A stretch of DNA of 64,000 nt, taken from assembly GCA_002897775.1 (NCBI GenBank), contig BDTR01000049.1, positions 1 to 64,000 of the forward strand, read 5' to 3'. Position 1 is the stretch's first letter; every line of letters starts with the position of its first letter. Positions 1 through 64,000 of this stretch are shown piece by piece. This stretch comes from a bacterium BMS3Bbin08. Its GTDB lineage: Bacteria; Nitrospirota; Thermodesulfovibrionia; UBA6902; BMS3Bbin08. The position numbers and the translations under genes are program-made. The notes under the pieces are model-generated. The model was not told the origin of the DNA, did no database searches, and saw nothing but the letters and a program-made list of their open reading frames with translations.

Positions 1-399
1 TGTGGCCTGCGCTCCTTTTATGCCCTCAGGGTGGTCATGGGAAACAGAAGCGCTTTTTTCCGCTTCCAAAAGCACTTCTTCTAATGTATCAAATGCGAAT
101 CCAACAGGGCTTACCCGCATGGCTGATCCGTTCCCGCAGCTGTTATACGGTGTGCTGTCTTTGCGCGCTGCCCATTTCCTGAATAAAGGCCCATACCCGG
201 CTTCCGGATAATACGAGTAATATCTTTTCAAGCTCTTTTCATACCCTTCATTATGAAGAATGCTGTGAGCGACAGCGATGGTAAGCACTGTGTCATCTGT
301 GAAACGGCACATCGGATCAAAAAGAGGGAAATCAGTGCGGTTGATATTGTGCCGCTCATAAATGGACCCGATTATATCACCTGCAATAGCGCCTATCAT
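1..399 (-). CDS. ADP-ribosylglycohydrolase family protein (3' end outside window)
   Basis: The 133 codons in the window read inward from an ATG at 397-399 and run off the left edge, so the C-terminal part is missing. Family members remove ADP-ribose from arginine or similar acceptors (DraG is the known case) using a binuclear metal centre. Visible signatures are the N-terminal GAIAGD, the FTDDT metal-binding motif near residue 36 and GNGSAMR near residue 90, all expected at these positions. The start is supported by a GGAGGG ribosome site 8 bases upstream. No partner ADP-ribosyltransferase is visible, so it could act on host targets, NADAR-type substrates or defence-related ADP-ribosylation. 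Family call is firm; substrate is unknown. Confidence 0.9.
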   Translation of the reverse strand, partial: MIGAIAGDIIGSIYERHNINRTDFPLFDPMCRFTDDTVLTIAVAHSILHNEGYEKSLKRYYSYYPEAGYGPLFRKWAARKDSTPYNSCGNGSAMRVSPVGFAFDTLEEVLLEAEKSASVSHDHPEGIKGAQAT

Positions 400-464
400 T
401 ACTCACCCTCCTTTAATTGATCGGTGTTTCCATCCCTGTTTAAAGATACCATGAATTCATCTTC

Positions 465-640
465 ATTTTAGGGGACGTTGTTGCATACTATGCATTACTG
501 GCCCCACCCAAAAAAATGGGGACGGTGGTTCGATAGTTCGACAGGCTCACTATTCCACTTCAACAAATCAAGCCACATAGTCCTGAGCACGGTCGAAGGG
601 CTCACCATTACACTTTTAGTGATAATCTTTGTTTAGGCAT
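465..640. repeat. Dispersed repeat fragments (GGGGACGTTG type and GTTCGACAGGCTCAC type)
   Basis: This intergenic stretch contains GGGGACGTTGTTGCATAC at 471-488, related to copies at 4571 and 5761 (reverse), and a GTTCGACAGGCTCAC / GGTCGAAGGGCTCACC pair at 536-605 that recurs in pieces at about 2665-2710 and 4060-4080. There is no coding potential. These look like REP/RAYT-type or similar decayed palindromic elements; no transposase is visible nearby. The element type is inferred. Confidence 0.5.
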
Positions 641-777
641 TTGATTTATGAGACCAATTCCCTCTACCAACAGATAAAGTCCTTTTTTTGATATTAAAAT
701 AAAAACAACCTTTTTGATTTTAATTCATTCAGATCTGATGAATCAACCCTGGAGGTTGCAAATAAAACTATCATATT

Positions 778-805
778 TTCAGAAAAAATGGTATATTTTT
801 CTGAA
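778..805 (+). promoter_or_regulatory. Palindromic operator upstream of abiEi
   Basis: TTCAGAAAAA (778-787) and TTTTTCTGAA (796-805) form a perfect 10-bp inverted repeat around an 8-base centre, 21 bases before the abiEi start. AbiEi antitoxins are known to bind inverted repeats in their own promoter and repress the operon, so this is the likely autoregulatory site. A ribosome site (AGAGGTGG) lies between it and the ATG. Confidence 0.65.
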
Positions 806-826
806 TAAAGTGAGAGGTGGTAAATT

Positions 827-1435
827 ATGCAACCTATTAAAAATAAAGTACTTTCAAGGATATATGGCCGTGGTAGGGGTTGGGCCTTCTCGGCAAGCGA
901 CTTTATTGAAGAATTTAGCGGAGAAAGTATAGATAAATCACTGTCTGTACTGACAAAGGACGGCAAGATCCGCCGCGTATGCCGGGGTATATATGACTAC
1001 CCTAAATACAGCGAGTTGTTAAAGCAGGAATTAAGCCCGGACTTTGACCAGGCAGCGCAGGCATTTGCCCGCAAATTTAACTGGCGCATTCAGCCATCAG
1101 GTGATGCGGCATTGAATCTACTCGGGCTTTCAACCCAGGTCCCAGGTAAATTGATTTACCTCTCTGATGGGCCGAATCGAAAATACACTATTGGTAATTA
1201 TAGGCTGGAGTTCAAAAAGTCCGCTTTAAAAGATGTTGGTTTTAAATATCGGGAAAGCGGCCTGCTTGTTCAAGCGTTAAAAGCGCTGGGGAAAGAGCAT
1301 ATAACCGAACAGGTTATCAAAAAAATCCGCAGTCAATTTGAGCCTAATATATGTCTTAAGATTATTAAGGACACGAAATCGGCTACCGGCTGGATTTATG
1401 ACAGCATTAAGAAAATCTGCAGGGATTATAACTGA
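827..1435 (+). CDS. abiEi: AbiEi-type antitoxin / DUF6088 transcriptional regulator
   Basis: A 202-residue protein with an N-terminal winged-helix region (residues 1-60, containing the RIYGRGRGWAFSASDF stretch typical of DUF6088/AbiEi) and a C-terminal AbiEi-like domain. In type IV AbiE systems this partner represses transcription and counters the nucleotidyltransferase toxin. The toxin gene follows with its ATG inside the stop codon (TGATG at 1433-1437), which implies translational coupling. ATG 827 is chosen for its AGAGGTGG site and the operator just upstream. The pair is more AT-rich than the housekeeping genes to the right, consistent with transfer. Function as an abortive-infection or plasmid-maintenance module is inferred from the family. 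Confidence 0.85.
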   Translation: MQPIKNKVLSRIYGRGRGWAFSASDFIEEFSGESIDKSLSVLTKDGKIRRVCRGIYDYPKYSELLKQELSPDFDQAAQAFARKFNWRIQPSGDAALNLLGLSTQVPGKLIYLSDGPNRKYTIGNYRLEFKKSALKDVGFKYRESGLLVQALKALGKEHITEQVIKKIRSQFEPNICLKIIKDTKSATGWIYDSIKKICRDYN

Positions 1436-2424
1436 TGAATCGGGTTGCCTCCTTATCACAACGTGAACGGAGTGAGCTTTTTTCGGAAACAGCGGCAATA
1501 AGAGGCATGACACCTGCCGTTGTAGAAAAGGACTTTTGGGTAACATGGACATTAGGCAAACTCTTTAGTGAAGAGGACCTTTCCAGCCTGTTGATGTTTA
1601 AAGGGGGGACAAGTTTGTCGAAAGTCTTTCACTTAATTGAACGGTTTTCAGAAGATATTGATCTAATTCTTGACTGGCAGGTGCTTACAGGAGAAGATCC
1701 AGAAGCGGAAAGATCAAAATCGAAACAACAAAAACTGAATGAAGACATCAATAAAAAGGCTCAGGAGTATATTAATGAAGAACTCTTCCCGAAGATAGCG
1801 GACTGTATTGCACCGGTTTGTCATTGCAGCAGTGTAGAAGAAGACTCGTATGCTCTTGATATTCGCTATCCCTCTGCATTTGAGAACACGTATCTGAGGC
1901 CGGAAGTTCGTCTTGAGATTGGGCCGCTTGCATCATGGGTGCCTTTTGCCGAATATACTATTCGACCATATGCCGCCGAGGAATTCCCCGATGTTTTTCA
2001 AAAACCAGACTGCAATGTAAAAGCTATTAAGGCTGAGCGCACATTCTGGGAGAAAGCAACTATACTGCATCATGAAGCACATCGCCCGGAAGGTAACCCG
2101 CAGCCTCCGCGTTACTCTCGACACTATTATGATCTGGCGAAGATGGCATCCGCAGAAGTAAAAAATACTGCAGTGGCGGATATTGGTCTTCTTGAAAGTG
2201 TGGCTGACTTTAAGCAGAAATTCTATCCGAGAGCATGGGCAAGGTATGATCTGGCAAAACCTGGCACATTAAGACTTGTGCCGTCAGGTCATGTTCTGGA
2301 ATCGCTTAGGGATGATTATCGCGCTATGCGGGATATAATTTTCGGAGAATATCCGGAGTTTGACGATATTATATCTGAATTGCAGAATTTGGAAAATGAA
2401 ATAAATAGTGTCGTACCAGATTAA
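1435..2424 (+). CDS. abiEii: AbiEii/AbiGii-family nucleotidyltransferase toxin
   Basis: A 329-residue protein of the AbiEii superfamily, the toxin half of type IV AbiE systems; characterised members are nucleotidyltransferases, and related MenT proteins add pyrimidines to tRNA. The active-site signature GGTSLSK is at about residues 57-63, followed by the metal-binding SEDIDL near residues 73-78 and a C-terminal basic/aromatic region (KAIKAERTFWEKATIL, RHYYDLAKM) typical of the family. Length is normal and no disruption is seen. It overlaps its antitoxin by one base. The actual target (tRNA or other) cannot be read from sequence. Confidence 0.88.
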   Translation: MNRVASLSQRERSELFSETAAIRGMTPAVVEKDFWVTWTLGKLFSEEDLSSLLMFKGGTSLSKVFHLIERFSEDIDLILDWQVLTGEDPEAERSKSKQQKLNEDINKKAQEYINEELFPKIADCIAPVCHCSSVEEDSYALDIRYPSAFENTYLRPEVRLEIGPLASWVPFAEYTIRPYAAEEFPDVFQKPDCNVKAIKAERTFWEKATILHHEAHRPEGNPQPPRYSRHYYDLAKMASAEVKNTAVADIGLLESVADFKQKFYPRAWARYDLAKPGTLRLVPSGHVLESLRDDYRAMRDIIFGEYPEFDDIISELQNLENEINSVVPD

Positions 2425-2829
2425 TCAAACATAATCAATTGAAATTTGCGATCACTGTCATCATTTTGAAGTTAAACAATCTTGTAACTAATAAAAATTT
2501 ATTTTTAGTGATGTTCGATTTTTGAAAGTCACTAAAAAATCAAAAACATTCTCGCCGCCAATATACTTTGGTTTAGCTCAGTACAAGTTTCCCAATACTA
2601 CTCTGCCATGAACTATTTAGAATTTACGGCTTTGAATACAGGGCAGGCAAAAAATCCTTCAATGGTTCGACAAGGAGTTCGACTGAGGCTCACTCGAAGT
2701 CCTCACCATTAAAACAGAATAAGGTATGTACCACTTTATTAACTTTTATGTTCCCATATCTGTTTTAATCGGTTTTGTATTTTTTCATTTATATAGAATC
2801 TGTATCTGGAAGAAAGGTCTATCTAAGTA
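2425..2829. other. Intergenic stretch, 405 bases, repeat fragments only
   Basis: AT-rich and without a supported gene. It carries GTTCGACAAGGAGTTCGACTG and related GAGGCTCACTCGAAG pieces at 2660-2715, the same family as at 536-605. No convincing promoter or terminator was recognised; the HNH gene's promoter presumably lies in 2725-2820. Confidence 0.5.
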
Positions 2830-4032
2830 ATGAGAAAAACAGATTTAATATGCATGTGGTGTGGAAAGGAAACCACAGGGATAAAGAAAGAAGATGGAGT
2901 GGAGCATATATTTCCTGAAGCTATCGGCGGAATAGATACACTTCCTATTGGAGATGTTTGCAAAGAATGCAACAATGAGTTGAGTAAGATAGATAAGGCA
3001 TTAAAGATTGGTAGTTTAGCTATGATGCATGCATATCAAACCGATACAAGAATTAAAGGCAAGAAAACAAGCGACATAGAAAGACGGCAGAGAAGGCTTA
3101 AAGAAAAAACGCATATTGAGGGAATAAGTGGAGCTCAAATAAAGAGAAATCCCCAAGGCCATTGGACAGAGATTCGCAATGGTAGCTTCTTAAGGAATAC
3201 AGACTCATTTTCAAGGGCACTACATAAATGTATTGCAAATGTTATTTGTTATCACGAAGGGTCTAAGTTTGTTCGAAAAAATTGCAAAGAGCTATTGGAG
3301 TTTGTAAAAAATGGAGGTGATGTCAGACCATGGAGTTGCGCTGTTAGTTATCCCTACATTCTAAATAGAGCATTATCTGTCATTCCTCATGCGATGAAAC
3401 TCTTAACAATTAAAAATAAGAACAATGAGATTGTAGCGTTGATTGTCTGTTTCGTTCACACTTCTGGTATTTGGCTTGCCGGCTCACAGCCATTTCTGTT
3501 ATCCAAACAGAAGATAGAAATGTTGTCAGATGCGCTCGTTAATAACACGCCTGAAGTAAAAAGAGTCGAAAAAAAATACGATACAAAAATAACAGATCTA
3601 TTTGGAGAGACGTCCATAGTAGGAATAAAAAATTTTATTGGCAAGTTGAATTTTATCTGGATAATTAAAGAGATAGAGGGGACAAAAAATCCAGATGACT
3701 CTTTTTACTTATTAGCAAAATGCAAACTTTGTAATCAAACAAATCCTACAGGTATAATAATCAGCAAAAAGACTGTATTTAAAGGGGACAATAGTAATCG
3801 AATATCATATGAGAAAAACTCATGGAACTCTTATTCAAAAGGTGATTTAATAAAAGATGGTGTAAATATTGAAAAATTGGACTCTGGGCATATAAGTAAA
3901 TACATTAAAACTCAAGGTATTTCTATTCCAATTAAAAATGATGTAAAAAAAATGGACTTCAAAAGGAAGAGATTCAATTGTATCAATTGTGGAGAGTTGA
4001 ATATCTTTAATGCAGGCGACTGTTTTTTATAA
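2830..4032 (+). CDS. HNH endonuclease-type protein with extra C-terminal zinc ribbon
   Basis: A 400-residue AT-rich gene. The N-terminus has an HNH-like zinc nuclease signature: CMWCG (residues 9-13), then VEHIFPEAIGG (about 25-35) and CKECNNELSK (about 45-54), which supplies the metal-binding cysteines, the catalytic histidine and the asparagine. The C-terminus holds two more CxxC pairs (CKLCNQ near 298 and CINCGE near 388) that probably form a zinc ribbon. The middle is of unknown fold. Such stand-alone HNH proteins are common in defence islands and mobile DNA. It stands alone between repeats, with only a weak ribosome site (GAAAGGT). Nuclease activity is inferred from the motif; the target is unknown. 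Confidence 0.75.
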   Translation: MRKTDLICMWCGKETTGIKKEDGVEHIFPEAIGGIDTLPIGDVCKECNNELSKIDKALKIGSLAMMHAYQTDTRIKGKKTSDIERRQRRLKEKTHIEGISGAQIKRNPQGHWTEIRNGSFLRNTDSFSRALHKCIANVICYHEGSKFVRKNCKELLEFVKNGGDVRPWSCAVSYPYILNRALSVIPHAMKLLTIKNKNNEIVALIVCFVHTSGIWLAGSQPFLLSKQKIEMLSDALVNNTPEVKRVEKKYDTKITDLFGETSIVGIKNFIGKLNFIWIIKEIEGTKNPDDSFYLLAKCKLCNQTNPTGIIISKKTVFKGDNSNRISYEKNSWNSYSKGDLIKDGVNIEKLDSGHISKYIKTQGISIPIKNDVKKMDFKRKRFNCINCGELNIFNAGDCFL

Positions 4033-4102
4033 TAAGAGTCCCTATATCAAATCACCATTTCGGTTCGATAGGCTCACCATACCTCCCAATGAATATTCTC
4101 CC

Positions 4103-4555
4103 TTATTCTTTTGAGTTTTTCATTTCATTAAGTTTGTTGATCTTGAAATTGAAGTACAAATTCGTAAAAAGGAAAGTCCACAGTCCGTGGAACCAGTGCG
4201 GCTGACCTTTTACTGCGCTGAGCAGCATGTTCATCCTGTTTCTGGCCTTGAATGCCCAAATCACGATAAGGATCCCCCAAATAAGATCCAGTAAGTCGTA
4301 TAGTGTTTCAATTGAGTGCCCCTCCGGAGCAAATAAATATGGGATTGTAATTATAGCGGTCACGTATGAGAAGACAAAGATAAACTTTACAAGGTCTTCT
4401 GATATCTTATGTCCCCCATTAAGGCTATGGTTCATTATCTTCGTCTGACGGTATATGTAGTGGGCAGAATAAATACCCAACGTGATTATGGTAAGAAAAA
4501 ACAAACGCCAAGTGCTTTGGCTTTTCAACTGGCCTACGAGTTCCTCATTGTTCAT
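4103..4555 (-). CDS. DUF4234 membrane protein
   Basis: A 150-residue protein predicted to span the membrane three or four times. The N-terminal RLFFLTIITLGIYSAHYIYR stretch, with hydrophobic residues followed by a tyrosine/basic cluster, is the hallmark of DUF4234. Further hydrophobic segments are at about residues 58-78 and 85-105. No enzymatic motif is visible. Its function is unknown; in other genomes the domain is often fused to zinc ribbons or near defence and stress genes. The gene reads toward the HNH gene (convergent) and is flanked by repeats on both sides. Confidence 0.7.
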   Translation of the reverse strand: MNNEELVGQLKSQSTWRLFFLTIITLGIYSAHYIYRQTKIMNHSLNGGHKISEDLVKFIFVFSYVTAIITIPYLFAPEGHSIETLYDLLDLIWGILIVIWAFKARNRMNMLLSAVKGQPHWFHGLWTFLFTNLYFNFKINKLNEMKNSKE

Positions 4556-4570
4556 ATGAGTTTCCTTTAT

Positions 4571-4650
4571 TTTGGGGACGTTGTATTAAACTATGTATTA
4601 GCAGCAATCTCAGAACTAAGAATAAGTAACTCATTAGGGGTCAGGTCTTG
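4571..4650. repeat. Two dispersed repeat motifs abutting the end of the PD-(D/E)XK gene
   Basis: TTTGGGGACGTT (4571-4582) recurs reverse-complemented at 5761-5772 and as a variant at 471. GGGGTCAGGTCT (4637-4648) recurs at 11757-11768 and as GGAGTCAGGTCT at 16189-16200. The second motif contains the TGA stop of the gene ending at 4641, so the last residues of that protein are repeat-derived. Both motifs are typical of decayed REP-like elements; that interpretation is inference. Confidence 0.55.
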
Positions 4651-5327
4651 TATCTTAACATTTCCCCCACATCTATAAAAACATCTGCAATATATCTCGA
4701 TAATTTATGTTTGCTAAGGCCTAAGAGTTTCTTCTCCAGCTGCAGTGCACCTGTCCATTGCTCTAACGACGTCGGGATATGAGTAGTATCATCCAAAAAG
4801 TAAACGAAAATGAGATATGCTTTTATTTTATTGAGATGCCTCAGATAGTAGAGATGAGCGAGCCTGTTGGCGTATTGATATAACCCGGTTGTCCAGTCGA
4901 TCTCAGTCCGGCACTTAAGGAACTCTCTTGTCTCTTTCAAACGCCTCTGGATACGTTTCCGAGATTTAGGTGATCTGGCCCCACAGCTTGACAGTAATTC
5001 CGGGATATTCGCCTTAGCTTCAACCAGAAAAACCTCCCCGTCATTTCCTTGTCCAAGTGCATCCCATTGCGGTCCTTTATTGGGCCAGAAATCGTGCAGA
5101 GGTATCTTTAATCCTGGGATCCCAAGTCTTTTTATAAAATCATCGTCACGATATTCGGCGTATTCATCATCTGCTAATGGGGACACCCATTCAATATTAT
5201 CTGACTTAATATGTATCTTCTCTTTGATGAGCTTATTCAACAGGGCAGGGCGATTGTTGATAAGTTCCTGAATATGCCGTAAACTTCCGCGTTCGCCTGA
5301 TTGTTGAGGAACTCTGCTCATAATCAC
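4641..5327 (-). CDS. PD-(D/E)XK nuclease-like protein, WYL-operator controlled
   Basis: A 228-residue protein with no named family that I recognise. The centre carries a restriction-endonuclease-fold signature: QWDALGQGNDGEVFLVEAKA at about residues 87-106, giving the D...E-x-K arrangement (WDALG then VEAKA) on a predicted strand. This suggests a DNA- or RNA-cleaving or degraded nuclease. A promoter reads into it: TTGATT (5353-5358) and TATACT (5331-5336) with 16-base spacing, and the TGCCA-N6-TGGCA operator lies at 5374-5389. The ORF begins at 5327; an ATG two codons inside (MSRVPQ) is equally possible. Its C-terminal LRYKT ends inside a dispersed repeat, so it may have lost its original tail. 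Confidence 0.65.
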   Translation of the reverse strand: MIMSRVPQQSGERGSLRHIQELINNRPALLNKLIKEKIHIKSDNIEWVSPLADDEYAEYRDDDFIKRLGIPGLKIPLHDFWPNKGPQWDALGQGNDGEVFLVEAKANIPELLSSCGARSPKSRKRIQRRLKETREFLKCRTEIDWTTGLYQYANRLAHLYYLRHLNKIKAYLIFVYFLDDTTHIPTSLEQWTGALQLEKKLLGLSKHKLSRYIADVFIDVGEMLRYKT

Positions 5328-5373
5328 ATCAGTATATCAAAACAGGCCTGAAAATCAAGATTCCTCTTTAGAT

Positions 5374-5389
5374 TGCCAATATGGTGGCA
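5374..5389. promoter_or_regulatory. WYL-regulon operator copy 1 (divergent promoter)
   Basis: TGCCAATATGGTGGCA matches the palindrome TGCCAnnATnnTGGCA. It lies between the divergent PD-(D/E)XK gene and receiver gene. On the plus strand it sits within a likely core promoter (TTGCCA 5373-5378, 17-base spacer, TTTAGT 5396-5401) for the receiver; on the minus strand it lies 15 bases upstream of the -35 of the nuclease-like gene. One site could thus control both directions. Confidence 0.7.
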
Positions 5390-5412
5390 GTCTGGTTTAG
5401 TAAAATGGACGC

Positions 5413-5793
5413 ATGGCAAAGAAAAAAATATTAATTGTTGACGAGGACGCGGGCGTTAGAGAAACCCTTAGCGGTATTTTTGAATACGAGAGATATACAG
5501 CGTTTACTGCAAAAACAGGGAGCAACGCTCTTAAATTACTTAAAACTAAATCCATAGACCTCATTTTTCTGGATATACATCTTCTAGATATTTTAGAGAA
5601 CGTTATCATAAACGAGCAAAGCCCGCCGGTAATATTGACCGGCAAAAAAGTAACGCCTGAAATTGTGCCAGAAGCACTCAGAAAAGGAGCAGTTGATTTC
5701 TTGGAAAAACCGCTCTCATTAGAAAAATTGCTTGTTTTAGCTAAAAGAGCCATCAAGAGTAACGTCCCCAAACAAAACAGTTTACTAACTTAA
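5413..5793 (+). CDS. Orphan single-domain response regulator (receiver)
   Basis: A 126-residue CheY-like receiver. Conserved positions are visible: the acidic pair DED after ILIV (residues 10-12), the phosphoacceptor Asp in LIFLDIHL (about residue 54), the Thr in ILTG and the Lys of LEKPLS (about residue 99). The loop after the phosphoacceptor lacks the usual LP-x-x-x-G pattern. No histidine kinase is in the window. ATG 5413 has only a GGAC site and a very short leader from the predicted promoter. The last residues (NVPKQN) are encoded by a reverse copy of the TTTGGGGACGTT repeat. It precedes the UDG-like gene by 38 bases, so the two may be cotranscribed under the WYL operator. Confidence 0.85.
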   Translation: MAKKKILIVDEDAGVRETLSGIFEYERYTAFTAKTGSNALKLLKTKSIDLIFLDIHLLDILENVIINEQSPPVILTGKKVTPEIVPEALRKGAVDFLEKPLSLEKLLVLAKRAIKSNVPKQNSLLT

Positions 5794-5831
5794 GCAAACT
5801 ACCTATAATTGGAAATATTGGAGGTATTTTA

Positions 5832-6461
5832 ATGGAAGAGATATGGGACAAGTGGCAGAGGCATTATAAGAATAGTCCAGAAGATATAAATCGTATATGT
5901 AAAGATGGCATACTTAATACAGAAGAATTTAAAAGCGCAAAGCCTAAGATACTTTTTATTATGAAGGAAGTTAACGATTTTGCTGGTAAAGATCTCCGGG
6001 TACTATTAAAGGATGGCCCATGTTTTAAGATGTGGCACACTGTTGCACGATGGGCGGCCGGGATATGGAAGGGATTCCCAGAATATAAGAAGGTTAACAA
6101 CTCAGATTTGATGCGAGAGGCTCTTTCGAAAATTGCGACTATCAACCTAAAAAAAGTATCTGGTGAATCATCTGCACTTTGGTCTCAAATCAATGCATAC
6201 GCACATCGGGATAGAGAACTACTGCGCGAACAAATTAGACAGATAAATCCAGACATTATAATTGCATGTGGAGTATTCGAAATATTAATCTGGCTATTAG
6301 ATCTTGATGTCGACCCAAACGAACCATATAAGTCACCGATAAAAGATAATAAACGTAATGCTTATGTAATACCATGGAAACATCCAGCTGGCAGATTTAA
6401 TAATGAAAAATCATACAATGCCTTAAGAAATATAGTGGAATCAAGGAATGTTAACTACTAA
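5832..6461 (+). CDS. Uracil-DNA glycosylase superfamily-like protein
   Basis: A 209-residue protein resembling the UDG-like superfamily by layout: an N-terminal strand KILFIMKEVND (residues 37-47) where UDGs carry the GxxP/substrate loop, a middle INLKKVSG (about 100-107), a strand NPDIIIACGV (about 138-147), and a C-terminal PWKHPAGR (about 180-187) in place of the UDG H-P-S loop. The canonical catalytic residues are not clear, so activity may differ or be lost. A strong GGAGG site precedes the ATG. It lies 38 bases after the receiver and converges with the OB-like gene, overlapping its stop by four bases. A role in DNA repair or defence is inferred from fold and neighbours. Confidence 0.6.
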   Translation: MEEIWDKWQRHYKNSPEDINRICKDGILNTEEFKSAKPKILFIMKEVNDFAGKDLRVLLKDGPCFKMWHTVARWAAGIWKGFPEYKKVNNSDLMREALSKIATINLKKVSGESSALWSQINAYAHRDRELLREQIRQINPDIIIACGVFEILIWLLDLDVDPNEPYKSPIKDNKRNAYVIPWKHPAGRFNNEKSYNALRNIVESRNVNY

Positions 6462-7012
6462 TTGATTTCTTTTATTTTTTCAACAAGAAACTGAGGGCCG
6501 GTCTCTGAGAGAGAGCCCAGAACAAAGAGCTTCTTGTTCTTCTTGCAAATCTTCCGGAAGTTATTAAATTCTTCTAAGAAAACAAGAACTTTTAAATCAG
6601 GCAGATCTTTGAATTTAGCATAGGCCAATTCGCTGCCGCTTTTTGTGCGGCGATACTTGACGCTCGAAATTGGCCCATAAATAGACAAGATATGTTGATG
6701 TGCGAATCGATTATTATTCTTTTTGTACTCCTCGTCAGATAGTTCGCTTAATTTTGCGCGTGTTGCTGGTGATGACTGAGACCTTATTTCAATTGGATGC
6801 ACCACGCTTTCAAAAATTACTAAATTGCCTTCAAATAAATATTTTTTTCCTTTCTTAAGCTTGGACCGGTAACGTAGAGCAATATCATCATCAAGAGTAA
6901 AAAATATATCTTCATGTTCATTGGTCATAATAAATCCAGATAATTCATCACTTTCAGGCCATTCCATGATATCAAAATCTTCAATCGTCCCAATCAATGA
7001 AACTTTAGACAT
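6458..7012 (-). CDS. Unrecognised protein with OB-fold-like pattern
   Basis: A 184-residue protein with no family that I can name. The first 75 residues alternate hydrophobic strands with polar turns (VSLIGTIEDFDIMEWPE, SGFIMTNEHEDIFFTL, KGKKYLFEGNLVIFES), a pattern typical of OB folds. The last 80 residues repeat a similar strand pattern (ILSIYGPISSVKYRRTK, KVLVFLEEFNNF, KLFVLGSLSE), suggesting two OB-like halves. Such folds usually bind single-stranded DNA or RNA, but binding here is inference. A GGGAGG site precedes the ATG. It is the second gene of a pair with the HEAT gene, 14 bases downstream of it, behind operator copy 2. Confidence 0.55.
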   Translation of the reverse strand: MSKVSLIGTIEDFDIMEWPESDELSGFIMTNEHEDIFFTLDDDIALRYRSKLKKGKKYLFEGNLVIFESVVHPIEIRSQSSPATRAKLSELSDEEYKKNNNRFAHQHILSIYGPISSVKYRRTKSGSELAYAKFKDLPDLKVLVFLEEFNNFRKICKKNKKLFVLGSLSETGPQFLVEKIKEIN

Positions 7013-7026
7013 TCAAGGCCTCCCTA

Positions 7027-7377
7027 CTAATTCCTTCTAAATTGATTCTTTCTTCTTTTTTCATCTTCCCTCTCCTTTATGTAATAATGTACATCTATCT
7101 GATCTACATCAGCACCGTATTTCAATATTGCTTCGATAAAATATTTATGGTCTGTTGTTTTTAGAAACCTCAAGGTATCCAGTGCTTTTTTGCCTCCGAT
7201 CCTCCTGATCGTGCGGATCGCTTCTTCCTGGATCCCAAGGTCGTCGTCATAAAGCGCTTTATATTTAAGACTTTCGAGAGCTTTTTTCAGTTTCTTTTTT
7301 CCAATGGCCCCGAGTGCCTCGTAAATATCATTAATATCTTTACTTTCAAGGAGTTGTAGTAATTCCTCTTCACTCAT
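7027..7377 (-). CDS. HEAT-repeat protein
   Basis: A 116-residue protein made of alpha-helical repeats. Two HEAT-like units are visible in residues 15-90: INDIYEALGAIGKKKLKKALE and LGIQEEAIRTIRRIGGKKALD-type helices with the typical A/I/G spacing. The C-terminal tail (about residues 98-116) is highly basic. HEAT repeats are protein- or nucleic-acid-binding scaffolds. No ribosome site is obvious, and a TATCAT -10 box at 7384-7389 places the transcript start almost at the ATG, so the mRNA may be leaderless. It heads the pair with the OB-like gene and sits behind a WYL operator. Confidence 0.65.
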   Translation of the reverse strand: MSEEELLQLLESKDINDIYEALGAIGKKKLKKALESLKYKALYDDDLGIQEEAIRTIRRIGGKKALDTLRFLKTTDHKYFIEAILKYGADVDQIDVHYYIKEREDEKRRKNQFRRN

Positions 7378-7400
7378 ATTTTAATGATAACAAAGGTCGC

Positions 7401-7416
7401 TGCCACCATTGTGGCA
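7401..7416. promoter_or_regulatory. WYL-regulon operator copy 2 (HEAT/OB pair)
   Basis: TGCCACCATTGTGGCA fits TGCCAnnATnnTGGCA. It ends 11 bases before the predicted TATCAT -10 (7384-7389, minus strand) of the HEAT gene and so overlaps the -35 region, a position suited to repression. Confidence 0.7.
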
Positions 7417-7426
7417 GTATGCCGTA

Positions 7427-8365
7427 CTATTTTTTGAGGTGTATTTGAAGGGCTTTCTGCAGGTCTTTTTTAACTATTGTTTTTAATTCTTTCGGAGCTA
7501 TGACTTCAACATGAGGCAGCCATTTATATATCCATTCTTTTATTTCATCTAAACCAGTCACCTTAAAGCTAACCTCAAGCTGGCCATTTTTTAGCTCTTT
7601 TTCTTTCTGGCTCTTGTGCCATTTCTTTCTTGTAATATAGCGTGATATATCGCTATCAAATCTTAATACAACTTCAACAGGTTTTCCATCAAGCCATGTT
7701 CCAAATGATTTGGAGAGTTCTTCTTTTTGTGAAATATTAATCGGAACAAACGACTCATCTAGAACTTTCAGAGAGATTATTCTATCAAGGTCAAAGGTGC
7801 GCAGCTCCTTTCTTAAATGACAATATGCCCTGAGATGCCAGAAACCCTCCTGGGGCGAAAAAAAGAGATAGTATGGATCGATCTTTCGAGTTGACTTCTT
7901 ATTAGAGTAAAGAGTTTTATATATAAGCCTTATCCTTTGAAAGTTTATAATCGCTTGATGTATTGCCTCAAGATACTCTCCAACTTCAGGGGAGGGGGGT
8001 TCAGCTTTTAAAACAATATGTCCTGAGAGGCCGGTCTTTTTTACAGAAAGCTTTTCTTCTATGCTGTTCAGACTTTTTTCCATGCCTGAGCCGAAATTAC
8101 CTAACATTTGTTTTGCGAGGGCGAGAGACAGTGTTTCTTCAACTGAAAGCACAGGTTTTCTAAGACTGTATTTTTCTACAAAAACATAGCTCTCTTTTTT
8201 TCTGTCATAATGAACAGGAAAACCGCCAATCTGTAATGTTTGTAGATAGCGATGAACACTTCTTTCGCTGATCTCAAGATCATCCATTAACGAATGCACC
8301 GTCACTTTTTTCCCGCTATCAAGCATATTTAGAATTTTCATTAATGAATCAAATTTATAAGACAT
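7427..8365 (-). CDS. WYL-domain transcriptional regulator
   Basis: A 312-residue regulator with an N-terminal winged HTH (residues 8-60: KILNMLDSGKKVTVHSLMDD followed by SERSVHRYLQTLQIGGFPV), a central WYL domain (about 140-215, with the RIRLIYKTLYS strand, DPYYLFFSPQEGFWHLRAYC and the FDLDRI end), and a C-terminal WCX extension (about 230-310). WYL proteins sense nucleic-acid ligands and control DNA-damage or phage-defence genes (PafBC, DriD, BrxR, CapW are known examples). The gene lies inside the cluster bearing four copies of one palindrome, one of which covers its own promoter. Ligand and sign of regulation are unknown; autoregulation is strongly suggested. Confidence 0.9.
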   Translation of the reverse strand: MSYKFDSLMKILNMLDSGKKVTVHSLMDDLEISERSVHRYLQTLQIGGFPVHYDRKKESYVFVEKYSLRKPVLSVEETLSLALAKQMLGNFGSGMEKSLNSIEEKLSVKKTGLSGHIVLKAEPPSPEVGEYLEAIHQAIINFQRIRLIYKTLYSNKKSTRKIDPYYLFFSPQEGFWHLRAYCHLRKELRTFDLDRIISLKVLDESFVPINISQKEELSKSFGTWLDGKPVEVVLRFDSDISRYITRKKWHKSQKEKELKNGQLEVSFKVTGLDEIKEWIYKWLPHVEVIAPKELKTIVKKDLQKALQIHLKK

Positions 8366-8402
8366 TTTTTGATCTCAGGCCTGTTTTCTTTGATTTCAGT
8401 AT

Positions 8403-8430
8403 ATTATACCTCACTGCCAACATCCTGGCA
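8403..8430 (-). promoter_or_regulatory. WYL gene promoter with operator copy 3
   Basis: TGCCAACATCCTGGCA (8415-8430) is followed on the minus strand, six bases on, by a consensus TATAAT (8403-8408). The operator therefore covers the -35 (CTGCCA) and spacer of the WYL gene promoter, the classical arrangement for negative autoregulation. All four operator copies share the central AT. Confidence 0.75.
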
Positions 8431-8503
8431 GTCTGAGGAGGAGATAAATTATAAAGGACAATAGGAATTGTGTTGGTCAGGGCTAGGGCAATAGGGAGGG
8501 TCC

Positions 8504-10189
8504 TTACCCTCTCGTCAAATGCCTGTACTTAATTCTATGCGGTTGGTTTGCGGCGGCTCCGAGACGTGCTTTTCTATCGGCTTCATATTCCGAGTAATTC
8601 CCATCGAACCAGACCACTTTACTGTCGCCCTCAAAGGCGAGTATATGTGTGGCGATACGGTCCAGGAACCACCTGTCATGGCTGATGATCACGGCACAGC
8701 CCGCGAAATTTTCCAAAGCCTCTTCCAGGGCGCGCATGGTGTTTACATCAAGATCATTGGTAGGTTCATCAAGGAGCAGTACATTCGCGTCTTCTTTCAG
8801 CATACGGGCCAAATGCACCCGGTTTCTTTCTCCTCCTGACAGCATTGAAACCTTTTTTTGCTGGTCGCTCCCTGAAAAATTAAAGCGCGCCACATATGTG
8901 CGTGAGTTGATCTGCCTCTTGCCAAGCTGAACGGTATCCTGCTCGTCTGAGATAACCTCCCAAATGCTTTTCTTTGGGTCCAGGTCATCCCGGCTCTGAT
9001 CCACGTAAGCGAGTTTGACTGTTTCTCCAATATTGAATGTGCCTGAATCCACTTTTCCCTGTCCGGTGATCATCTGGAAGAGGGTGGTCTTTCCTGCTCC
9101 GTTAGGGCCTATGACGCCTATAATACCGCCCGGAGGAAGGGAGAAGGTCATACCCTGCATAAGGATATTATCTCCGTATGCCTTGCTCACGTTATCAGCT
9201 TCAATGACCACATTACCCAGCCGGGGTCCCGGCGGAATAAATATCTCGAGCTCTTTAGATGTTTTATCGATATCCTGGTTCAGGAGCGCCTCGTATGAAG
9301 TGATACGCGCCTTGGATTTCGCGTGCCGCCCCTTGGGTGACATGCGTATCCATTCAAGCTCGCGCTGAAGGGTCTTCTGTCTTTCGCTCTCAGACTTCTC
9401 TTCCTGCCCCAGGCGGTTCTTCTTCTGCTCAAGCCATGAGGAGTAATTGCCTTTCCACGGGATACCCTGTCCCCTGTCAAGTTCCAGTATCCACCCGGCC
9501 ACATTATCGAGAAAATACCGGTCATGGGTCACTGCAATGATAGTGCCGGCATAGCTCTGCAGATGATGCTCCAGCCATGCCACGGTCTCGGCGTCAAGGT
9601 GGTTGGTGGGTTCATCCAAAAGCAGGATGTCTGGTTTCTGCAGGAGGAGCTTGCAAAGCGCGACACGCCGCCTTTCTCCTCCTGAAAGGACCTCCATGGG
9701 CGTATCTCCTGAAGGACAGCGCAGTGCATCCATTGCCATTTCCAGGCGTGAATCAAGGTCCCAGGCATTCATTGCTTCGAGTTTCTCCTGAACCGTTCCC
9801 TGACGCTCGATGAGTTTGCTCATTTCATCGTCAGACATGGGCTCAGTGAATTTTTCATTAATGCTGTTATATTCTGTCAGGGTATCTGCTATTTCCTGCA
9901 CACCCTGTTCAACGATCTGCCGCACGGTCTTGTTGTCATCCAGTTTGGGCTCCTGCTCAAGCAGGCCCACGGTGTGACCAGGAGAAAGCACGGTCTTACC
10001 GTTGAACTCCTTATCTTTTCCCGCAAGTATGCGGAGCAGGGAGCTTTTCCCTGACCCGTTGAGGCCGAGGACACCGATCTTGGCCCCGTAGAAATATGAA
10101 AGATAGATATCCTTCAGTACGGGCTTCTTATCGTAATACTTGCTTACCCCGATCATGGAGTAAATTATCTTGTCAGGTTCATTGCTCAT
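8504..10189 (-). CDS. ettA: Energy-dependent translational throttle protein EttA (ABC-F ATPase)
   Basis: A 561-residue ABC-F protein that binds the ribosomal E site and gates the first elongation steps according to ATP/ADP ratio. Two ATPase domains are complete: Walker A GLNGSGKSS, signature LSGGERRRVALC and Walker B LLLDEPTNHLD in the first half; GPNGAGKTT, LSGGERNRVHLA and LLLDEPTNDLD in the second. The long inter-domain linker (about residues 245-325) contains the arm-type KKNRLGQEEKSESERQK and MSPKGRHAKSKARI stretches. The protein begins MSNEPDKIIYSMIGVSKYY like EttA; an upstream TTG would add three residues. It runs divergently from the DEAD-box helicase. Codon use is more GC-rich than the island around it. 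Confidence 0.95.
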   Translation of the reverse strand: MSNEPDKIIYSMIGVSKYYDKKPVLKDIYLSYFYGAKIGVLGLNGSGKSSLLRILAGKDKEFNGKTVLSPGHTVGLLEQEPKLDDNKTVRQIVEQGVQEIADTLTEYNSINEKFTEPMSDDEMSKLIERQGTVQEKLEAMNAWDLDSRLEMAMDALRCPSGDTPMEVLSGGERRRVALCKLLLQKPDILLLDEPTNHLDAETVAWLEHHLQSYAGTIIAVTHDRYFLDNVAGWILELDRGQGIPWKGNYSSWLEQKKNRLGQEEKSESERQKTLQRELEWIRMSPKGRHAKSKARITSYEALLNQDIDKTSKELEIFIPPGPRLGNVVIEADNVSKAYGDNILMQGMTFSLPPGGIIGVIGPNGAGKTTLFQMITGQGKVDSGTFNIGETVKLAYVDQSRDDLDPKKSIWEVISDEQDTVQLGKRQINSRTYVARFNFSGSDQQKKVSMLSGGERNRVHLARMLKEDANVLLLDEPTNDLDVNTMRALEEALENFAGCAVIISHDRWFLDRIATHILAFEGDSKVVWFDGNYSEYEADRKARLGAAANQPHRIKYRHLTRG

Positions 10190-10320
10190 TTTGATCAACC
10201 CGCTAAGTATACATATTTGGACTGGAAATTCTCAATAAGCCCGCCTCTACCTTCGGCAGACAGGTACTGACAGGCCCCGATGGATCGGGATCTCCGCCCT
10301 GTCTTATGCAGGGCTCCAAC

Positions 10321-10350
10321 TTGACATTGCCTCTCCTGAGAGGCTATTGT
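10321..10350 (+). promoter_or_regulatory. Probable promoter of the DEAD-box helicase
   Basis: TTGACA (10321-10326) and TATTGT (10345-10350), 18 bases apart, point rightward. The resulting transcript would have a leader of about 90 bases that includes the terminator-like hairpin at 10393-10422 before the ATG at 10450. Confidence 0.5.
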
Positions 10351-10392
10351 TAATAAGTTAAGTTGTATTCGGATGAAATTTGCCCCCACAAA

Positions 10393-10422
10393 GCTTCGGA
10401 ATACTCCCGAAGCCTTTTTTTT
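10393..10422 (+). terminator. Leader terminator/attenuator before DEAD-box helicase
   Basis: GCTTCGG (10393-10399) and CCGAAGC (10407-10413) form a 7-bp GC-rich stem with a 7-base loop followed by eight T (10415-10422): a textbook Rho-independent terminator on the plus strand. No plus-strand gene lies upstream (ettA is divergent), so it can only act on the helicase's own transcript, 27 bases before its ATG. Confidence 0.75.
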
Positions 10423-10449
10423 CGTCTTGAAACACAAAAAAAGGAGATC

Positions 10450-11748
10450 ATGGAATTTACAGAATTTGATTTAGACAGCACAATTATGGCTGGCGTCTCG
10501 AATGCCGGCTATGTAACACCAACACCTATTCAGGCCCAGGCGATGCCGCACGCGCTCAAAGGGCGCGACGTTATGGGGCTTGCCCAGACCGGCACCGGCA
10601 AGACCGCCGCGTTTGTCCTGCCGATCCTCAACAGGTTGATAAAGTCGAGGAACAGACGTGTCCGCGCGCTCATCATTGCGCCGACCCGTGAGCTTGCGGA
10701 ACAGACCCGCGAGGCAGCCCGCAGTCTTGGAAAGAAGACAGGCTTACGGAGCGTCTCAGTGTACGGCGGAGTGAATATCAAACCGCAGATCCAAAAGATC
10801 CGCAGCGGTGTGGAAATTGTCGTCGCATGTCCGGGACGTCTGCTTGACCACATCGGCCAGGCTACGATCAGCCTGAAGCACCTGGAGGTGCTGGTGCTGG
10901 ACGAGGCTGACCGCATGCTTGATATGGGATTTCTCCCGGACATAAGGAAGATCATCAAGCACATACCGTCAAAGCGGCAGACAATGCTCTTTTCAGCCAC
11001 CATGCCTGACGATATCAGGAAGCTCGCCAATGATGTGCTGAAGGACCCTGTCACAATCCAGATCGATCATAAGAAACCTCTCAACACAGTAGCGCATGCC
11101 CTTTTTCCAGTACGTCAGCACCTGAAGACCGGGCTTCTCCGCGCACTGCTCAGGGATATAAATTCTGAGTCGGTCCTTGTTTTTACGCGCACCAAGCACC
11201 GGGCAAAACGAGTTGGACTGATGCTCCAGAAGGACGGGTACAGCGCGGCGTCGCTGCAGGGCAACCTTTCGCAGGCCAGGCGGCAGGAAGCGCTTGACGG
11301 GTTTCGTGCAGGCAAGTATCAGATACTGGTCGCGACCGATATCGCTGCCCGGGGCATTGACGTCTCATGCATATCGCACGTCATTAACTATGACATTCCA
11401 GATACAGCTGACGCGTACACTCACAGGATCGGCAGAACAGGCCGGGCCGCGAAGAACGGCGATGCCTTTACGTTCGTAACAGATGAAGACAAGGACATGG
11501 TCCTGAGTATTGAACGCGTTCTCAAGGAGAAAGTTGAGCGGAGAACGCTTGAGGGCTTTGACTATAACAAGCCCAAACCGTCCCGCAATATTGAGTTTAG
11601 CCGTCCGCCGCGCGCGCGGCAGGCCAAGAGGACAAATTCAAGCAAGAAGGCGTCCTCAGCCAGGGTTTGGACAAAGGTCCCGGCAGCGAAACGCGGCGCG
11701 AATGTCCGGAAGTCGTTCAGCCGGGTGGTGCGCACCTCTGGAAAGTAA
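10450..11748 (+). CDS. DEAD-box ATP-dependent RNA helicase (RhlE-like)
   Basis: A 432-residue helicase. All motifs are visible: Q motif (PTPIQAQAMP), motif I AQTGTGKTA, Ia PTRELAEQ, II DEADRMLDMGF, III SATMP, then VFTRTKHRAK, ARGIDV and HRIGRTGR in the second RecA domain. The last 60 residues are very basic (RPPRARQAKRTNSSKK), typical of RNA-binding tails in RhlE/CsdA-type enzymes that unwind structured rRNA or mRNA in the cold. The ATG at 10450 is chosen because of AAGGAG seven bases upstream; the reading frame opens earlier, but that part overlaps the leader hairpin. Subfamily assignment (RhlE versus CsdA) is tentative. The leader attenuator suggests cold or feedback control. Confidence 0.92.
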   Translation: MEFTEFDLDSTIMAGVSNAGYVTPTPIQAQAMPHALKGRDVMGLAQTGTGKTAAFVLPILNRLIKSRNRRVRALIIAPTRELAEQTREAARSLGKKTGLRSVSVYGGVNIKPQIQKIRSGVEIVVACPGRLLDHIGQATISLKHLEVLVLDEADRMLDMGFLPDIRKIIKHIPSKRQTMLFSATMPDDIRKLANDVLKDPVTIQIDHKKPLNTVAHALFPVRQHLKTGLLRALLRDINSESVLVFTRTKHRAKRVGLMLQKDGYSAASLQGNLSQARRQEALDGFRAGKYQILVATDIAARGIDVSCISHVINYDIPDTADAYTHRIGRTGRAAKNGDAFTFVTDEDKDMVLSIERVLKEKVERRTLEGFDYNKPKPSRNIEFSRPPRARQAKRTNSSKKASSARVWTKVPAAKRGANVRKSFSRVVRTSGK

Positions 11749-11756
11749 CCATTCTG

Positions 11757-11768
11757 GGGTCAGGTCTG
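11757..11768. repeat. Dispersed GGGGTCAGGTCT motif
   Basis: Copy of the same 12-mer at 4637-4648 (variant at 16189-16200), directly downstream of the helicase stop codon and followed by TGGTTTCTTGCATTAC, as is usual for this repeat type. Confidence 0.5.
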
Positions 11769-11844
11769 GTTTCTTGCATTACACTTCCTCACTGCTATTC
11801 CGACACATGATTTAGAGGTTTATTAATGAAATCATGTAAAAAGA

Positions 11845-12156
11845 TCAGAGAACTATTGCTTTAATTCTCTTGCGATATCTGGCCATTAAAAATCCCAGGA
11901 AATTGCCGATTATATTGTCTGGTTTATTTGTTCTTTTTGTCACAAACCTGCATACAAGTGTTTTTGTCGGCCCATTCCAGTGGATGTTTACAGCGCCATA
12001 ATTTTCTGTGCTATGCAGTTTTGCCCACCCCGGATTTCGTCCAGGCTTTTTCTGTTCTGTAACTTCAAGATTGAACTTTTGTAATTTACTATCATTAACT
12101 ATTCTTTCCCTAAGACTTCCACTACCCATGCATATCACACGAATTAATACTTCCAT
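11845..12156 (-). CDS. Small unrecognised protein
   Basis: A 103-residue protein of no family that I recognise. It is supported as a gene by a strong AGGAGG ribosome site seven bases before the ATG and by an uninterrupted frame. The sequence is basic and mixed, with RNPGWAKLHSTENYGAVNIHW in the middle and a basic C-terminal helix (LGFLMARYRKRIKAIVL). No membrane segment or catalytic motif is visible. It is divergent from the HTH/nucleotidyltransferase pair and AT-rich, so it may belong to that accessory module. Confidence 0.6.
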   Translation of the reverse strand: MEVLIRVICMGSGSLRERIVNDSKLQKFNLEVTEQKKPGRNPGWAKLHSTENYGAVNIHWNGPTKTLVCRFVTKRTNKPDNIIGNFLGFLMARYRKRIKAIVL

Positions 12157-12255
12157 TTATTACCTCCTAAAACACATACCCTTGTTTGATGATTTTCGGG
12201 TTTATTTAATAATTTTACAGAATTTTAATTATATTTTTAAATATAAAGAAACAAA

Positions 12256-12284
12256 TTGACTAAATGTAGTAAATATACTACAAT
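12256..12284 (+). promoter_or_regulatory. Promoter with embedded perfect palindrome (HTH/nucleotidyltransferase operon)
   Basis: TTGACT (12256-12261), 17-base spacer and TACAAT (12279-12284) form a near-consensus promoter. The spacer contains TGTAGTA-AATA-TACTACA (12265-12282), a perfect 7-bp-arm palindrome. The transcript would start at about 12291, exactly the ATG of the HTH gene, implying a leaderless mRNA under tight autorepression. Confidence 0.75.
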
Positions 12285-12290
12285 TAAAAC

Positions 12291-12794
12291 ATGATTACTT
12301 TTGGCGATAACGTTCTGCTTTGGCGATTACACAGATCGCTTTCTCAAGAGCAGCTGGCGGCCCGGGCCAACATACCCCGTCCCAATTTATCGAGTATCGA
12401 AAGGGGAAAGAGGAGTGTGACTCTATCTACCATTCGATCGCTGGCAAACGCCCTTGATGTGCCTCCGGGGACTCTTGTCAATGGCGAACCACCGGGACAT
12501 AAGAAGTATAAAAGCGATTTTACGCGGGAAGCTATGGAGAGGGTAGCTCGTTCAGTTGTTCAGGGAGTTCCCCCTAAAGATCCCTCTGAACATCAAATCT
12601 ACGATTTATTGAAACAAGTTCTCCAGTGTGGACTTCAAAGTGTGCGGGCCCACCACCGCAAACTGCCCCTGCCTACCAGAAGAAGCGCTCGGGCGTGGCT
12701 TTATTTACGCGCGTTGTGTTCGACAGAGACTATCAATAGTCTTATTGCCAGATCAGTGGAGCAGGCGGAAATAAAATGGATCGACGACAAATAG
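12291..12794 (+). CDS. XRE-family HTH regulator, putative antitoxin
   Basis: A 167-residue protein. Residues 5-60 are a classical Cro/C1 HTH (FGDNVLLWRLHRSLSQEQLA, then IPRPNLSSIERGKRSVTLST). The remaining hundred residues are helical and basic with no recognised domain; they probably contact the partner. The gene overlaps the nucleotidyltransferase gene by 19 bases, so the two are cotranslated. The promoter palindrome and the lack of any ribosome site point to a leaderless, autorepressed transcript. A toxin-antitoxin pairing is inferred from layout; the family is not one of the named experimentally proven modules that I can identify. Confidence 0.82.
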   Translation: MITFGDNVLLWRLHRSLSQEQLAARANIPRPNLSSIERGKRSVTLSTIRSLANALDVPPGTLVNGEPPGHKKYKSDFTREAMERVARSVVQGVPPKDPSEHQIYDLLKQVLQCGLQSVRAHHRKLPLPTRRSARAWLYLRALCSTETINSLIARSVEQAEIKWIDDK

Positions 12795-13384
12795 ACCGTT
12801 TTTTCAAGATCCTTGGTGCTGAGTTTAATAAAGAGGCTGAGATCATACTAACCGGTGCGGCCGCGGGTCACATAATGGGCAGCAAACGGCCCAGCATGGA
12901 CATAGACTTTGCCATCAAACTTAAAAAGGCGGGGAAACCTGGATGGGAGGAGCTGGAATCTGCCATTAGGAAAGCAATTGCTGAAACCGGTATTCAGGTC
13001 AACTATGCCGAGGATATCGATAAATGGGGCATGATAACTTTACTTGACTATGAAAACAACACAAAATTTTATAAAAAATACGGCAACCTGACTCTAAGGG
13101 TGCTCAGTCCGGCTTTTTGGTCCATTGGAAAAGTGACACGTTTTCTGGATCCGGACATTAAAGATATGATCCAGGTTTTCCGCAAAACAAAACTTTCACC
13201 GATAAAGCTGGCGAAAGTCTGGGGAAGAGCCCTTAGAGAAAGTCCGCGGTCAATGGTCCTTACGCGATTCCGGCGACAGGTAGAAAGCTTTTTTGACTCC
13301 TATGGCAAAAGGATCTGGGGCAGCAGTTTCAACTCAACAAAAGCTATCCGGCAATTTCATAAATCAGCAGATATCGAGAAATAG
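12776..13384 (+). CDS. Nucleotidyltransferase-fold protein (DUF6036-like), putative toxin
   Basis: A 202-residue protein of the DNA polymerase beta nucleotidyltransferase superfamily, close to DUF6036/AbiEii relatives. The active-site region is IILTGAAAGHIMGSKRPSMDIDFAI (residues about 22-46, shown here only to mark it): a GA-x-A loop followed by the D-x-D pair that binds metal. The C-terminal half has a helical bundle (IKLAKVWGRALRESPRS). It follows the HTH antitoxin candidate with a 19-base overlap. By analogy to AbiE/MNT systems it may nucleotidylate tRNA or protein. Together with abiEi/abiEii this gives two nucleotidyltransferase modules within 12 kb. Confidence 0.78.
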   Translation: MDRRQIDRFFKILGAEFNKEAEIILTGAAAGHIMGSKRPSMDIDFAIKLKKAGKPGWEELESAIRKAIAETGIQVNYAEDIDKWGMITLLDYENNTKFYKKYGNLTLRVLSPAFWSIGKVTRFLDPDIKDMIQVFRKTKLSPIKLAKVWGRALRESPRSMVLTRFRRQVESFFDSYGKRIWGSSFNSTKAIRQFHKSADIEK

Positions 13385-13524
13385 ATGAAGGGTAACAATC
13401 GGGATCTACGTTTCTCCCCGACAGACTTTGTCGAAGCGACTAAACTGCGACTCGTATCGAGTTTCTTGCATTCCCCCCTGTTTCCCTGATTTAGTGTAAA
13501 AACAAATCTATTTAACCTAAACAA

Positions 13525-14997
13525 TTAGCAAGCTTTTCCCAGCTTCTCCAATATCCTAACCATACCCAATGTATCCAACCCGCAATATTCGAGAAGAGCT
13601 TTGCGGATCTGTTCATTTTCTGTCGAATCCGGTGATTGGCACATCTTCAGATATGCCTCTGAGGCCATGCCGCCTTCACCGATATCCATATCATCGTAAC
13701 TTAATTCCGGCACGAGTATAGGCAACACTATTTTCATGGAAAATGATCCATTCATCTTATAATGGTAATAGTCCTTGCTCCTAAAAGGGGCTGCAAGATC
13801 TCTTATGTTTGATATAATTCTATCGATTTTTCCCTTGTATTTCGGGAACCATTCTGCAAGCTGTTTTAATACTCCCTTTTCAAATGACATGTTATATGCC
13901 AAAACGCAGGCATCCTGAGGGATTTCCTTAATAAGCCTGGTAATAATTTCCTCTCTGGGATCTGTGTTTGGAGGTGCCAGATACTCATAATGACCTATCT
14001 TGCCACCTTTTTTTTCTAAATAATCCAGTGAATACTGGAAAGGCACCTTCTGGTATGGACGCAGGTTATCATAAGGCGGTATGGCGCAATCAAAAGTTTC
14101 GAAATCGAGAAAATACAGTGGATACCACAACGACTCTATGAATTTTTTAATCTTATCCTTATCAATAACATTTTTCTTTTTAAGAGTTGCATTTGCCTGG
14201 ATTCCCTGATTACGATTTAAACTATCCGCAGGAACATCCTTCAGATGTACAATTCCCTGTTTATATAGATCAAACTTATTAACGCCATGCCCCCTAAGAT
14301 CAAATATTGAATTCTCCGGTATATGCTGCCAACAGTGTCCCTGAAAGTCACAATTATAAGGTGCACTGCAGTATTTACCAATATCAATCTCAGGTATATC
14401 TCCTTCAAGCATTTTTTTCTGTTTTGCAAGTTCTTTTTTAACGGAATCCTGTTTGTTTTTTACACGTTTAGTACAATCAATTATCTCAAAAAGCTTTTTC
14501 ACGTCAATTTTGCCTTTTCGCACGTATTTATTATTTATATGCACTAAAAAGGCCTTAGATACCGGGAGTCCCGCCCCTTTTAAAACATAATACTGTATAG
14601 CAACATCATCTAAATATACGTCTTTTTCTCCGGTTGAGCTCTTGACCTCATAAAGCTCCCAGCCCATCTTACCTTTATGTAAGATATCAACCTTAACAAA
14701 GACATTATCATGGACAAACGCGGCTTCATATAGAGTGTTAGTGCCTTTTTCAATCTCAGATTTGGTAAGGCTAAGTTGTTTTGAAAGAGTCCCTTTACCA
14801 AAAGGTATTGCAACTCCTCCAGGAAAAAGTTTTTGGGCATAAATTCCAACATCTGTGCCGCTTTGAAATAAGGCCTGCTGTAACGCTGAAATTTCGTCAC
14901 GTAGTTCTGGTTGGTGTTTATACAGATAAAGGGATTTGTGACACTGAAGGCCCCTAATGAAAGAGGATTTACTGAGAGATAAGTTGACTGTTTTCAT
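13525..14997 (-). CDS. Cas4-like nuclease fused to DUF2779 DEDD-type exonuclease
   Basis: A 490-residue two-domain protein. The N-terminal half resembles Cas4/RecB: LSKSSFIRGLQCHKSLYL (residues 6-23, giving the first cysteine), a PD-(D/E)XK core with VDIL and WELYEVKSST (about 104-122) and QYYVLKGAG, then a cysteine trio YCSAPYNC...GHC (about 208-222) that would complete a 4Fe-4S cluster. The C-terminal half is DUF2779, an RNase H/DnaQ-like fold with LYFLDFETFD (about 296-305), LAYNMSFEKGVL (about 373-384) and LLEYCGLDTLGMV (about 468-480) supplying the DEDD residues. Operator copy 4 lies 155 bases upstream. Its role in repair or defence DNA processing is inferred. Confidence 0.85.
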   Translation of the reverse strand: MKTVNLSLSKSSFIRGLQCHKSLYLYKHQPELRDEISALQQALFQSGTDVGIYAQKLFPGGVAIPFGKGTLSKQLSLTKSEIEKGTNTLYEAAFVHDNVFVKVDILHKGKMGWELYEVKSSTGEKDVYLDDVAIQYYVLKGAGLPVSKAFLVHINNKYVRKGKIDVKKLFEIIDCTKRVKNKQDSVKKELAKQKKMLEGDIPEIDIGKYCSAPYNCDFQGHCWQHIPENSIFDLRGHGVNKFDLYKQGIVHLKDVPADSLNRNQGIQANATLKKKNVIDKDKIKKFIESLWYPLYFLDFETFDCAIPPYDNLRPYQKVPFQYSLDYLEKKGGKIGHYEYLAPPNTDPREEIITRLIKEIPQDACVLAYNMSFEKGVLKQLAEWFPKYKGKIDRIISNIRDLAAPFRSKDYYHYKMNGSFSMKIVLPILVPELSYDDMDIGEGGMASEAYLKMCQSPDSTENEQIRKALLEYCGLDTLGMVRILEKLGKAC

Positions 14998-15013
14998 AGA
15001 TTTTATTATTTTA

Positions 15014-15094
15014 ACACTTATTAACTGCCTGTGCTAACAACTTTTTGATATCAGAACTATATGCCTTACGTCTTTGATAATATTTATTTTTCAT
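15014..15094 (-). CDS. Possible 26-residue peptide upstream of the Cas4-DEDD gene
   Basis: A short frame from ATG 15092-15094 to TAA encodes a basic, lysine-rich peptide starting MKNKYYQRRKAYSSD. It lies 16 bases before the ATG of the nuclease gene, after a GATAAT -10-like box (15109-15114). The ribosome site is weak (GTGAG). It may be a leader peptide, a small partner, or chance; no homology can be judged by eye. Confidence 0.25.
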
Positions 15095-15151
15095 TAGTCT
15101 CACTATGTATTATCACTCCTATGCTCTGCTACCGTCCTGTCAGTCTCAGAT

Positions 15152-15167
15152 TGCCATAATGGTGGCA
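15152..15167. promoter_or_regulatory. WYL-regulon operator copy 4 (Cas4-DEDD gene)
   Basis: TGCCATAATGGTGGCA fits TGCCAnnATnnTGGCA, and its flank GGCAGTCTGG is identical to copy 1. It lies 38 bases upstream of a GATAAT box reading toward the Cas4-DEDD gene. The 7 kb separation from the WYL gene indicates a regulon rather than only autoregulation. Confidence 0.65.
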
Positions 15168-15289
15168 GTCTGGACTTCGACTGAGTTCAGTTAAGGTCTC
15201 GGACATCGGTGCTATTCGGGCCTGCCCCGATGTATCGGGCTCCCGTACAACATCGTAGACGGGATAAATCTCCGAAATAAAGCCCCGGC

Positions 15290-16177
15290 CTATTGTATCT
15301 TGGGAATTTTACTCTCGAAACGTAATGCTTTTCCTGTTATCGGGTGTTTGAACGAGAGGACATAAGCATACAGGCCCAGACGTTTGAATGGATTGGTTTT
15401 TGCTCCGTATTTTTTATCACCAACTACAGGATGTCCGATATCCGCAAGGTGCACGCGTATCTGGTTCTTATGTCCGGTTTCAAGTTGTACATCAAGAAGG
15501 GTATAGTCCTTGCCCGGCTTAAGGACCTTGTATTTTGTTTTAGATATTTTTGACTCCTCTCTTAGAGTCGAGCCTTGCCTGCCGACAGGCAGGTCTACGA
15601 CCGAATGACTGCCGCTGAAGACCTTGAGCGTTTTTGTCTCTTTCAGGCAGCTCTCGATCACGCCCTCTTTTTTCGCAGGCGTGCCCTCAACAATAGCATA
15701 ATATCGTTTCTCAACCTGTTTCCAGTTATTCTGGAGTATATGTTTTATTTTCTCGTTCTTTGCAAACATGATCAGGCCTGATGTGTCCCGGTCTAACCGA
15801 TGGACAATAAATACCCGCTCAAACGCCAGGGGAGACCTCAGCCTGAGGAATTCGTTCAATTGAAAATAGAGGGTTTTTGTCTTTTCTGTGTCAGTGGCTA
15901 TTGTCAGCAGGCCGCAAGGTTTTTCCACGACAATTAAAACGTTGTCTTCATAAATGATTTTTATCCCCAGCGGCGGGACCTTTTCTGTATCTTTTTTATC
16001 TTTGCTGATTGAAACCCTATCCCCCTCAAGCAAGATATGGTCAAGGCTCTTTACCTCCTTGCCATTCACTCCAATAGCTCTGTGTCTTAACAACTGCCTG
16101 CTCTTGGTCCGTGTGATTCCAATATGTGTCAGATATTCAATGAGACTGCTCTTTGTTTTTACTTTATAGTCATGCAT
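15290..16177 (-). CDS. RluA-family 23S rRNA pseudouridine synthase
   Basis: A 295-residue pseudouridine synthase. The N-terminus is an S4 RNA-binding domain (residues 10-58: SLIEYLTHIGITRTKSRQLL, VNGKEVKSLDHILLEGDRV), and the catalytic domain carries HRLDRDTSGLIMFAK at about 127-141, whose second Asp is the catalytic residue. ETGHKNQIRVHLADIGHP near the C-terminus is the other family signature. A peptide with DLPVGRQGS (about residues 196-204) interrupts the fold; it is encoded by the palindromic repeat GCCTGCCGACAGGCAGG at 15577-15594 and is absent from typical members. The exact target uridine (RluC/RluD type) is not determinable. Confidence 0.92.
   Translation of the reverse strand: MHDYKVKTKSSLIEYLTHIGITRTKSRQLLRHRAIGVNGKEVKSLDHILLEGDRVSISKDKKDTEKVPPLGIKIIYEDNVLIVVEKPCGLLTIATDTEKTKTLYFQLNEFLRLRSPLAFERVFIVHRLDRDTSGLIMFAKNEKIKHILQNNWKQVEKRYYAIVEGTPAKKEGVIESCLKETKTLKVFSGSHSVVDLPVGRQGSTLREESKISKTKYKVLKPGKDYTLLDVQLETGHKNQIRVHLADIGHPVVGDKKYGAKTNPFKRLGLYAYVLSFKHPITGKALRFESKIPKIQ
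15571..15597. repeat. Palindromic CCTGCC/GGCAGG repeat inside the pseudouridine synthase gene
   Basis: TGCCTG-CCGA-CAGGCA with extended arms lies in frame in the gene and is translated. Related palindromes occur at 29007-29040, 45600-45680 and 55129-55161, all intergenic. Confidence 0.75.
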
Positions 16178-16203
16178 AAGGGAAATTCGGAGTCAGGTCT
16201 GGT

Positions 16204-16398
16204 TTAAACAAGTATTTTTTTTACGCGGCCTATTTCCCCGCTTTCCAGGCGTACCTTGATCCCATGGGGATGTGAAGGTGAATTAGTTAAAATATCCTTT
16301 ACGATCCCTTCTGTAAGATTTCCTGTCCGCTGGTCTTTTTTAAGCACGATCGAGACGCGTGATCCGCGTTTTATATCCGCGCGTCTAATTTCGCTCAT
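16204..16398 (-). CDS. ywbE: YwbE family protein
   Basis: A complete 64-residue protein matching the YwbE/DUF2196 family over its whole length: RRADIKRGSRVSIVLKKDQR at the N-terminus, LTEGIVKDILTNSP in the middle and HPHGIKVRLESGEIGRVKKI at the end. It is probably a small beta-barrel with an SH3/KOW-like fold; the biochemical function is unknown in any organism that I know of. It lies 26 bases from the pseudouridine synthase gene end region and may share RNA-related regulation. A GGAGTCAGGTCT repeat sits between its stop codon and the neighbouring gene start. Confidence 0.85.
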   Translation of the reverse strand: MSEIRRADIKRGSRVSIVLKKDQRTGNLTEGIVKDILTNSPSHPHGIKVRLESGEIGRVKKILV

Positions 16399-16445
16399 GG
16401 CTCATAGCAACTTAGCTGATAGTTCATAGCTCGTAGTTTAAACTA
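16399..16445. repeat. GCTCATAG-type mosaic repeat
   Basis: Tandemly varied CTCATAGC / TTCATAGCTCGTAG units fill the gap between ywbE and the methyltransferase gene. The same words recur at 17624-17690, 26126-26150, 26876-26912, 28918-28937 and 51845-51865, always between genes. Confidence 0.6.
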
Positions 16446-16459
16446 AAAAATAGAAGAAC

Positions 16460-17623
16460 TTACAATCCCTTTTGTTTATTCTTTTTGCTGCCTTCGTACA
16501 GTTCGTACTCAAGAAGCCTGCAATCTATAGGGCCGTTAAAAAACGGCACTCTTTTTTTTGCCTTCAGCCCCACCTTTTTTGCCAGGTCAAGATTTCCTGT
16601 AAAGATATATCCAGTGTAGCCTTTGCATTTTTGTTTGAAGAAATCGCCGATCCCCTTGTACACGCTTTCAAGTTCTTTGCTCTTGCCCTCTCTTTCGCCG
16701 TATCCGGGGTTGAGGATCACTATGCCGCTTCCATCTGGGATCGAGGTGTCTGGATAATCACATACATCAAATTCGATCAAATGCTCTACACCTGCAGTAG
16801 CGGCATTGTTCCTGGCCGCCTCAACCGCATCTTCGCTGATATCAGTGGCAATGATCCTGCAATCCAGGGACTTTTTGGTTTCTTTTTTTGCCTGCGCGCG
16901 CAGGTCCTTCCAAAGAGATCCATTAAATCCCTTCAGGTGCATAAAACCAAAATTATTCCTCAATATCCCTGAAGCCCTGTTCAGTCCCAGCAAGGCAGCC
17001 TCTATGGCAAGGGTGCCGCTGCCGCACATGGGATTGATGAAATGACCGCTTCCGTTCCATGCTGTAGCCTGGATAACAGCAGCCGCAAGGGTCTCCTGCA
17101 TGGGCGCGTTCATCGGGATCTTTCTGTAGTTGCGTTTGGACAGGGGTTCTCCTGAGGTGTCAAGATAAATTGAGCAGTCTGTATTTTTCCAGTACAGGTT
17201 TAACACAGCCCTGTCTTTTTCAGGCCCTGAATCAGGACGCTGACCGCTTTTTTTCCTGATCCTGTCCACGATCGCATCCTTGAGCTTTAAATTGGCAAAG
17301 AGCGGGGTCTTGATGGTCGGATTATCCACACTGGATGACACACTGAAATATCCATTTCCGGCTATATACTCTTCCCATGCTATATTCGACCCCTTTTGAT
17401 AGAGGTCATCGGCATTTTCCGCGCGGAATTTCCTGAGGAGAAAGAGGACGCGATGCCCTGTGCGGAGCAGGAGATTCAGCCGGAGGGTATCGTCCATGGT
17501 CCCCTCAGTTTCAATGCCCGCGACTGTTTCAGAGATTATTGGGAATCCCAGCAGAATGAGTTCTTCCTTTAAAAAAGGAGTTATCCCCTTGGCACAGGTA
17601 ACGCGAATTTTATTATAGCTCAT
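16460..17623 (-). CDS. THUMP-domain class I rRNA methyltransferase (RlmL N-domain/YpsC-like)
   Basis: A 387-residue protein with an N-terminal THUMP/ferredoxin-like RNA-binding part (residues 1-160, beginning RVTCAKGITPFLKEEL) and a Rossmann methyltransferase domain (about 165-375: INPMCGSGTLAIEAALL as the SAM loop, IIATDISEDAVEAARNNA as the acidic motif). Relatives make N2-methylguanosine in 23S rRNA. The catalytic tetrad, normally N-P-P-Y, reads N-P-G-Y here (ILNPGYGER, about residues 303-311), an unusual substitution that could alter activity. The gene is bounded by CTCATAG repeats. Confidence 0.88.
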   Translation of the reverse strand: MSYNKIRVTCAKGITPFLKEELILLGFPIISETVAGIETEGTMDDTLRLNLLLRTGHRVLFLLRKFRAENADDLYQKGSNIAWEEYIAGNGYFSVSSSVDNPTIKTPLFANLKLKDAIVDRIRKKSGQRPDSGPEKDRAVLNLYWKNTDCSIYLDTSGEPLSKRNYRKIPMNAPMQETLAAAVIQATAWNGSGHFINPMCGSGTLAIEAALLGLNRASGILRNNFGFMHLKGFNGSLWKDLRAQAKKETKKSLDCRIIATDISEDAVEAARNNAATAGVEHLIEFDVCDYPDTSIPDGSGIVILNPGYGEREGKSKELESVYKGIGDFFKQKCKGYTGYIFTGNLDLAKKVGLKAKKRVPFFNGPIDCRLLEYELYEGSKKNKQKGL

Positions 17624-17706
17624 GGCTCATAGCTCCCCGTAAAGTCTAATCAGACTTAAACCACGGGGTAAATACATAGTTCATAGAGAACCGTTCAAAC
17701 CGTTCA

Positions 17707-17883
17707 CTATTTCACTTTCACTGTGATGATGAAATTCTTGGGTTCTAATTTAGGGTTTTTCTCAAGCTCCTCAACAAAGACATCAATCGCCTTTCTAATG
17801 AAGCTTGAGAAGCGCATTTTTTTCTGTAACGCGTGGATCCTCTGACGGGTGTCTTCGCTGATCGTTGTTGTGTATTTTGCCAT
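17707..17883 (-). CDS. Small ribbon-helix-helix-like protein (58 residues)
   Basis: A complete frame from ATG 17881-17883 to TAG, preceded by GGAGTTGTA as ribosome site. The protein begins AKYTTTISEDTRQRIHALQ and continues RFSSFIRKAIDVFVEELEK, an arrangement of a short strand and two helices typical of small ribbon-helix-helix DNA-binding proteins. It sits 22 bases downstream of the HigA-like antitoxin gene, so it may be the third gene of that operon. Function as a transcription factor or accessory antitoxin is inferred only from the pattern. Confidence 0.6.
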   Translation of the reverse strand: MAKYTTTISEDTRQRIHALQKKMRFSSFIRKAIDVFVEELEKNPKLEPKNFIITVKVK

Positions 17884-17905
17884 TACAACTCCTTATCTGA
17901 TATTG

Positions 17906-18181
17906 TCATGCGATCTTTACCTGAAGTTTCTTCCCGAGTGCTGAAGCCACCTTTTCCAGGGTCGACAGCTTGATATCCTCTGCGTGATTTTCTATCCTGG
18001 AAATAGCGGTCTTTTTGGTTTTAAGTTTCAGGGCAAGCTCTTCCTGGGTCAAACCAGCAGACTCACGGGCCTGCTTGAGTACAGCGCCTATCTTGAACTG
18101 CTCAAAGCCTTCGTCATACCCCCTGGCAAAGCGTTTCTCCCTGTTTTTTCTCCCATGAATATATTTTTTAAGGTCGCTCAT
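17906..18181 (-). CDS. higA: HigA-type XRE antitoxin
   Basis: A 91-residue protein with a C-terminal Cro/C1 HTH (residues 30-85: IGAVLKQARESAGLTQEELA, KTKKTAISRIENHAEDIKLS, LEKVASALGKKLQVKIA). The N-terminal 28 residues are charged and probably neutralise the toxin. The start overlaps the stop of the toxin gene by four bases, the usual higBA order with toxin first. It probably represses the operon through the perfect palindrome at 18538-18563. The family call is firm; the symbol follows the toxin-first order rather than a close homologue. Confidence 0.85.
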   Translation of the reverse strand: MSDLKKYIHGRKNREKRFARGYDEGFEQFKIGAVLKQARESAGLTQEELALKLKTKKTAISRIENHAEDIKLSTLEKVASALGKKLQVKIA

Positions 18182-18534
18182 TTTTTTAACCTCCTTTTTA
18201 AATGATTTTTCCTGTAGGCCTCTGCTCTGTCTATCTCCCGACGAGGGGTCTTTTGCGTTTTTTTGGTAAACCCGTGAGTCAGGACAACTACTGAATCGCC
18301 TTCAAAAAAGCAGAATATCCTATAAGCATTTGAGGCGAACTGGATCCTGCATTCCCAGATCTCTTCAGTGTTAACCAGCTTTTTGAAATAATTAGCCGGC
18401 ACAACATCAAGGTCCTCAAGCAGTTTCAGTACCCAGGTTACCTTTTGGGCAGCTTTCCCGGACAAGGAATCAAGAAAGTCTTGTATAGGACATTTACCAT
18501 CAACTGTCCGATAAAAGATGACCGTCTTGCCCAT
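18178..18534 (-). CDS. higB: HigB/RelE-superfamily toxin (phage Gp49-like)
   Basis: A 118-residue toxin of the Gp49/HigB type, a ribosome-dependent mRNA interferase in characterised members. Recognisable features are PIQDFLDSLSGKAAQKV (residues 16-32), the strand WECRIQFASNAYRIFCFFEG (about 58-77) and VVLTHGFTKKTQKTPRREID (about 80-99), which are all diagnostic. It is the first gene of the pair, with the palindromic operator ending only three bases before its ATG, so its mRNA is short-leadered or leaderless. No truncation or loss of key basic residues is apparent. Confidence 0.88.
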   Translation of the reverse strand: MGKTVIFYRTVDGKCPIQDFLDSLSGKAAQKVTWVLKLLEDLDVVPANYFKKLVNTEEIWECRIQFASNAYRIFCFFEGDSVVVLTHGFTKKTQKTPRREIDRAEAYRKNHLKRRLKK

Positions 18535-18537
18535 AAT

Positions 18538-18568
18538 TTAGGTTAACATACACGTTAACCTAAGTCAA
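18538..18568 (-). promoter_or_regulatory. Perfect palindromic operator of the higBA-like operon
   Basis: TTAGGTTAAC (18538-18547) and GTTAACCTAA (18554-18563) are exact 10-bp inverted repeats around ATACAC. A TTGACT -35 box reading leftward (AGTCAA at 18563-18568) abuts the palindrome, so binding by the HigA-like protein would block the promoter. Confidence 0.75.
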
Positions 18569-18642
18569 GGTCTGCGAAGAGGGTATCGAGAAGCATTAAA
18601 CCGGTAAGAAGCAGGGCAGGGTTTAAAGGAAATACGTATTAT

Positions 18643-19482
18643 TTACCCAGAGAGCTTTTTTAAGGTTTTCCGGTGGGCTTTATTGACCTTGTCCAGTGCT
18701 GACTTGAACCTCTTTTCTCTTCCTGGATATTTACTTATATACTCCACGCATTGTTTGTATCCAACGGGGCTGCCTATATCAAATACTTGTCCCGGCAACT
18801 TACATCCCAGCATGCCTTTGTCTTCAAGTATCATTTTTCTTACAGTTATGTCCGTAAGCTCCCCGTCATGTATCACGCGCCTGGACCTTTCGATGTAATC
18901 AAAGATAAACGGACCGGATATATAGATACCGCAGGCCCTTAGCTCTGTTTTTTGGCGCAGGACAAAACGCTCCCTTGTCTTGTCATAAAAATTTTTGATC
19001 CTGAACACATCATCTTGCATATGACTGACATCAACCCTTCCGGAATTGCTGAGCCCATGGCTGATTTCCTCTGTTACTTCATTGAGCGCGATCATATCTG
19101 TGTTGTATCTGCTGTAAACTGCCATGAGCCTTTTAAGCGCCCCTGGAGCAGGCAAGTAGATATTATCAGGATAGATGACTGCCACAGCATGGCCAGCTGC
19201 AGCTTCCTTTGCATAGCTGATGGCATCAGACTCTCCCAGCAACTCTTTTTGATAGAGGAACGATATGGAGGCCGGGCCCTGAAAGTTTTTAAAATGCTCC
19301 TTAATAACCTCTTTATCCTTGCTTATGACAATGACGATATTTTCTATGCCAGCTGAAATACCTTCATCCACTGCATATTCAATTGCAGGCCTGTCGCCCA
19401 CAGGGAGCAGTTCTTTTGGCACACCTTGAGCGGCTTTCTTCATGCGTGTGCCAAGTCCGGCTGAAGGAATTATAAGAATCAT
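18643..19482 (-). CDS. galU: UTP-glucose-1-phosphate uridylyltransferase-like nucleotidyltransferase
   Basis: A 279-residue sugar-phosphate nucleotidyltransferase. The N-terminus ILIIPSAGLGTRMKKAAQGV followed by PKELLPVGDRPAIEYAVDE (residues 20-38) is the GalU signature, giving UDP-glucose for envelope polysaccharides. AVIYPDNIYLPAPGAL (about 112-127) carries the metal-binding Asp. The ATG at 19480-19482 gives the family-typical N-terminus; the frame is open a further 18 codons upstream. The ribosome site is weak. It could also use another nucleotide or sugar, so the symbol is a best guess. Flanked by repeat-rich DNA. Confidence 0.82.
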   Translation of the reverse strand: MILIIPSAGLGTRMKKAAQGVPKELLPVGDRPAIEYAVDEGISAGIENIVIVISKDKEVIKEHFKNFQGPASISFLYQKELLGESDAISYAKEAAAGHAVAVIYPDNIYLPAPGALKRLMAVYSRYNTDMIALNEVTEEISHGLSNSGRVDVSHMQDDVFRIKNFYDKTRERFVLRQKTELRACGIYISGPFIFDYIERSRRVIHDGELTDITVRKMILEDKGMLGCKLPGQVFDIGSPVGYKQCVEYISKYPGREKRFKSALDKVNKAHRKTLKKLSG

Positions 19483-19589
19483 ATTAAAAAGTAGAATAGT
19501 ATGGAAGCGCGAAAGATCGCAAGAGCGGAAGGACAAAAAAGTGCGTAAGCGCGGAATGAAAATTCCGAACTCCGAACTCTCAACTCCTG

Positions 19590-20429
19590 TTAATCCAGCG
19601 TCCTTTCAAACGCTTCCGCAGCCCTCTCCACATACTCCTGCTCTTCCTTGGAAAGCAAGGTAAACACCCTGCGGGCCTCATCTGACTTGACCTGGCGGCT
19701 TAACTTCAGATAAAGATCATACGTATTTGCGGTAAGAGACAAAACAAGCTCAAGCACTTCATTTATGCTTTTACCTTCTGCCCATTTAACAGCATCTGAG
19801 ACCTTGACGCACCCGATCATTACCTCCTGTGCCGGTATGTCAAGCACACCCTTTGGAAACTCTGGTTCCGGCTCCTTGCCGGTAAGTTCTTTATAAAGCT
19901 TTGCAAGCTTTTGCTTATGGACCTCTTTTTCCTCGACAAGCTTATACACAATATCAGGTGTTTTATCTGAAAGCACATCAGCACGAAGGCTATTAAGAAA
20001 CCTGATAGTGCTGTCCTCAAGATACCAGGCAACTGCAGAAAGTTCCCCTGGAGTTAGGGTTTCAGGAAAGCAGAAAAGCCCTGCCTCTGGCGGGCCGCTG
20101 GCAACTATCCCGCTATAGCGTGTGATACCGCCTTGCATATTTAAAACATCCTTAAACCCCGCGCCTATAAGAAGACCTGCGGCTGAGTTGCTCCTGTTGC
20201 CGCTTCTGCAATATAAAATGGTTTGTTTTTGGGTGTCCAGCTCCCCAAGCCTTGAAGAAAGCTCGCTTATGGGCATGAGCCTTGCGCCAGGCAGGTGCCC
20301 GTGCTCATATTCTGAGGGCTGACGCACGTCCAAAAGCAGATATTCATCCGGCTTTTTACCCGTTATATACTCACGAACAGTATCCGGAGATATCGTGGGC
20401 GCGGACTTAAAAAGATCAAGTAAACTCAT
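19590..20429 (-). CDS. Rhodanese fused to a rubrerythrin/ferritin-like helical domain
   Basis: A 279-residue fusion. Residues 5-105 are a rhodanese: LLLDVRQPSEYEHGHLPGAR, then the active-site loop LYCRSGNRSNSAA with the catalytic Cys. Residues about 120-279 are all-helical with E-x-x-H-type motifs (LVEEKEVHKQKLAKL near 172-186, LLSKEEQEYVERAAEAFE near 258-275), fitting a ferritin-like diiron bundle. A similar rhodanese-ferritin architecture is known from anaerobes and suggests sulfur transfer linked to oxidative or iron stress. The metal-ligand set looks incomplete by eye, so diiron binding is uncertain. It is a single gene divergent from the Pif1-like helicase. Confidence 0.82.
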   Translation of the reverse strand: MSLLDLFKSAPTISPDTVREYITGKKPDEYLLLDVRQPSEYEHGHLPGARLMPISELSSRLGELDTQKQTILYCRSGNRSNSAAGLLIGAGFKDVLNMQGGITRYSGIVASGPPEAGLFCFPETLTPGELSAVAWYLEDSTIRFLNSLRADVLSDKTPDIVYKLVEEKEVHKQKLAKLYKELTGKEPEPEFPKGVLDIPAQEVMIGCVKVSDAVKWAEGKSINEVLELVLSLTANTYDLYLKLSRQVKSDEARRVFTLLSKEEQEYVERAAEAFERTLD

Positions 20430-20590
20430 ATGAATTAAATTATATCAAAAAAAACCATAGAGAGCACTCCCGCAGATTCGGAGCGAATCTGGACGCGGGG
20501 GCAGGCAAAGCACAGACTACAAGCTACATACTGCGGACTACAGAACACCTTGCAAATTAATATAAATCCCAACCTTTGATATAATCTCTT

Positions 20591-21934
20591 ATGCCCAGGA
20601 CAGATCTCTCGAACATTGAACTGAATCCTGAGTTCCTTCAGGCACTTCGTGTTATGCAGGACACGGACAGGCATGTGTTTGTCACGGGCCGGGCAGGCAC
20701 TGGCAAATCAACTTTGCTTCAGTACTTCAGGGCCAACACCATTAAGAACATAGCAGTGCTCGCGCCCACAGGTGTGGCTGCTGTGAACATCAAGGGCCAG
20801 ACCGTTCATTCATTTTTTGGTTTCAGGCCGAATATAACTGCTGAGCGCGCCAAAAGGATCAGGCCCAGGGACAAGGATATCTACAAAAACCTTGAAGCAG
20901 TTGTGATCGACGAGATCTCAATGGTAAGGGCTGATCTGCTGGATTGTGTGGACATCTTTTTAAGGCGTTTCGGCCCCACAAGGAGCAGGCCCTTTGGCGG
21001 GGTGCAGATGATATTTATAGGAGACCTGTATCAGCTCCCGCCTGTTGTCACATCAAAGGAAAAAGCGCTTTTTACAGAGGTTTACGAAAGCCCGTATTTT
21101 TTTGACTCCCGGGTGTTCAGGCAGAGCTTCTGGACAGAGCAGGGCTCACTTGTATCAAGGAGCATGGAATTTGTTGAACTTCAAAAGGTCTACAGGCATA
21201 AAGACGACGAAGGTTTCCTGAGCCTTTTAAATGTCATAAGAGACAACACAGCCGAATTTGAGCATATAAAAAAGATCAACCAGCAGCTTGACCCCGGGTT
21301 TGTAGAAGCTGCGGATGACCTTTATATCCATCTTACAACCACGAATGCTCTTGCAGACGGAATAAACCAGGCAAAACTTGAGGACCTGAAGGGAGAACCA
21401 TCTCTTTATAAAGGCACTGTAAAGGGCGACTTTGAGGCAAGGGCATTGCCTACCTTGCCTGAGCTCTTGCTTAAACAGGGCGCGCAGGTCATGCTCCTTA
21501 ATAATGACTCTCATGGCCGCTGGATAAACGGGAGCGTGGGCAGGATACTGGGGTTTGAATCAGTGGCTGATTCTCCTGATGTCATCAAGATCGCGCTTCA
21601 TAACGGGGGGCTTGTTGATGTGGAGCCTTTTAAATGGGAGATGTTCGAGTTCAAGTATGACAGCGATGAAAAAACCATCATAACCGAGAGCACCGGGTCT
21701 TTTACCCAGTACCCTGTTAAACTTGCCTGGGCGGTTACCATACATAAAAGCCAGGGCATGACCTTTGACAGGGTTATCCTGGATATCGGAAGGGGCACGT
21801 TCTCGCACGGCCAGCTCTATGTCGCACTCAGCAGGTGCACCACTTTAAAAGGCATTGTGCTTAGAAAACCAATCAGTAAGCGTAATATCCTCATGGATAA
21901 AAGGGTTGTGGATTTTACAGAAAGTTTTAGATAG
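20591..21934 (+). CDS. Pif1/RecD2-like ATP-dependent DNA helicase
   Basis: A 447-residue superfamily 1B helicase (5'-3'). Motifs: Walker A GRAGTGKST (about residue 36), APTGVAAVNI with TVHSFFGF, Walker B VVIDEISMVRADLLD (about 104-118), FIGDLYQLPPV (about 144-154), and near the C-terminus WAVTIHKSQGMTFDRVILD and YVALSRCTTLKGI. This set is diagnostic for Pif1-like helicases of bacteria, thought to unwind G-quadruplexes, R-loops or stalled forks. The C-terminal SH3-like portion is short. It starts with MPRTDLSNIELN without a strong ribosome site. The gene is isolated, followed by hairpin-rich DNA and the 6S candidate. Confidence 0.9.
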   Translation: MPRTDLSNIELNPEFLQALRVMQDTDRHVFVTGRAGTGKSTLLQYFRANTIKNIAVLAPTGVAAVNIKGQTVHSFFGFRPNITAERAKRIRPRDKDIYKNLEAVVIDEISMVRADLLDCVDIFLRRFGPTRSRPFGGVQMIFIGDLYQLPPVVTSKEKALFTEVYESPYFFDSRVFRQSFWTEQGSLVSRSMEFVELQKVYRHKDDEGFLSLLNVIRDNTAEFEHIKKINQQLDPGFVEAADDLYIHLTTTNALADGINQAKLEDLKGEPSLYKGTVKGDFEARALPTLPELLLKQGAQVMLLNNDSHGRWINGSVGRILGFESVADSPDVIKIALHNGGLVDVEPFKWEMFEFKYDSDEKTIITESTGSFTQYPVKLAWAVTIHKSQGMTFDRVILDIGRGTFSHGQLYVALSRCTTLKGIVLRKPISKRNILMDKRVVDFTESFR

Positions 21935-22163
21935 AGGTTGTGAATTGAGAATGGAGAAAAGAGTTTATTGATACCTTCCCGGTGGACCTGCTTTAGTAGA
22001 CCCTTCGGGATCTACCAATGTAAGGACTTAATCATTTCTTTACATTCGCTCCCTTCGGTCGCTTTGCATTGTTTTACCTGCTAAAGAAAATGCAGGTCCT
22101 ACTGACTTTCATATTTATGAAATAAAGCAGGTCAATAAGATAAGTTATCTTTTTTCCTATCAT
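21935..22163. other. Intergenic, hairpin-forming repeats
   Basis: No gene is seen. The stretch holds a GAATTGAGAATGGAGAAAAG mosaic repeat at the helicase stop, then CCTGCTTTAGTAG / CCTGCTAAAG and ACCTGCATTTTC-like complementary pieces (21985-22135) that could fold, plus GACCCTTCGGGATCTACC. It ends in the probable promoter of the 6S RNA candidate. Confidence 0.5.
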
Positions 22164-22193
22164 TTGAAAAACTTAGGAACTAAGTTTTATAAG
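22164..22193 (+). promoter_or_regulatory. Probable promoter of the 6S RNA candidate
   Basis: TTGAAA (22164-22169), then TTATAA (22187-22192) or TATAAG (22188-22193) at 17-18 bases spacing. A transcript would start near 22199, about 12 bases before the closing stem of the structured RNA. Confidence 0.5.
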
Positions 22194-22198
22194 TAGGC

Positions 22199-22393
22199 AA
22201 AGAAAGGCAGCCCTGGGAGATTTGCGAGACGGTTCTTCGCTCAACTTCCAGGGAGCGCTTTTAAACTCCCCCCACCGTTTTGCTTCGCAAACCGAAGCAG
22301 TGGGGGTCAGACACAAAATCGCTCTATTTCCTTCCAGTTTTCGCTCAGCACCTCAAATCTCCAAAGGGAACCCCTGAAAAAACTTCGTTTTTT
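22199..22393 (+). ncRNA. ssrS: 6S RNA candidate
   Basis: The 195-base noncoding stretch folds as a long rod. The closing stem pairs GGAGATTTG (22216-22224) with CAAATCTCC (22354-22362), extended by CCCT/AGGG (22211-22214 with 22365-22368). An inner stem pairs GAGCG-x-TTTT (about 22252-22262) with AAAA-x-CGCTC (about 22315-22324), and the apex is CCCCCAC (22269-22275) with GTGGGGG (22300-22306). Between closing and inner stems lies a large unpaired region with a small GCGA/TCGC hairpin on the 5' side, like the central bubble of 6S RNA that mimics an open promoter and traps sigma-70 polymerase. A promoter precedes it and A6-C-TTC-G-T6 (22377-22393) may terminate it. The call rests on hand folding, not a covariance search. 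Confidence 0.6.
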
Positions 22394-22494
22394 GACTAAG
22401 TGATAAAGCTGTGACAGGTAACGCGTCATGAGTCACGGGTCTCTGGTTTCTGGTCACTGGTCACTTGTTACTGTTTATTGTTATAATTAAAATT

Positions 22495-22974
22495 ATGAAA
22501 CAAGTAAAGATATGTCCTGAATGCAATGCCGAGTATTTTGCTCATATTGAAAAATGCGCTGACTGCGGCGTTGTTCTTCTTCTGCCGGAGGAAAATCAAA
22601 AAGTGCAGGAAGAAAAGAAACGGCTCAGGGAAAAACCACTGGAACAAGGGGTGGTTGTCAGCGAAGGTGAGCTAAAGTGGATGCAGGAGCTTCAGGATGT
22701 TCTTCTTGACTCCGGCGTTGCCTCTGCTGTTACTGCTGACGATGGTTGCAACAAAGGATGCTGCGGAAATACATGCAGGCTGCAGGTGTCATCAGAGGAT
22801 GTTGAAAAGGCAAAAGACCGTGTTGAGCAGTATTACGCAGAGGTCCACCCTGAGATCCAGGCCTCGAATGAACTGGCAAGCAGCGGCAAATGCCCTGCGT
22901 GCGGCTCAGCTGTGGATGCTGACGCGGTTGAGTGCCCTGACTGCGGGCTGATACTTGTTATCGCGGAAAAGTAG
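22495..22974 (+). CDS. DUF2007-like protein flanked by two zinc ribbons
   Basis: A 159-residue cytoplasmic protein. CPECNAEYFAHIEKCADCG (residues 6-24) and CPACGSAVDADAVECPDCG (about 134-152) are two zinc ribbons with paired CxxC knuckles. The middle (about 60-115) contains LQDVLLDSGVASAVTADDG and LQVSSEDVEKAKDRVEQYY, the strand-helix pattern of DUF2007 putative signal-transducing domains, with an extra CNKGCCGNTC cluster (about 83-92). The ATG at 22495 puts the first zinc ribbon at the N-terminus; the frame is open ten codons earlier. No strong ribosome site is visible. The function is unknown; metal sensing is possible. Confidence 0.72.
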   Translation: MKQVKICPECNAEYFAHIEKCADCGVVLLLPEENQKVQEEKKRLREKPLEQGVVVSEGELKWMQELQDVLLDSGVASAVTADDGCNKGCCGNTCRLQVSSEDVEKAKDRVEQYYAEVHPEIQASNELASSGKCPACGSAVDADAVECPDCGLILVIAEK

Positions 22975-22991
22975 CGCGCAAGCGCGGCCTT

Positions 22992-23387
22992 TCAAAAAAC
23001 CTCTTCTTCAGAGGTGCGGAGGTCTTCAGGCTCAATAAACCCCTCCTTTTTCAGATATTCCAGGTATTCCAACGGAGGATTTGAAATTTTCAGACCCATC
23101 TCATGCACCAGTCCGTCGGGGTGGGTCTCATTTGACCATACTATTGCGCAGGACAGGCTTACTGAATACCCGGTAGAAAGCTCGGTCGAGAGCTTAAGGT
23201 TCGTTCCAGGATCAAAGGTAACAGGTTCAATTAAAGGCGCGGTCCTTACATACGCGCCTTCTTTGGACATATTGATTATATAGACAGGATAAGTAGTATC
23301 GTTTACAACGATATTACCCATCAAAAAAGTATGGAGCCTTTCAAATCGCCTGTTGTCCACGCTATTCTCTACTCCTGGCCATATCAC
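22992..23387 (-). CDS. PilZ-domain protein (1 of 5)
   Basis: A 131-residue single PilZ domain, a c-di-GMP receptor fold. The N-terminal basic motif is RRFERL (residues 13-18), followed by the strand VYIINMSKEGAYV (about 34-46), where xNxSxxG binds the second part of the ligand, and CAIVWSNETHPDGLVHEMGL (about 80-99). The first arginine motif is R-R-F-E-R rather than R-x-x-x-R with neighbours, but adequate. It starts with GTG at 23387; a GTG nine codons inside lies after AGGAG and is an alternative. Convergent with the zinc-ribbon gene and divergent from the glycosyltransferase. Confidence 0.82.
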   Translation of the reverse strand: MIWPGVENSVDNRRFERLHTFLMGNIVVNDTTYPVYIINMSKEGAYVRTAPLIEPVTFDPGTNLKLSTELSTGYSVSLSCAIVWSNETHPDGLVHEMGLKISNPPLEYLEYLKKEGFIEPEDLRTSEEEVF

Positions 23388-23417
23388 AAGTATATCAAAT
23401 GATAAGTATAATATTGA

Positions 23418-24503
23418 ATGGGAAATGATAAGGGCCTGAGGATACTGGTGCTGGAGCCTTATTACGGAGGTTCACACAAGACCTTTATTGACGGACTGAC
23501 AAGGCTTGCGTTTAAGTTTGAGTTAATGACGTTTCCGGCTCGCAAGTGGAAATGGCGCATGAGGCTCGCGGCGCCTGTCTTTGCTGAGAGGCTGCATGGA
23601 TCAGCAGAGAGGTTCGACCGCATACTGTGCTCAAGTTTTGTTGATGCGGCTGTTTTCAGGGGCCTTGCGCCTGAATGGACCAGGCAGGCGCCCCTGCTTA
23701 CTTATTTTCACGAGAACCAGTTTGACTATCCTGTGCAGATAGAGGATGAACGCGACCTTCACTTTTCACTTACCAACCTGACCACTGCGCTCAGCTCTGA
23801 TAAAGCGGCATTTAACTCCAGGTATAATCGGAACTCTTTTTTAAAAGGCGCGAAAAAACTGCTGAAGGCGTCACATGATATGAAACTTGAAGACCCGGCC
23901 AGGTCCCTGGCCTCAAAAACAAGTGTGCTTTGGCCTGGAATTGACTTCTCGATAATTGACGCGGCAAAGCCGCATAAAAAGGACAGGGCTCCTGTGATAC
24001 TCTGGAACCATAGATGGGAGCATGACAAAAACCCTGAGCAGTTTTTTAAAACGCTTTTCAAGCTTAAAGACAAGGGCCTTGATTTTAAGGTTGTTGTGCT
24101 CGGGCAATCCTACAAAGAGATCCCTCCTGTATTTGAAGAAGCCAAAAAAAAGCTGGGCCGCAGGCTGATCCATTTTGGATACGCAGGGTCCAGAAAAGAA
24201 TACGCTCAATGGCTCAGGTTCAGTGATATTGTGGTATCAACAGCATGCCATGAGTTTTTCGGCATGGCAGTTGTTGAGGCTGTGAGGGCAGGGTGCAGGC
24301 CGCTTCTTCCAAACAGGCTTTCCTATCCTGAGCTTTTTCCCGGAGAGTTTCTGTATGAGGACAGGGAACTTGTAAGGAGATTAAGCCGGGAGATCTCTAA
24401 AAAAGAGCGCCTTACAAAAGACCGGGCCATTGAACTTACAGAACGCTTTTCATGGGACGCGCTTATGCAAAAATATGAAGATTGGATCAGTAAGAGACCC
24501 TGA
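23418..24503 (+). CDS. tRNA-queuosine alpha-mannosyltransferase-like glycosyltransferase (DUF3524)
   Basis: A 361-residue GT-B glycosyltransferase. The N-terminus RILVLEPYYGGSHKTFIDGL (residues 8-27) and the FHENQFDYPV motif (about 93-102) are hallmarks of the DUF3524/GTDC1 family, whose animal member is the queuosine-tRNA mannosyltransferase QTMAN. The C-terminal Rossmann domain has LWNHRWEHDKNPEQFF (about 195-210) and the donor-binding STACHEFFGMAVVEAVRAGC (about 276-295). Bacterial members are believed to modify tRNA-Asp queuosine; that activity here is inferred from the family. No queuosine biosynthesis gene lies in the window. Single gene. Confidence 0.85.
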   Translation: MGNDKGLRILVLEPYYGGSHKTFIDGLTRLAFKFELMTFPARKWKWRMRLAAPVFAERLHGSAERFDRILCSSFVDAAVFRGLAPEWTRQAPLLTYFHENQFDYPVQIEDERDLHFSLTNLTTALSSDKAAFNSRYNRNSFLKGAKKLLKASHDMKLEDPARSLASKTSVLWPGIDFSIIDAAKPHKKDRAPVILWNHRWEHDKNPEQFFKTLFKLKDKGLDFKVVVLGQSYKEIPPVFEEAKKKLGRRLIHFGYAGSRKEYAQWLRFSDIVVSTACHEFFGMAVVEAVRAGCRPLLPNRLSYPELFPGEFLYEDRELVRRLSREISKKERLTKDRAIELTERFSWDALMQKYEDWISKRP

Positions 24504-24578
24504 AAAGAGAATTGTGAATCGGGAATAGTGAACAAAAATCTGCAATCCGCAATCAACAATCTTCAATCTACAATGTCT

Positions 24579-25040
24579 CTATATTGTTTCCACTCTGGCG
24601 CTTAAGGTCCCATCTTTTATATGCATGAGCGCGACAGTGGGGTTGGAACTACCTGGCCCCGAATTGCCCGGATTTACATACAGCACGCCATTTTGTTTTT
24701 TGATAAGCGGCCTGTGGGTATGGCCGTTTATAACAGCTAAAAACCCTGATGAAGAAGGCTCAAGGTCAAGCCTGCTGACATCATGCAGGACATAAACAAG
24801 GCTTTTTCCGATCTCAGCTACTTCTGTCAGCGGCAACCCGCGTGCCCAGGCCTCATGATCCATATTTCCCCTTACCGCAACTACTGTTGACATGGACTTC
24901 AGTTCATTAAGCACAGACTGGCTGCCGATATCGCCCGCGTGTATGATCAGGTCAACATCCTGAAACACTGTGCTGACCCCGGGCCTTAGAAGACCATGGG
25001 TGTCTGAAATGATCCCAATGGTATAGTCCTGCTCATCCAT
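24579..25040 (-). CDS. YfcE/MJ0936-family metallophosphoesterase
   Basis: A 153-residue calcineurin-like phosphodiesterase. The metal-binding motifs are in order: IISDTHG (residues 10-16), IIHAGDIG (about 33-40), VRGNMDHE (about 58-65), the LHDVS near 88 and NGHTHRP (about 105-111). Relatives hydrolyse phosphodiesters with Mn2+. The start codon lies within the last codons of the HicB-like gene (8-base overlap), so both are translated from one mRNA. The physiological substrate is not known. Confidence 0.9.
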   Translation of the reverse strand: MDEQDYTIGIISDTHGLLRPGVSTVFQDVDLIIHAGDIGSQSVLNELKSMSTVVAVRGNMDHEAWARGLPLTEVAEIGKSLVYVLHDVSRLDLEPSSSGFLAVINGHTHRPLIKKQNGVLYVNPGNSGPGSSNPTVALMHIKDGTLSARVETI

Positions 25041-25206
25041 TGTCTGACCCTTTGCACGGGCCGCAGGGAAAGTAGGTATTAAAGGCTTTTTTCATCTTTT
25101 CCACAGCCTCTTCCATTGTTTTGCCTTTTGCTATAAAACCAGGGATCTTATCGCTTGTCACGATCCACTCATTGTTCTCATTCTGAGATATAGTAAATTC
25201 CTTCAT
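25033..25206 (-). CDS. HicB-like small protein (57 residues)
   Basis: A short frame from ATG 25204-25206 to TGA 25033-25035. The sequence FTISQNENNEWIVTSDKIPG then FIAKGKTMEEAVEKMKKA is a HicB-like partial RNase H fold, and the end has NTYFPCGPCKG, a cysteine pair seen in many short orphan HicB relatives. No HicA toxin gene adjoins it; the upstream neighbour at 25208-25606 shows no dsRNA-binding HicA motif. It overlaps the phosphoesterase gene by eight bases and follows the upstream gene by one base, so the three form an operon. Function is unknown; it may be a metal or ligand sensor. Confidence 0.7.
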   Translation of the reverse strand: MKEFTISQNENNEWIVTSDKIPGFIAKGKTMEEAVEKMKKAFNTYFPCGPCKGSDNG

Positions 25207-25207
25207 A

Positions 25208-25606
25208 TTATTTATTTATCTCACCAGCGAATTTAAGACCTTTTGCTGACCAGGATTCCAGCATTTTTTTGCTGTCAGCCAGAATCTCCGCGAGATTGTC
25301 CCTGATCTCGGGAAAAGAAACATTGCTTTTAAGGGTGGAGTGCTTCCAGAACCTTTTTTGTTCTATGTCATGAAACGTGCAGATCCAGACCCTGAATGTC
25401 ATGAGCTCTTTATCTTCAAGCGCTATTTCAATGAGCTTTGGGATATCCTTTATCCACCTTAAATGCCGGCAGGGCCAGTTATGGTAATTTTTTACTAATT
25501 TCATGTTGTTTTCCCGGGCAAAATTCTGGAGCAATTCATCGATCTCAACAAGGGGCGCTTCGAGCTTTTCCCATTCCTCTTTTGAACCATGAAACCCGTC
25601 TGGCAT
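25208..25606 (-). CDS. Unrecognised conserved-looking 132-residue protein
   Basis: No family recognised. A strong GGAGGAGACAAAATA site precedes the ATG, and the frame is intact. The sequence is mixed alpha/beta with several tryptophans: WPCRHLRWIKDIPKLIEIAL (residues 44-63), FRVWICTFHDIEQKRFWKHS (about 71-90) and LESWSAKGLKFAGEI at the end. The layout resembles small conserved proteins of phage-derived or contact-dependent immunity type, but this is only an impression. It is translated one base upstream of the HicB-like gene and just downstream of the membrane-anchored protein at 25608, so it belongs to a four-gene operon. Confidence 0.6.
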   Translation of the reverse strand: MPDGFHGSKEEWEKLEAPLVEIDELLQNFARENNMKLVKNYHNWPCRHLRWIKDIPKLIEIALEDKELMTFRVWICTFHDIEQKRFWKHSTLKSNVSFPEIRDNLAEILADSKKMLESWSAKGLKFAGEINK

Positions 25607-25607
25607 A

Positions 25608-26078
25608 TTATTTTGTCTCCTCCTGCTGTTTATTAATTAACTGCTCCAGACCCTGTTTCCACTTATCCACATCCTTTAAAAGCCAGGCAGCTGAGTCAGC
25701 TTCGTCCTTGTCATTTTTAAAATCCACTTTTAAAAGCGGATGAACCTTGGTCTTGCCCAGAAAGGATCTTGTAGATTCAACACCAATAATACTGTTAACT
25801 AAAATAGTAAGCTCTTTTTTTGGGAAAAGCATCTGAAAATAAAGCTCCTCATCTGTAAGTATGAGTATTCCATTGCCGCGTATCTGCTTCATACCCCGGG
25901 ATTCCTGGCCAAAGAAATTCGCTTCTGCTGAAACGCCCAGGACCTTTTTATCCCTGAACCTTTGCAAAACTTCCTGGGAGCGCTTTTCCAGCTCTTTTTT
26001 AATGGACGCGAAGACAAAGAACCACACGGCCAGGATACCGGCAACCAGCAATATAATAATGATAATTATTGGTTTCAC
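25608..26078 (-). CDS. Membrane-anchored PH/GRAM-like domain protein
   Basis: A 156-residue protein with an N-terminal transmembrane anchor (residues 2-26: IIIIIILLVAGILAVWFFV) and a cytoplasmic domain. The core GNGILILTDEELYFQMLFPK (about 68-87) followed by LTILVNSIIGVESTR is the strand pattern of PH/GRAM-type folds. The C-terminus is helical and charged. Start is GTG with no clear ribosome site. It heads the operon with the 132-residue protein, the HicB-like protein and the phosphoesterase. The ligand and function are unknown. Confidence 0.65.
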   Translation of the reverse strand: MKPIIIIIILLVAGILAVWFFVFASIKKELEKRSQEVLQRFRDKKVLGVSAEANFFGQESRGMKQIRGNGILILTDEELYFQMLFPKKELTILVNSIIGVESTRSFLGKTKVHPLLKVDFKNDKDEADSAAWLLKDVDKWKQGLEQLINKQQEETK

Positions 26079-26193
26079 AGGCTATATATTAACAAAAAAC
26101 CGTGAATCGAGAATGGAGAATAGTGAATAGCTCATAGCTCATGGGGAAATAGTGGATGGAGCACAGAGCACAGACTACTGACTACGGACCACG

Positions 26194-26404
26194 TTAATAG
26201 AACGCGACGTTACGCTCAAAGTCAGAGGCGCTGGTGGCAGCTGACTTGGCTGTCTCAATGTCTATTATCTTTTCTTCGTAGAGTTTCATAAGATGCTGGT
26301 CAAAGGTCTGCATCTTGTATTGATCACCGCCTGCCCGCATAAATTCCTTTATTGATCCGGTCTTCACCGGATTCTCAATGCAGTCCTTGATCGTCAGTTG
26401 AAGG
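26194..26404 (-). pseudogene. 3' remnant of a pilT/pilU twitching-motility ATPase gene
   Basis: The minus strand reads about 70 codons ending in TAA at 26194-26196 whose product contains LTIKDCIENPVKTGSIKEF and KMQTFDQHLMKLYEE, then AATSASDFERN. These are the C-terminal signatures of PilT/PilU ATPases (the MQTFDQ-x-L motif). Nothing upstream continues the reading frame: homology stops at about 26404, exactly where a dispersed repeat (CACTGAAGCCTCTGAATTT) begins. The ATPase core is missing, so this is a relic left by repeat-associated deletion or rearrangement. It indicates the lineage once had, or elsewhere has, type IV pili. Confidence 0.75.
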
Positions 26405-26488
26405 CACTGAAGCCTCTGAATTTATAAAACAAAGCGAATTAAAAATATCGGAAGTACCTTAAATCTTAGATCTAAAATCTATAAATGC
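26405..26488. repeat. 84-base dispersed repeat, copy A
   Basis: CACTGAAGCCTCTGAATTT onward to TCTATAAATGC is nearly identical to 29685-29761 (copy B), and a shorter diverged version lies at 28786-28835. Copy A abuts the pilT relic and is followed by the CAATCT-type mosaic repeats. Confidence 0.75.
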
Positions 26489-26528
26489 ACAACGTGGCAG
26501 TTCCTCAAATCTACAATCTAAAATGATG

Positions 26529-26843
26529 CTATCGTTGCCATACTGCGTAGCCTTTTTTGCGCAAGCTGTCAGCCAGTTTGCGCTCCATTTCGCTGGCCCT
26601 GTCATATGACATGGGATTATATTTCTCATAAAGCTCGGTCAGCAGGGTCTCTCCGTATTTTTTGACAAAACCGCACGCTTTATAACCTGCCTTGTGGTTA
26701 TCAAACCTTACATCAGGTGATAAACCTGTAACACCCACATAAACGCAGGGCTTTCCAGGAACATGATCCGGGTTTTCATCCCTGAACTTCCTGGACTTGA
26801 GCACATCTGGGTGAAGCCTTATTACATATACATTGTGACGCAT
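26529..26843 (-). CDS. GIY-YIG-like nuclease domain protein
   Basis: A 104-residue protein. The N-terminal strand VYVIRLHPDV and PCVYVGVTGLSPDVRFDNHK (residues about 33-52) match the GIY-YIG layout with VYV and VYVG in place of GIY and YIG, then the catalytic Arg (VRFDNHK) and a following Tyr; the C-terminal E in ASEMERKLADSLRKKGY (about 84-100) would be the metal ligand. Such mini GIY-YIG proteins are often of unknown role in DNA repair. It is a lone gene between repeats and has no strong ribosome site. Confidence 0.75.
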   Translation of the reverse strand: MRHNVYVIRLHPDVLKSRKFRDENPDHVPGKPCVYVGVTGLSPDVRFDNHKAGYKACGFVKKYGETLLTELYEKYNPMSYDRASEMERKLADSLRKKGYAVWQR

Positions 26844-27178
26844 AGATTGTATATTAGCAAAAGGCCGTGAATTGATAATAGCTCATAGTTCGCAGCTGAT
26901 AGCCCATAGAGAATTGAGCCCAGTAAAGTTCCGCACTATCCGGACAACGGGGTAACAAGAACAGCAGTATAAAAGCTTTTTAAATATAAAATCAACGATC
27001 GTCAATTTACAATAAGACAGCACCCAGGAGCAGGCTTTTTTGATCCACATTGAGCGAAGACGAGAACATCACCCCGAAATTGTCCGCGTCAGTTGGCCGA
27101 AAAGGTCATATCGCCGGCAAAAAAGCTGAAAAATCAAGGAGATAAGGCGATAGAAACATGAAAATATGCTATTTATGT
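26844..27178. other. Intergenic, mosaic repeats then rpsU upstream region
   Basis: The first 100 bases carry GTGAATTGATAATAGCTCATAG-type words cut into repeat units. The rest (26940-27178) has no supported gene; GGCTTTTTT-like pieces and GCAAAAAAGCTG (27117-27128) are near the rpsU leader. No RNA family was recognised. Confidence 0.4.
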
Positions 27179-27243
27179 TATAGTATTAACAGCTTTTTTG
27201 GTTGAAAAACTCTTAGCTTTAAAGGCTGGGGGTTTTTATTTTA
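27179..27243 (+). promoter_or_regulatory. rpsU leader with -10 box and terminator-like hairpin
   Basis: A TATAGT box (27179-27184) precedes a weak hairpin CTTAGCT-TTAAA-GGCTGGG (27212-27230, several G-U pairs) followed by a T-rich tract (27233-27243), all upstream of the TTG start at 27270. The layout resembles the stronger leader terminators of the two csp genes and the helicase. The stem is weaker, so this is only suggestive. Confidence 0.35.
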
Positions 27244-27269
27244 TCGGCAAGGAAGGGGAGAGAACAAGT

Positions 27270-27464
27270 TTGGAAGTAAAAGTTTACGGAAACGATGTAG
27301 AGAAAGCTATTAAGATCCTGAAGCGCCAGATACAGAAAGAGGGCCTTTTAAAGGAGATCAAAACTAGAAGCTTTTATGAAAAGCCTTCAGTAAAGGAAAA
27401 ACGCAAACGCAGAGAAGCACGAGTGAAAAGGATGAAGGCCTCGAGATTCAAAAGAAGAGGCTAA
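27270..27464 (+). CDS. rpsU: 30S ribosomal protein S21
   Basis: A 64-residue S21. LEVKVYGNDVEKAIKILKR is the N-terminal signature of bS21, followed by the basic helix KRKRREARVKRMKASRFKRR at the C-terminus. The start is taken as TTG at 27270 because it gives the family-typical N-terminus and lies after GGGGAGAGAAC; the frame is open 24 codons upstream but that stretch contains the leader hairpin. S21 binds the platform near the anti-Shine-Dalgarno helix and helps initiation. The upstream hairpin hints at autoregulation. Neighbours include a cold-shock gene, on the opposite strand. Confidence 0.9.
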   Translation: MEVKVYGNDVEKAIKILKRQIQKEGLLKEIKTRSFYEKPSVKEKRKRREARVKRMKASRFKRRG

Positions 27465-27494
27465 GATCAAAAGCCCCGGACACTGAAAAGGCAT

Positions 27495-27881
27495 CTATTT
27501 AGACTTTTTATTATATTTAATACTGATTTTGTAGGAAATTCTCGCGTTATCTAAACCTGAGGCTTCACTTTTTCCTTTGCAGGTCATTTCCCCTTTTGCT
27601 GACGTTTTGCGTTTTTTTATCATGCCGTTTATGACCTTGCTTAATTCAAAGCCGCCGTCCTCGCACTTTTTCGTGAAGCATCCCATATGAAAATAAGCAT
27701 AACTTGCAGGTGCAAAATTGATGTCACGCACCATAAGTATCTGATCTGACGATCTATGAAAGTGCGTCATATGGACAACAATGCTTGAAACTTTAGGAAA
27801 GCGTTCTGAAACCAGGCCGGCTTCAAGCCTTTTTTGTTTGTGGGCTTCCTGATTTGCGTAGTGGTTCTGTCTGTTTACCAT
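27495..27881 (-). CDS. Conserved hypothetical protein next to cspA
   Basis: A 128-residue protein that I do not recognise by name, though its pattern looks conserved. Residues 30-70 contain VSSIVVHMTHFHRSSDQILM and VRDINFAPASYAYFHMGC, a beta-rich core with a histidine/cysteine content, then KKCEDGGFELSKVINGMIKKR and GEMTCKGKSEA. The end ISYKISIKYNKKSK is basic. GGAGAGA precedes the ATG. It lies downstream of the cold-shock gene on the same strand, beyond the csp terminator hairpin. No catalytic motif stands out. Confidence 0.6.
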   Translation of the reverse strand: MVNRQNHYANQEAHKQKRLEAGLVSERFPKVSSIVVHMTHFHRSSDQILMVRDINFAPASYAYFHMGCFTKKCEDGGFELSKVINGMIKKRKTSAKGEMTCKGKSEASGLDNARISYKISIKYNKKSK

Positions 27882-27892
27882 TCTCTCCGCTG

Positions 27893-27925
27893 AAAAAAAT
27901 CCCGCCCCCGTTTTGCGGGGGCGGG
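27893..27925 (-). terminator. Rho-independent terminator of csp gene 1
   Basis: CCCGCCCCCG (27901-27910) and CGGGGGCGGG (27916-27925) form a 10-bp GC stem with a TTTTG loop. On the minus strand it is followed by seven T (27893-27899), just after the csp stop codon. Confidence 0.85.
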
Positions 27926-27930
27926 GATGG

Positions 27931-28131
27931 TTACTGTTTGACTACATTGATTGCTTTTGGGCCTTTTGAGCCGTCTTCGATCTCAAAGCTGACCAGATCA
28001 CCTTCGATAAGGGATTTGAATCCTTCGCCAGCTATGGAAGAATAGTGGATAAAAACATCAGCACCTTCTTCCCTGGAAATAAAGCCGAACCCTTTGGATT
28101 CGTTAAACCACTTTACTGTTCCATTTACCAT
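27931..28131 (-). CDS. cspA: Cold-shock protein, CspA family (copy 1)
   Basis: A complete 66-residue OB-fold RNA chaperone. The RNP1 motif KGFGFI (residues 13-18) and RNP2 DVFIHYS (about 25-31) are intact, as is the [10 protein letters not shown] start. It destabilises RNA structure at low temperature or in growth transitions. Its leader carries a promoter and a terminator-like hairpin (28185-28223), and a strong terminator follows the stop. A GGAGG-type site (GCAGGAGG) lies upstream of the ATG. A second copy is at 49252-49452 with the same leader architecture. The two proteins are about 70 percent identical by eye. Confidence 0.95.
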
Positions 28132-28184
28132 CGCTGTGTACCTCCTGCAGTGAATTAAAGCGTCAGAACGACCTTACTCCAGAC

Positions 28185-28288
28185 AAAAAGAAAAAGGCCA
28201 CATAGCTAAAAGTCTTTGTGGCCCGGTCACTTACAAAAACTTCCGAAACTTCAGGGTAATAATAACATTTTTTGATGAAGATTGTCAA
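28185..28288 (-). promoter_or_regulatory. csp1 promoter and leader terminator/attenuator
   Basis: On the minus strand TTGACA (28283-28288), 17 bases, TTATTA (28260-28265) drive a leader beginning near GAAGTTTCGG. At 28217-28223 and 28196-28202, GGCCACA pairs with TGTGGCC, followed by TTTTTCTTTTT (28185-28195). This is a terminator placed before the csp ribosome site. The leader shares GAAGTTTC, GG-x-A and GCC-x-CAAAGAC with the leader of csp2 at 49501-49597. Confidence 0.75.
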
Positions 28289-28506
28289 ATTTACGTTAAA
28301 AAAGAGGCCAATACCGTACAATTCTCTATGCCGCGCATGAAAAAAGCTGTATATTGACCTGAAACGTCATATAATCAGGCATATATGCAAAAAAGGAGTT
28401 GTTTTATCCGCCGTCGCCCCGAGGCGAGCGAGCGAGATATCACAGAAGGGGAAGGCATCTGCCTCTTGTGGCGGATAATATAAAAAGGTACTATACGGGT
28501 TCCATT

Positions 28507-28782
28507 ATGGCGGATCTTATAGGCTGGATAGGTTCTGTTGCGTTTGCGGTCTGCGGGTTTCCCCAGGCCTGGGAATGTTTTAAGAGCAAGAGTGCGAAAG
28601 GGATCAGCCCTGTGTTTGTCGGGTTGTGGCTGACCGGAGAAGTTTGTTATGTTATAAGCGTTTTAATGAAATTCGGATGGGTAACATGGATGATGTTCAA
28701 TTACCTGGCCAACCTCGTGTCCATAGCAGTGATCGGTTACTACATGGTAAAGGATAAAAAAACCGTAACGCGTAACCACTGA
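28507..28782 (+). CDS. SemiSWEET / PQ-loop sugar transporter
   Basis: A 91-residue three-helix membrane protein. The first helix holds the PQ motif in GFPQAWECFKSKSAKGIS (residues 17-34), the second is in FVGLWLTGEVCYVISVLM and the third in MMFNYLANLVSIAVIGYYMV, ending with a basic tail. SemiSWEETs work as dimers to move sugars across the inner membrane; the true substrate is unknown. ATG at 28507 gives the family-typical start (MADLIGWIG); the frame is open 36 codons earlier. The last residue and stop derive from a dispersed CACTGA repeat. Confidence 0.85.
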   Translation: MADLIGWIGSVAFAVCGFPQAWECFKSKSAKGISPVFVGLWLTGEVCYVISVLMKFGWVTWMMFNYLANLVSIAVIGYYMVKDKKTVTRNH

Positions 28783-29130
28783 AGCCACTGAAACCCCTGA
28801 ATTTGTAAACCAAAATGAATTTAAAAAATAGCGGCCCCATAAGGTTCTCCACCCACAGTTTTATAATATGCAAAACTAGACGTGGGTGCTGAGAAGAACC
28901 TGGACCATGGGGTGAAGATAGCTGATAGCTCATAGTTGTTTTTCCTGCGGCACATGGAGATGCCCGGTTGCATGAGACCATTTAATGAATGCAGGCGAAC
29001 CTGCTTACCGCCTGCCTGCCAGTTGGCAGGACAGGCAGGTTAAAGGTGAGTAATTATGAAAATAATTTATTATTCCTCACATTGTGCTTGCCCGCCGGTT
29101 CTTGTGGAGGGCTTGCCCGAAGGGCGGCCA
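28783..29130. repeat. Intergenic mosaic of dispersed repeats
   Basis: No gene is seen in this 348-base gap. It contains a diverged copy of the 84-base repeat (28786-28835), CTGATAGCTCATAG (28918-28937), the palindromic CCTGCCTGCC-AGTT-GGCAGGACAGGCAGG element (29007-29040), and GCTTGCCCGCCGGTTCTTGTGG...GGGCGGCCACTAA (29088-29135), a unit also present near 30265 and 31440. Confidence 0.65.
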
Positions 29131-29475
29131 CTAATGAATGATCTTGGTGATGAGTTTGTGTAAGGAGAATTTTTCGTTGTCACTCTGACCAACGAACTTA
29201 AGGCCGACCTCATAAACAGGCAAAAAGTTCTCCTCATGTTTAACGGTCTTTCTTAACGCGGACCAGACCACCTTGGCCTGCTGTTGTACGTTTCCCTTAT
29301 TGCCGCAGAACAGCTCGATCTCATAAACATTGTCATGGACCAGGTGCTGAGGGGTTTCAATGCAAAGCCCGCCCATACTTAAGTTCTTTATCTTGATCTG
29401 GTCAGAAAACGCGGCCTCTGCCCGAATCCTGTCAGTGGTTTCAAAACGTTTATGTAGGCGTTTGCCCAAGCTCAT
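29131..29475 (-). CDS. PilZ-domain protein (2 of 5)
   Basis: A 114-residue PilZ domain. The N-terminal KRLHKRFET (residues 5-13) provides the basic motif, then IKIKNLSMGGLCIET (about 28-42) the NxSxxG motif. The strands QAKVVWSALRK (about 66-76) and VYEVGLKFVG (about 87-96) follow. The arginine pair of the canonical RxxxR is partly replaced by K-R, so ligand affinity is uncertain. A GAGGAC ribosome site precedes the ATG. It stands alone between repeat tracts. Confidence 0.78.
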   Translation of the reverse strand: MSLGKRLHKRFETTDRIRAEAAFSDQIKIKNLSMGGLCIETPQHLVHDNVYEIELFCGNKGNVQQQAKVVWSALRKTVKHEENFLPVYEVGLKFVGQSDNEKFSLHKLITKIIH

Positions 29476-29821
29476 AATGTCCTCATATACAGGGCTGCTA
29501 ACAATAAAGATAGCAATTTTAATACCATTGAAAAAATCAATTATTTCAGGGAGTTGGAAAGCGTCTCAAGATGTTTTTATGTAGGAGACTTCTCAGAACT
29601 GTGGAATTGTTTACATAAGAGGCCGAGAATGGAGAATAGATAATGGCAACGCCGCCAAACAAACCGGCGGGCAGGCACAGAAGTCACTGAAAACTCTGAA
29701 TTTATTAAACAAAGTGAATTAAAAATAGTGGAAGCACCTTAAATCTAAGATCTATAAATGCAGGCGGGTAGTGAACAAAAATCTGCAATCTACAATCAAC
29801 AATCTTCAATCTAAAATGTTT
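29476..29821. repeat. Intergenic tract with 84-base repeat copy B and mosaic words
   Basis: No gene is supported. It contains GAGAATGGAGAATAG words, the 84-base repeat copy B (29685-29761), and a CAATCTACAATCAACAATC-type tract ending directly before the next gene's stop codon. The same order of units is found at 24505-24575 and 26405-26525. Confidence 0.65.
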
Positions 29822-30154
29822 TCAGCCCGCATCCCAGCGCTTTCTAAGCGGTTTGGTCCACCTGTATATCAAATATGGTAAAGCCACTGCTATGCCAAGA
29901 AGGAAATAACATAATGAGGCGCCAAGCCGCTGAATTATAATTACTTCATACCCCTGATATATCCTTTCTATGTCAGCGCTTTTGTGCAAAGCGATGATCC
30001 GCCCAAAATCCAGGCCCTGTATACTGCCTATTTTATACGCGAGCCACAGGTTCAAAAGAGACGCCAGAAAGATAAGGGCCACAAAAATGACGTAGTAAAC
30101 AGCAACAAGCTTTTTTATCCTTTTTTCCCTGATTTCTGAGATATTCAGTTCCAT
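29822..30154 (-). CDS. Small membrane protein of unknown family
   Basis: A 110-residue protein with two predicted transmembrane helices: LVAVYYVIFVALIFLASLLN (residues 16-35) and LGASLCYFLLGIAVALPYLI (about 77-96). A charged N-terminus (EIREKRIKK) and basic C-terminus (KPLRKRWD) bracket them, so both termini are probably cytoplasmic. No functional motif is recognised. No strong ribosome site is visible before the ATG. Confidence 0.55.
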   Translation of the reverse strand: MELNISEIREKRIKKLVAVYYVIFVALIFLASLLNLWLAYKIGSIQGLDFGRIIALHKSADIERIYQGYEVIIIQRLGASLCYFLLGIAVALPYLIYRWTKPLRKRWDAG

Positions 30155-30337
30155 AGTTCTAAAAAAAGTTGTTAGTTGTTTGTTGTTAGTTTTTAGTCTA
30201 ACAACTATGAATGCATAGCGATATGTAATGAGCGAATGTGATAATCACAAGTCCTTACATTGTGTTTACCCGCCTTGTAGTGTGGCGGGCTTACCCGAAT
30301 GGTGATCACTAAACCAAAAACTAACGACTTAAAGAAG

Positions 30338-31051
30338 TTATCGGTAACCGGTAATTTCTTTATATTGCTTTTCCTTGAGCTTACTGTCGATCAGGACCAC
30401 GGTTACTATGAGAGCGATAAATGACAGTATTACAGCGATCGGAAACATGAAACCGGACAATAACGCGTCACTTGCGTTGATCAGCCCTGAAAACAGCAGG
30501 AAATAGACAGGGATCATCAATATCCTCAGTACGCGGACATATACCCTGCTTTTTAACCTGGGCAGGCCGTTGGACAGCTCTGTTATAAAGTCATCAAAAT
30601 TCTCTATGCCCTCAATATAAAGTTTCTTTGCCGGGGCATGTTCGGGCCTGAAGACCTCGATAAGCTTTTTAGCGGACCTTGGAATAAGGGTCACTCTGGT
30701 TATTATGTTTTTATTGCTTTTTTTCAGCACCCATCCAGGATACTGGTCAAAGGTATTGGTGTATTCATGACCGCTTGAGTATACAAGGACAAACCGGTCT
30801 TCAAATAATTTGTAACTCTTAAGATGTCCGCTTTTTTGCACAGAGGAATGTACTTTTCTTAAAACAGCGATATTCCCCAGAACATAGACGGCAAAAAACA
30901 GGAAGAGGAAAAAAAGTATTGACCTGGCCTTAAAGGTCGTGTAGATGAAAAAAAGGGCAATAATAAAAAAGGCAAAATGAAGATACAAAGACCTGGCTAT
31001 CTTGCCCTGCTTTTTGGCAACGTATTTTTCAGATACCCTGAATTCCTTCAT
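30338..31051 (-). CDS. Membrane protein with PH-like cytoplasmic middle domain
   Basis: A 237-residue protein. Two hydrophobic segments lie at about residues 22-44 (FAFFIIALFFIYTTFK) and 46-66 (ILFFLFLFFAVYVLGN), a soluble beta-rich part with YKLFEDRFVLVYSSGHEYT and WVLKKSNKNIITRVTLIPRS, and two more segments at about 175-220 (ILMIPVYFLLFSGLI, FPIAVILSFIALIVTVVLI). This pattern resembles YcxB-like/PH-membrane proteins. The ATG follows TATACT at about ten bases, so the mRNA may be leaderless. Function is unknown. Confidence 0.6.
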   Translation of the reverse strand: MKEFRVSEKYVAKKQGKIARSLYLHFAFFIIALFFIYTTFKARSILFFLFLFFAVYVLGNIAVLRKVHSSVQKSGHLKSYKLFEDRFVLVYSSGHEYTNTFDQYPGWVLKKSNKNIITRVTLIPRSAKKLIEVFRPEHAPAKKLYIEGIENFDDFITELSNGLPRLKSRVYVRVLRILMIPVYFLLFSGLINASDALLSGFMFPIAVILSFIALIVTVVLIDSKLKEKQYKEITGYR

Positions 31052-31160
31052 CCGGATTCAGTATAGCACAGAACCTGCCTGCTGCCGGGCAGGGACAGAG
31101 CCCAGAGCACAGAACCCAGAACACTGACTACAAATATGTCTGATATGATAAAATTTACGT

Positions 31161-31388
31161 ATGAAACACTTTTTTCTATTTCTTGTTTTTGTTCTGGTGG
31201 TTGTCGGAGTGCTGCATCTTTTATCCGGCAACGACTATCCAATAATACCGGCGGATCCCGACCATACAGGAATAACCGATGCCGCGGTCTGCATGGAATG
31301 CCACGGGCCTGAAGAAGAGAAAGCAATGAAAGGTACGCACCCTCCCAAGTTTAAATGCTTTAAGTGCCACGACGCTGAAAATAAGTAG
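31161..31388 (+). CDS. Small diheme c-type cytochrome
   Basis: A 75-residue exported protein. An N-terminal anchor or signal (residues 2-22: KHFFLFLVFVLVVVGVLHLL) is followed by two CxxCH haem-binding motifs, CMECH (about 44-48) and CFKCH (about 66-70), with extra histidines (THPP) as possible distal ligands. Uncleaved signals in such miniature cytochromes keep them tethered to the membrane in the periplasm. The partner is unknown, but the CcsA-ResB maturation genes at the right end of the window could supply haem attachment. Electron transfer function is inferred. Confidence 0.82.
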   Translation: MKHFFLFLVFVLVVVGVLHLLSGNDYPIIPADPDHTGITDAAVCMECHGPEEEKAMKGTHPPKFKCFKCHDAENK

Positions 31389-31499
31389 AAAGTAGAGGGT
31401 AGAGAGTTAAATCTGCAATCATCAATCAATGAATGCATAGCGAGCTTGCCCGCCGGTTTTTGTGGAGGGCGGGTGACCACTAATCTAAAATGGGGGGTC
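31389..31499. repeat. GCTTGCCCGCCGG...GGCGGGTGACCACTAA dispersed unit
   Basis: AATGAATGCATAGCGAGCTTG leads into GCCCGCC-GGTTTTTGTGGA-GGGCGGG and TGACCACTAA (31428-31480). Related units lie at 29088-29135 and 30205-30300. The GCCCGCC/GGGCGGG arms can pair, so this may be a small palindromic transposable element. Confidence 0.6.
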
Positions 31500-32348
31500 T
31501 CAGATGTTAATGGTAAGTCCTTCGAATGCAACAGTGCACTGGATATTGTCGCCGTTTTTTTTGAACCAGGCCCGGGCGTTATCCTGAATCACATCCAGCT
31601 CTCCGTCTGTGCGGTCCGGATCATGGTGGAAGAGGACCAGGTGTTTGACCTCTGCGGCAGAGGCAAGTTTACAGGCCTGACTTACGAGGCTGTGACCCCA
31701 TCCGTGCTTAAGGGGCATGTCATTCTCCAGGTACTGGGAATCATGGATAAGGATATCGGCATTCTTGCAGAACCTGGTGAATTCATCAAACCCGGTTGTT
31801 TTCTTTGAAGGAGGCTCCAGCTCGTTGTCTGTCATATAAACCACAGACCTGCCGTTATGTTCGACCCTGTAGGCAAAACCGCCGCCAGGGTGATTTGTGG
31901 CGATCCGTGAAATATTAAATCCCTTGCTTTTCAGATAAATCATAGGGTTGTCATCGATCCTGCACTCATACTGTCTCGGTAGACACGCTGAAGACGGGAA
32001 ATTAGGAGTGTCCATCTGCTCTGTAAGAGAACATAGCATAACTTTGCCCTGCCGTATCTCAAAGGCGTGGATATTCCAACTGTCTTTAAAAAGCGGTAGA
32101 AAGAACGGATATCCCTGAATATGGTCCCAGTGGTTGTGGGAGAGCAGGATGTACAGATCAGCATTCCGCTCGCCCAGGGCCTTTCCCATTTCCCGGATCC
32201 CGGTGCCCGCGTCAAAAACAAGTATTTTATCCCCATCCAGTTCAATGCTGACACATGAGGTGTTGCCTCCGTAACGGACAGTGGAAGCGCCCGGGGCAGG
32301 GAGAGATCCTCGGACCCCCCAGAATTTAATTTCCATTGATGAATTCAT
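31500..32348 (-). CDS. MBL-fold metallohydrolase
   Basis: A 282-residue metallo-beta-lactamase-fold protein. The metal motif HNHWDH is at about residues 75-80 (LLSHNHWDHIQGYPF), preceded by VFDAGTGIRE; later ligands are the Asp and His in ILIHDSQY (about 195-202) and the final LFHHDP (about 246-251). The N-terminus EIKFWGVRGSLPAPG (about 6-20) is typical of a bacterial family related to cyclic nucleotide phosphodiesterases and CpdA/PhnP-like hydrolases. The frame starts at 32348, and ATG 32336 (MEIKFWGV) is an alternative with the more usual N-terminus. Substrate unknown. Confidence 0.85.
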   Translation of the reverse strand: MNSSMEIKFWGVRGSLPAPGASTVRYGGNTSCVSIELDGDKILVFDAGTGIREMGKALGERNADLYILLSHNHWDHIQGYPFFLPLFKDSWNIHAFEIRQGKVMLCSLTEQMDTPNFPSSACLPRQYECRIDDNPMIYLKSKGFNISRIATNHPGGGFAYRVEHNGRSVVYMTDNELEPPSKKTTGFDEFTRFCKNADILIHDSQYLENDMPLKHGWGHSLVSQACKLASAAEVKHLVLFHHDPDRTDGELDVIQDNARAWFKKNGDNIQCTVAFEGLTINI

Positions 32349-32388
32349 CTCTTTTTATTAATCAAAAAGATACATTAAGAAACGGTTT

Positions 32389-32805
32389 TTAATCAAGCCC
32401 GGATACAGTTACCTCCAGTTCGCCGGATTCCAGAAGCCTGGATGTGTAAGTAACCGGGATCGCTTCTGTTCCAGAGACGCCGTTTATCGTTACATCTCCT
32501 GCACATTCGTATTGTCCGGTTCCCTCGTCATAACTCAACTGGGTCATGTTCTTTACAGTGATGATCATTCCAGAACGCATCAGTCTCCACTCATCATCGG
32601 ACAATTCCATACCGGGCTGGAAAGACGTTAAGCTTTTAAAATCCTTTTTTAAGTTCTCGGATACCGCATTAATCACAGCGTCAACAGTCTCAATGTTATC
32701 ACAGGGCGGGGCTGACTTTGTGCATCCTGCAAGTAAGGCAGACACAAGTAACGCTGTCAGGAGAACAGCAGGCAAGAGATAAAACCTGAGGAGCTTTGTT
32801 TTCAT
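32389..32805 (-). CDS. Lipoprotein of unknown function
   Basis: A 138-residue protein with a type II signal: positively charged start (KTKLLRF), hydrophobic stretch, and lipobox LLAGC (about residues 22-26), so it is an outer- or inner-membrane lipoprotein. The mature part has VDAVINAVSENLKKDFKSL and IITVKNMTQLSYDEGTGQYECAGDV, resembling small lipoproteins that carry a beta-rich core. The ATG is preceded by AAAGGAGGT, a near-perfect ribosome site, which decides the start over a frame seven codons longer. It lies downstream of the broken lipoprotein gene on the same strand. Confidence 0.7.
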   Translation of the reverse strand: MKTKLLRFYLLPAVLLTALLVSALLAGCTKSAPPCDNIETVDAVINAVSENLKKDFKSLTSFQPGMELSDDEWRLMRSGMIITVKNMTQLSYDEGTGQYECAGDVTINGVSGTEAIPVTYTSRLLESGELEVTVSGLD

Positions 32806-32829
32806 ATAACCTCCTTTGATGATCAATTG

Positions 32830-33351
32830 TTACATCTTTATGTATGCGTCTAACTGTGTTACCAGTAATTCCCCGTCTATGATCTCTATAAAGACCTTTT
32901 CAAGGGTTTTCGCCTTAATGGTCTGTCCCCGGACTGACATTGACTCAAAAACTTCTAATTCCACGACCGCGCTCCGGCCGTCCTCGCTTATAGATATCTT
33001 ATCGTTCTCTCTTTTATATACATAATCAGAGATCATTGACCAGTTCTTTTATGTCTCTTTTTTGTATTGCCGGCGGGACCATCTGACTTTCCGGGTGCCC
33101 TGCGGAGCAGCCACGGTAATATTTATCACAATAGAAGGCGACATATACTTAACAACATTGTCAATATCCCTGTTCTGAGTTGCGACCTCCACCGCAAGCA
33201 TTATCGTCTTTACATCATCCTCTGTTATAAAAACAGATGTTCGTGATGAGTCCTTGCAGGAAATGATACCTGATACAGACAGGACAAAAAAGGCACAGAA
33301 AAAAACACGAAGATTAAAGAACTTATCCTTAAGAAATATATGAACAGACAT
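32830..33351 (-). pseudogene. Lipoprotein gene split by an in-frame TAA
   Basis: Two frames (33049-33351, 100 residues; 32830-33036, 68 residues) lie in the same reading frame, separated by a single TAA at 33049-33051 and 12 bases. The N-terminal part has a lipoprotein signal (FFCAFFVLSVSGIISC) and ends SRRQYKKET; the second part begins about the aligned ISDYVYKRENDKISISEDGR. Together they form one periplasmic SnoaL/nuclear-transport-factor-like domain (VKYMSPSIVINIT then VELEVFESMSVRG). A single substitution would restore it, so it is either a recent pseudogene, a sequencing error, or a recoded/readthrough stop. Confidence 0.7.
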
Positions 33352-33577
33352 TTCAAAAATATATAAAAATCAGCAGGGGAAGTCAAGCAAACTCCGCTAC
33401 CATGCTTCGCTTGCCGGGAAACGAGAAACGAGAATAGAGAACTGTAAAAAATGCGGAAGCTGTTTAAAATGGAAAGTTGTTAGTTGTTTGTTGTCAGTGG
33501 ACCATATATCTGTAGTCGGTAGTTATCTTTTTTTAGCGTATTCTGTGTCTTCAGTGGTTATAAGTGTTGTTAAGAAA

Positions 33578-34453
33578 TCAGAGCCCCAGCCTGTTCCATA
33601 TCTCTTTTGTGGGCTCTACTTTGTTCAGTGTAAAGAAGTGAAGGCCTGGCGCGCCCCGTTCAAGCAGGTCCCTGCACTGCTTAACCGCGAACTCAATACC
33701 CGCTTTTCTGGTCAGTTCCTCATTGCCGTTCAGGGGCTTGAATATATCATGGACCTCCTGCGAAACAGTTGCCCCGCATATGTCGCAGAACTTGAGCAGG
33801 CCCTCATAACTGGTGATGGGCAGAATACCCGGAAGCACTCGTATGTTAACACCCTGCTTTCCAAGCCTTTCGACATACTCGGAATAGATGTTATTGTCAA
33901 AAAAAAGCTGTGTAATGACAAACTCTCCGCCGTGCTCGATCTTTATTTTAAGATATTTAGTGTCTGTGTCTTTGTCAGGGCAGTGGATATGGCCTTCAGG
34001 AAAACCGGCAACGCCGATACTGAAAAAATCTTTAGAATGCTCCCTTATAAGGTCATTCAACTGGTAACAGTATTCAAGACCGTCAGGAGCAGGCTCCTGG
34101 TTCTCAACGTCTTTTGGCGGGTCGCCGCGCAGGGCGAGTATGTTTTTAATATTATTGTCCTTCAACTGGCTGATGACGGCCTCAAGCTCTTGCCGGCTGT
34201 GCCCGACACATGTAAGATGATGCATGACCGTGATGTCAAACCTTTTCTGGATCTCCACACAGATATCCATTGTCGCACCGCGGGTGGAACCGCCTGCTCC
34301 GTATGTGACAGAGACAAAGTCAGGGCCAAGCCTGTTAAGCTCCTCCGCGGCCCTGTAAAGGTTTTCTATGCCTTTTGGCGTCTTGGGCGGGAAAAATTCA
34401 AATGAGAACGTCCTGTCTTTTTCTTTGAAGATGTCAGTGATCTTTTTTATCAT
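33578..34453 (-). CDS. metF: Methylenetetrahydrofolate reductase
   Basis: A 291-residue TIM-barrel flavoenzyme that reduces 5,10-methylene-THF to 5-methyl-THF for methionine synthesis or the Wood-Ljungdahl pathway. Diagnostic stretches: FSFEFFPPKTPKGIENL (residues 16-32, with the catalytic Glu), FVSVTYGAGGSTR (about 46-58), HLTCVGHSRQEL (about 79-90) and ILALRGDPPKD (about 105-115). A GGAGGAT ribosome site precedes the ATG. Length is slightly short of E. coli MetF, as in many anaerobes. The only metabolic gene in this part of the window. Confidence 0.95.
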   Translation of the reverse strand: MIKKITDIFKEKDRTFSFEFFPPKTPKGIENLYRAAEELNRLGPDFVSVTYGAGGSTRGATMDICVEIQKRFDITVMHHLTCVGHSRQELEAVISQLKDNNIKNILALRGDPPKDVENQEPAPDGLEYCYQLNDLIREHSKDFFSIGVAGFPEGHIHCPDKDTDTKYLKIKIEHGGEFVITQLFFDNNIYSEYVERLGKQGVNIRVLPGILPITSYEGLLKFCDICGATVSQEVHDIFKPLNGNEELTRKAGIEFAVKQCRDLLERGAPGLHFFTLNKVEPTKEIWNRLGL

Positions 34454-34678
34454 TTATCCTCCTGGATTAGTACATGAATAAATATATCATACCAAAAGGA
34501 GAAGTCAGGAGACAAGCGCGGAAGCTCGCAAGATTCGGAAGAACAAAACGGATAGTTTAAATAGATCAAGCCGTTCAAACCGATCAAACTGTTTAAACAG
34601 TGGAATAGACCAGTCGAAAAAGACCGGAAGTACAGATGCTTCTCAAATCAAAAATCAACAATCTAAAATTTACAATGG
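34454..34678. repeat. Intergenic mosaic repeat tract
   Basis: Contains CCGTTCAAACCGATCAAACTG-type words (34560-34600), GACAAGCGCGGAAGCTCGCAAG (also near 19504), and an AATCAAAAATCAACAATCTAAAAT tract ending at the stop codon of the next gene. No gene seen. Confidence 0.5.
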
Positions 34679-34990
34679 TTAGTATATGCTCTGAACAAAT
34701 TCAGTGTACTGCGGGGGCGGCGTTATGAGTTCAATCCCCATTCCGTTCTTAATGCTCTGGAACTGCGTTTTGACCGTCCTCCTGACTATGGCGTGAAGGT
34801 TCAGTGCTTCTCCTGATGGAAGATAAAGCTTGAGTTCGAGCCTGTTATTCGGCAGGAGGCCTTTAAGGGTCCTGATAAACAGACCTTCCCTGGAAAGATT
34901 GCTTGTTATCCCCCTGTTGATTACACCGCCTTCTGAAGTAAATGTTGCTTCCAATCGCTTGATAATTCTTCTGGAACGTCTTCTTTCCAT
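34679..34990 (-). CDS. PilZ-domain protein (3 of 5)
   Basis: A 103-residue minimal PilZ domain. The N-terminus RRRSRRIIKRLEA provides the arginine-rich c-di-GMP motif (residues 3-15), then ITSNLSREGLFI (about 28-39) with the NxSxxG site and GMGIELITPPPQYTEF (about 83-98). The tail PPPQYTEFVQSIY resembles those of the other PilZ proteins here (ILDPPAKYLEFI and SYTEV-type ends), suggesting common origin. A GGAAGGGAAA site precedes the ATG. Divergent from the HD-GYP gene. Confidence 0.82.
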   Translation of the reverse strand: MERRRSRRIIKRLEATFTSEGGVINRGITSNLSREGLFIRTLKGLLPNNRLELKLYLPSGEALNLHAIVRRTVKTQFQSIKNGMGIELITPPPQYTEFVQSIY

Positions 34991-35213
34991 TTTCCCTTCC
35001 TGTAATGGAGGGATTACACTCCCGAGGATGTGTATGTCACGAAATTAAAATTTAAAACAAATCAAAGAATTAAGTCAAGAAACAGGCGGAATTGTAAGCA
35101 GGCTCTTTTTTATGGTATTCTTCATTAGTTTCAGGCAAACATGCCGCGTTGTTTTGCCTATATAGTGAATATGAAATATTCAAATGTCATAATGCAGAGG
35201 CTGATATAGCCTG

Positions 35214-36146
35214 ATGTCAGTGCTGAAACTCAACTATCCGGTCATTACCCTGGACGGCACAGAACTGCTTGCCGCTGGAAAAGAGCTTTCCGAAGAAACT
35301 CTGCGGGAACTGATCTCTTCAAACAGCTCTTCATATGAGATCAATTCTCTGGCTGATCACGGTTCAATAAAGCAGGACCTTGTTTCTTTTCTGAAAAGGC
35401 CGCCTTATAACATGGTCTTTGCCGATCAGGGACAGGTCGCGGAGCTCCTGAAATTAATGGAAGGCGTCAATCTTGTGTCTCCTGTCCTGCAGTCACTCGA
35501 TCATTTCAGAAAAAATGATTTTTATACCTATCGCCATATTCTTATGGTGTTTGCTCTTTCAACGCTGGTTGCCGGGGACCTGATAGAAGACTATCAGGAC
35601 CGTATCAGAGAAGCCGCGACCGGCCCGACGCATGACATCGGCAAGCTCTGCATTTCCCCTGACATCCTGAGAAAAGCCGCGCCTCTTACGCGCGCAGAGC
35701 ATCATAACCTTGAACATCACGCGGCAGCCGGGTACGTACTGCTCAGCTATTACTTTAAGGACAGCAAGACCCTGCCTGTTGCTGTTGCAAAGGAACATCA
35801 TGAAAGAACGGACGGGTCAGGGTATCCGGCAGGCCTGAAACTTAATGACAGAATGGTTGAGATCGTGGCTGTAAGCGATATATACGACGCCCTTATTTCG
35901 CCAAGGCCTTACAGGCCTGTTGCCTATGACAACAGGACAGCCTTTGAGGAACTGACCACAATGGCTGAGACAGGCAAAATAGGCTGGGAGGTTGTAAAGG
36001 CCCTTATAGCGCACAGCCGCAGGGACAAGCCTCATTTCAGCGAGTGTGAAGTATCAGCGGAAAAAAGGGGCGCCCCGCCTCCTGGGAATGTCTACGGCAT
36101 AATAGCGGACGAGCAGGACCCGGACCAATCACCTGAAAACAAATAA
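35214..36146 (+). CDS. HD-GYP domain protein (probable c-di-GMP phosphodiesterase)
   Basis: A 310-residue protein with a short N-terminal region (residues 1-90) and an HD-GYP domain. Diagnostic motifs: THDIGKL (about residues 141-147, the HD pair), HHNLEHHAAAG (about 163-173), and EHHERTDGSGYP (about 190-201), the H-H-E...GYP signature. KEHHERTDGSGYPAGL and DIYDALISPRPYR complete it. Members hydrolyse c-di-GMP to GMP. It lies between two PilZ genes on the opposite strand, so it probably tunes the c-di-GMP pool that they read. Confidence 0.9.
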   Translation: MSVLKLNYPVITLDGTELLAAGKELSEETLRELISSNSSSYEINSLADHGSIKQDLVSFLKRPPYNMVFADQGQVAELLKLMEGVNLVSPVLQSLDHFRKNDFYTYRHILMVFALSTLVAGDLIEDYQDRIREAATGPTHDIGKLCISPDILRKAAPLTRAEHHNLEHHAAAGYVLLSYYFKDSKTLPVAVAKEHHERTDGSGYPAGLKLNDRMVEIVAVSDIYDALISPRPYRPVAYDNRTAFEELTTMAETGKIGWEVVKALIAHSRRDKPHFSECEVSAEKRGAPPPGNVYGIIADEQDPDQSPENK

Positions 36147-36152
36147 CAGCTT

Positions 36153-36242
36153 TTAAGGTGTTCTTACAAGCAGGGTAACCTGAGAAGCACCGCCGCCTTC
36201 TTCTTCAGATATATTTATACTGACTTTAAAAGTATGTTTCAC
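36153..36242 (-). CDS. Possible 29-residue ORF after gspB
   Basis: From a GTG at 36240-36242 with AAAGGAG about nine bases upstream to TAA at 36153-36155. The product KHTFKVSINISEEEGGG then ASQVTLLVRTP looks like a beta-rich fragment rather than a full domain; the frame can be extended upstream without a start. Possibly the tail of a decayed secretion gene. Weak. Confidence 0.25.
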   Translation of the reverse strand: MKHTFKVSINISEEEGGGASQVTLLVRTP

Positions 36243-36313
36243 TGTTTTTTTGCTCCTTTCAAAAGGAATGATAGAAGATATCTTACTATATTTTTCGGAT
36301 TTTTTTTGCGGAA

Positions 36314-37075
36314 CTAAAATCCCCTGACGCGGAAACGCTTGCCCATATGATCAAGGACGATCCCTGTGGGAGTGATCTCTTCCAGAACAAGGCCTGACGC
36401 GACAGATTCGCCCTGCCGCAGGATACTGCCGTTAATACTGACCATGCGTGAGGCCGGGTCATTGGAATAAATATGCGCGGTAATGCTCATATCTGGAATG
36501 TCGTGCTGAACAGACAGGGGAAGTTCATCAAGATAGGGCAGGCCCTTTTCAGTTTCAGATTCGATGATATCAGAAGGCGCCGGCTCAACAGGCAGATCAT
36601 CAATGATTGGAGCGTCCTGTTTTTTGGGCGGAGTTATTATGAGCGATGCTATAATTTCATCTGTTGGACTGATCTGTTTTGAGACAGCTTCTTCAGCATC
36701 ATCGCTCGCCTCTGATAAAGGCATATCAGGGGTTAGGGCATTACGGGCAAGAGTTTTATTATCTGTTCTGATCTCAGCGGATCCCTCTGTCCGGTCGGCA
36801 GGGATGTCCTGCTGTCCGGGGCGGACCATTGACGCTGGTTCAGGCTGTGCAGCCATAGTTGCCTGCGCGATAACCGGTTCTTCAGATTTCCAGGGATTCA
36901 GTAATGCCAGCAGTACCACTGTATTAAGCAGTAATGCCGCCATAAAGATATAGGGCCAGACAGAGCGGCTCTTCGGCTCCTGAGGTGCCGGGTCATGTAC
37001 TGTCATCAGGTCGGGGACCGAGCCTTTATGGCGTTTGTGGTCTAACTTTTTCAGGGCGTCAAGAATAAAAGACAT
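36314..37075 (-). CDS. gspB: General secretion pathway protein GspB
   Basis: A 253-residue inner-membrane protein. MSFILDALKKLDHKRHKG is the conserved GspB start. A transmembrane helix follows (about residues 40-62: VWPYIFMAALLLNTVVLLAL), then a proline/charge-rich periplasmic linker and a C-terminal domain (INGSILRQGESVASGLVLEE then RVRGF, residues about 210-253) of the GspB-C fold. With GspA it helps insert or assemble the GspD secretin through the peptidoglycan. It starts two bases after gspA stops, with GAGG as ribosome site. No other gsp genes are in the window. Confidence 0.9.
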   Translation of the reverse strand: MSFILDALKKLDHKRHKGSVPDLMTVHDPAPQEPKSRSVWPYIFMAALLLNTVVLLALLNPWKSEEPVIAQATMAAQPEPASMVRPGQQDIPADRTEGSAEIRTDNKTLARNALTPDMPLSEASDDAEEAVSKQISPTDEIIASLIITPPKKQDAPIIDDLPVEPAPSDIIESETEKGLPYLDELPLSVQHDIPDMSITAHIYSNDPASRMVSINGSILRQGESVASGLVLEEITPTGIVLDHMGKRFRVRGF

Positions 37076-37077
37076 AC

Positions 37078-38688
37078 TTAGATATCCTCTTTGCTTATTA
37101 ATTTCGGTATACTGCCGCCAACAGCTGAATTAAGATGAATGAGAGTATACGTGCCGACTATTCCATCAGGGACCAGGCCTTCGGCAAGCTGAAATTTCTT
37201 TACCTGATCGACTATCGCGTTGTCAAACACAGGGTCTGTCTGATCCCCGGGCGCGCGGTTTTGAATTAATGCCAGCTGTTTATCCAGCCACTGTACCTGG
37301 GCTCCCCGGCTGCCCGGCAGGATCTCTTCTGTGTAGTCAGGGGGCACCTTCCATAAAACAGTATAATCACCAAACCAGTGAGTGGCTATATCCCTGACAG
37401 CAATCTTTCTTGTTTCCCTGCCGCTGACAAAGGTCGCGGTTTCTTTATCAAGCGCTGTCAGCACAGCGTAAAACTCCTGTCCTTTTTTATCGAACATCTT
37501 CAGCACTGCCGGCCTGTTCAAAAGGGCCAGGCTGTTCAGGCTGTCTCTTTTACTCAGGCAGCGCAGGCTGTGAGCCAATGCCTGCCGGCAGGGGGTGCTG
37601 TCCCCGGGCGCGTAAGAAATGCCCCACAGCTCAAACAAAGACTGGAACGCGGTTTCCATGCCCATGTGACCGGTCCTGTCTCCGGGCCACAATCCCTGCA
37701 GATCCTTTGTGTCTGCCGGACTTTTAAGGGTTTCAGGCTGGGGCGGGTCAATAATCCCTACGGCGCCGAGCTGAGATCCGTAATTATAGTAGGTTATTGC
37801 CAGTACCGCCGCAATGACCGCGATCAGGGAACCTGTCATCAGCCATCTGAGCACTCTGCTTCGCGGTTCTTTATCATCCTCAGTTCCAAGCGCTTCACGG
37901 CCGGCTTTCAGCAGAGTGGTTTTGTTGACCCGGGAATGTCCCTGTGTAAAGGCGCCCAGAAGCGCCCTGTCACACAGCACATTAATAAGCCGCGGAACCC
38001 CCGCGCTTAAGCGGAATATCCTGTTAACTGTGGAAGCGGGGAACAGGGTATCGCGTAGTCCTGCTATCGAGAGCCGGTGTGTAATATAAGCAGATGTATC
38101 TTTTTTCGATAGAGGCCCAAGGTGGTAGCGGGCTATAACGCGCTGGGCCAGCTGTCGGAGTTCCGGTCTTGACAGCATTTCCCTGAGTTCCGGTTGTCCC
38201 AGCAGGATTATCTGGAGCAGTTTGCGCTGGTTTGTCTCGAGATTGGTCAATAAGCGAAGTTGTTCAAGAACATCAGCACTCAGGTTCTGGGCCTCATCAA
38301 TGATAAGCACGGTCTTACGGCCCTTGCTAAGGGCGTCAAGAAGGAACAGGTTAATGAGGTCCACAAAGACCTTGATGCTTGTATTGCCTTCAGGGTAACT
38401 GACGCCGAACTCATCGCATATTGTTGCCAGCAGTTCTTCAACGGTCAGTTTCGGGTTGAGCACGAACGCGATCTCGGTGTTTTCAGGTATTTGCTCCAAC
38501 AGGCATCGGCAGACAGTTGTCTTGCCTGTTCCGACCTCACCGGTCAGCAGGACAAAACCGCCGTCACTGCTGATGCCGTAAACCAGGTGGGCCAGGGCCT
38601 CCCGGTGCTGCTCACTCATGTAAAGATAGCGGGGGTCCGGAGCAATGGAAAAGGGTAGTTCTTCCAGACCAAAATATTCTTTATACAT
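37078..38688 (-). CDS. gspA: General secretion pathway ATPase GspA/ExeA
   Basis: A 536-residue inner-membrane ATPase. The AAA domain (residues 1-270) has MYKEYFGLEELPFSIAPDPR at the start, Walker A TGEVGTGKTT (about 47-56) and Walker B VLIIDEAQNLS (about 120-130). A transmembrane helix follows (about 290-310: MTGSLIAVIAAVLAITYY), then a periplasmic C39-like region (about 350-450) and a peptidoglycan-binding domain (about 460-525: PGSRGAQVQWLDKQLALIQ, VKKFQLAEGLVPDGIVGTYT). The first ATG of the frame is 24 codons further up, but MYKEYFGL after AGGTG is the usual start. Cotranscribed with gspB. Confidence 0.92.
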   Translation of the reverse strand: MYKEYFGLEELPFSIAPDPRYLYMSEQHREALAHLVYGISSDGGFVLLTGEVGTGKTTVCRCLLEQIPENTEIAFVLNPKLTVEELLATICDEFGVSYPEGNTSIKVFVDLINLFLLDALSKGRKTVLIIDEAQNLSADVLEQLRLLTNLETNQRKLLQIILLGQPELREMLSRPELRQLAQRVIARYHLGPLSKKDTSAYITHRLSIAGLRDTLFPASTVNRIFRLSAGVPRLINVLCDRALLGAFTQGHSRVNKTTLLKAGREALGTEDDKEPRSRVLRWLMTGSLIAVIAAVLAITYYNYGSQLGAVGIIDPPQPETLKSPADTKDLQGLWPGDRTGHMGMETAFQSLFELWGISYAPGDSTPCRQALAHSLRCLSKRDSLNSLALLNRPAVLKMFDKKGQEFYAVLTALDKETATFVSGRETRKIAVRDIATHWFGDYTVLWKVPPDYTEEILPGSRGAQVQWLDKQLALIQNRAPGDQTDPVFDNAIVDQVKKFQLAEGLVPDGIVGTYTLIHLNSAVGGSIPKLISKEDI

Positions 38689-38766
38689 ACACCTGATCCG
38701 GGGTTTGGGCTCCCCGGTGTCTCCTCGCGGTCTAATGCCTGGAAAGGGCAATAAACACAACTTATA

Positions 38767-39090
38767 TTAGTGCAGGGTTTTTATAAATTCCAGGTATTTC
38801 GCTGGCGGGTCTATGATCTCCAGGCCGACACTGGTTGTAGGGCCTTTGGGGTCAGTCTCATGCGACCATATTACCCTGCAATCAAGATCAAGTATACCGT
38901 CCCTGGAAAGCTTTAACTTGACTGTGACAGGTGATCCGGGGATAAAGGGCTTGCCAGACCTGGAAGGAGTGGTTATCATGCAAATGCCGTTTTCAGAAAG
39001 GTTCTCTATAAATACGGCATGATTCTGGTCGCCGGAGATACGTTCAGCTGAAAAATTGACCTGTATTCTCCTGGAACGCCTTTTTTCCAT
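38767..39090 (-). CDS. PilZ-domain protein (4 of 5), upstream of gspA
   Basis: A 107-residue PilZ domain. RRSRRIQVNFSAERI (residues 4-18) is the arginine motif, and VFIENLSENGICMIT (about 28-42) the NxSxxG. CRVIWSHETDPKGPTTSVGL (about 77-96) corresponds to CAIVWSNETHPDGLVHEMGL of PilZ 1, so these two are paralogues. It is first in a likely PilZ-gspA-gspB operon (78 bases to gspA), hinting at c-di-GMP control of secretion or envelope assembly. No partner for the link is known. Confidence 0.82.
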   Translation of the reverse strand: MEKRRSRRIQVNFSAERISGDQNHAVFIENLSENGICMITTPSRSGKPFIPGSPVTVKLKLSRDGILDLDCRVIWSHETDPKGPTTSVGLEIIDPPAKYLEFIKTLH

Positions 39091-39144
39091 AAGCGGATTT
39101 TACCATTAACCAAATGTAATAACAACAGGAAATGATCAGGTAAT

Positions 39145-39594
39145 CTACCTGGCGGTGTCTTTACCCGGCAGAAATTTTGCATAGCTGCCGCCTGTGATTT
39201 CCTGCAAAGCTAAAGCAGCTTCCTCCTGGACGTAAGGGTTGCTGTCCTTCAGCGCGGCCATAAGCGGCTTGACCGCGCCGGGGTCTTTTATCTGACCAAG
39301 CGCCTGTACAGCGGACTCACGCACACCCGGGTCATTGTCCTTTATCGCGCTGATCAGCGGTTCAACAGCGGGCTCGCCGATCTCGGCCAGGGCAAGAGAG
39401 GCCTGCCAGCGGATACTGGGGTTTTCATCTTTCATCTTTTCAATTGAGCTGTTCAGATCCCCGGACCTGGAACATCCGGTGAATAAAAGAAAAAGAAAAA
39501 AGAACAGCAGGCGGGTTGTTATTTTTACGGTATTTAATGGTCTGTCAGATAAATATATCATATTAAAATTAACCACTGAAGGCACAGAGGGCAC
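39145..39594 (-). CDS. HEAT-repeat lipoprotein
   Basis: A 149-residue protein with a type II signal (LLFFFLFLLFTGC, lipobox LFTGC with the lipid cysteine about residue 41) and three HEAT/PBS-lyase-type repeats: SIRWQASLALAEIGEPAVEP, GVRESAVQALGQIKDPGAVK and YVQEEAALALQEITGG. These are typical scaffolds or peptide-binding units anchored in the outer or inner membrane. The frame starts at 39594; an ATG eleven codons inside (MIYLSDRPL) is a shorter start. Adjacent to the PilZ-gspA-gspB operon on the same strand but separated. Confidence 0.78.
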   Translation of the reverse strand: MPSVPSVVNFNMIYLSDRPLNTVKITTRLLFFFLFLLFTGCSRSGDLNSSIEKMKDENPSIRWQASLALAEIGEPAVEPLISAIKDNDPGVRESAVQALGQIKDPGAVKPLMAALKDSNPYVQEEAALALQEITGGSYAKFLPGKDTAR

Positions 39595-39729
39595 AGAAAT
39601 AAGTTTATTGATCTGTCTAACAAATACATCATATTAAAAGTAACTCTGATTGCTTTTTTTGTCAATAAGCGCGCCCCGGGTTTTAAAAAGTATTCATTTT
39701 CAAATGGATCTGGTCTATTATTAAAGCGT

Positions 39730-40257
39730 ATGGATATACTTTTTTTAGGCCATTCCCTTATAGAATTTTTCGACTGGCAGGAGAGGTTCCCTGATCACAG
39801 GGCCGTGAACCTTGGAAAAGGCGGGGAATCGGTGGAAGGACTGCTTGTAAGGGTCAGGAAGTTAACAGGGTCAAGTTCTTCTGCCGGTCTCATATTTATC
39901 ATGTCAGGGATAAATAATATGGCAATGGAAGATCTTGATTTTATGGGTCCATACAGGGAGATAATCAAAGAGTTGTCAACTGCTTTTCCCAAGGCGCGTA
40001 TTTTTATAAACAGTCTCCTGCCGACACTGCTGGACTTTATCCCGGATAAGTCTATAAGGAGTATTAACAGTTCCTTGAAAAAGCTGGTCGAAGAGCATAA
40101 CAGGGTTGAATTCCTCGATATATACAGCCTTTTTATTGATGAGCAGGGCAGGGCGTTCAGGCATTATTTGCTTGATGACGGGATACACCTGAGCAATAAA
40201 GGCTATGCTGTGTGGTCTGAAGAGCTTGAAAAGGTCATTAACAAATACTCTTCCTGA
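39730..40257 (+). CDS. SGNH/GDSL hydrolase
   Basis: A 175-residue esterase/lipase-fold protein. The N-terminal LFLGHSLIEFFDW (residues 4-16) carries the catalytic Ser in block I, then NLGKGGESV (block II Gly), IMSGINNMAM (about 58-67, block III Asn), and DDGIHLSNKGYAVWSEEL (about 146-163) with the catalytic Asp and His in block V. Relatives deacetylate polysaccharides or hydrolyse lipids. No signal peptide is visible, so it is cytosolic as written. Substrate unknown. Confidence 0.88.
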   Translation: MDILFLGHSLIEFFDWQERFPDHRAVNLGKGGESVEGLLVRVRKLTGSSSSAGLIFIMSGINNMAMEDLDFMGPYREIIKELSTAFPKARIFINSLLPTLLDFIPDKSIRSINSSLKKLVEEHNRVEFLDIYSLFIDEQGRAFRHYLLDDGIHLSNKGYAVWSEELEKVINKYSS

Positions 40258-40349
40258 TATGCTCGCCTCCTTGACCTCCGCGAAATAATGCGGGATAATA
40301 TTAGTAAGCGGCAGTAAAGGTATTTCCTGTCTTGCAAGGTGGGGGTGAA

Positions 40350-40667
40350 ATGAGGAGTAAAAGGCCCGGGCACGGGAAAAAAGGAGAAAAAAGGTCTGCC
40401 GAGGATTTTGTGCGGGAGATCAAAAAAAAGGCTCCCACGTCAAGCCGCTACAGGGAACAGTCTTTGAAGATCCACGGCCTGATCTGCGCGAAATGCGCGA
40501 AAGAGTATAGCGATAAGGATGCTCATATGCTGACCGTGCACCACAAGGATGGAGACCGCAGCAACAACCCGCCTGACGGTTCGAACTGGGAGAACCTGTG
40601 TATCTATTGCCATGATGATGAGCACAGCAGGGAGATCCTTGGAGAGTATTTTGCCGATGAGTCGTGA
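40350..40667 (+). CDS. YajD-family HNH nuclease
   Basis: A 105-residue HNH protein. The CxxC pair ICAKCAKEYSDKDA (about residues 47-60), the LTVHHKDGD (about 65-73), NNPPDGSNWENLCIYCHDDEH (about 76-96) form the metal-binding HNH core and the second CxxC. YajD relatives are widespread with no proven role in DNA repair or rRNA metabolism. The ATG at 40350 is supported by GGGGGTG, over a TTG six codons earlier. Isolated gene. Confidence 0.85.
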   Translation: MRSKRPGHGKKGEKRSAEDFVREIKKKAPTSSRYREQSLKIHGLICAKCAKEYSDKDAHMLTVHHKDGDRSNNPPDGSNWENLCIYCHDDEHSREILGEYFADES

Positions 40668-40855
40668 TCCAGCACTGCCCTGACGATCTGCATTTCTCTC
40701 CCCGCGTCTTTTTTTAAATATCCGCTTATCGCTGCCCCCGCACACAGGATGATGTGTAAAGCAGCGGAAAAATAAAAGAGGCGTTAGCGGCATATATGTT
40801 AAAATAAAACATTATATTTCCTGACCTGTGTTAATGAGAAAAAGGAGGGTAAGCG

Positions 40856-41407
40856 ATGGGAACAATTGTCTTGCTTGGTATTCTGGGTTTGCTGGTTGTG
40901 GCTTTTGTAGTTCTTTATAACACACTTATAAGACTGAAAGTCAGGGTTAAGAACGCCTGGTCTCAGATCGACGTCCAGTTGAAACGACGGCATGATCTGA
41001 TACCAAACCTGGTGGAAACGGTAAAAGGCTATGCTGTGCATGAAAAAGAGACCCTTGAGAACGTTACAAAGGCACGGGCCCAGGCAGCCGGCGCTTCGGA
41101 TATAAAAGAAAGGGCGCAGGCCGAGAACCTGCTCACCGGAGCGCTTCGCCAGCTTTTCGCGGTGGTGGAGAATTACCCCAATATCAAGGCCAATCAGAAC
41201 TTTCTGAGCCTGCAGGAGGAACTTACAACAACAGAGAACAAGATCGCGTTTGCCCGTCAGTATTACAACGACGAGGTTATGAGGTTTAATACATCTATCC
41301 AGACAGTGCCCCAGAACATTATTGCCCAGATGTTCAGTTTTAAAAAGTCCGAATTTCTGGAGATCGAAGATCCGCGCGACAAGCGGGTTCCTGCGGTTAA
41401 ATTTTAG
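40856..41407 (+). CDS. LemA family protein
   Basis: A 183-residue membrane-anchored coiled-helix protein. An N-terminal helix (residues 3-22: [20 protein letters not shown]) is followed by the LemA core: [20 protein letters not shown] (about 30-49), [20 protein letters not shown] and [18 protein letters not shown]-like stretches, then the [19 protein letters not shown] (about 128-146) signature. The strong AAGGAGGG site defines the start. It is followed by an M48 peptidase 12 bases later, a pairing seen elsewhere (LemA with membrane metallopeptidases), implying envelope quality control. Confidence 0.92.
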
Positions 41408-41419
41408 CGGCGGGCGTGT

Positions 41420-43063
41420 ATGCCGTTCTCATTTCTTGACATCGAGGCCAGGAAAAGCCGAAGGATTGTATTACTGTTCATTACGCTTCTGGGTTTTTAT
41501 TTTTTAAGCGCGTTCATTATCTACAACGTAGTAAGGATCGGTTTTATCTTTCAGTCCGGGTTTCGTACATCGACATCTAACGCGTATGCTTTGCCCGTAA
41601 TGCTGAAGATTTTCGGTATAGCGCTGCTTGTGGCGGTCCTCCACTGGATGTACTCTTCAATAAACATGGTTCCCAGACTGCTTTCTGTTATCGGCGCGAA
41701 GCCTATAGATCCAAAGGACCGCTATCACTTTTTGTTCAATAACATTGTTGATGAAGTTTCAGTGGCGGCAGGAGGTATGCGGATCGAGCCCTATGTCGTT
41801 CCTTCAAGGTATTGCAACGCGTTCGCGCTTTTGGATTATAAGGGTAACGCTGTTATAGGGGTCACAGAGGGCCTGCTTATAAAAACGAACCGCCGCCAGC
41901 TTGAGGCTGTAGTCGCGCATGAGGCCAGCCATCTTATTTGGGGTGACTGCCTGCTTGCGACGGTCTCGTGCTCCATAGCGGCTGTTTACGCGGGATTATT
42001 GAAAGTGGCCACTTCCGGCTGGTACGGGGGAAGCGGTTCCCTGTACAGGCGAAGGGGCGGGATCTACCCTTTAATGGCGATGCTTGTAATAGTGCTCTTT
42101 ACCATGCGGGTACTGACACGCTTAATGAACACGTGGATCTCAAGAGAAAGAGAACTGCGCGCTGATGCCACTGCGGTAAGGTTGACAAGAAACCCCCTTG
42201 GTCTGGCCGAGGCGCTGTATGTCATTTCCACGGGCTGGCGGGGCAACCGGCTTCCTGCCGAAGAGCTGGGACAGATCTTCATTATGAATCCCCGCTCCAG
42301 CAAGCTGGAGGAGAGCTGGGGTTTTTTTGCCGGTTTATTTACAACTCATCCGCCTATCAGGAAGCGGATAGATATTCTGCTTGATATGGGGCATGCCGAC
42401 TACAAGACCCTGGAATCAAGCGTGAAGCAGAAGGAACGCAAGTACGACGAGACCACGGTATCCACTTCCGAGAACAGCAGTATATGGTACGCGCAGAACG
42501 AGGAAAAGTGGCACGGCCCGTACACCCTGTTCGAACTTTCGCAGTTAAAATGGCTGGACCCGTTCACATGGATAACAATGGAAAATGACGAACGCGTCAA
42601 ACCGGCCCATGAATATAAAGAGATAAATAAAATGCTTAAAAAAGGCCTGTCTGTTGACTATAGAGTGCAGGCGTGCCCTTCCTGCAGCCAGGGCCTTGAG
42701 AGGATCTACCATGAGGGGGTTCCCATATGGAGATGCGGCAGCTGCAAGGGACGGCTGGTCAGGCGGGAGCATCTTCAGCGCATCATTGTCAGGGAAGAGA
42801 TGGCTTTTTCTCCCCGCACAAAGGAGCTTGCGGGTCAGATCATGGAATATTCCATAAAGAACAAAGGCAAGTACATAAAGAAGTCCGAATCAACCCTTAA
42901 ATGTCCTGCATGCGGAAATATTATGAACCGTAAACTATATGATGCTGTAATGCCATACCGTGTGGAAATAGATTTATGCCGGCTATGCGGCCTTATCTGG
43001 TTTGACAGGGACGAACTCGAGGTCATAGAGTACCTTACAGAGGGCAGTGCCCTGGACTACTGA
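41420..43063 (+). CDS. M48 metallopeptidase fused to GYF-like and two TFIIB-type zinc domains
   Basis: A 547-residue protein. N-terminal helices (residues 15-80) anchor an M48 HtpX/Ste24-type peptidase: VVAHEASHLIWGD (about 158-170) has the H-E-x-x-H zinc motif, and ELRADATAVRL (about 238-248) the third ligand. A GYF_2-like region (about 352-385: IWYAQNEEKWHGPYTLFELS) then follows. The C-terminus carries two zinc ribbons of the TFIIB/zf-TFIIB kind: CPSCSQGLERI with CGSCKGR (about 415-447) and CPACGNIM with CRLCGLIWFDRDE (about 493-535). The fusion suggests regulated membrane-protein cleavage. Follows lemA by 12 bases. Confidence 0.85.
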   Translation: MPFSFLDIEARKSRRIVLLFITLLGFYFLSAFIIYNVVRIGFIFQSGFRTSTSNAYALPVMLKIFGIALLVAVLHWMYSSINMVPRLLSVIGAKPIDPKDRYHFLFNNIVDEVSVAAGGMRIEPYVVPSRYCNAFALLDYKGNAVIGVTEGLLIKTNRRQLEAVVAHEASHLIWGDCLLATVSCSIAAVYAGLLKVATSGWYGGSGSLYRRRGGIYPLMAMLVIVLFTMRVLTRLMNTWISRERELRADATAVRLTRNPLGLAEALYVISTGWRGNRLPAEELGQIFIMNPRSSKLEESWGFFAGLFTTHPPIRKRIDILLDMGHADYKTLESSVKQKERKYDETTVSTSENSSIWYAQNEEKWHGPYTLFELSQLKWLDPFTWITMENDERVKPAHEYKEINKMLKKGLSVDYRVQACPSCSQGLERIYHEGVPIWRCGSCKGRLVRREHLQRIIVREEMAFSPRTKELAGQIMEYSIKNKGKYIKKSESTLKCPACGNIMNRKLYDAVMPYRVEIDLCRLCGLIWFDRDELEVIEYLTEGSALDY

Positions 43064-43126
43064 AAATGTATTGCTCAGACATTAAATCTACAATCAACAA
43101 TCTACAATGTTTTACGGGTTTTCCTG

Positions 43127-43495
43127 CTACGCTTTATCAGAGCCGCCGATGGTCTCAAAGAATTCTTTGTACTTTTGGACCGATTCGATGATCTCCAGAC
43201 CTACTTCTGTGTATGAAGGCGGAGCGTCTATATCCATTGCGCCTGAGGGGCGCTCTTCTTTTTTATTTAACCATTTTATTTTACAGTACATATCGATCAG
43301 CTGTCCTGACGGGGTCCTGAATTTGATCTTAAGCCGGTCACCATGGATAAAATTCATGACCTTGCCATACAGATACCATTTTATTCCATTTTCAGACAGG
43401 TTCCCTATAACGCCGTCATAACTCTGTCCACTCAGAATGATCTTGGCATCCAGACTTGTGTCGATCCTTTTTCTGGTTCGCCGCCGAATATGCAA
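43127..43495 (-). CDS. PilZ-domain protein (5 of 5)
   Basis: A 122-residue PilZ domain. RRRTRKRIDTSLDAKII (residues 4-20) is the arginine motif, GVIGNLSENGIKWYL (about 29-43) the NxSxxG, and CKIKWLNKKEER (about 72-83) and YTEVGLEIIES (about 98-108) later strands. A longer loop than PilZ 1 and 4. The start is TTG with GGAGCAGG upstream. It converges with the M48 gene. Confidence 0.8.
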   Translation of the reverse strand: MHIRRRTRKRIDTSLDAKIILSGQSYDGVIGNLSENGIKWYLYGKVMNFIHGDRLKIKFRTPSGQLIDMYCKIKWLNKKEERPSGAMDIDAPPSYTEVGLEIIESVQKYKEFFETIGGSDKA

Positions 43496-43683
43496 AGTTG
43501 TCAGCCTGCTCCCTTGATATTTAAAGATAGTACTGGAACCTGAAAGTTTGCCCTGTATTATTAATTATATCTTAATTTTCGAAGTTTTCAAAAGCAGTGA
43601 ACAGGAGGTTTCGGATCGTTCGAATAAGATACTCTATCGGCTGTCTTTAATTATAGAACGCCGGAGGAAAAAGTTCCCCTTGT

Positions 43684-44181
43684 TTATGAAGAAGAGGATG
43701 TTGCCATTATTTTTTTTGCGAATTCCCGGGCGTCTTCCAGGTCGGCCTTGTCAGGATGAGGATCAGCTCCCATGGCTTCCTGCGCCCAGGCCCGGTTCTC
43801 GGCCTGGCTCACCATGTCGTCAATTACTTTTTGCTGGACCTTTCCGCGGCAGCTAAAAGTGCCGAGAACCTTACTGTTCAGAGCCAGGCTTACAGCCTGT
43901 TCCATTGCTGTGACAGCCAGCTGTCCGCCCCGGAGAGAGCCGTGGGTAGAGAATATGGCCAGCTTTTTGCCGGGAGGAAGGCCTTTGATAAACCGCGCCG
44001 CAACTGGCGGTAGACTGTGGGAAACAACCGGAAACCCGCAGAAGATGAGATCATATTTCTCAATGTTCTTAACATCCTGGATCGGGATAATGTCTTTTTC
44101 AGTCTTAACGGCATCAGAAATAGAACGGGCAACTTTTTCTGTATTGCCTGTCAAAGAAAAATATGTAATTAATGTCTTCAT
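43684..44181 (-). CDS. Flavodoxin-like protein
   Basis: A 165-residue FMN-binding protein. The phosphate loop SLTGNTEKVARSI (residues 9-21) is the flavodoxin signature, followed by YDLIFCGFPVVSHSLPP (about 43-59) and a second isoalloxazine loop GSLRGGQLAV (about 82-91). The ATG at 44181 is supported by GGGGGAT and gives the canonical MKTLITYFSLTGNTEKV start; the frame is open eleven codons further. The loop T/S-x-T-G-N-T is intact. Redox partner unknown; single gene. Confidence 0.88.
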   Translation of the reverse strand: MKTLITYFSLTGNTEKVARSISDAVKTEKDIIPIQDVKNIEKYDLIFCGFPVVSHSLPPVAARFIKGLPPGKKLAIFSTHGSLRGGQLAVTAMEQAVSLALNSKVLGTFSCRGKVQQKVIDDMVSQAENRAWAQEAMGADPHPDKADLEDAREFAKKIMATSSSS

Positions 44182-44214
44182 CGTGATCCCCCTTTTATGG
44201 AACTCCACGTGCAA

Positions 44215-44468
44215 GTCCGCCTACCGGCAAGCAGGCCCGTGGCGCCTTATTATCCGACAGGTGACATCTCGCCGAAGCACTCTGTTCGCATTTATCCACG
44301 GGTAAACCCGTGGTGTTCTGCGAAGGCGGATAAAAGCCCTGGCCATCTAAAAATTAGTATTAGTGATATTGATTTTAACTGCTGGTGTTCATATTTTCAA
44401 GCTCAAAAAGGGTTATAAGTAATTAAAATACAGGCAGGAAAAAAGTTTATTTCCCACCTTTTCCCGCA
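44215..44468. other. Short intergenic region with hairpins, no gene
   Basis: Contains CCACGGG-TAAA-CCCGTGG (about 44296-44313) and GCCTACCGGCAAGCAGGC words, plus CGAAGGCGGATAAA near 44320, similar to the mosaic repeats. No coding potential. Confidence 0.45.
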
Positions 44469-44948
44469 CTACTTATTGACTGGGCATACGATCTTGTAAA
44501 GCTGTTCAGCGCTTGATTCGGGGACAACAGGTTTCCATAAAGGTGAATTATAATCATACGAATCAAGGACTGAAAGATCGCGGTCATAATCTTTGTAAGA
44601 GAGCCGGCTGTGCATCTTGTTTTTGCAGTCGAACTCCATTAAATACAGACTGTATTTAATGTTCTCATAGCCATCTGTGGATAGCCTGGTGGCGTTTCTT
44701 TTTTGAATATGTTTGTCTTTTTTCTCCTGGCTTAAAAGGATGATCTTTGTCCATACTTTTACAATGCCTGCGGAACTGCTGTCCAGACTCTCCGGAGAAT
44801 AGAGATATTCCATGCCCTTGTTCATGCTTTTGGCATACGGCTTCCAGTCTGTTCCGGCTGCCTGCGAAAAAGTAATTAATAATACAGCCGTGAATACAAC
44901 GGGCAAAACTTTTAAGACCGCGCCTTTCCCTTTAGATGTTGACCGCAT
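44469..44948 (-). CDS. Surface-adhesin E-like protein
   Basis: A 159-residue exported protein. An N-terminal signal (residues 8-30: VLKVLPVVFTAVLLITFSQA) is followed by a domain with the pattern of the surface-adhesin E family: YLYSPESLDSSSAGIVKVWT (about 48-67), LYLMEFDCKNKMHS (about 102-115), DSYDYNSPLWKPVVPES (about 130-146) and EQLYKIVCP. The paired cysteines in FDC and VCP probably form a disulfide. AGGAGACAGC precedes the ATG at 44948, favouring this start. It follows the PH-like membrane gene by 17 bases on the same strand. Confidence 0.72.
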   Translation of the reverse strand: MRSTSKGKGAVLKVLPVVFTAVLLITFSQAAGTDWKPYAKSMNKGMEYLYSPESLDSSSAGIVKVWTKIILLSQEKKDKHIQKRNATRLSTDGYENIKYSLYLMEFDCKNKMHSRLSYKDYDRDLSVLDSYDYNSPLWKPVVPESSAEQLYKIVCPVNK

Positions 44949-44965
44949 GCTGTCTCCTGAATTCA

Positions 44966-45466
44966 TTAATCGAAGCTGACCAGTCCCGGCCGAAGGGCTT
45001 CGACAACTGACCTTACCTCAAAAACGCCCCTGATAAATAACTTTCGGCCTTTGGCCCTTGGGGCCAGGATAATACAGCCGATCCCGAATGGTGTCTCAAG
45101 AAGGTTCTGTCTGAAAGATATACCATAAAACCCTGATATTTCAAAGAAGCGTTCTTTTCTTATGAGGCTTCCGGTTAACAGGCGGATCTCAGTTGAGTTT
45201 ATTTCATAACTGCTCATAATGTTCCACAATAGCCTGCGAATACCGTAGAAAATAAATGGAACAGAAAGTATTATTCCATAAGGCAGGTCCCGGAGCTGGT
45301 GAGACCTTTCTATCGCCAGACGTTCAAGAACCTGTTCTGTGACAACGCCGGACACAACCCGGGAACCATGTATTAACAAATAGGAAATGCCAAAGCAGAA
45401 TAGATATACAAGCAGGAAAGAGATAAAGGCCGGCTTTCGTTTATAGATAAACTCTGGCTGTTCCAT
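44966..45466 (-). CDS. Membrane protein with bPH2-like domain
   Basis: A 166-residue protein. Two transmembrane segments (about residues 13-33, ISFLLVYLFCFGISYLLI; and 57-77, LPYGIILSVPFIFYGI) precede a YdbS/bPH2-like soluble domain with NSTEIRLLTGSLIRKERFFE (about 88-107) and the TPFGIGCIILAPRAKGR strand pair. The shorter ATG at 45466 follows GAGGGACACC; the frame opens nine codons further. Such proteins have unknown roles in the envelope. It heads the adhesin E-like gene. Confidence 0.65.
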   Translation of the reverse strand: MEQPEFIYKRKPAFISFLLVYLFCFGISYLLIHGSRVVSGVVTEQVLERLAIERSHQLRDLPYGIILSVPFIFYGIRRLLWNIMSSYEINSTEIRLLTGSLIRKERFFEISGFYGISFRQNLLETPFGIGCIILAPRAKGRKLFIRGVFEVRSVVEALRPGLVSFD

Positions 45467-45493
45467 CGGTGTCCCTCTATCAATGGAGTTCAC

Positions 45494-45855
45494 TCACTAA
45501 GTATATCAAAACGCGTAAATAAATCAAAAAAACAGCCTGGCAGGCAAAAGACAGGAGGGGTCTCTGCCCTGTATTTAAAATGAACAGCGAGTGTACCTGC
45601 CTGCCGGTTTACCCGCCTTGTAGTGCTTGCCTGCCAGTTTGTTTGGCATGGCGGCGGGCAGGCAGGTTCCCTGCCCCGACTTTTCGGGACTGCAGGGAGC
45701 TTTAATATTTTGAGCGTATAAGCACAAAGCGTATAAGCACACTTGAAAAAATAGTGTTTATGTGATAAGCATTGAATAAACTCATTAAGTGTCTTAAAAG
45801 GTCTTACCTGGTCTGAATAACCGGCTGTATAAAATAATTTTCAAGGAGGAGTAAA
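45494..45855. other. Intergenic region with palindromic repeats and twin direct repeat before the OmpA lipoprotein
   Basis: The first part is a CCTGCCTGCCGG / GGGCAGGCAGG palindromic repeat tract (about 45594-45680), followed by CCCCGACTTTTCGGG-like hairpins. A direct repeat GCGTATAAGCACA occurs twice (45714-45726 and 45729-45741, period 15), about 115 bases before the lipoprotein gene, and could be an activator site. A TTGAAAAAATAGTG-type sequence follows it, with no certain -10. Confidence 0.5.
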
Positions 45856-46521
45856 ATGCGATCAAGGATATTCTTGATATTTATGGTTCTTTTTTCATTT
45901 CTTTTTATCCTGGGGTGCTCTCATCTGGAATTCGCGCCCAAGGACAGGATATGGTACTACCATAAGGAACTTCCTGAGGCTGACAGGGCCATAGAAGCGG
46001 CGCGTGAAGCAGGTAAGGACGTACAATGTCCTGTTGAATTTCAGGAAGCGTCAGATCTCAGAGACAAGGCCTATGAGACCTATCAGCAGTACTGCGGCAC
46101 CCAGGAGGGGATTGCCATGGCAGTGGAAGCAAGGGCAATGGCAGAGGCGCTCTGTCCGGGAAAACCAAAGCCCGGGGTTATTGCCAGGATGACACTGCAC
46201 ATCCATTTTGACACGGATAAGGCCGTAATAAAAGAAGAGGACCGCACCAGGATGAACGAGGCAGTTGACTTCATCAACAAGTACCCGAAGGCCAAAATTG
46301 TTATAGACGGCCATACTGACAGTGTTGGTGATGAAGAGTACAACCTCGGGCTTTCGCACAGAAGGGCCCAGGCCGCGAAACAGTACTTTGTTGAAGAAGG
46401 CGGAATTAAGGCGTCGAGGATGACCGTCCGGGGACACGGCGAACCAAGACCTGTTCAGTCGAACGATACAGCGTGGGGCAAGTCGCAGAACAGGCGCGTC
46501 GAGATACTTATTACAGAGTAA
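45856..46521 (+). CDS. OmpA/Pal-family outer membrane lipoprotein
   Basis: A 221-residue protein. The lipobox LFILGC (cysteine about residue 21) follows a hydrophobic signal, so it is a lipoprotein. The middle is a helical region with DRAIEAAREAGKDVQCP. The C-terminal 105 residues are an OmpA domain: IHFDTDKAVIKEEDRTRMNE, VIDGHTDSVGDEEYNLGLSH and GHGEPRPVQSNDTAWGKSQN, with the peptidoglycan-binding Asp and Arg in LSHRRAQ and NRRVEI. It bridges outer membrane and peptidoglycan. AGGAGG-like ribosome site present (AAGGAGG). A strong terminator follows. Confidence 0.9.
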   Translation: MRSRIFLIFMVLFSFLFILGCSHLEFAPKDRIWYYHKELPEADRAIEAAREAGKDVQCPVEFQEASDLRDKAYETYQQYCGTQEGIAMAVEARAMAEALCPGKPKPGVIARMTLHIHFDTDKAVIKEEDRTRMNEAVDFINKYPKAKIVIDGHTDSVGDEEYNLGLSHRRAQAAKQYFVEEGGIKASRMTVRGHGEPRPVQSNDTAWGKSQNRRVEILITE

Positions 46522-46553
46522 GCGCCTGTAAAAAAGCAGGCTGAATATCTGAG

Positions 46554-46596
46554 GGGGAAGCGGCCATTTCAAAATGGCCGCTTCCCCTGTTTTATT
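46554..46596 (+). terminator. Terminator after OmpA-family lipoprotein
   Basis: A 16-bp stem GGGGAAGCGGCCATTT (46554-46569) with AAATGGCCGCTTCCCC (46572-46587), a two-base centre, and TGTTTTATTT afterward. A near-perfect palindrome, so it may also act for the convergent Mrr-like gene. Confidence 0.85.
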
Positions 46597-46602
46597 TGGA
46601 GA

Positions 46603-47436
46603 TCAGTATAAACAGAGTTCGTCAGCCTGGTCTTTTAGGACAGCGGCCTTTTTCTCCGGAAGTGACAGGGTCTTTCTGATCTTCCTCACATCCATCTCTG
46701 CAAGGTCCTTAAGAAGGATAATGCGGTTTTCGATCAGTGTTTTTATTATCCCTGATCTTAGACCTGATATAACGGTAACAGGATAGAGCTTTTTGTTTTC
46801 GATCATTTTTTTAAGGCTGTCGTGCTCAGGATGTCCCCAGCTTCTTAAGTTCAACCCCATGCACCCGGCGTATTTAACGGCGTCAGCGGTAAACCTGGTG
46901 TTCGTTACAAGCGAGCCCTTAAATGTCTTTTTTGATTGACTGTGTTTAAAGCCATAGCCAAGGTCACGGGACCGGGCGTATACGTACATGGCGACTTTTA
47001 TGTCGGTCGCAATACCGGACCTGTTGTGATACTTGCACTCCACAGCCATGATCTCATCATCTTTGACCGCGAATACATCGACCTCATGACTGACACATCT
47101 GCCCTCGATCACAAGATTTGTCTTAGTGCTGTATCCGTAGTGTTTCAGCAGCTCAGCGTAATATTGCTCAAAAGGGTAACCCGAAGGCCCGAGCCTCATG
47201 AGGGCCCTTTTTAATGTGTACCTGAGCCCTGACGCGTGGTTGAACTGCCTGAGATATTTTTTTGCGAGCCTATAGATCTTTTTTGTGCTGGTATACGGCT
47301 CGATCTCGTACAGTACCTTTCCAATAACTTCTTCGACGCGGTCCGAGTCAGCGCCCGACCGCAGAAGTGATGACCTTAATTTGTCCCTGTTAAGGTCCTC
47401 GACCACGCCTGAAGCCTTTAATACCTTGATATCCAT
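46603..47436 (-). CDS. ATP-cone and Mrr-like restriction endonuclease protein
   Basis: A 277-residue protein. Residues 1-90 form an ATP-cone (KASGVVEDLNRDKLRSSLLR with RVEEVIGKVLYEIEPYTS), which in other proteins senses nucleotides. The next part is an Mrr_cat-like nuclease of PD-(D/E)XK type: SHEVDVFAVKDDEIMAVECK (about 115-134), where the Asp and E-x-K are the catalytic residues, and AMYVYARSRDL follows. The C-terminal HhH-like region (about 235-275) could bind DNA (IENRIILLKDLAEMDVRKIR). The combination is known as a possible defence or repair factor; here function is inferred. Confidence 0.85.
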   Translation of the reverse strand: MDIKVLKASGVVEDLNRDKLRSSLLRSGADSDRVEEVIGKVLYEIEPYTSTKKIYRLAKKYLRQFNHASGLRYTLKRALMRLGPSGYPFEQYYAELLKHYGYSTKTNLVIEGRCVSHEVDVFAVKDDEIMAVECKYHNRSGIATDIKVAMYVYARSRDLGYGFKHSQSKKTFKGSLVTNTRFTADAVKYAGCMGLNLRSWGHPEHDSLKKMIENKKLYPVTVISGLRSGIIKTLIENRIILLKDLAEMDVRKIRKTLSLPEKKAAVLKDQADELCLY

Positions 47437-47442
47437 GGCCGT

Positions 47443-47667
47443 TTATTCAGGTCCCTCTGTGTTTTCCGCCTCCCCGTCAAATTCTTCGAGGATCTTTCTT
47501 ACTTCATCATCAGTTGCCCTTAATTTTTTCCTGCACATGTTAATTAGATAAGTTGCCCTCTTTACCTTTCCGGTCAGTATATCCACATCAACATTTTCGT
47601 TCTCTATCTCCTCAACTATGGACTCTATCTCTTCAAGGGCCTTTTTATAGCCGGGTGTCCTGCTCAT
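47443..47667 (-). CDS. xseB: Exodeoxyribonuclease VII small subunit
   Basis: A 74-residue small helical subunit. The sequence YKKALEEIESIVEEIENENV with the acidic tail EEFDGEAENTEGPE matches the XseB coiled-helix family. It binds XseA (the large subunit, upstream on the same strand) at several copies per complex, degrading single-stranded DNA from both ends. GAGGCGGCA precedes the ATG. The gap to xseA is 79 bases, and the ATP-cone/Mrr-like gene follows after six bases. Confidence 0.9.
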   Translation of the reverse strand: MSRTPGYKKALEEIESIVEEIENENVDVDILTGKVKRATYLINMCRKKLRATDDEVRKILEEFDGEAENTEGPE

Positions 47668-47746
47668 TGCCGCCTCCTCGTAAAATTTACCTGATTACAC
47701 TGAATTTCTTATCTGCTCTTTTTCACGTCCGTGTAATCTTTAGTTT

Positions 47747-49006
47747 TCAATCTGAGTTATTAAGCGTTTTTTTAAGACGCCTGCTTTCTACTTTACTGGT
47801 TATCTCACCTGAATAAAGGGTTGTTGTTAAAGAATCCCCTGTTTTTATCCCGGATACGGACCTGACAGGTTCACCGTTCCTGTAAGTAATGCTATAGCCT
47901 CTTTTAAGGACATTCCGGGGGTTCAGGTGGCTGATATTGCTTTCCCTTGACCGGAGCCTTTCCTGCTCAGCATGTATCAGCTTCAGGGAATATTTTAATC
48001 CTTTTATCAAGACGTTCAGCCTGTGGCTGTTGCCTAACAGCTCGTTTCTTACAGAGCTTTCGAATATCGTTGCTAAAGAGGAAAGCTGTTCCCTGAGGTC
48101 CGCGACCATTTTGTTTGTCCCGTGCGCCAGGCTGTGCGCTAATTCATCTATGCTGTCCTCAAAATCCTTTAATTTTGTGACAAGCAGGTCAGCAGCAGCC
48201 GTAGGTGTCTTGACCCTTGCGTTGGATACTTCGTCAACCACTGTTATATCCCTTTCATGGCCTATGCCTGATATGACCGGCAGGGTTAAGAGAGCGATCG
48301 TTCTTGCAATGTCGTAGCTGTCAAAGCAGTGCAGGTCTGACAGGCCTCCTCCTCCCCTGACTATTACCACCGCGTCCAGCCTGGAAGAATTATTCCCGCA
48401 GCGTTCAAGCGCGCTTATGACCGAGGCCTCTGCTCTGTCGCCCTGCATTACCGCGTCGTACAGACGACAGAAGAACCTGTAACCGTATGCATTATCTTTA
48501 AGGTGGCTCATAAGGTCTTCATAACCCGCGGCAGCAGGAGATGATATGATCCCTATCCTCTGGGGTACAAGGGGAAACTCCAGCGCCTTATTGCGGTCCT
48601 TTAAGCCTTCTTTTGCCAGCCTCTCCAGTATCTCCTTTCTTCTGACAGCCAGTTCCCCGATGGTATAGGCAGGGTCTATGTTAAGGACGTTCAGCTTAAG
48701 CCCGTACCTTTCATGAAAAGTTACAGATGCCTCAAAAAGTATCCTGATCCCTTTGGAAAGCTCTATCCCTGTGGCATCGCGGAACTCACGTGACAGCGCC
48801 CTGTATCTGCCGGCCCAGATAACAGCCGGCATCTCAGCTGTAATAGCATCTCCATCTTTATCCACTACTGACATATAACAGTGGTTCCTGACACTAATTG
48901 ACGCTATCTCCGCGGTAATGCGAAAGGTTTCAGGCAGGGAAGTCTCGATAACGGTCCTGATGAGCTGGTTCAGCTGGTATAGTGATAATGCTTCTCTATG
49001 GGTCAT
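47747..49006 (-). CDS. xseA: Exodeoxyribonuclease VII large subunit
   Basis: A 419-residue nuclease. The N-terminal OB-fold starts at EALSLYQLNQLIRTVIETSL (residues 4-23), followed by the catalytic domain with VPQRIGIISSPAAAGYEDLM (about 144-163), VVIVRGGGGLSDLHCFDSYD (about 210-229) and PVISGIGHERDITVVDEVSN (about 240-259), the family motifs. A helical C-terminal region forms the coiled-coil. Acts in mismatch repair and single-strand DNA degradation. Pairs with the downstream xseB. No anomaly. Confidence 0.95.
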   Translation of the reverse strand: MTHREALSLYQLNQLIRTVIETSLPETFRITAEIASISVRNHCYMSVVDKDGDAITAEMPAVIWAGRYRALSREFRDATGIELSKGIRILFEASVTFHERYGLKLNVLNIDPAYTIGELAVRRKEILERLAKEGLKDRNKALEFPLVPQRIGIISSPAAAGYEDLMSHLKDNAYGYRFFCRLYDAVMQGDRAEASVISALERCGNNSSRLDAVVIVRGGGGLSDLHCFDSYDIARTIALLTLPVISGIGHERDITVVDEVSNARVKTPTAAADLLVTKLKDFEDSIDELAHSLAHGTNKMVADLREQLSSLATIFESSVRNELLGNSHRLNVLIKGLKYSLKLIHAEQERLRSRESNISHLNPRNVLKRGYSITYRNGEPVRSVSGIKTGDSLTTTLYSGEITSKVESRRLKKTLNNSD

Positions 49007-49218
49007 AGACAGGCGCTGTTCTCTGTTCTTTGTCTGACGAATCTCATTGCCCTTATTCTACCAGATACATGCGTTAACCTGACAGAGAGCACGATATATT
49101 CAGAGCGAAAAAATGTTGAAGCGTCCCTGTTTCCGGATTTTCATAATAGTTCTGCGGTGGAAAGAGAAGTTAAGAAAGGAAATTTTTTTTATAAAGCGGA
49201 TATATATCTGAGTACTGT

Positions 49219-49250
49219 AAATCCCCCCCCTGAGGGGGGGATTTTATTTG
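49219..49250. terminator. GC-rich hairpin between csp2 and xseA
   Basis: AAATCCCCCCC / GGGGGGGATTT (49219-49244) forms a 10-bp-plus stem with a TGA-type loop and TTATTT on the plus strand. It follows the csp2 stop codon and probably ends its minus-strand transcript, though the T-run on that strand is poor. Confidence 0.6.
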
Positions 49251-49251
49251 A

Positions 49252-49452
49252 TCAGACCTTGGTTACATTTACTGCTTTTGGGCCTTTATCGCCCTGTTCA
49301 ACATCAAAGCTGACCTTATCGCCCTCATTGAGAGTCTTAAACGCGTCTCCCTGGATGGCAGAATAATGAACAAAAACATCTCCTCCCTCTTCACTCGCAA
49401 TAAAGCCAAAACCCTTTGATTCGTTGAACCACTTCACTGTTCCTTCAGGCAT
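49252..49452 (-). CDS. cspA: Cold-shock protein, CspA family (copy 2)
   Basis: A complete 66-residue protein of the same family as the gene at 27931-28131. RNP1 KGFGFI (residues 13-18) and DVFVHYSAI (about 25-33) are intact. The C-terminus [20 protein letters not shown] is family typical. AAGGAGG precedes the ATG. The leader again has a promoter and a terminator-like hairpin with the shared box GAAGTTTC (see 49502-49597). It is a paralogue rather than an allele. Confidence 0.95.
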
Positions 49453-49501
49453 TTGCTGAACCTCCTTGCTTGTAACTAAAGAATTAAAATACTATCTATA
49501 T

Positions 49502-49597
49502 AAAAAAGCCACAAAGTCCAGGTCTTTGCGGCTTTACGTTTAGCAAAAGTGCCTGAAACTTCACTTGAAAATTACCATTTTTGAGAAAATTAGTCAA
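49502..49597 (-). promoter_or_regulatory. csp2 promoter and leader terminator/attenuator
   Basis: On the minus strand TTGACT (49592-49597), 17 bases, TAATTT (49569-49574), and the transcript starts near GAAGTTTCAGG. The hairpin AAAGCCGCAAAG / CTTTGTGGCTTT (49505-49535, loop ACCTGGA) is followed by TTTTTTA. The same pieces GAAGTTTC and GCCGCAAAGAC occur in csp1's leader. Confidence 0.75.
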
Positions 49598-49601
49598 CAA
49601 C

Positions 49602-50387
49602 TCAATGATCTGCCCCTTCCGGGATAATATCCTTTGATCTTTCCACCCACAGGGCAGAGGCCCCGGCAACAGCGGCAGGCATTACCATGAAGTTTACCAG
49701 CGGAATCAGGGTCGCGATCATTACCGCGGCTCCGAACCCAAGGCTCAGCATTCTCATTCTCCTGAGCTCTGCTCTAACCTGGCGGAATCGTATGTTATGG
49801 TTTTCCATCGGATAGGCGATATATTCGAGTGAGAATATCCATGATGAGAATATTATCCATAGAACCGGTGATATGAAGTTCACTCCAGGGATAAGTGATA
49901 TGACAAAAACGCCGGAGCCAAGTATCACGAAATAAAGAAGTTTCTGTACTTCATTTAAAAGGGAAGGCAGAATGTCCGCCATGATAGTGCCCAGCCCGCC
50001 AGGGTCCTGAGGCTGTATGCCTGTCAGGTATGTCTCTGTTTTTTCCGCGAGAAGACCGTTGAACGGCGCGCCCAACAGGTTGGCAACAAGGGTAAAGGTA
50101 AAAAACAGTATAAGCAACACCACGGCCCCGAAAAATACCCAAAGCGCGTCGCGGGCGAATTCTGAAAGCCAGCTGTTTGCCTGCGGCAGCAGCCAGTCCA
50201 GGAAATTGTGGAACTGGTCTATGCTTATCCAGATAGCTATCGCGAAAACGACAGTGTTGATAATTACGGGTACAAGGACAAAACGGCGCATTCCCGGTTT
50301 TGTAATGAGTTTAAGCCCGCTAAAAAAATAACCAGCACCTGATAAAAGATCACCTGTCATCAATTCTTTTATATCATAACTGCTCAT
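49602..50387 (-). CDS. EI24-domain (CysZ-like) membrane protein
   Basis: A 261-residue polytopic protein. Hydrophobic stretches are at about residues 32-52 (FVLVPVIINTVVFAIAIWIS), 70-100 (ALWVFFGAVVLLILFFTFTL), 150-180 (LLYFVILGSGVFVISLIPGV) and 215-245 (LGFGAAVMIATLIPLVNFMV). PMENHNIRFRQVRAELRRMR near 195-214 is the charged CysZ-like loop, and the frame ends WVERSKDIIPEGADH. CysZ supplies sulfate for cysteine synthesis in enterobacteria; cysK lies about 5 kb away, not adjacent. ATG 50387 is chosen as the frame's first ATG with typical length. Substrate not proven. Confidence 0.78.
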   Translation of the reverse strand: MSSYDIKELMTGDLLSGAGYFFSGLKLITKPGMRRFVLVPVIINTVVFAIAIWISIDQFHNFLDWLLPQANSWLSEFARDALWVFFGAVVLLILFFTFTLVANLLGAPFNGLLAEKTETYLTGIQPQDPGGLGTIMADILPSLLNEVQKLLYFVILGSGVFVISLIPGVNFISPVLWIIFSSWIFSLEYIAYPMENHNIRFRQVRAELRRMRMLSLGFGAAVMIATLIPLVNFMVMPAAVAGASALWVERSKDIIPEGADH

Positions 50388-50502
50388 TAATATGAGAAAA
50401 GCGTGTGCCGGGCAGGCGCTGTAACTGGATCCGGCCTGAATGTGGATATGCGTTAATTGACGATTCTGCGTTTTAATAGTTAAACTAATCAATCTAAATA
50501 TT

Positions 50503-51189
50503 ATGGAAGCGGCCCTTAATAATATGAACAACCGGTTTATGGACAAGCCTTTTGACAAATTTACGTTCGTGGTGATAGACGTTGAAACAACCGGAATTAC
50601 CCGGGACGACCGGATCTGTGAGATCGGCATGACCAAGATCGTTGATAACAGGATCGTTGACAAGTTTGAAACACTTATAAATCCTGACAGACGGATAATA
50701 AATACGATCTTTCATGGTATTGAAGACTGGATGGTGGAAGACGCGCCTATTTTTGAGCATGTCGCGTGGCAGGTAGCCAGGTTCATCCGCGGCGCAGTGC
50801 TTATCGCACATAATGCTGCCTTTGACATGCGGTTCATGCGGTATGAGTTCCAGCGCGTTGGCACTGACCTGTCGCATTACGCGCTCTGTACCTTGAAGCT
50901 TGCGCGGCGGCTGCATCCTGAGTTTCCATACCACCGCCTTGATTATTTACTGGGCCGCTACAGCATCGTCAATGAATGGCCCCACAGGGCAGGGGCAGAC
51001 GCTGACAGTGAGGCAAGATTGTTCCTTAAGATGAAGAACAGGCTGGAGTTCAGAGGCCTGGAAACTCTCAGATCTTTACGGGCCTGGGGACTGCCCTATA
51101 ACCACAAGTGGTGCAGCAAGATGGATATTAACGGAAACAGGAGAAAACCAAGAACGCTGACGCGCGATGATCTGTCTATAACAGTTTAA
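50503..51189 (+). CDS. DnaQ-type 3'-5' exonuclease
   Basis: A 228-residue DEDDh exonuclease. FVVIDVETTGITRDDRICEI (residues about 22-41) has the D-x-E of Exo I, LIAHNAAFDMRFMRYEF (about 103-119) the Exo II Asp, and HRAGADADSEARLFL (about 165-179) the Exo III His and Asp. Such stand-alone DnaQ-like proteins act as epsilon-like proofreaders or RNases. The first ATG is used; MNNRF seven codons on is an alternative. Single gene beside the broken M28 gene. Confidence 0.88.
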   Translation: MEAALNNMNNRFMDKPFDKFTFVVIDVETTGITRDDRICEIGMTKIVDNRIVDKFETLINPDRRIINTIFHGIEDWMVEDAPIFEHVAWQVARFIRGAVLIAHNAAFDMRFMRYEFQRVGTDLSHYALCTLKLARRLHPEFPYHRLDYLLGRYSIVNEWPHRAGADADSEARLFLKMKNRLEFRGLETLRSLRAWGLPYNHKWCSKMDINGNRRKPRTLTRDDLSITV

Positions 51190-51692
51190 CTAATCAGTTA
51201 AACCGGCAATTTCCTCTATAGAGGACTTAAGTCCCAGAACAACATCTGTCATTCTTTTGTAATCAAGTGTCTCCGGAGTATCACCAACCGCGTGATAATT
51301 CGGGTTCCTGTGACCGTATCATAGTGGGCGCCGATGATCAGGACTTTTTCAGGTTTTTTTTTGTCCGGGATCTCAGCTATTATGTTGCTGTAGGTGTTCC
51401 CTCCAAATTCAAAACCGTGGGAAGAGACGTCATAGCCGTAATGCACCAGTTCTGAAGTAATATAATCAGCAGCCATTTGAAGGGGTTGTAATTCGAAATA
51501 CGCGCGCGAGCCTATTTCCCCCGCAAGCGCGCTGACGGTCTTTTGAAGGTTTTTCTGTATGTCCCCGCGATCCGCATTCACTGAATAGATTTTATCACTA
51601 TCAGCGAATATATGATTTGAAGGAAAGATCATCAGGGATGTTATTAATAAAAAGACGTGAACCGTGAATAAAGGCAGCCTTTCATGGTTCAC
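51190..51692 (-). pseudogene. M28 peptidase gene with internal deletion
   Basis: The 5' part (147-codon frame 51249-51692) encodes a signal peptide (LPLFTVHVFLLITSLMIFPS) and the N-terminal half of an M28 aminopeptidase-type protein up to KVLIIGAHYDTVTG, the start of the zinc site. The frame then shifts: bases 51190-51310 encode, in another frame, the family C-terminus NPNYHAVGDTPETLDYKRM and stop at 51190-51192. The central zinc-binding part of about 100 codons is missing; an ACAGG-type sequence marks the junction. So it is a two-ended, out-of-frame deletion relic that cannot make active enzyme. The start codon GTG overlaps the hairpin at 51649-51700. Confidence 0.75.
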
Positions 51693-51700
51693 GTCTTTTT
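51649..51700. terminator. Inverted repeat / possible bidirectional terminator
   Basis: AAAAAGACGTGAACC (51649-51663) and GGTTCACGTCTTTTT (51686-51700) are exact 15-bp arms with A- and T-rich ends, followed by TATAGCC. Works as a hairpin in both directions; it covers the GTG start of the M28 relic. Confidence 0.65.
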
Positions 51701-51885
51701 TATAGCCTCTCGTTTATCGTTGTCGATGCTTGTATCGATACTCGGTTTAGATTCCCGAATCTAGTTTCCAGCATCGAGTCTCCAGCTTCCATACGAGCGT
51801 CCATAACAAAAAACGTGCTTCCAGCGTGGATAGTTTTTACTATTTTCTATGAACTATGAGCTACTTACGGCAAGCAAAGCTTGCA
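51701..51885. repeat. Short mosaic repeats between genes
   Basis: GATGCTTGTATCGATACTCGG, ATCGAGTCTCCAGCTTCC and TATGAACTATGAGCTAC words, similar to repeat tracts elsewhere. No gene. Confidence 0.45.
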
Positions 51886-52389
51886 TTATTCTATCTCGAT
51901 CTTTTTTGTTTTTTTCCTTGCCTCTTCTGTCTTGGGGATCTTTACCTCAAGCACACCGTTTTTAAATGATGCCTTTGCTTTATCTGTCTGGACCTCGGCA
52001 GGAAGAGTAAATGTACGGGAAAATGAGCCGTATGAACGCTCATGACGATAGTAGTTATTCTTTTCCACCTTTTCTTCTTTCTTTTTCTCTCCGCTGAGGG
52101 TGATCGTACCATCGCCCAGGTTAACCGCTATATCGTCCTTTGTCATTCCCGGAAGTTCGGACTTTACTACAACCATGTCTTTTTCTTCGAATATATCGAC
52201 CGAGGGCGAGGGCTCTATTCCCTCAAACCACTTGGGCAAAGGCGCGGCATGCCACCACGGCCGTCCAAAGGGCCTGCGGAAAAAGTCCTCAAACATACCC
52301 TCCATCTGCTCAAAAGGTAAAAGCCGTCCCTTTGAGCGATATGGCTCCAGTTCTTTTTTTTCTGTTTTTTTTGCTCTCTCTGCCGCCAT
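51886..52389 (-). CDS. Small heat-shock protein Hsp20
   Basis: A 167-residue alpha-crystallin-domain chaperone. The domain spans about residues 60-150: SVDIFEEKDMVVVKSELPGM (about 64-83), DGTITLSGEKKKEEKVEKNN (about 92-111), YGSFSRTFTLPAEVQTDKAK (about 120-139) and NGVLEVKIPKTEE. The C-terminal KIEIE is a possible I-x-I-like tail. The N-terminal arm has FEDFFRRPFGRPWW. Holds unfolded proteins under stress. AAGGAGGTG precedes the ATG. Confidence 0.93.
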   Translation of the reverse strand: MAAERAKKTEKKELEPYRSKGRLLPFEQMEGMFEDFFRRPFGRPWWHAAPLPKWFEGIEPSPSVDIFEEKDMVVVKSELPGMTKDDIAVNLGDGTITLSGEKKKEEKVEKNNYYRHERSYGSFSRTFTLPAEVQTDKAKASFKNGVLEVKIPKTEEARKKTKKIEIE

Positions 52390-52639
52390 GTTACACCTCC
52401 TTCAACTTGTCCGGTTTTTTCGAGTGAACTGCCTATAATTTCTATAATTATCAAAATTTTGCTATGAAGTCAAGGTGCCTTATATGCGTATCAGTTTTTT
52501 GTTGCCCTGACACTGGCCCAGGCCAAAAAAACCTTTAGTTGTGGTATGTTATGTAAGGCCAGTTTGACCCTGAGGTTGTCCTGCATATATAGTAGGACTG
52601 GACATTCAGCGTCTGATAAAGGATGTGATAAAGGGCGGT

Positions 52640-53149
52640 ATGGCACAGAAAAGATCATTAAGGCCGACCACTGGCAAGGTCCGGGAGGCTGTTCTTAATA
52701 TTTTAAGGGACAGCATAGAAGGCGCGCTTTTTCTTGACCTGTACGCAGGCACAGGCGCTGTGGGTGTTGAGGCCCTGCGTCAGGGAGCAGCGGAAGCAAT
52801 ATTTGTTGAGGCAGACAGCCATAATTTAAAAGCAATAGATAAGCTGATAAAAAAATCCGGTCTTTCTGAAAGAGCACGTGTAATAACAGGAAAGGTCCTG
52901 AAGTTTATTGAATGGGCCGAGCTAAACAGCCTGACCTTTGATATAATATTTCTTGATCCTCCGTATCACACAGACGAAATAATTCATGCGTTAACAGCGA
53001 TCGGCGGGTCGCATATTATGAGGCCCGGAGGCAGGGTCATGGCAGAACACTTTGCCAAGAAACATTTGCCTGACCGGTTCGGGAGTTTACAGAAAATAAA
53101 AGACTATCATTATGGTGACAGTATATTAAGTCTCTATAAGACATTATAA
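52640..53149 (+). CDS. rsmD: 16S rRNA (guanine(966)-N2)-methyltransferase
   Basis: A 169-residue Rossmann methyltransferase. The N-terminal LRPTTGKVREAVLNIL (residues 8-23) and FLDLYAGTGAVGVEALRQGA (about 30-49, SAM loop), FVEADSHNLKAI and FDIIFLDPPYHTDE (about 102-115) are the RsmD signature. The N-terminus is about ten residues shorter than usual. The ATG at 52640 follows AAGGGCGG; GTG at 52625 is an alternative. It is followed after the MITE-like element by coaD, as in many bacteria. Confidence 0.92.
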   Translation: MAQKRSLRPTTGKVREAVLNILRDSIEGALFLDLYAGTGAVGVEALRQGAAEAIFVEADSHNLKAIDKLIKKSGLSERARVITGKVLKFIEWAELNSLTFDIIFLDPPYHTDEIIHALTAIGGSHIMRPGGRVMAEHFAKKHLPDRFGSLQKIKDYHYGDSILSLYKTL

Positions 53150-53174
53150 GAGACTTTGATCTGTGTCATCATAT

Positions 53175-53300
53175 AATAATCGGCTTGCCCCGTTAGATAA
53201 TATTTAATATCTAATTAAGGTAAGTAGAACGAAATAATATTTCATATATAATGGTATATATTCCTTAGATAGTAGTTATCTAACGGGGTGAATAATCAGC
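53175..53300. mobile_element. 101-bp MITE-like inverted-repeat element
   Basis: Perfect 13-bp terminal inverted repeats CCCCGTTAGATAA (53188-53200) and TTATCTAACGGGG (53276-53288) bound an AT-rich 101-base unit with no coding capacity; AATTAAGG/CCTTAGAT inside extend the symmetry. Flanks AATAATCGGC (53178 region) and AATAATCAGC (53291 region) resemble a 10-base direct repeat with one mismatch, as a target duplication would. It sits between rsmD and coaD and so may alter their operon. Confidence 0.6.
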
Positions 53301-53331
53301 TGCAATAAAATTGCAGCGAGGAGGTTAGAAA

Positions 53332-53820
53332 GTGAATAAAACAGCCATATATCCCGGGACGTTTGATCCTATTACCAACGGCCATATAGACCTGATCCAG
53401 AGGACGCTGAAAATATTTGACAGGGTGATCATTGCTGTTGCCCCGAGCCGGGAAAAACAGCCTCTCTTTACGATCCAGGAAAGACTTGAGCTGATAAGGA
53501 AATCGGTCAGAAGATTAAAAGGCACAAGTGCGGAGAGATTTAATAGTCTGCTGGTTAATTATGCCAGGAGCAGAAAGAGCATTGCGATCATTAGGGGTCT
53601 CAGGGCGGTATCGGATTTTGAATATGAACTGCAGATGGCACTTATGAACAGGCGTTTAAGCTCAAAGATCGAAACGGTATTTATGATGCCGAGTGAAGAA
53701 TACACATTTCTTACCTCAACCATGATAAAGGAAGTGGCTTCTTTTGGAGGACCTGTCAAAGGGCTGGTGCCTGACGCAGTGGAAAAGGCATTAAAAGAGA
53801 AGTTCAGGAAAAGACCGTGA
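53332..53820 (+). CDS. coaD: Phosphopantetheine adenylyltransferase
   Basis: A 162-residue enzyme of coenzyme A synthesis: ATP plus 4'-phosphopantetheine to dephospho-CoA. GTFDPITNGHIDLIQRTLKI (about residues 7-26) has the H-x-G-H-like adenylyltransferase motif, IIRGLRAVSDFEYELQMAL (about 83-101) is typical and FLTSTMIKEVASFGG (about 124-138) holds the S-x-x-x-K motif. Starts with GTG after GAGGTTAG. Part of the rsmD-coaD group. Confidence 0.95.
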   Translation: MNKTAIYPGTFDPITNGHIDLIQRTLKIFDRVIIAVAPSREKQPLFTIQERLELIRKSVRRLKGTSAERFNSLLVNYARSRKSIAIIRGLRAVSDFEYELQMALMNRRLSSKIETVFMMPSEEYTFLTSTMIKEVASFGGPVKGLVPDAVEKALKEKFRKRP

Positions 53821-53914
53821 ATCGAGAATGGTGAATAGTGCCCCGCGAGGTTCTAACGAACCTGGACCTCGGGGTGAAATCATCAATCATCAATCATCAA
53901 TTAACAATTAAAGC
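53821..53914. repeat. GAATCGAGAATGGTGAATAG and ATCAATCATCAATC mosaic repeats
   Basis: The tract after the coaD stop begins GTGAATCGAGAATGGTGAATAG, then CGAGGTTCTAACGAACCTGGACCTCG (a hairpin with GAACCT/AGGTTC), then repeated ATCAATC units up to the next start. Members of the same mosaic family as at 26099 and 29625. Confidence 0.55.
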
Positions 53915-54778
53915 ATGGGTTATCTGAAAATAACTATCGCCATTTTGATCTGGAGTTCACTCGGGATATTCGTAAGAAAGACCGATCTTCCCAATACGGG
54001 CATTATTTTTTATCCGGCTGTAATCGCGGGTTCAATCCAGCTTCTGGTTTTGTTGTCAACCGGACAGATCAGGAATGTGATCAGGACTGATAACAACTCC
54101 AGGGATTTTTTTCTTCTCATGCTCATCCCTGTATTATTTGTCGTGAACACGTTTCTCTTTTTTTTCGCTTTCAAGAACACAACCATTGCCAATGCCGTAA
54201 TGACGCATTATACAGCTCCGATATTTGTTGCTTTGCTGGCGCCGTTTTTTTTGAAAGAAAGAATTCTCAAGGTAGCGTGGCTGGCGATACTGCTTTCGTC
54301 GATCGGTTTATGGTCTATGTTGGGGGCACCTTTTTTCGGCGATGTTGTTTCTCTCTCTGACAGTGAACGTCAGGGTATTATTGCCGGCGCTCTTTCAGGG
54401 CTCGCGTACGCGTTCTTGATCCTTATCATAAGGGGGATCGCGAAGAAGTATTCCTCCTTATTTATTGTCTGTGTCCAGAACTGCCTTGTTGCCCTTATGC
54501 TCCTTCCTTTTATCGCGGGTATACCCCTTACGCTGCAGGCACTGCCTTATATCCTTATTCTCGGGATCGTACATTCAACCATTGCGCCGTTTTTATACGT
54601 GCAGGGTTTTCACAGCGTGAAGGCTAATGAGGCGGCGATCCTTGGTTATCTCGAACCTGTCGGAGCGGTCATACTGGCATTGATCTTTTTGCATGAGGTC
54701 CCCGGGCTTAAGGCATTGCTGGGAGGCGCGCTGATATTGTACTCAGGGTTTATGATCTTAAGAAGCGCAAGGGCGTGA
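53915..54778 (+). CDS. EamA/DMT-family transporter
   Basis: A 287-residue membrane protein with about ten hydrophobic helices arranged as two EamA repeats. The first repeat begins ITIAILIWSSLGIFVRKTDL (residues 5-24) and ends before the linker with GDVVSLSDSERQG; the second starts AGALSGLAYAFLILIIRGIA (about 150-169). ANAVMTHYTAPIFVALLAPF and ANEAAILGYLEPVGAVILAL contain the Pro residues typical at the ends of EamA repeats. It could export amino acids or metabolites; the substrate is unknown. Starts immediately after a repeat tract. Confidence 0.85.
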   Translation: MGYLKITIAILIWSSLGIFVRKTDLPNTGIIFYPAVIAGSIQLLVLLSTGQIRNVIRTDNNSRDFFLLMLIPVLFVVNTFLFFFAFKNTTIANAVMTHYTAPIFVALLAPFFLKERILKVAWLAILLSSIGLWSMLGAPFFGDVVSLSDSERQGIIAGALSGLAYAFLILIIRGIAKKYSSLFIVCVQNCLVALMLLPFIAGIPLTLQALPYILILGIVHSTIAPFLYVQGFHSVKANEAAILGYLEPVGAVILALIFLHEVPGLKALLGGALILYSGFMILRSARA

Positions 54779-54779
54779 T

Positions 54780-55085
54780 TTATTCTTCAGCTTCCTCTGT
54801 CTCATAAATGTCTTCTTCCGGCTCCGGAGCGTGTAACAGCTGCTGTTTAAGCTCGTTAATGCGCTTTTTCTGCGCTCTTCCGGTTTTCATTTTTCCCCAC
54901 CATGTAGGGATAAAGAGCAGGATGCCGGCTAAAAGGCCGGATGAAAAAGCAAGGGCAAGTATAAGGGCAAGAGAACCCTCAAAGATCCAGTTGAAAAATG
55001 TTATGGTTATTACCTCTGAGTTCTGGACCGCAAAGAACAAAACACCCAGTACCAGGATCATGGCAAGAAATAGAAAGACCTGCAT
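54780..55085 (-). CDS. LapA-domain membrane protein
   Basis: A 101-residue protein with two transmembrane helices (residues 1-20, FLFLAMILVLGVLFFAVQNS; and 40-60, ALILALAFSSGLLAGILLFI) flanking TITFFNWIFEGSLALILALA, the LapA signature, followed by a charged helical tail rich in Glu. LapA family members in proteobacteria help assemble lipopolysaccharide. The ATG at 55085 is used because it puts the first helix at the N-terminus. Converges with the EamA gene. Confidence 0.82.
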   Translation of the reverse strand: MQVFLFLAMILVLGVLFFAVQNSEVITITFFNWIFEGSLALILALAFSSGLLAGILLFIPTWWGKMKTGRAQKKRINELKQQLLHAPEPEEDIYETEEAEE

Positions 55086-55128
55086 AACCGGATTATAATA
55101 GGAACAGACACAAAAAACAAACAACAAA

Positions 55129-55161
55129 GATCAGCCTGCCTGCCGGCAGGCAGGCCTGATC
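55129..55161. repeat. CCTGCCTGCC/GGCAGGCAGG palindrome
   Basis: GATCAGCCTGCCTGCC followed by GGCAGGCAGGCCTGATC, near-perfect except for one extra C, just upstream of the cysK promoter region. Member of the family found inside the pseudouridine synthase gene. Confidence 0.8.
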
Positions 55162-55277
55162 AGAGGGATATAGAAAAATTTAGTCCGGTTATTTATAATG
55201 CAAACCTGAAGACATATCTTATTACGTATAATACTGTTCTCTGCTTACTGAGCGATTAAACGCTGCTTAAGGTGGAA

Positions 55278-56216
55278 ATGAAAGAACCATTTTTTTACTC
55301 CGAACCTGTTGATTCAGTATTGGAACTTGTCGGCAATACGCCGCTTGTGAGGGTCAATAAGCTCGCAAAAAAAGGTTCTGCCGCTGTTTTCGCAAAGATT
55401 GAGTTCTTCAATATCTGCGGCTCCATAAAGGACAGGATATGCAATTCAATGATAGAGTCCGCGGAAAGAGAGGGAAAGATAAAACCCGGGGATACTATTG
55501 TCGAGCCGACATCCGGCAATACCGGGATAGGCCTGGCCTTTGTCTGCGCTGCAAAGGGATACAAACTGGTGCTTACCATGCCTGAAACAATGAGCGTTGA
55601 AAGAAGGACCATGCTAAAGGCATTTGGGGCAGAGCTGATCCTGACCGAAGGCTCCAGGGATATGATCGGCGCGGTGGAAAAGGCCCAGGAACTGGCTGAA
55701 AGCAAAGGATATTTTCAGCCGCAGCAGTTTAAAAACCCGGCTAATCCCGAAGCGCACAGAAAAGGAACAGCCAGCGAGATCATTAGCCAGATGCAGGGTG
55801 TTGACGCCTTTGTCGCCGGTGTAGGCACCGGGGGGACGATAACAGGCGTTGGGGAGATATTAAAGAAAGAGCCTGGAGCGCGGGTCAGTATCGTGGCTGT
55901 TGAACCGGCAAAAAGCCCTGTGCTGTCCGGCGGCGATCCCGGGCTTCACGGGATCCAGGGGATAGGAGCGGGATTTATACCGGATGTGCTCAATAAAGAT
56001 ATTATAGATGAAATTATTCAGGTCTCTGACGAAGAGGCGTTTGAGATAGCGGGCAGGCTTATCAGGGAGGAAGGGATTCTCTGCGGTATTTCGTCCGGCG
56101 CGAACATGTTTGCCGCACTTAAGAAGGCGGAGGAACTGGGAAGCGGCAGCAAGATCGTTGTTGTTTTCCCTGATACAGGTGAGAGATATTTAAGCACAAA
56201 ACTGTTTGATCGATGA
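55278..56216 (+). CDS. cysK: Cysteine synthase A
   Basis: A 312-residue PLP-dependent fold-type II enzyme: O-acetylserine (or O-phosphoserine) plus sulfide to cysteine. [10 protein letters not shown] (about residues 43-52) holds the PLP Lys, [13 protein letters not shown] (about 73-85) the phosphate/substrate loop, and [14 protein letters not shown] (about 180-193) the PLP phosphate loop. ATG 55278 rather than GTG two codons earlier. The following gene overlaps by four bases. Confidence 0.93.
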
Positions 56217-57136
56217 TCGATAATATGAAATTTATTAATACTGTTGACAATAACATACTGGAGACAATAGGCAAGACCCCGCTTCTTGGCCTTAATAAGA
56301 TCACAGGGCATATCAGTAAAGATGTGAAGATCTACGCAAAACTTGAAAGATACAACCCGGGCGGATCGGTCAAGGACCGGGCCGCGTACCAGATGATAAA
56401 AGACGCCGAAGAAAAAGGATTATTAACAAAGGACAAGACCATAATTGATTCGACATCAGGAAATACAGGGATCGCGTATGCCATGATCGCTGCTGTTAAG
56501 GGGTATAAGGCGAGGATAGTTCTTCCAAAGAACGCGAGCCCGGAAAGGAAAAAGATAATATCCGGCTTTGGGGCCGAGCTTATTTACTCAAGTGAATTTG
56601 AAGGTTCTGACGGGGCCATAAGGCTCGCGCAGGAGATATATGATCAGGACCCTGACAGATACTACATGCCTGATCAATACAATAATCCGTCAAACTGGAG
56701 GGCGCATTATCTTAACACCGGCCCTGAGATCCTGGAGCAGACAAAGGGCAGGATCACGCACTTTATCGCGTCTGTAGGCACATCAGGGACAATAATGGGG
56801 GCCGGCAGGGCGCTGAAAGAATATAATCCTGACATACAGGTCATAGCCATCCAGCCGGACGACGCAATGCACGGGATCGAAGGCCTCAAGCATATAGAAA
56901 GCTCAATAATGCCCGGAATCTATGATCCGGAGTTTCCGGACAGCACCATTTTTATTAATACTGAAGAGGCCTATGATATGGTTAAGAGAATCACTCTGGT
57001 CGAGGGACTGCCTGTAGGGCACTCATCAGGGGCCGCGGTTATAGGGGCTTTGAAAATAGCGGAAAAACTTGACAGAGGCCTGATAGTGGCTATTTTCCCT
57101 GACGGCGGCGACCGGTATTTAAGTCATGAAATCTGA
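56213..57136 (+). CDS. Second cysteine synthase-family enzyme (CysM-like)
   Basis: A 307-residue PLP enzyme, a paralogue of the preceding gene. [13 protein letters not shown] (about residues 53-65) has the PLP Lys, [13 protein letters not shown] (about 85-97) the substrate loop, and [15 protein letters not shown] (about 190-204) the phosphate loop; its middle region ([19 protein letters not shown]) is typical of CysM or thiocarboxylate-dependent O-phosphoserine sulfhydrylases. It overlaps cysK by four bases and is followed 177 bases on by the M67 peptidase. Substrate (sulfide, thiosulfate or thiocarboxylated carrier protein) is unproven. Confidence 0.85.
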
Positions 57137-57290
57137 GAAATTCCAAATGACAAGCACCAATGATCAAATAATACCCAATATTCAAACATCAAGAACCAAA
57201 CAGTTTGGAATTTAGATATTGGTTATTTGGAGCTTATCTGGAATTTGATATTTGGTTATTGGAATTTTATTCTAAAAGATCGGTTATTCT
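57137..57290. repeat. About 150-base AATTCCAAATGACAAGC / GGTTATTGGAATT repeat
   Basis: A recognisable family of intergenic DNA: AATTCCAAATGACAAGC, then ATTTGGTTATTGGAATTTT at the end, as imperfect inverted ends, AT-rich middle, between the CysM-like gene and the M67 gene. The same type is known to me from many uncultivated-bacterium genomes; no other copy is in the window. Confidence 0.55.
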
Positions 57291-57313
57291 ATATTGATAT
57301 ATAAGAGAAAACA

Positions 57314-57766
57314 ATGTATTTAAATGAAGAAGTCATAGCCAAAATATACCAGCATGCCCTGGATAACTATCCAGATGAGTGCTGCGGTATTGTAACCGGA
57401 GATGAGCAGGACCAGAGTGTCCACTATTTTGAGAATATCCAGAACAGGCTGCACGCGGATGACCCTGAAAAACATCCAAGGGACGCCGGAACCGCGTATG
57501 CTATAGACAGAAAAGAGTTTGACAGGACCGTATCTGCCTCACAGGAGCGCGGAGAGGGTATAATCGCGTTCTATCATTCACATATAGACCATGACGCCTA
57601 TTTTTCAGTAACCGACGTTGAGGCGCAAACAGTATTTGGAGAGCCGGAGTTCCCTGACGCCCTGCACATGGTGGTCTCTGTCAGGCAGGGACAGATCAAA
57701 GAGATGAAATACTTTAAGTGGGACAAGAACAGAAAAGACTTTGTCGGCTATTCAAGCCCATCTTGA
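57314..57766 (+). CDS. M67 JAMM metallopeptidase
   Basis: A 150-residue Mov34/MPN/JAMM protein. The catalytic Glu is in YPDECCGIVTG (about residues 19-29), and the zinc site HSHIDHDAYFSVTD (about 92-105) has H-x-H-x7-S-x-x-D. Mycobacterial Mec+ of the same family cuts cysteine from the CysO carrier, so with two cysteine synthases next to it, this enzyme may release cysteine from a sulfur-carrier protein. No ThiS/CysO or MoeB gene is in the window. The link to cysteine is inferred from neighbourhood. Confidence 0.88.
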   Translation: MYLNEEVIAKIYQHALDNYPDECCGIVTGDEQDQSVHYFENIQNRLHADDPEKHPRDAGTAYAIDRKEFDRTVSASQERGEGIIAFYHSHIDHDAYFSVTDVEAQTVFGEPEFPDALHMVVSVRQGQIKEMKYFKWDKNRKDFVGYSSPS

Positions 57767-57805
57767 CTTACCCCGCTCAAGCTGTTTAGATCCGCAATAA
57801 AGGCT

Positions 57806-58159
57806 CTATTTCAGAAATCTTATGGTCAAAGGGTAACGATAAGCCTCACCCTTATTGGCCTTCACAGTCGCTATGATAACCATGACAACATCAAAGATCG
57901 CTAAACCAAGCATGAGAACGTAACCTATAAGCACCAGTGCGAGGAGGATGGAAATAAGGAAGTAGATGGTTATGGATATCTGGAAATTAAGAGATTCTTT
58001 TCCCTGGTCATTGACAAACGGCATCTCCTCTTTTTTGATCAGCCAGATTATCAATGGAGCCAGGATATTGCCGAACGGGAAAATATATCCGGCAAACGCG
58101 CCAAGATGACAAAACATTGCTAATGTTCTTTCCTGCTTGGGAACGCCTTCTTCTGTCAT
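57806..58159 (-). CDS. DUF4870 membrane protein
   Basis: A 117-residue protein with three or four hydrophobic helices. The N-terminal KQERTLAMFCHLGAFAGYIF (residues 8-27) and FPFGNILAPLIIWLIKKEEM (about 27-46) are DUF4870 signatures, followed by ESLNFQISITIYFLISILLA and LMLGLAIFDVVMVIIATVKA. Function is unknown; members are often found with chaperones or envelope genes. GGGGGAGGTACAA before ATG 58159 decides the start. Confidence 0.82.
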   Translation of the reverse strand: MTEEGVPKQERTLAMFCHLGAFAGYIFPFGNILAPLIIWLIKKEEMPFVNDQGKESLNFQISITIYFLISILLALVLIGYVLMLGLAIFDVVMVIIATVKANKGEAYRYPLTIRFLK

Positions 58160-58213
58160 TTGTACCTCCCCCTGGTTTAGATACAACTGTTTATAAATAT
58201 GTGTGCTGACCTG

Positions 58214-58630
58214 TCATTCCCCGATGATCTTGACCAGTACTCTTTTCTTCCGCCTTCCGTCGAATTCGCCGTAGAAGATCCGTTCCCATGCGCCGAAATC
58301 AAGTTTTCCGTCTGTTACAGCGACCACGACCTCTCTTCCCATTATCTGCCTTTTCATATGCGCGTCAGCATTGTCCTCGCCGACATTATGCTGATACTGT
58401 GAGACAGGGGCGTGTGGGGCGAGCTTTTCCAGCCAGACGTCATAGTCGTGGTGAAGCCCGGATTCGTCGTCATTTATAAAGACCGATGCGGTTATATGCA
58501 TGGCGTTAACAAGCACAAGACCTTCCCTGACCCTGCTTTCTTTGAGGCATTTCTCGACATCAGGGGTGATGTTAATGAACGCTCTGCGGGCCGGGACGTT
58601 GAACCATAGTTCTTTGCGATAGCTCTTCAA
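58214..58630 (-). CDS. YjbQ-family protein
   Basis: A 138-residue protein with the YjbQ/UPF0047 pattern: [20 protein letters not shown] (residues about 15-34), [20 protein letters not shown] (about 38-57), [23 protein letters not shown] and [20 protein letters not shown]. Family members form trimers, and their proposed activity as a secondary thiamine-phosphate synthase rests on crystal and complementation data. TTG is the only likely start; no clear ribosome site. Single gene. Confidence 0.82.
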
Positions 58631-58659
58631 GTTCTTTAGTGTAACCCTGTTTTTACAAC

Positions 58660-59589
58660 CTAAACCACTTCTATCCTGTTACGGCCGTTCTTTTTGGCCT
58701 CGTACATGGCAAGGTCAGAGCTGTTTATCAACGTTTCTCCGCTGCTAATGTTTGTCGAGGGCGCGCTGGCAACTCCTATGCTTATGGTGACTTTTTTATC
58801 TTTCAGTCCGGGGAACTGAAAGATTGAGATCGACTGAAGCAGTCTTTTTGCCGACTTTAACGCGGCCGCCCTGTCAGTCTGGGGAAGCAGGACAACGAAC
58901 TCCTCACCGCCCCATCTCGAGATGATGTCTATTTCCCTGAAGTTGTTTTTTATTATCCGCGCTATATCCTGAAGAACCGCGTCTCCCACATGATGGCCAT
59001 ACTTATCATTGATCTTTTTAAAGTGGTCTATATCGATCATCAGGCATGAAAGCGGGGTATGGTATCTGTCAGTCCTTTTAAACTCTTTCTCAAGGACGGT
59101 CTCAAACCGTCTCCTGTTAAAAAGCTCTGTCAACGGGTCTGTGACCGCGAGCACCTCGACCCGCTCAAGCAGTTCCTCGAGTTGGCGGTTCTTGAGCTTC
59201 AGATCGTCCTGAAGGGCCTTTGTTCTGAGGCAGGCATAGATCCTCGCGTTGAGCTCCATTTCTTCAAAAGGCTTGGGGATATAATCATCAGCTCCAGCCT
59301 CCAGGCCTGTTACCTTATCAGGTGTTGAACCTTTGGCCGTCAGCATTATCACGGGGATCGACCGGGTGGTTTGATTGAGCTTCAGCCACCTGCATACCTC
59401 GTGACCGTTCAGGTCCGGCAAAACAACATCCAGCAGCACAATATCCGGAGGCTGGGTTTTGGCGGCATTGATCGCTGACTTTCCGTCTTCGACCCATGTC
59501 ACATTATACCCCTCGCTCTCCAGAAATTTTTTTATGGCCTTTGCCTGTGTCTTGCTGTCTTCTACAAGGAGTATCGTTGCTTTTGCCAT
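58660..59589 (-). CDS. Response regulator-GGDEF diguanylate cyclase (PleD-like), copy 1
   Basis: A 309-residue two-domain protein. The receiver (residues 1-125) has [11 protein letters not shown], the phosphoacceptor in [16 protein letters not shown] (about 49-64) and the T-A-K-G-S and PKPFEE motifs. A GGDEF domain follows (about 150-309) with [27 protein letters not shown] (active site GGEEF) and an inhibitory RxxD five residues before it ([15 protein letters not shown], the REID). Makes c-di-GMP when phosphorylated. It is about three quarters identical by eye to the upstream copy at 59630-60565. Confidence 0.9.
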
Positions 59590-59629
59590 TCTGTTTTATA
59601 TGCCTTTATGAATGAAGTTTTTTTCCGTA

Positions 59630-60565
59630 CTAAGCTGTTTCTATCCTGTTACGGCCGTTCTTTTTGGCCTCGTACATGACAAGGTCAGAGATGTTTATCA
59701 GTTTCTCCCCGCTGTCTATGTTTGCGGAAGGAGCGCTGGCGACCCCTATGCTAACGGTGACCTTTTTGCCGGACAGGCTGGAGAACTTGTAGTTTGAGAT
59801 AGTCTGAAGCAGTCTTTTTGCCGACTTTAACGCGGCTTCGCTGTCTGTCAGGGGAAGCAGGACAATGAACTCTTCACCGCCCCATCTCGAGATGATATCT
59901 ATTTCCCTGAAGTTGCCTCTTATTATCTGCGCTATATCCTGAAGAACCGCGTCTCCCACATGGTGGCCGTAATCGTCATTGATCTTTTTAAAGTGGTCAA
60001 TATCGATCATCAGGCATGAAAGAGGGGAATTGTATCTTCTTGTCTTCTGGAACTCTTTTTCGAGGACGTTCTCAAACCGTCTCCTGTTAAAAAGCTCTGT
60101 CAACGGGTCTGTGATCGCGAGCACCTCGACCCGCTCAAGCAGTTCCTCGAGCTGGCGGTTCTTGAGTTTTAGCTCGTCCTGAAGGGCCTTTGTTCTGAGG
60201 CAGGCATAGATCCTCGCGTTAAGCTCGATCTCATCAAAAGGCTTGGGGATATAATCATCAGCGCCCGCCTCCAGCCCTATAACCTTATCAGGTATCGATC
60301 CCTTTACAGTGAGCATTATTATGGGGATCCCCCTGGTGGCCTGATTGAGCTTCAGCCATCTGCATACCTCATCTCCGTTCAGGTCAGGTAAAATGACGTC
60401 GAGCAGGATTATGTCCAGTTCCGACGACCGTGATTTTGCTTCGCTGATCGCGGATTTTCCGTCTTCAACCCAGATGACATCGTATCCTTTGCTCTCCAGA
60501 AAATCCTTGATGGTCTGTGCCTGGGTCTTGCTGTCCTCTACAAAAAGTATCTTCGCTTTTGACAT
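59630..60565 (-). CDS. Response regulator-GGDEF diguanylate cyclase (PleD-like), copy 2
   Basis: A 311-residue receiver-GGDEF protein. Motifs: [27 protein letters not shown] (phosphoacceptor), and RWGGEEFIVLL with the REID inhibitory site just before. Conservation with copy 1 is highest in the linker and GGDEF domain. A gap of about 40 bases separates them; both are on the minus strand, so copy 2 is first in a likely two-gene operon produced by tandem duplication. The receiver carries small insertions that could alter partner specificity. Confidence 0.9.
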   Translation of the reverse strand: MSKAKILFVEDSKTQAQTIKDFLESKGYDVIWVEDGKSAISEAKSRSSELDIILLDVILPDLNGDEVCRWLKLNQATRGIPIIMLTVKGSIPDKVIGLEAGADDYIPKPFDEIELNARIYACLRTKALQDELKLKNRQLEELLERVEVLAITDPLTELFNRRRFENVLEKEFQKTRRYNSPLSCLMIDIDHFKKINDDYGHHVGDAVLQDIAQIIRGNFREIDIISRWGGEEFIVLLPLTDSEAALKSAKRLLQTISNYKFSSLSGKKVTVSIGVASAPSANIDSGEKLINISDLVMYEAKKNGRNRIETA

Positions 60566-60749
60566 GTTGTAAGCCGGTTACTCCTGAAATTTTCCCCCTT
60601 TAAACTTAGTGTGTTACTAAAAAACTTAAAGAAAGAATGTAACGATTACCATTATAATACTATAAAGAATAATATATCATCAAACTTTGATTTTGCAATG
60701 GTTTTTTGAAAAGAGAGCATAACTGACATAGAACGGCCGATCTGTTTAG
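60566..60749. other. Intergenic region, 184 bases, no gene
   Basis: AT-rich; the promoter for the GGDEF pair presumably lies here (TTGATTTTGCAATGG-like and TATAATACTATAAAG-type stretches around 60650-60690). No clear structured RNA. Confidence 0.4.
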
Positions 60750-61223
60750 TTAACTGGTTTTTACGACGTTTTTTTTTATGTCGAGAGCCATTATCACCGC
60801 GTCTTCAGGCGGTTTGAGATAGTAATCTGTCCTTCTGCCTCTATGTTTAAATCCGAATTTTTCATACAGCTTGACGGCTTCTTTGTTTGACGTCCTTACC
60901 TCAAGCGTTATCACATCAATATCAGGCCTCAGCACTTCAAGCTCATGCAGGGCGTAGCGCAGGAGCTCGCTTCCAATGCCCATGCGTCTGAACTCATGCG
61001 ATACCGCCAGGTTCAATACATGTGTTACATCCAGTATTATCCGGATGCACACATAGCCGATGATATTATTTTTAAAGACAGCCACTTTAAGGATGGAGTC
61101 CTTATTGACCAGTTCATAGCTGAATGAATTTATGCTCCAGGGAGTCGTAAAGCACAGTTTTTCTATTGAATAGATCTCACGCAGGTCGTCAGGAGACGCT
61201 CTCCTGAATGTTATCCCTTCCAA
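60750..61223 (-). CDS. rimI: Ribosomal-protein-alanine N-acetyltransferase
   Basis: A 157-residue GNAT acetyltransferase. FRRASPDDLREIYSIEKLCF (residues 6-25), NLAVSHEFRRMGIGSELLRY (about 71-90, acetyl-CoA pyrophosphate loop R-x-x-G-x-G) and EVRTSNKEAVKLYEKFGFKH (about 107-126) match RimI. TTG start, 13 bases inside the end of tsaB, with GAGGCAGAG as ribosome site. The tsaB-rimI coupling is a widely conserved arrangement. Confidence 0.9.
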   Translation of the reverse strand: MEGITFRRASPDDLREIYSIEKLCFTTPWSINSFSYELVNKDSILKVAVFKNNIIGYVCIRIILDVTHVLNLAVSHEFRRMGIGSELLRYALHELEVLRPDIDVITLEVRTSNKEAVKLYEKFGFKHRGRRTDYYLKPPEDAVIMALDIKKNVVKTS

Positions 61224-61939
61224 CGAATCTCTGCCTCGGACTTTCTTATATAAAACGGTGTCAGGCTGACAGGGTCCGGGAAAGCGCCCTCGTTAGATCT
61301 TTCGATCGCTATCTCAGCCACGCTTGAAGCTGAGGGAGACATTCTTGCCGCGGGAGCAAAAACAGCGTTATCCTGCAATGTATCCTGTATAAGTTTTTTA
61401 TAGATCACGGCCCCTTCTCCGATAAAAACAGTCGGACATGCCTGAGAGACAGACAAGCCTGCCAGACGGCAGTCAGGCTCTTTTATCTTTTTTAAAAAAT
61501 CCTGTGGATTTACCGCAGTTTCCGGAATAATTTTTTTACATACACTGCCGTCCCATTTATAAAGCCCTGTGTATATCTCGTTTTTTCTGGCATCGAGCAT
61601 TGGACATATGTAAAGGGCGCAGAACGGCAGTGTCCGGGCAAACGCGTCAAGAGTTGGCACAGGTATAACAGGCTTTCCTGTTGAATAAGCAAAGCCCTTG
61701 GCCGTGCTGAGGCCGATCCGAAGACCTGTAAAAGATCCCGGGCCAATGGATACGGCGAACGCGTCAATATCATCAATGAGCACGCGTGAGGACTTCAAAA
61801 GCCATTCAACAGATGACATCAGTCTTTCCGCGTGCGCGATCCTGACATCTACCCTGATCTCACCGACAAGACCTTTACCGCTGTCGACGATAGCGACACT
61901 TCCGGCAATAGTAGCTGTTTCAAGGGCAAGCACTTTCAT
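61211..61939 (-). CDS. tsaB: tRNA threonylcarbamoyladenosine biosynthesis protein TsaB
   Basis: A 242-residue ASKHA-fold protein. VLALETATIAGSVAI (residues 3-17), DAFAVSIGPGSFTGLRIGLS (about 59-78) and VPTLDAFARTL (about 93-103) are the TsaB signature. It partners TsaD in the t6A complex. ATG 61939 gives the usual MKVLALET start; the frame opens eight codons further. The RimI gene overlaps its end. No TsaD or TsaE in the window. Confidence 0.92.
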   Translation of the reverse strand: MKVLALETATIAGSVAIVDSGKGLVGEIRVDVRIAHAERLMSSVEWLLKSSRVLIDDIDAFAVSIGPGSFTGLRIGLSTAKGFAYSTGKPVIPVPTLDAFARTLPFCALYICPMLDARKNEIYTGLYKWDGSVCKKIIPETAVNPQDFLKKIKEPDCRLAGLSVSQACPTVFIGEGAVIYKKLIQDTLQDNAVFAPAARMSPSASSVAEIAIERSNEGAFPDPVSLTPFYIRKSEAEIRWKG

Positions 61940-61963
61940 AAGTGGTAGTTTAACTAATATCAA

Positions 61964-62147
61964 TCTTCAATTGCTCGCTCGCCTCGGGGCCCGGCCTCGA
62001 CTCGTCTTGGCGAGGCGGGCGAAGCAACGGGCCTCGTGCGAAGCCTACGGGTCAATTGCCAATTATCAATGGTCAATGGCTGTTACCGGCGTTGACTTCA
62101 CGATAATCTAAATACTATCATCTAAAGGGCAAACTGGAGAACAAACT
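61964..62147. other. Intergenic region with GC-rich hairpin, no gene
   Basis: GCTCGCCTCGGGGCCCGGCC, CGAGGCGGGCGAAG and related pieces can fold; the end holds GGAG and the resB start. No coding potential supported. Confidence 0.4.
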
Positions 62148-63599
62148 TTGGAAAATAAAGAAAAAAAAGACGTTTTTGACATAATCTGGGATTTTTTTTC
62201 ATCTGTTAAGCTTGCTGTCGTTATCCTTATCAGTCTGTCCCTGACATCAATAATAGGCACTATTGTTGAACAACGGGCTGATCAGGCCACGAACATAGCG
62301 CTTCTTGCGAAGTTCTTCGGTGATTCCATGGCCCCGACGGTTTATAACATATTCGTAAAACTGGGGTTCATGGACATGTATCATTCATGGTGGTTTGTAG
62401 GCCTTCTCGTCCTGTTCAGTATCAACCTTACGGTGTGTTCACTTGACAGGTTTCCAAAGACATTGCGCCTTGTGCAGACCCCGATGAAGCCCCAGGGAGA
62501 AAATGCCATTAAAAACCTTCCTGTAAAAAAAGAACTGAGTGTCAGGTCTGGCCAGACAACAGCAAAAGACGAGGTCTTGAACAGTTTTAGATCATCGAGA
62601 TACAGGGTATTTGAAGCAACAGGGGGAAATGCCGTTCAACTGTATTCGCAGAAAGGCAAATATACCCGCTTTGGGGTATATGTAGTGCATTTGAGCATTC
62701 TCCTGATATTTGTCGGCGCCATAATCGGCGCAAGGCTGGGCTTTAGAGGATTTTTAAACCTTCCTGAAGGCGATTCTTACAGCTATATATATACGAGTGA
62801 CGGGCGGACAATACCGCTTGGTTTTACCATCCACTGCAACTGGTATGACACTATTTATTACAAAGACACTAATACACCACAGGAATTTCATAGTGAGCTT
62901 GTGATAACAGAGGGCGGCAGGGAAATACTGAAAAAGGTCGTTGAGGTCAATGACCCTCTTAAATACAGGGGCATTACTTTTTATCAGTCCAGCTACGGCA
63001 TGATTCCTGACGCGGTCGGTGAGTTCATAATTCAGGTTACTGCCAAAGGCGGACAGGAAAAAACACTCAGGCTCTTTCCAGGCGAGACCTTTGAGATCAG
63101 CGGTGAGGATTTCAGGGGAACTATAGTTAATTTTTCTCCGGCCCTCACCAGAGATTCGCGGACAGGCGCACTGACCACATTTTCAGATAATATGATCAAT
63201 CCGGCCGTAGCCATAGAATTTGACCGAGCGGGAGAGGGGAAATCTACCGGATGGATACTTAAACGCATCCCTGAAACAGGAAATCTGCCGGACGGAGCCA
63301 GGATAAGGTTTCTTGATTACTGGGGAGTTGAGTATACTGGCCTTCAGGTCTCAAAAGACCCTGGTGTAGGGTTTATTTATTTAGCCTGCATCCTAATGAC
63401 TATTGGTTTATACGCGTGTTTTTTCATGAGTCATAAAAAGATATGGGTAAACATCGGTCCTGACCCCTCGGGGGAAAAAGGTCATACAAAGATCTCTGTC
63501 GGAGGTACGGCAAGCAAGAACAGGCTTGCCTTTGAAAAGGAACTGGAAAAAATTTTAGCAAAGGCCTCTCGGTCAATAGAGGAAAGGAGTAAAAAATGA
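62148..63599 (+). CDS. resB: Cytochrome c biogenesis protein ResB
   Basis: A 483-residue membrane protein. N-terminal helices (residues 18-45 and 70-95: FFSSVKLAVVILISLSLTSI, YHSWWFVGLLVLFSINLTVC), a third near 175-195 (GVYVVHLSILLIFVGAIIGA) and one near the C-terminus (GFIYLACILMTIGLYACFFM) bracket a large periplasmic domain, as in ResB/Ccs1 that holds haem for attachment to apocytochrome c. The start is TTG 62148 with GGAG upstream. The stop overlaps the next gene's ATG (ATGA). Confidence 0.93.
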   Translation: MENKEKKDVFDIIWDFFSSVKLAVVILISLSLTSIIGTIVEQRADQATNIALLAKFFGDSMAPTVYNIFVKLGFMDMYHSWWFVGLLVLFSINLTVCSLDRFPKTLRLVQTPMKPQGENAIKNLPVKKELSVRSGQTTAKDEVLNSFRSSRYRVFEATGGNAVQLYSQKGKYTRFGVYVVHLSILLIFVGAIIGARLGFRGFLNLPEGDSYSYIYTSDGRTIPLGFTIHCNWYDTIYYKDTNTPQEFHSELVITEGGREILKKVVEVNDPLKYRGITFYQSSYGMIPDAVGEFIIQVTAKGGQEKTLRLFPGETFEISGEDFRGTIVNFSPALTRDSRTGALTTFSDNMINPAVAIEFDRAGEGKSTGWILKRIPETGNLPDGARIRFLDYWGVEYTGLQVSKDPGVGFIYLACILMTIGLYACFFMSHKKIWVNIGPDPSGEKGHTKISVGGTASKNRLAFEKELEKILAKASRSIEERSKK

Positions 63600-64000
63600 G
63601 CAGCTCCACTTTTTTCGGCGTAGCAGAGTTATCTTATTTTCTAGCGATGGCGACATATATAAGCTATATAGCTTTTAGAAAAAATGCCATTGGTGTAACT
63701 GCCACTGCTATAACTGTCTTTGGTTTTCTGAATCAGAGCATTGCCTTTATCATCAGGTGGGTGGATTCTTATCATTTCTGGGTTGAATCGACCCCGGCGT
63801 CCGCGTTTATTGAATCGCTCTTAAGAAGCGCTCCGCTCAGGAATCTCTATGAATCTTTGATATTTTTTGTGTGGTCTCTTATCCTTATACACCTGATAAT
63901 CGAGTTTATATACAAGAACCGAACTTTAGGAGCATTTGTCCTTCCTGTTGCAGCCCTGGCGCTTGCTTTTATAGATGTTTCAGGCGTGTCAACCGAGATA
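63596..64000 (+). CDS. ccsA: Cytochrome c biogenesis protein CcsA/ResC (3' end outside window)
   Basis: The first 135 codons of a polytopic protein, cut by the window edge. ELSYFLAMATYISYIAFRKN (residues 11-30), VTAIITVFGFLNQSIAFII-like helix and the NLYESLIFFVWSLILIHLII stretch (about 84-103) match CcsA/ResC. The WWD haem motif lies beyond the window. Its ATG overlaps the resB stop by four bases, AGGAG upstream. ResBC exports and attaches haem. Confidence 0.88.
   Translation, partial: MSSSTFFGVAELSYFLAMATYISYIAFRKNAIGVTATAITVFGFLNQSIAFIIRWVDSYHFWVESTPASAFIESLLRSAPLRNLYESLIFFVWSLILIHLIIEFIYKNRTLGAFVLPVAALALAFIDVSGVSTEI

Follow-up and report, generated by a model that had tools for sequence, protein, structure and literature searches.

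A shared operator points to a WYL-controlled, probably anti-phage regulon with interchangeable effectors in a Nitrospirota bacterium

The window, i.e. the whole 64,000-nt stretch of DNA that was analysed, comes from the Nitrospirota bacterium BMS3Bbin08. Near its start lie five adjacent small open reading frames, all of which were confirmed where a sequence-only reading had placed them (Table 1). The unit is larger than these five genes. It also includes the gene of an HTH-WYL-WCX transcription factor, presumed to be the regulator of the island, and the gene of a DUF2779 protein, presumably a nuclease. PADLOC models gave no meaningful match to any of the five genes, so the earlier view that they belong to no familiar named system still holds. 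The genes of the island are low in GC and patchily distributed, and they adjoin AbiE.

Table 1. Genes and operators of the island (positions in the window)
Feature	Position	Strand	Sequence	Remarks
PD-(D/E)XK-like protein, 228 aa	4641..5327	-		ATG probably at 5321; no Pfam match
Operator 3	5374..5394	+	TGCCAATATGGTGGCAGTCTG	Divergent spacer between the receiver (RR) and PD-(D/E)XK-like genes
Stand-alone receiver (RR), 126 aa	5413..5793	+		PF00072 5e-17; first gene of the RR-UDG unit
UDG-superfamily protein, 209 aa	5832..6461	+		PF03167 8e-4, under the curated cut-off as a single sequence
OB-fold protein, 184 aa	6458..7012	-		Second gene of HEAT-OB
HEAT-repeat protein, 116 aa	7027..7377	-		PF13646 (HEAT_2) 2.8e-7; first gene of the HEAT-OB operon
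Operator 2	7401..7421	+	TGCCACCATTGTGGCAGTATG	Before HEAT-OB
HTH-WYL-WCX transcription factor	7427..8365	-		Pfam HTH_11, WYL 7e-18, WCX 8e-16, above cut-off
Operator 1	8415..8435	+	TGCCAACATCCTGGCAGTCTG	Before the WYL gene (putative autoregulation)
DUF2779 (RNase H-like) protein with Cas4-like region	13525..14997	-		PF11074 1e-44; PADLOC Cas4 2e-4
Degenerate proximal operator	15127..15147	+		3 mismatches; 25 bp from operator 4
Operator 4	15152..15172	+	TGCCATAATGGTGGCAGTCTG	Upstream of the DUF2779 gene

The sequence-only reading had mentioned a shared operator logic without giving details. We found that four exact copies of an inverted repeat, TGCCA-N2-AT-N2-TGGCAGT(C/A)TG, occur within 9.8 kb, and that the rest of the 2.7-Mb genome has no exact match. 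The full sites are 21 bp long and their core, TGCCA-N6-TGGCA, is 16 bp. On the minus strand, the core of operator 1 overlaps the -35 element CTGCCA and is followed by TATAAT at a gap of 6 and TATACT at a gap of 11. Operator 2 has the -10 hexamer TATCAT at a gap of 11 on the same strand, and operator 3 has TAAAAT at a gap of 11 in the direction of the receiver gene. In both cases 23 nt separate the core from the ATG. The degenerate proximal operator beside operator 4 is followed on the minus strand by GATAAT at a gap of 12. Taken together, 13 of 13 regulated promoters have a -10 hexamer (four or more of six positions matching) at a gap of 11-12 from the operator, which occupies the place of the -35 element. 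In this register, only 0-3 of the six -35 positions match, and the cargo promoters are without a good -35. At the WYL promoters, the operator also sits right on top of a second, operator-independent -35/-10 pair of good quality. Judged from these sites, co-regulation of the island is well supported.

The spacer that holds operator 3 is also flanked by the PD-(D/E)XK-like gene, which has no -10 hexamer at the conserved distance in its own direction. Its status as a direct operator target is thus not supported by promoter geometry, and its place in the regulon is uncertain, the least certain of all members. The D...(D/E)XK core is present in its sequence: D89...E103-A-K105 is invariant between this protein and its Azospirillum homologue WP_111068324 (34% identity).

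WYL orthologues were found in four other genomes of the same order (52-66% identical), each with an upstream operator. Across all five orthologues the operator lies 42-56 bp upstream, compared with 0.04-0.1% expected per shuffled upstream region, although the five promoters are orthologous and hence not independent. The WYL gene of one genome, G026, appears truncated or frameshifted. In genomes of the order without a WYL orthologue, many single operator matches were seen. They are probably background, of which we estimate about 0.6 per genome under a loose pattern.

The genes near WYL genes in relatives include defence types. McrB/McrC adjoin the WYL gene in G014 and a more distant WYL in G029, and a GmrSD_N protein (GmrSD-like) adjoins it in G041. 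In G034, the WYL gene has two such neighbours, each with an operator upstream: an HNH gene, and a DrmD-like helicase accompanied by a sacsin/TmtA-like ATPase. A PDC-S26 PD-(D/E)XK_4 gene and DUF6946, both candidate defence genes, are near it in G026. DUF2779 and HD genes adjoin it in G045, where the DUF2779 relative (51.6% identical) directly follows the WYL gene and an operator precedes the next gene. Relatives of the WYL protein would thus use this operator to control known anti-virus systems, and the block probably serves likewise as an inducible island against phages, armed with weapons of new types. The earlier idea of an island of nucleic-acid genes is thus upheld, as a co-regulated one under a WYL gene and probably for defence.

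The HEAT-OB pair is known from two genomes only. In G026, the HEAT orthologue is 58% identical and has its own operator 23 nt before the ATG, and the OB orthologue beside it is 30% identical. The OB protein resembles the C-terminal OB domain of DnaE (NCBIfam DnaE 4e-8 at residues 69-183; Pfam tRNA_anti 0.004), and an AlphaFold2 model built with two sequences had a pLDDT of 48. WYL-HEAT-OB was the only combination that recurred together, in one other genome.

These distributions bear on the proposal that the five genes, with or without the WYL gene, form a single dedicated defence machine. Tight packing and shared operators would suit it, but no other genome was found to hold the UDG-like, OB, HEAT and PD-(D/E)XK-like genes together, and homologues of the UDG-like, PD-(D/E)XK-like and OB proteins occur apart from each other. 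The sequence-only reading had named scattered, not co-conserved genes as the finding that would speak against its block. As the homologues are scattered and only WYL-HEAT-OB recur together, this finding tells against a five-gene module, but it does not apply to the regulon. The 4-nt overlap between the convergent UDG-like and OB genes does exist at their 3' ends. Convergent stop codons frequently overlap, so it is no sign of the module that had been supposed. The single machine is largely refuted and seems scarcely credible. An ordinary accessory patch of horizontally acquired single genes, united in function by nothing but a regulator shared through chance insertion, would explain why every cargo gene is patchily distributed. 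It is nevertheless very improbable in view of four near-identical operators, conserved promoter spacing and three unrelated cargo units.

In the receiver-UDG unit, the receiver retains D54, T76 and K99. The second protein belongs to the UDG superfamily by profile similarity over the fold. Its profile matched the S. tokodaii UDG 4ZBX (8.8e-5), and hhalign gave 96% probability against family-4 UDGs over the C-terminal half. Family-4 features were partly missing: a K-E/D loop stands in place of GEAPG and the 4Fe-4S cysteine set is absent. The catalytic loop is therefore altered, as had been noticed, but the suggestion of a sensor fared less well. K45-E46, N105..K108 and H184-P185 are conserved in the family. 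Because the replacement loop is conserved and the Asn/Lys and His-Pro landmarks persist, the sequence comparison indicates a divergent enzyme clade and not a decayed sensor. That E46 corresponds to the acid of GEAPG is only a manual reading, as the N-terminal loop register was not fixed by hhalign. AlphaFold2 of the protein alone gave a pLDDT of 38.

The UDG-like family is sparse and plasmid-borne, with the UDG landmarks kept and the GEAPG loop missing. Some homologues are in defence loci, one member is beside fatty-acid synthesis genes and another beside plasmid mobilisation genes. The gene was not found among the 60 relatives searched, and a scan of genome contigs with the UDG-like query gave no match. 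A canonical family-4 UDG is present elsewhere in the genome (C37). An Enterococcus homologue had one weak match to a Lactobacillus phage. Phage origin was rejected, as phage records and viral contigs had no match to the UDG-like or PD-(D/E)XK-like proteins of the window.

A DNA-damage regulon of the DriD/PafBC kind, in which a WYL protein sensing single-stranded DNA induces repair enzymes and phage defence is incidental, has also to be considered. Among proteins with solved structures, PafBC and DriD-type proteins come closest to the WYL protein, the operator is positioned as in DriD, and the folds (a UDG-like glycosylase, nucleases and an ssDNA-binding OB protein) suit repair. However, restriction and defence genes adjoin the orthologous WYL genes, the UDG-like gene is absent from the 60 relatives searched and accompanied by a canonical UDG in its own genome, and the genes are low-GC, patchy and beside AbiE. 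We consider this explanation quite unlikely. The reading that we favour, as reasonably probable, is an anti-phage regulon switched by the WYL protein, with interchangeable effectors and not one machine.

Under the favoured anti-phage reading, we infer from the sequence that the WYL protein would bind TGCCA-N6-TGGCA at its own, the HEAT-OB, the receiver-UDG and the DUF2779 promoters. Phage attack or DNA damage would expose its ligand, most likely single-stranded DNA, and the units would be switched jointly. Because the operator takes the place of the -35 element, always 11-12 nt from a -10 box, and the cargo promoters have no good -35, the liganded protein most likely activates the cargo promoters in a DriD-like manner. 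The apo-protein probably also represses its own promoter, given the operator-independent -35/-10 pair under the same site. For the UDG-fold enzyme we propose a Brig-like role in removing modified bases from the DNA of phages; the other effectors would be an OB protein that binds ssDNA, its HEAT partner and the DUF2779 nuclease.

Regulation could also run in the opposite sense, since the published WYL proteins that control defence, BrxR and CapW, are repressors which bind palindromes near their own promoters (PMC9122601, PMC9122588). An island repressor of this type, relieved by a phage-derived ligand, would also fit the good -35/-10 pair right under the operator in WYL promoters. However, cargo promoters lacking a -35 would be weak unaided, the fixed operator-to--10 spacing is activator-like, and the WYL sequence is closer to DriD and PafBC: BrxR matched only residues 129-196 (2.7e-7), and PafBC and DriD-type chains scored better. 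We regard repression as somewhat unlikely. Tentatively, we put forward a more specific conjecture. A DriD-like, ssDNA-responsive WYL protein may be a portable switch for anti-phage induction in Nitrospirota, which modules join through the 16-bp operator and the -10 spacing, and which here would drive a new clade of UDG-fold base-excising enzymes and a new HEAT-OB module.

Little is known about how defence islands are induced, and the WYL regulators linked to defence to date act as repressors. Here the operator is readable and its promoter geometry fixed, and it connects a single WYL regulator with several defence systems, unrelated to each other, in genomes across the order. Membership of the regulon nominates the uncharacterised UDG-like, HEAT-OB and DUF2779 proteins as effectors independently of gene proximity, and other genomes can be screened with the operator/promoter pattern for further hidden defence genes.

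Among known systems, Brig1 and Brig3 are DNA glycosylases serving phage defence (PMC11078745, PMC13160076). Like them, the UDG-like protein has the UDG-superfamily fold and finds its closest relative of solved structure in the S. tokodaii UDG (4ZBX/4ZBY); it also has divergent active-site loops and some homologues in defence loci. It differs in keeping Asn at the base-recognition position, which is Glu in Brig1 and Asp in Brig3, and no Brig chain was among the PDB matches to its profile. It is possibly a Brig-like base-excising defence enzyme. With family-4 UDGs (TTUDGA/TM0511) it shares QI..PD/IIxxxG in the C-terminal half, the His-Pro motif and N-x-x-K, but not GEAPG and the 4Fe-4S cysteines. 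As with BrxR and CapW, the WYL gene lies beside diverse defence systems and an inverted repeat occurs at its own and cargo promoters, whereas their sites are at or after the -10 and the HTH region here has no sequence match to BrxR. The HTH-WYL-WCX architecture and the WYL arginines of the RTFxLDR stretch are shared with DriD, PafBC and SiwR. DriD of Caulobacter is an ssDNA-activated WYL activator; its sites serve poor promoters, where they overlap the -35 at a constant distance from the -10 (PMC12340889). The pseudo-palindromic operator here likewise lies over a poor -35 at a fixed distance from the -10. It reads TGCCA-N6-TGGCA instead of DriD's ATACGAC-N7-GTCGTAT, and its cargo consists of restriction and defence genes instead of didA, bapE, recJ and dnaG.

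All five small genes proposed by the sequence-only reading were present as described, and the folds it had named agreed with the family scans: a receiver (RR), a weak UDG, a DnaE-like OB fold and HEAT_2. The scans also placed an HTH-WYL-WCX regulator (WYL) upstream of the HEAT and OB genes. The PD-(D/E)XK-like gene had no Pfam match in the family scan; it shares the core D89...E103-A-K105 with an Azospirillum plasmid protein (34% identical). A PADLOC scan matched the five genes to no known system, as the earlier reading had supposed. GC content was 0.34-0.40 across about 2-8 kb, compared with about 0.45 in the flanks.

The suggestion of a shared operator logic was borne out. A repeat search of positions 4500-8600 turned up three copies of a 21-nt repeat family, all of them intergenic. 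The pattern TGCCANNATNNTGGCAGTVTG had four exact matches in the genome (2.7 Mb, 67 contigs, the window being C49), all four in this region.

We surveyed about 400 genomes of the phylum, 47 of the order. WYL orthologues (52-66% identical) were found in G026, G041, G034 and G014. In 5/5 orthologues, including that of the window, TGNCA-N6-TGNCA stood 42-56 nt upstream of the start codon, and this motif occurred in only 0.04-0.1% of shuffles (5000 per 150-nt WYL upstream region). G026 has this operator before its HEAT orthologue (58% identical) as well, and an OB orthologue comes next. Thus, two families of the order share WYL-HEAT-OB and its operators, a combination found in only two of the 47 genomes. 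G045 has a gap-truncated WYL gene and, immediately after it, a DUF2779 gene with 51.6% identity to that of the window; an exact operator precedes the next gene, HD. This arrangement supports the window DUF2779 gene as a regulon member. Defence genes lie beside WYL in relatives, which ties the regulator to defence with exchangeable cargo. The helicase-ATPase operon of G034 has a long leader (about 350 nt), and its gene pair had no match to a named complete system.

Operators and associated features in the window and in related genomes
Feature	Location	Remark
AbiEi (DUF6088)/AbiEii type IV toxin-antitoxin pair	window 827-2424	strong PADLOC and Pfam matches; no WYL-type operator nearby
HNH_5 protein, 400 aa	window 2830-4032	N-terminal Cys-rich motif; lowest-GC stretch (0.34)
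Operator	window 5374	between PD-(D/E)XK and RR genes
RR gene	window 5413-5793	
HEAT gene	window 7027-7377	
Operator	window 7401	before HEAT-OB
Operator	window 8415	before WYL
HTH_3 regulator overlapping AbiEii-like nucleotidyltransferase	window 12291-13384	second TA-like pair, within regulon span
DUF2779 gene	window 13525-14997	
Degenerate fifth operator	window 15127	25 bp from 15152 copy
Operator	window 15152	upstream of DUF2779 gene
WYL orthologue	G026, locus L028 1275-2189	truncated or frameshifted as read; continues in another frame
HEAT orthologue	G026, L028 4306-4638	
DUF6946 + PDC-S26 PD-(D/E)XK_4 (PDDEXK_4) candidate defence nuclease	G026, L028 5519-7778	downstream of HEAT-OB
Sacsin/TmtA-like ATPase + DrmD-like SNF2 helicase operon	G034, locus L143 1464-7708	operator about 380 nt upstream; operators also before WYL and HNH gene
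WYL, DUF2130, NOV_C/DUF3883-type, McrB, McrC, metallo-hydrolase	G014	
WYL, toxin-antitoxin pair, GmrSD_N protein	G041	
McrB/McrC	G029	more distant WYL; TGACA-N6-TGTCA site

The UDG-like protein had no relative in 60 related genomes. Homologues at 24-29% identity occur on plasmids from Vibrio, Enterococcus and Bacteroides and in three further genomes within the phylum; some adjoin restriction-modification genes (AlwI on the plasmids from Enterococcus, NgoPII and HaeIII on one from Vibrio), some adjoin SIR2 and others have neither neighbour. The family profile matches the S. tokodaii UDG 4ZBX (8.8e-5), reported as the best structural match of Brig1, an anti-phage DNA glycosylase. The catalytic loop is indeed altered, GEAPG being replaced by K-E/D, and the family keeps the Asn (N105, in all members but one), Lys and His-Pro landmarks. 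A canonical UDG is encoded elsewhere in the genome. From fold, mobility and regulon membership, Brig-like excision of a modified phage base seems the likeliest function.

A -10-like hexamer (at least 4/6 matches to TATAAT) lay 11 or 12 nt past the operator core in 13/13 operator-promoter pairs, the orthologous WYL promoters among them not being independent; at any one gap, such a hexamer (with A2 and T6) would arise by chance with a probability of ~0.03. The -35 hexamer at the same register had only 0-3/6 matches. Therefore, the operator occupies the -35 position. Towards the PD-(D/E)XK-like gene, the gap-11 hexamer is AATCTT (3/6), so this gene is no convincing operator target. At WYL promoters, a second -35/-10 pair (C/ATGCCA, 17-18, TATAAT or TATACT) lies directly under the operator, which is compatible with autorepression. 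The RR gene and both HEAT genes begin with an ATG exactly 23 nt past the core and 6 nt beyond the -10 hexamer, without a Shine-Dalgarno sequence, and their mRNAs are probably leaderless.

Gene content, operators, spacing, conservation and the defence cargo near orthologous WYL genes were observed directly. We propose that WYL would bind the operator and that a ligand, probably ssDNA, would make it an activator. On attack, RR-UDG, HEAT-OB and DUF2779 would be induced together; UDG and the nuclease would target phage DNA, OB-HEAT would bind ssDNA, and the receiver, which retains its phospho-acceptor, may tune UDG.

Among chains in the PDB, PafBC and those of the DriD type are closest in sequence to the WYL protein. 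The known WYL regulators of defence, BrxR and CapW, are repressors with sites at or after the -10, unlike the operator here at the -35 position. DriD sites overlap the -35 at a constant distance from the -10 in poor promoters (PMC12340889), and the present operator, with its fixed gap to the -10, resembles them.

Follow-up and report, generated by a model that had tools for sequence, protein, structure and literature searches.

The stretch of DNA analysed here probably carries a small regulon under the control of a single WYL-domain protein. In the window, a 64,000-nucleotide stretch of contig BDTR01000049.1 from the Nitrospirota bacterium BMS3Bbin08, an HTH-WYL-WCX protein (7427-8365) is predicted to bind, probably in homodimeric form, to the palindrome ACTGnCAnnATnnTGnCAGT (20 bp) and to activate promoters of the sigma70 type without a -35 box. 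The regulated genes would be the WYL gene itself, a leaderless HEAT-OB operon, a leaderless receiver/UDG-like pair and a Cas4-DUF2779 nuclease, and the activating signal, by homology, may be ssDNA or a related nucleic acid arising from DNA damage or phage attack. Judged from sequence and by analogy, the whole reading, i.e., a DriD/PafBC-like activator, probably homodimeric and responsive to damage or ssDNA, acting over a cis-clustered modular regulon, is on balance the one that we favour. Its parts differ in strength: the palindromes are very probably WYL operators, comprising an autoregulation site and the regulon; activation in the manner of PafBC and DriD at these promoters is reasonably probable; and damage or ssDNA as the signal, suggested by homology, is only somewhat better than an even guess. 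The same analogies suggest a repair or defence function of the regulon. No earlier report of this system was found among open-licence papers.

Palindromic sites and predicted target genes

An exact search of the window found TGCCAnnATnnTGGCA without mismatches at 5374-5389, 7401-7416, 8415-8430 and 15152-15167, the four places that had been given in a first-pass annotation of the same DNA. That annotation had seen no fifth copy, which holds for the exact motif, with a degenerate tandem operator (ACTGACAGGACGGTAGCAGA) adjoining the fourth site. Its chance figure for the form with the central AT, 0.004 per 64 kb, agrees with our recalculation for 12 fixed bases at uniform composition. Across the genome (2.71 Mb), TGCCA-N6-TGGCA occurs six times and its central-AT form four times, namely as the window copies, which span no more than 9.8 kb around the WYL gene; the looser pattern TGnCA-N6-TGnCAGT added five further genomic places, none of them with the central AT. 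The motif is thus confined to the WYL neighbourhood and is neither scattered over the genome nor a chance cluster. All four exact sites are intergenic, and the palindrome continues for two more bases on each side, which yields the 20-bp site. The predicted features of the locus are as follows.

4641..5327, minus strand: divergent PD-(D/E)XK-like protein; no Pfam match
5372..5391, plus strand: putative operator of the receiver/UDG-like pair, ATTGCCAATATGGTGGCAGT; -10 TAAAAT at 5401-5406; ATG at +1 (leaderless)
5413..5793, plus strand: stand-alone receiver domain, 126 aa (Pfam Response_reg)
5832..6461, plus strand: weakly UDG-superfamily-like protein, 209 aa (Pfam UDG 20.0 bits, cut-off 24.3)
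6458..7012, minus strand: OB-fold-like protein, 184 aa, a weak assignment (Pfam tRNA_anti-codon 17.5 bits, below cut-off)
7027..7377, minus strand: HEAT-repeat protein, 116 aa (Pfam HEAT_2; operator-bearing homologue in genome G026)
7399..7418, minus strand: putative operator of the HEAT-OB operon, GCTGCCACCATTGTGGCAGT; -10 TATCAT at 7389-7384; ATG at +1 (leaderless); recurs before HEAT/OB homologues (L069:4265)
7427..8365, minus strand: WYL regulator, HTH_11 + WYL + WCX, 312 aa (Pfam, PDB sequence relatives, fold search)
8413..8432, minus strand: putative operator of the WYL promoter, ACTGCCAGGATGTTGGCAGT (extended site ACTGCCAACATCCTGGCAGT); -10 TATACT at 8403-8398 (sequence, orthologue upstream regions)
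13525..14997, minus strand: Cas4-like PD-(D/E)XK domain with its Fe-S cysteines kept, joined to DUF2779 (DEDD 3'-5' exonuclease-like), 490 aa (Pfam DUF2779 E 1.3e-44)
15125..15144, minus strand: degenerate tandem operator, 11/14 consensus positions (by eye), followed by a possible -10 GATAAT at 15114-15109
15150..15169, minus strand: putative operator of the Cas4-DUF2779 gene, ATTGCCATAATGGTGGCAGT (sequence)

Most of the genes previously placed behind the sites (WYL, HEAT/OB, receiver/UDG-like and Cas4-DEDD) keep their place. The exception is the PD-(D/E)XK-like gene: no TAnnnT lies 9 or 10 nt from the palindrome on its side, so that only the receiver/UDG-like side of the site at 5372 fits, and the sequence does not support this gene as a regulon member. 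The labels UDG-like and OB-like reflect a weak likeness, both scores being below the Pfam cut-offs. PDB sequence searches with the UDG-like, Cas4-DEDD and PD-(D/E)XK-like proteins returned no relatives; DUF2779 with DUF83 is a known domain combination (PMC3985635). A one-mismatch match at 53103-53122 lies within a methyltransferase ORF, has no -10 on either strand and is probably due to chance, and a one-mismatch site on C67 was set aside as a further operator because it lies in an ORF or lacks a -10 on either strand.

The WYL regulator and conservation of its probable operator

The three domains of the regulator are recognized by Pfam with E-values of 3e-7 (HTH_11), 7e-18 (WYL) and 8e-16 (WCX), the last being the C-terminal domain also present in DriD/PafBC-type activators. 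In a profile search of the PDB, PafBC (E 6e-19) and DriD (about 1e-16) came out as the closest proteins of solved structure, well ahead of BrxR and CapW; a PDB search with the HTH alone gave nothing useful. The protein was modelled as a single chain with 14 orthologues as input (pLDDT 73, pTM 0.34; only the ranking was used), and the fold search placed DriD first (E 8e-19), followed by PafBC (about 2e-14) and BrxR/CapW (about 1e-11). Going by sequence and modelled fold, the regulator is DriD/PafBC-like and nearer to these proteins than to BrxR/CapW. All four had been named as parallels before; PafBC and DriD are borne out by sequence, fold and promoter geometry, while BrxR and CapW match less well.

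In PafBC, the arginine at PafB R211/PafC R201 is needed for ssDNA binding. R189 and R195 are invariant among the orthologues of the present regulator, and the position matching PafC R201/PafB R211 holds A or D, the local motif being FDLDR or FALDR as compared with FRLDR in PafBC. One of the two ssDNA-binding arginines of PafBC is thus replaced, and the ligand may therefore differ. The window and the relatives inspected have a single WYL gene at this locus, with no adjacent pair of the pafB/pafC type.

Orthologues at 47-68% identity (n=19 examined) belong to the same order, the same class and Deltaproteobacteria/Syntrophorhabdus MAGs. IMG/VR viral contigs contained no relative of the WYL gene, and viral spread was discarded on this ground. 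The promoter was not used in the orthologue search, and reading of the upstream regions revealed a version of the palindrome at the own promoter of all 19 orthologues, in 18 of them 44-118 bp before the start codon; in L080 (genome G119) the site stands ahead of an MraZ-like gene that precedes the WYL gene (L102:8978). This presence in relatives, together with the uniqueness of the motif and the recurring HEAT-OB and Cas4-DUF2779 sites described below, supports the WYL regulon that the first-pass annotation had proposed.

Operators of the Nitrospirota follow ACTGnCA-N6-TGnCAGT and those of the deltaproteobacterial loci L085, L086, L087 and L090 follow AGTGACA-N6-TGTCACT; the latter are weak against the Nitrospirota consensus and were identified by symmetry and position. 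Proteins with AGTGACA operators have K as residue 34 in the recognition helix, where the others have E, Q, S or D. The pairing of E34 to K with the operator change from ACTGnCA to AGTGACA would represent a covariation of recognition helix and operator, which is suggestive only, because three of the four are close relatives. Distant homologues (34-36% identity) in G029 and G058 have no site, a distant homologue in G047 has one at its own promoter and several nearby, and the WYL copies of G026 and G188 are broken by stops. In most relatives, the sites are grouped near the WYL gene. When the order was searched, one-mismatch sites averaged 2.8 per genome in the five genomes with an orthologue, about 0.8 in the other 42 and 0.4 in the reversed control.

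Promoter geometry and known WYL systems

A TAnnnT hexamer starts 9 (12 cases) or 10 (5 cases) nt past the 20-bp palindrome in 17 of 18 WYL promoters. This distance of the -10 is new relative to the first-pass annotation. In a second set, which comprised 15 WYL promoters plus 35 directions from a site to another gene, many of these on the wrong side of a divergent site, the hexamer was found at 9/10 in 14/15 and 16/35 cases, respectively, against a background of about 3% per offset. The corresponding p-values (1e-17 for WYL, about 1e-10 for the other directions) are nominal, since the promoters are not all phylogenetically independent. No alternative at 4/5 exists in 14 of the 16 non-WYL directions. 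The ATG follows exactly 21 nt after the palindrome in six non-WYL promoters, including two in the window (receiver 5413, HEAT 7377), which puts +1 at the ATG of a leaderless gene and TAnnnT at -12 to -7, and so fixes the geometry. The palindrome would then cover about -41 to -22, with its downstream half-site at the '-26' of mycobacterial PafBC and its centre near the -35 region, as with DriD. Similarity to TTGACA at the normal -35 position is at random level. The composite of operator and -10 gave 41 matches in 12 genomes as compared with 10 in the reversed control.

Read as sequence, the geometry is TGnCAGTn-N8-TAnnnT, i.e., the half-site and spacing of a PafBC promoter in palindromic form, and it speaks for activation and for PafBC/DriD over BrxR/CapW. 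The mycobacterial RecA-NDp consensus consists of tTGTCRgtg, 8 nt and TannnT (PMC5656591). It is matched at 12/12 positions by the L094 promoter (TTGTCAGTG-TACTATTA-TACAAT) and at 11/12 by the WYL promoter of the window (TTGGCAGTG-AGGTATAA-TATACT) and those of L079 and L082; the other promoters differ at the variable third base or by a 9-nt gap.

PafBC of mycobacteria and other Actinobacteria shares with the present system the HTH-WYL-WCX architecture, the half-site TGnCAGT(g), the 8-nt gap to TAnnnT, the position at about -26, the missing -35 box and the link to DNA repair genes (PMC5656591, PMC11804915). However, PafBC forms a heterodimer whose site is not palindromic; PafB sits at -26, and PafC lies on sigma domain 4 (PMC6789036, PMC11804915). 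Here, by contrast, there is one WYL gene and both arms are conserved. PafBC also binds no DNA without polymerase, and the present system differs further in its replaced arginine, in the phyla that carry it and in a regulon that forms a small cis-clustered island. DriD of Caulobacter, the best fold match, is a homodimer; its 20-bp pseudo-palindrome likewise lies over the -35 region, at a fixed distance to the -10, in promoters whose -35 elements are poor (PMC12340889). Its site, ATACGAC-N7-GTCGTAT, differs in sequence and spacing, it is 24% identical to our regulator, and its targets are didA, bapE, recJ and dnaG. SiwR of rapidly growing mycobacteria is a WYL activator that acts as a homodimer, has an imperfect palindrome ahead of the -10 and needs the -26 region (PMC10693628), but the palindrome has 19 bp with a GGA triplet at -26, and only the adjacent dinB-like operon is controlled. 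BrxR and CapW, the latter with a solved structure containing ssDNA (9c5g), belong to the WYL regulators too, bind to operators and govern defence genes, but they act as repressors and match less well in sequence and fold. The present site is symmetric like that of DriD, and its half-site and spacing are those of PafBC, a combination that supports activation.

Alternative explanations and the regulon in relatives

The palindrome overlaps the polymerase footprint, and several promoters have the T-15 G-14 of an extended -10, which can function without a -35 box. At the WYL gene's own promoter, the left arm CTGnCA can be taken as a -35 and combined with a TATnAT at offset 4/5, i.e., CTGnCA-N17/18-TATnAT across the operator with a spacer of 17-18 bp. 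These features would suit a BrxR/CapW-like repressor that covers extended -10 promoters and is released by a nucleic-acid signal. We consider such a repressor unlikely, given that the best matches to the WYL protein are the activators DriD and PafBC, that it carries a WCX domain, that half-site and spacing are those of a PafBC-activated promoter, and that most target promoters have neither a -35-like hexamer nor an alternative -10. A variant of our main reading, in which the protein represses its own overlapping constitutive promoter and activates its targets, is a possibility that we hold with some reserve. The hexamers at offsets 4/5 and 9/10 are both conserved at the WYL promoter (14/15 each), whereas most targets have only that at 9/10, and the WYL gene may thus also be repressed by its own product; the element at 4/5 may, however, be only part of a TATGnTA extended -10.

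Another regulator might bind the palindrome, the linkage with WYL being incidental. LexA would be a candidate, as the genome has two copies and the operator flanks ACTG...CAGT resemble the E. coli SOS box. LexA was rejected as the binder, however, because neither lexA locus has a site and five genomes with WYL gene and motif have no detectable LexA; since the motif is also present at the WYL promoter of all 19 orthologues and a change of operator goes along with a change in the WYL recognition helix, this explanation is very improbable. It is hardly credible that the palindromes are copies of a repeat of mobile or structural nature, such as a transposon end, a terminator or a REP-like element, with no regulatory role. 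Such a repeat would explain why the arms are identical at four places, but the arms alone are common to the copies, spacer and flanks vary, no run of T is present, and the sites are promoter-proximal at a fixed distance from the -10 in many genomes. A mobile origin in particular was dismissed, as the flanks differ and no target-site duplications surround the copies.

For the WYL activator that we favour, candidate targets are also seen in relatives. Cas4-DUF2779 is present in five WYL islands (window, L090, L092, L102 and L104). In L102 a site stands directly before it, and in L104 and L092 one small ORF separates the two. HEAT and OB homologues with a site (L069:4265) occur in G026, the only genome with a homologue of the OB protein. 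Of the gene set that had been placed under one factor, WYL with Cas4-DUF2779 and HEAT with OB therefore recur, but the full set is not conserved as a whole: among 231 class genomes the UDG-like protein has a single other distant homologue, with no WYL-type site nearby, and the OB protein has only one. Other genes preceded by a site include those for an MraZ-like protein and for small proteins resembling DivIVA and FtsZ_C; those in G034 encode a TmtA-like protein, a helicase of the DrmD-like kind and a nuclease resembling HNH/mREase_IV.

We tentatively posit, as an idea that we would put at somewhat less than even, that one WYL gene encodes an activator, probably a homodimer, which recognizes the -26 half-site of PafBC in the form of a full palindrome and may be a non-actinobacterial or ancestral form of PafBC in Nitrospirota and Deltaproteobacteria, where unrelated repair or defence cassettes and possibly cell-division genes would join a local damage regulon via the operator. 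If so, the LexA-independent WYL damage promoter of mycobacteria would exist in distant phyla with near-identical letters and spacing and with one gene instead of two, and WYL regulons would have a simple, testable operator code that can be read from sequence alone. Proteins so far uncharacterised would find a place: Cas4-DUF2779 fusions and HEAT-OB pairs would belong to a common response triggered by damage or phage, and the DivIVA-like and FtsZ-C-like small proteins and the DrmD/TmtA-like cassette would be part of the same response. The WYL system could then be the main damage switch in the five WYL-carrying genomes in which LexA was not detected. LexA was detected in 6 of the 11 genomes checked, including the present one, and the WYL system thus coexists with SOS in some genomes and may replace it in others.

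Operator spacing and a small ORF

The distance from the 20-bp palindrome, the predicted operator of the WYL regulator, to the downstream ATG is exactly 21 nt in six genes, the mRNAs of which are predicted from this sequence spacing to be leaderless:

window 5413 (+), receiver gene
window 7377 (-), HEAT gene
L069:4306, L103:7346, L092:9501 and L092:13501, genes in loci from relatives

Between the operator and the Cas4-DUF2779 nuclease gene of the window lies a possible 27-codon ORF (15094-15011, -), and a small gene likewise occupies this position in L104 and L092.

Operator-preceded genes in related genomes

Operators also precede the following genes in relatives:

L067 1310-8708 (genome G034), DrmD-like helicase/TmtA-like protein pair and HNH/mREase_IV-like nuclease
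L092 9501-12609 and L104 14823-15074, DivIVA-like and FtsZ_C-like small proteins

The G034 genes form a defence-like cassette, and the small proteins are possibly division-arrest factors in a damage response. The genome containing the window encodes two LexA-type proteins (C53:68737 and C43:21848), with no WYL operator near either gene. Genome G045 has a WYL fragment that covers the C-terminal 83 residues at 52% identity and, about 1.5 kb from it, an intact operator with its -10 hexamer (C1:1107689 and 1109235), apparently a copy of the WYL system in decay.

Defence-type genes around the regulon

The area around the WYL regulon, with two genes close to it (HNH_5, Gp49-like), looks rich in defence genes. 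The genes at 12291-13384 are a probable second toxin-antitoxin-like pair:

window 827-2424, DUF6088 and AbiEii pair, type IV toxin-antitoxin
window 2830-4032, HNH_5 endonuclease
window 12291-13384, HTH_3 protein and, after it, a nucleotidyltransferase with weak similarity to AbiEii
window 18178-18534, Gp49-like protein
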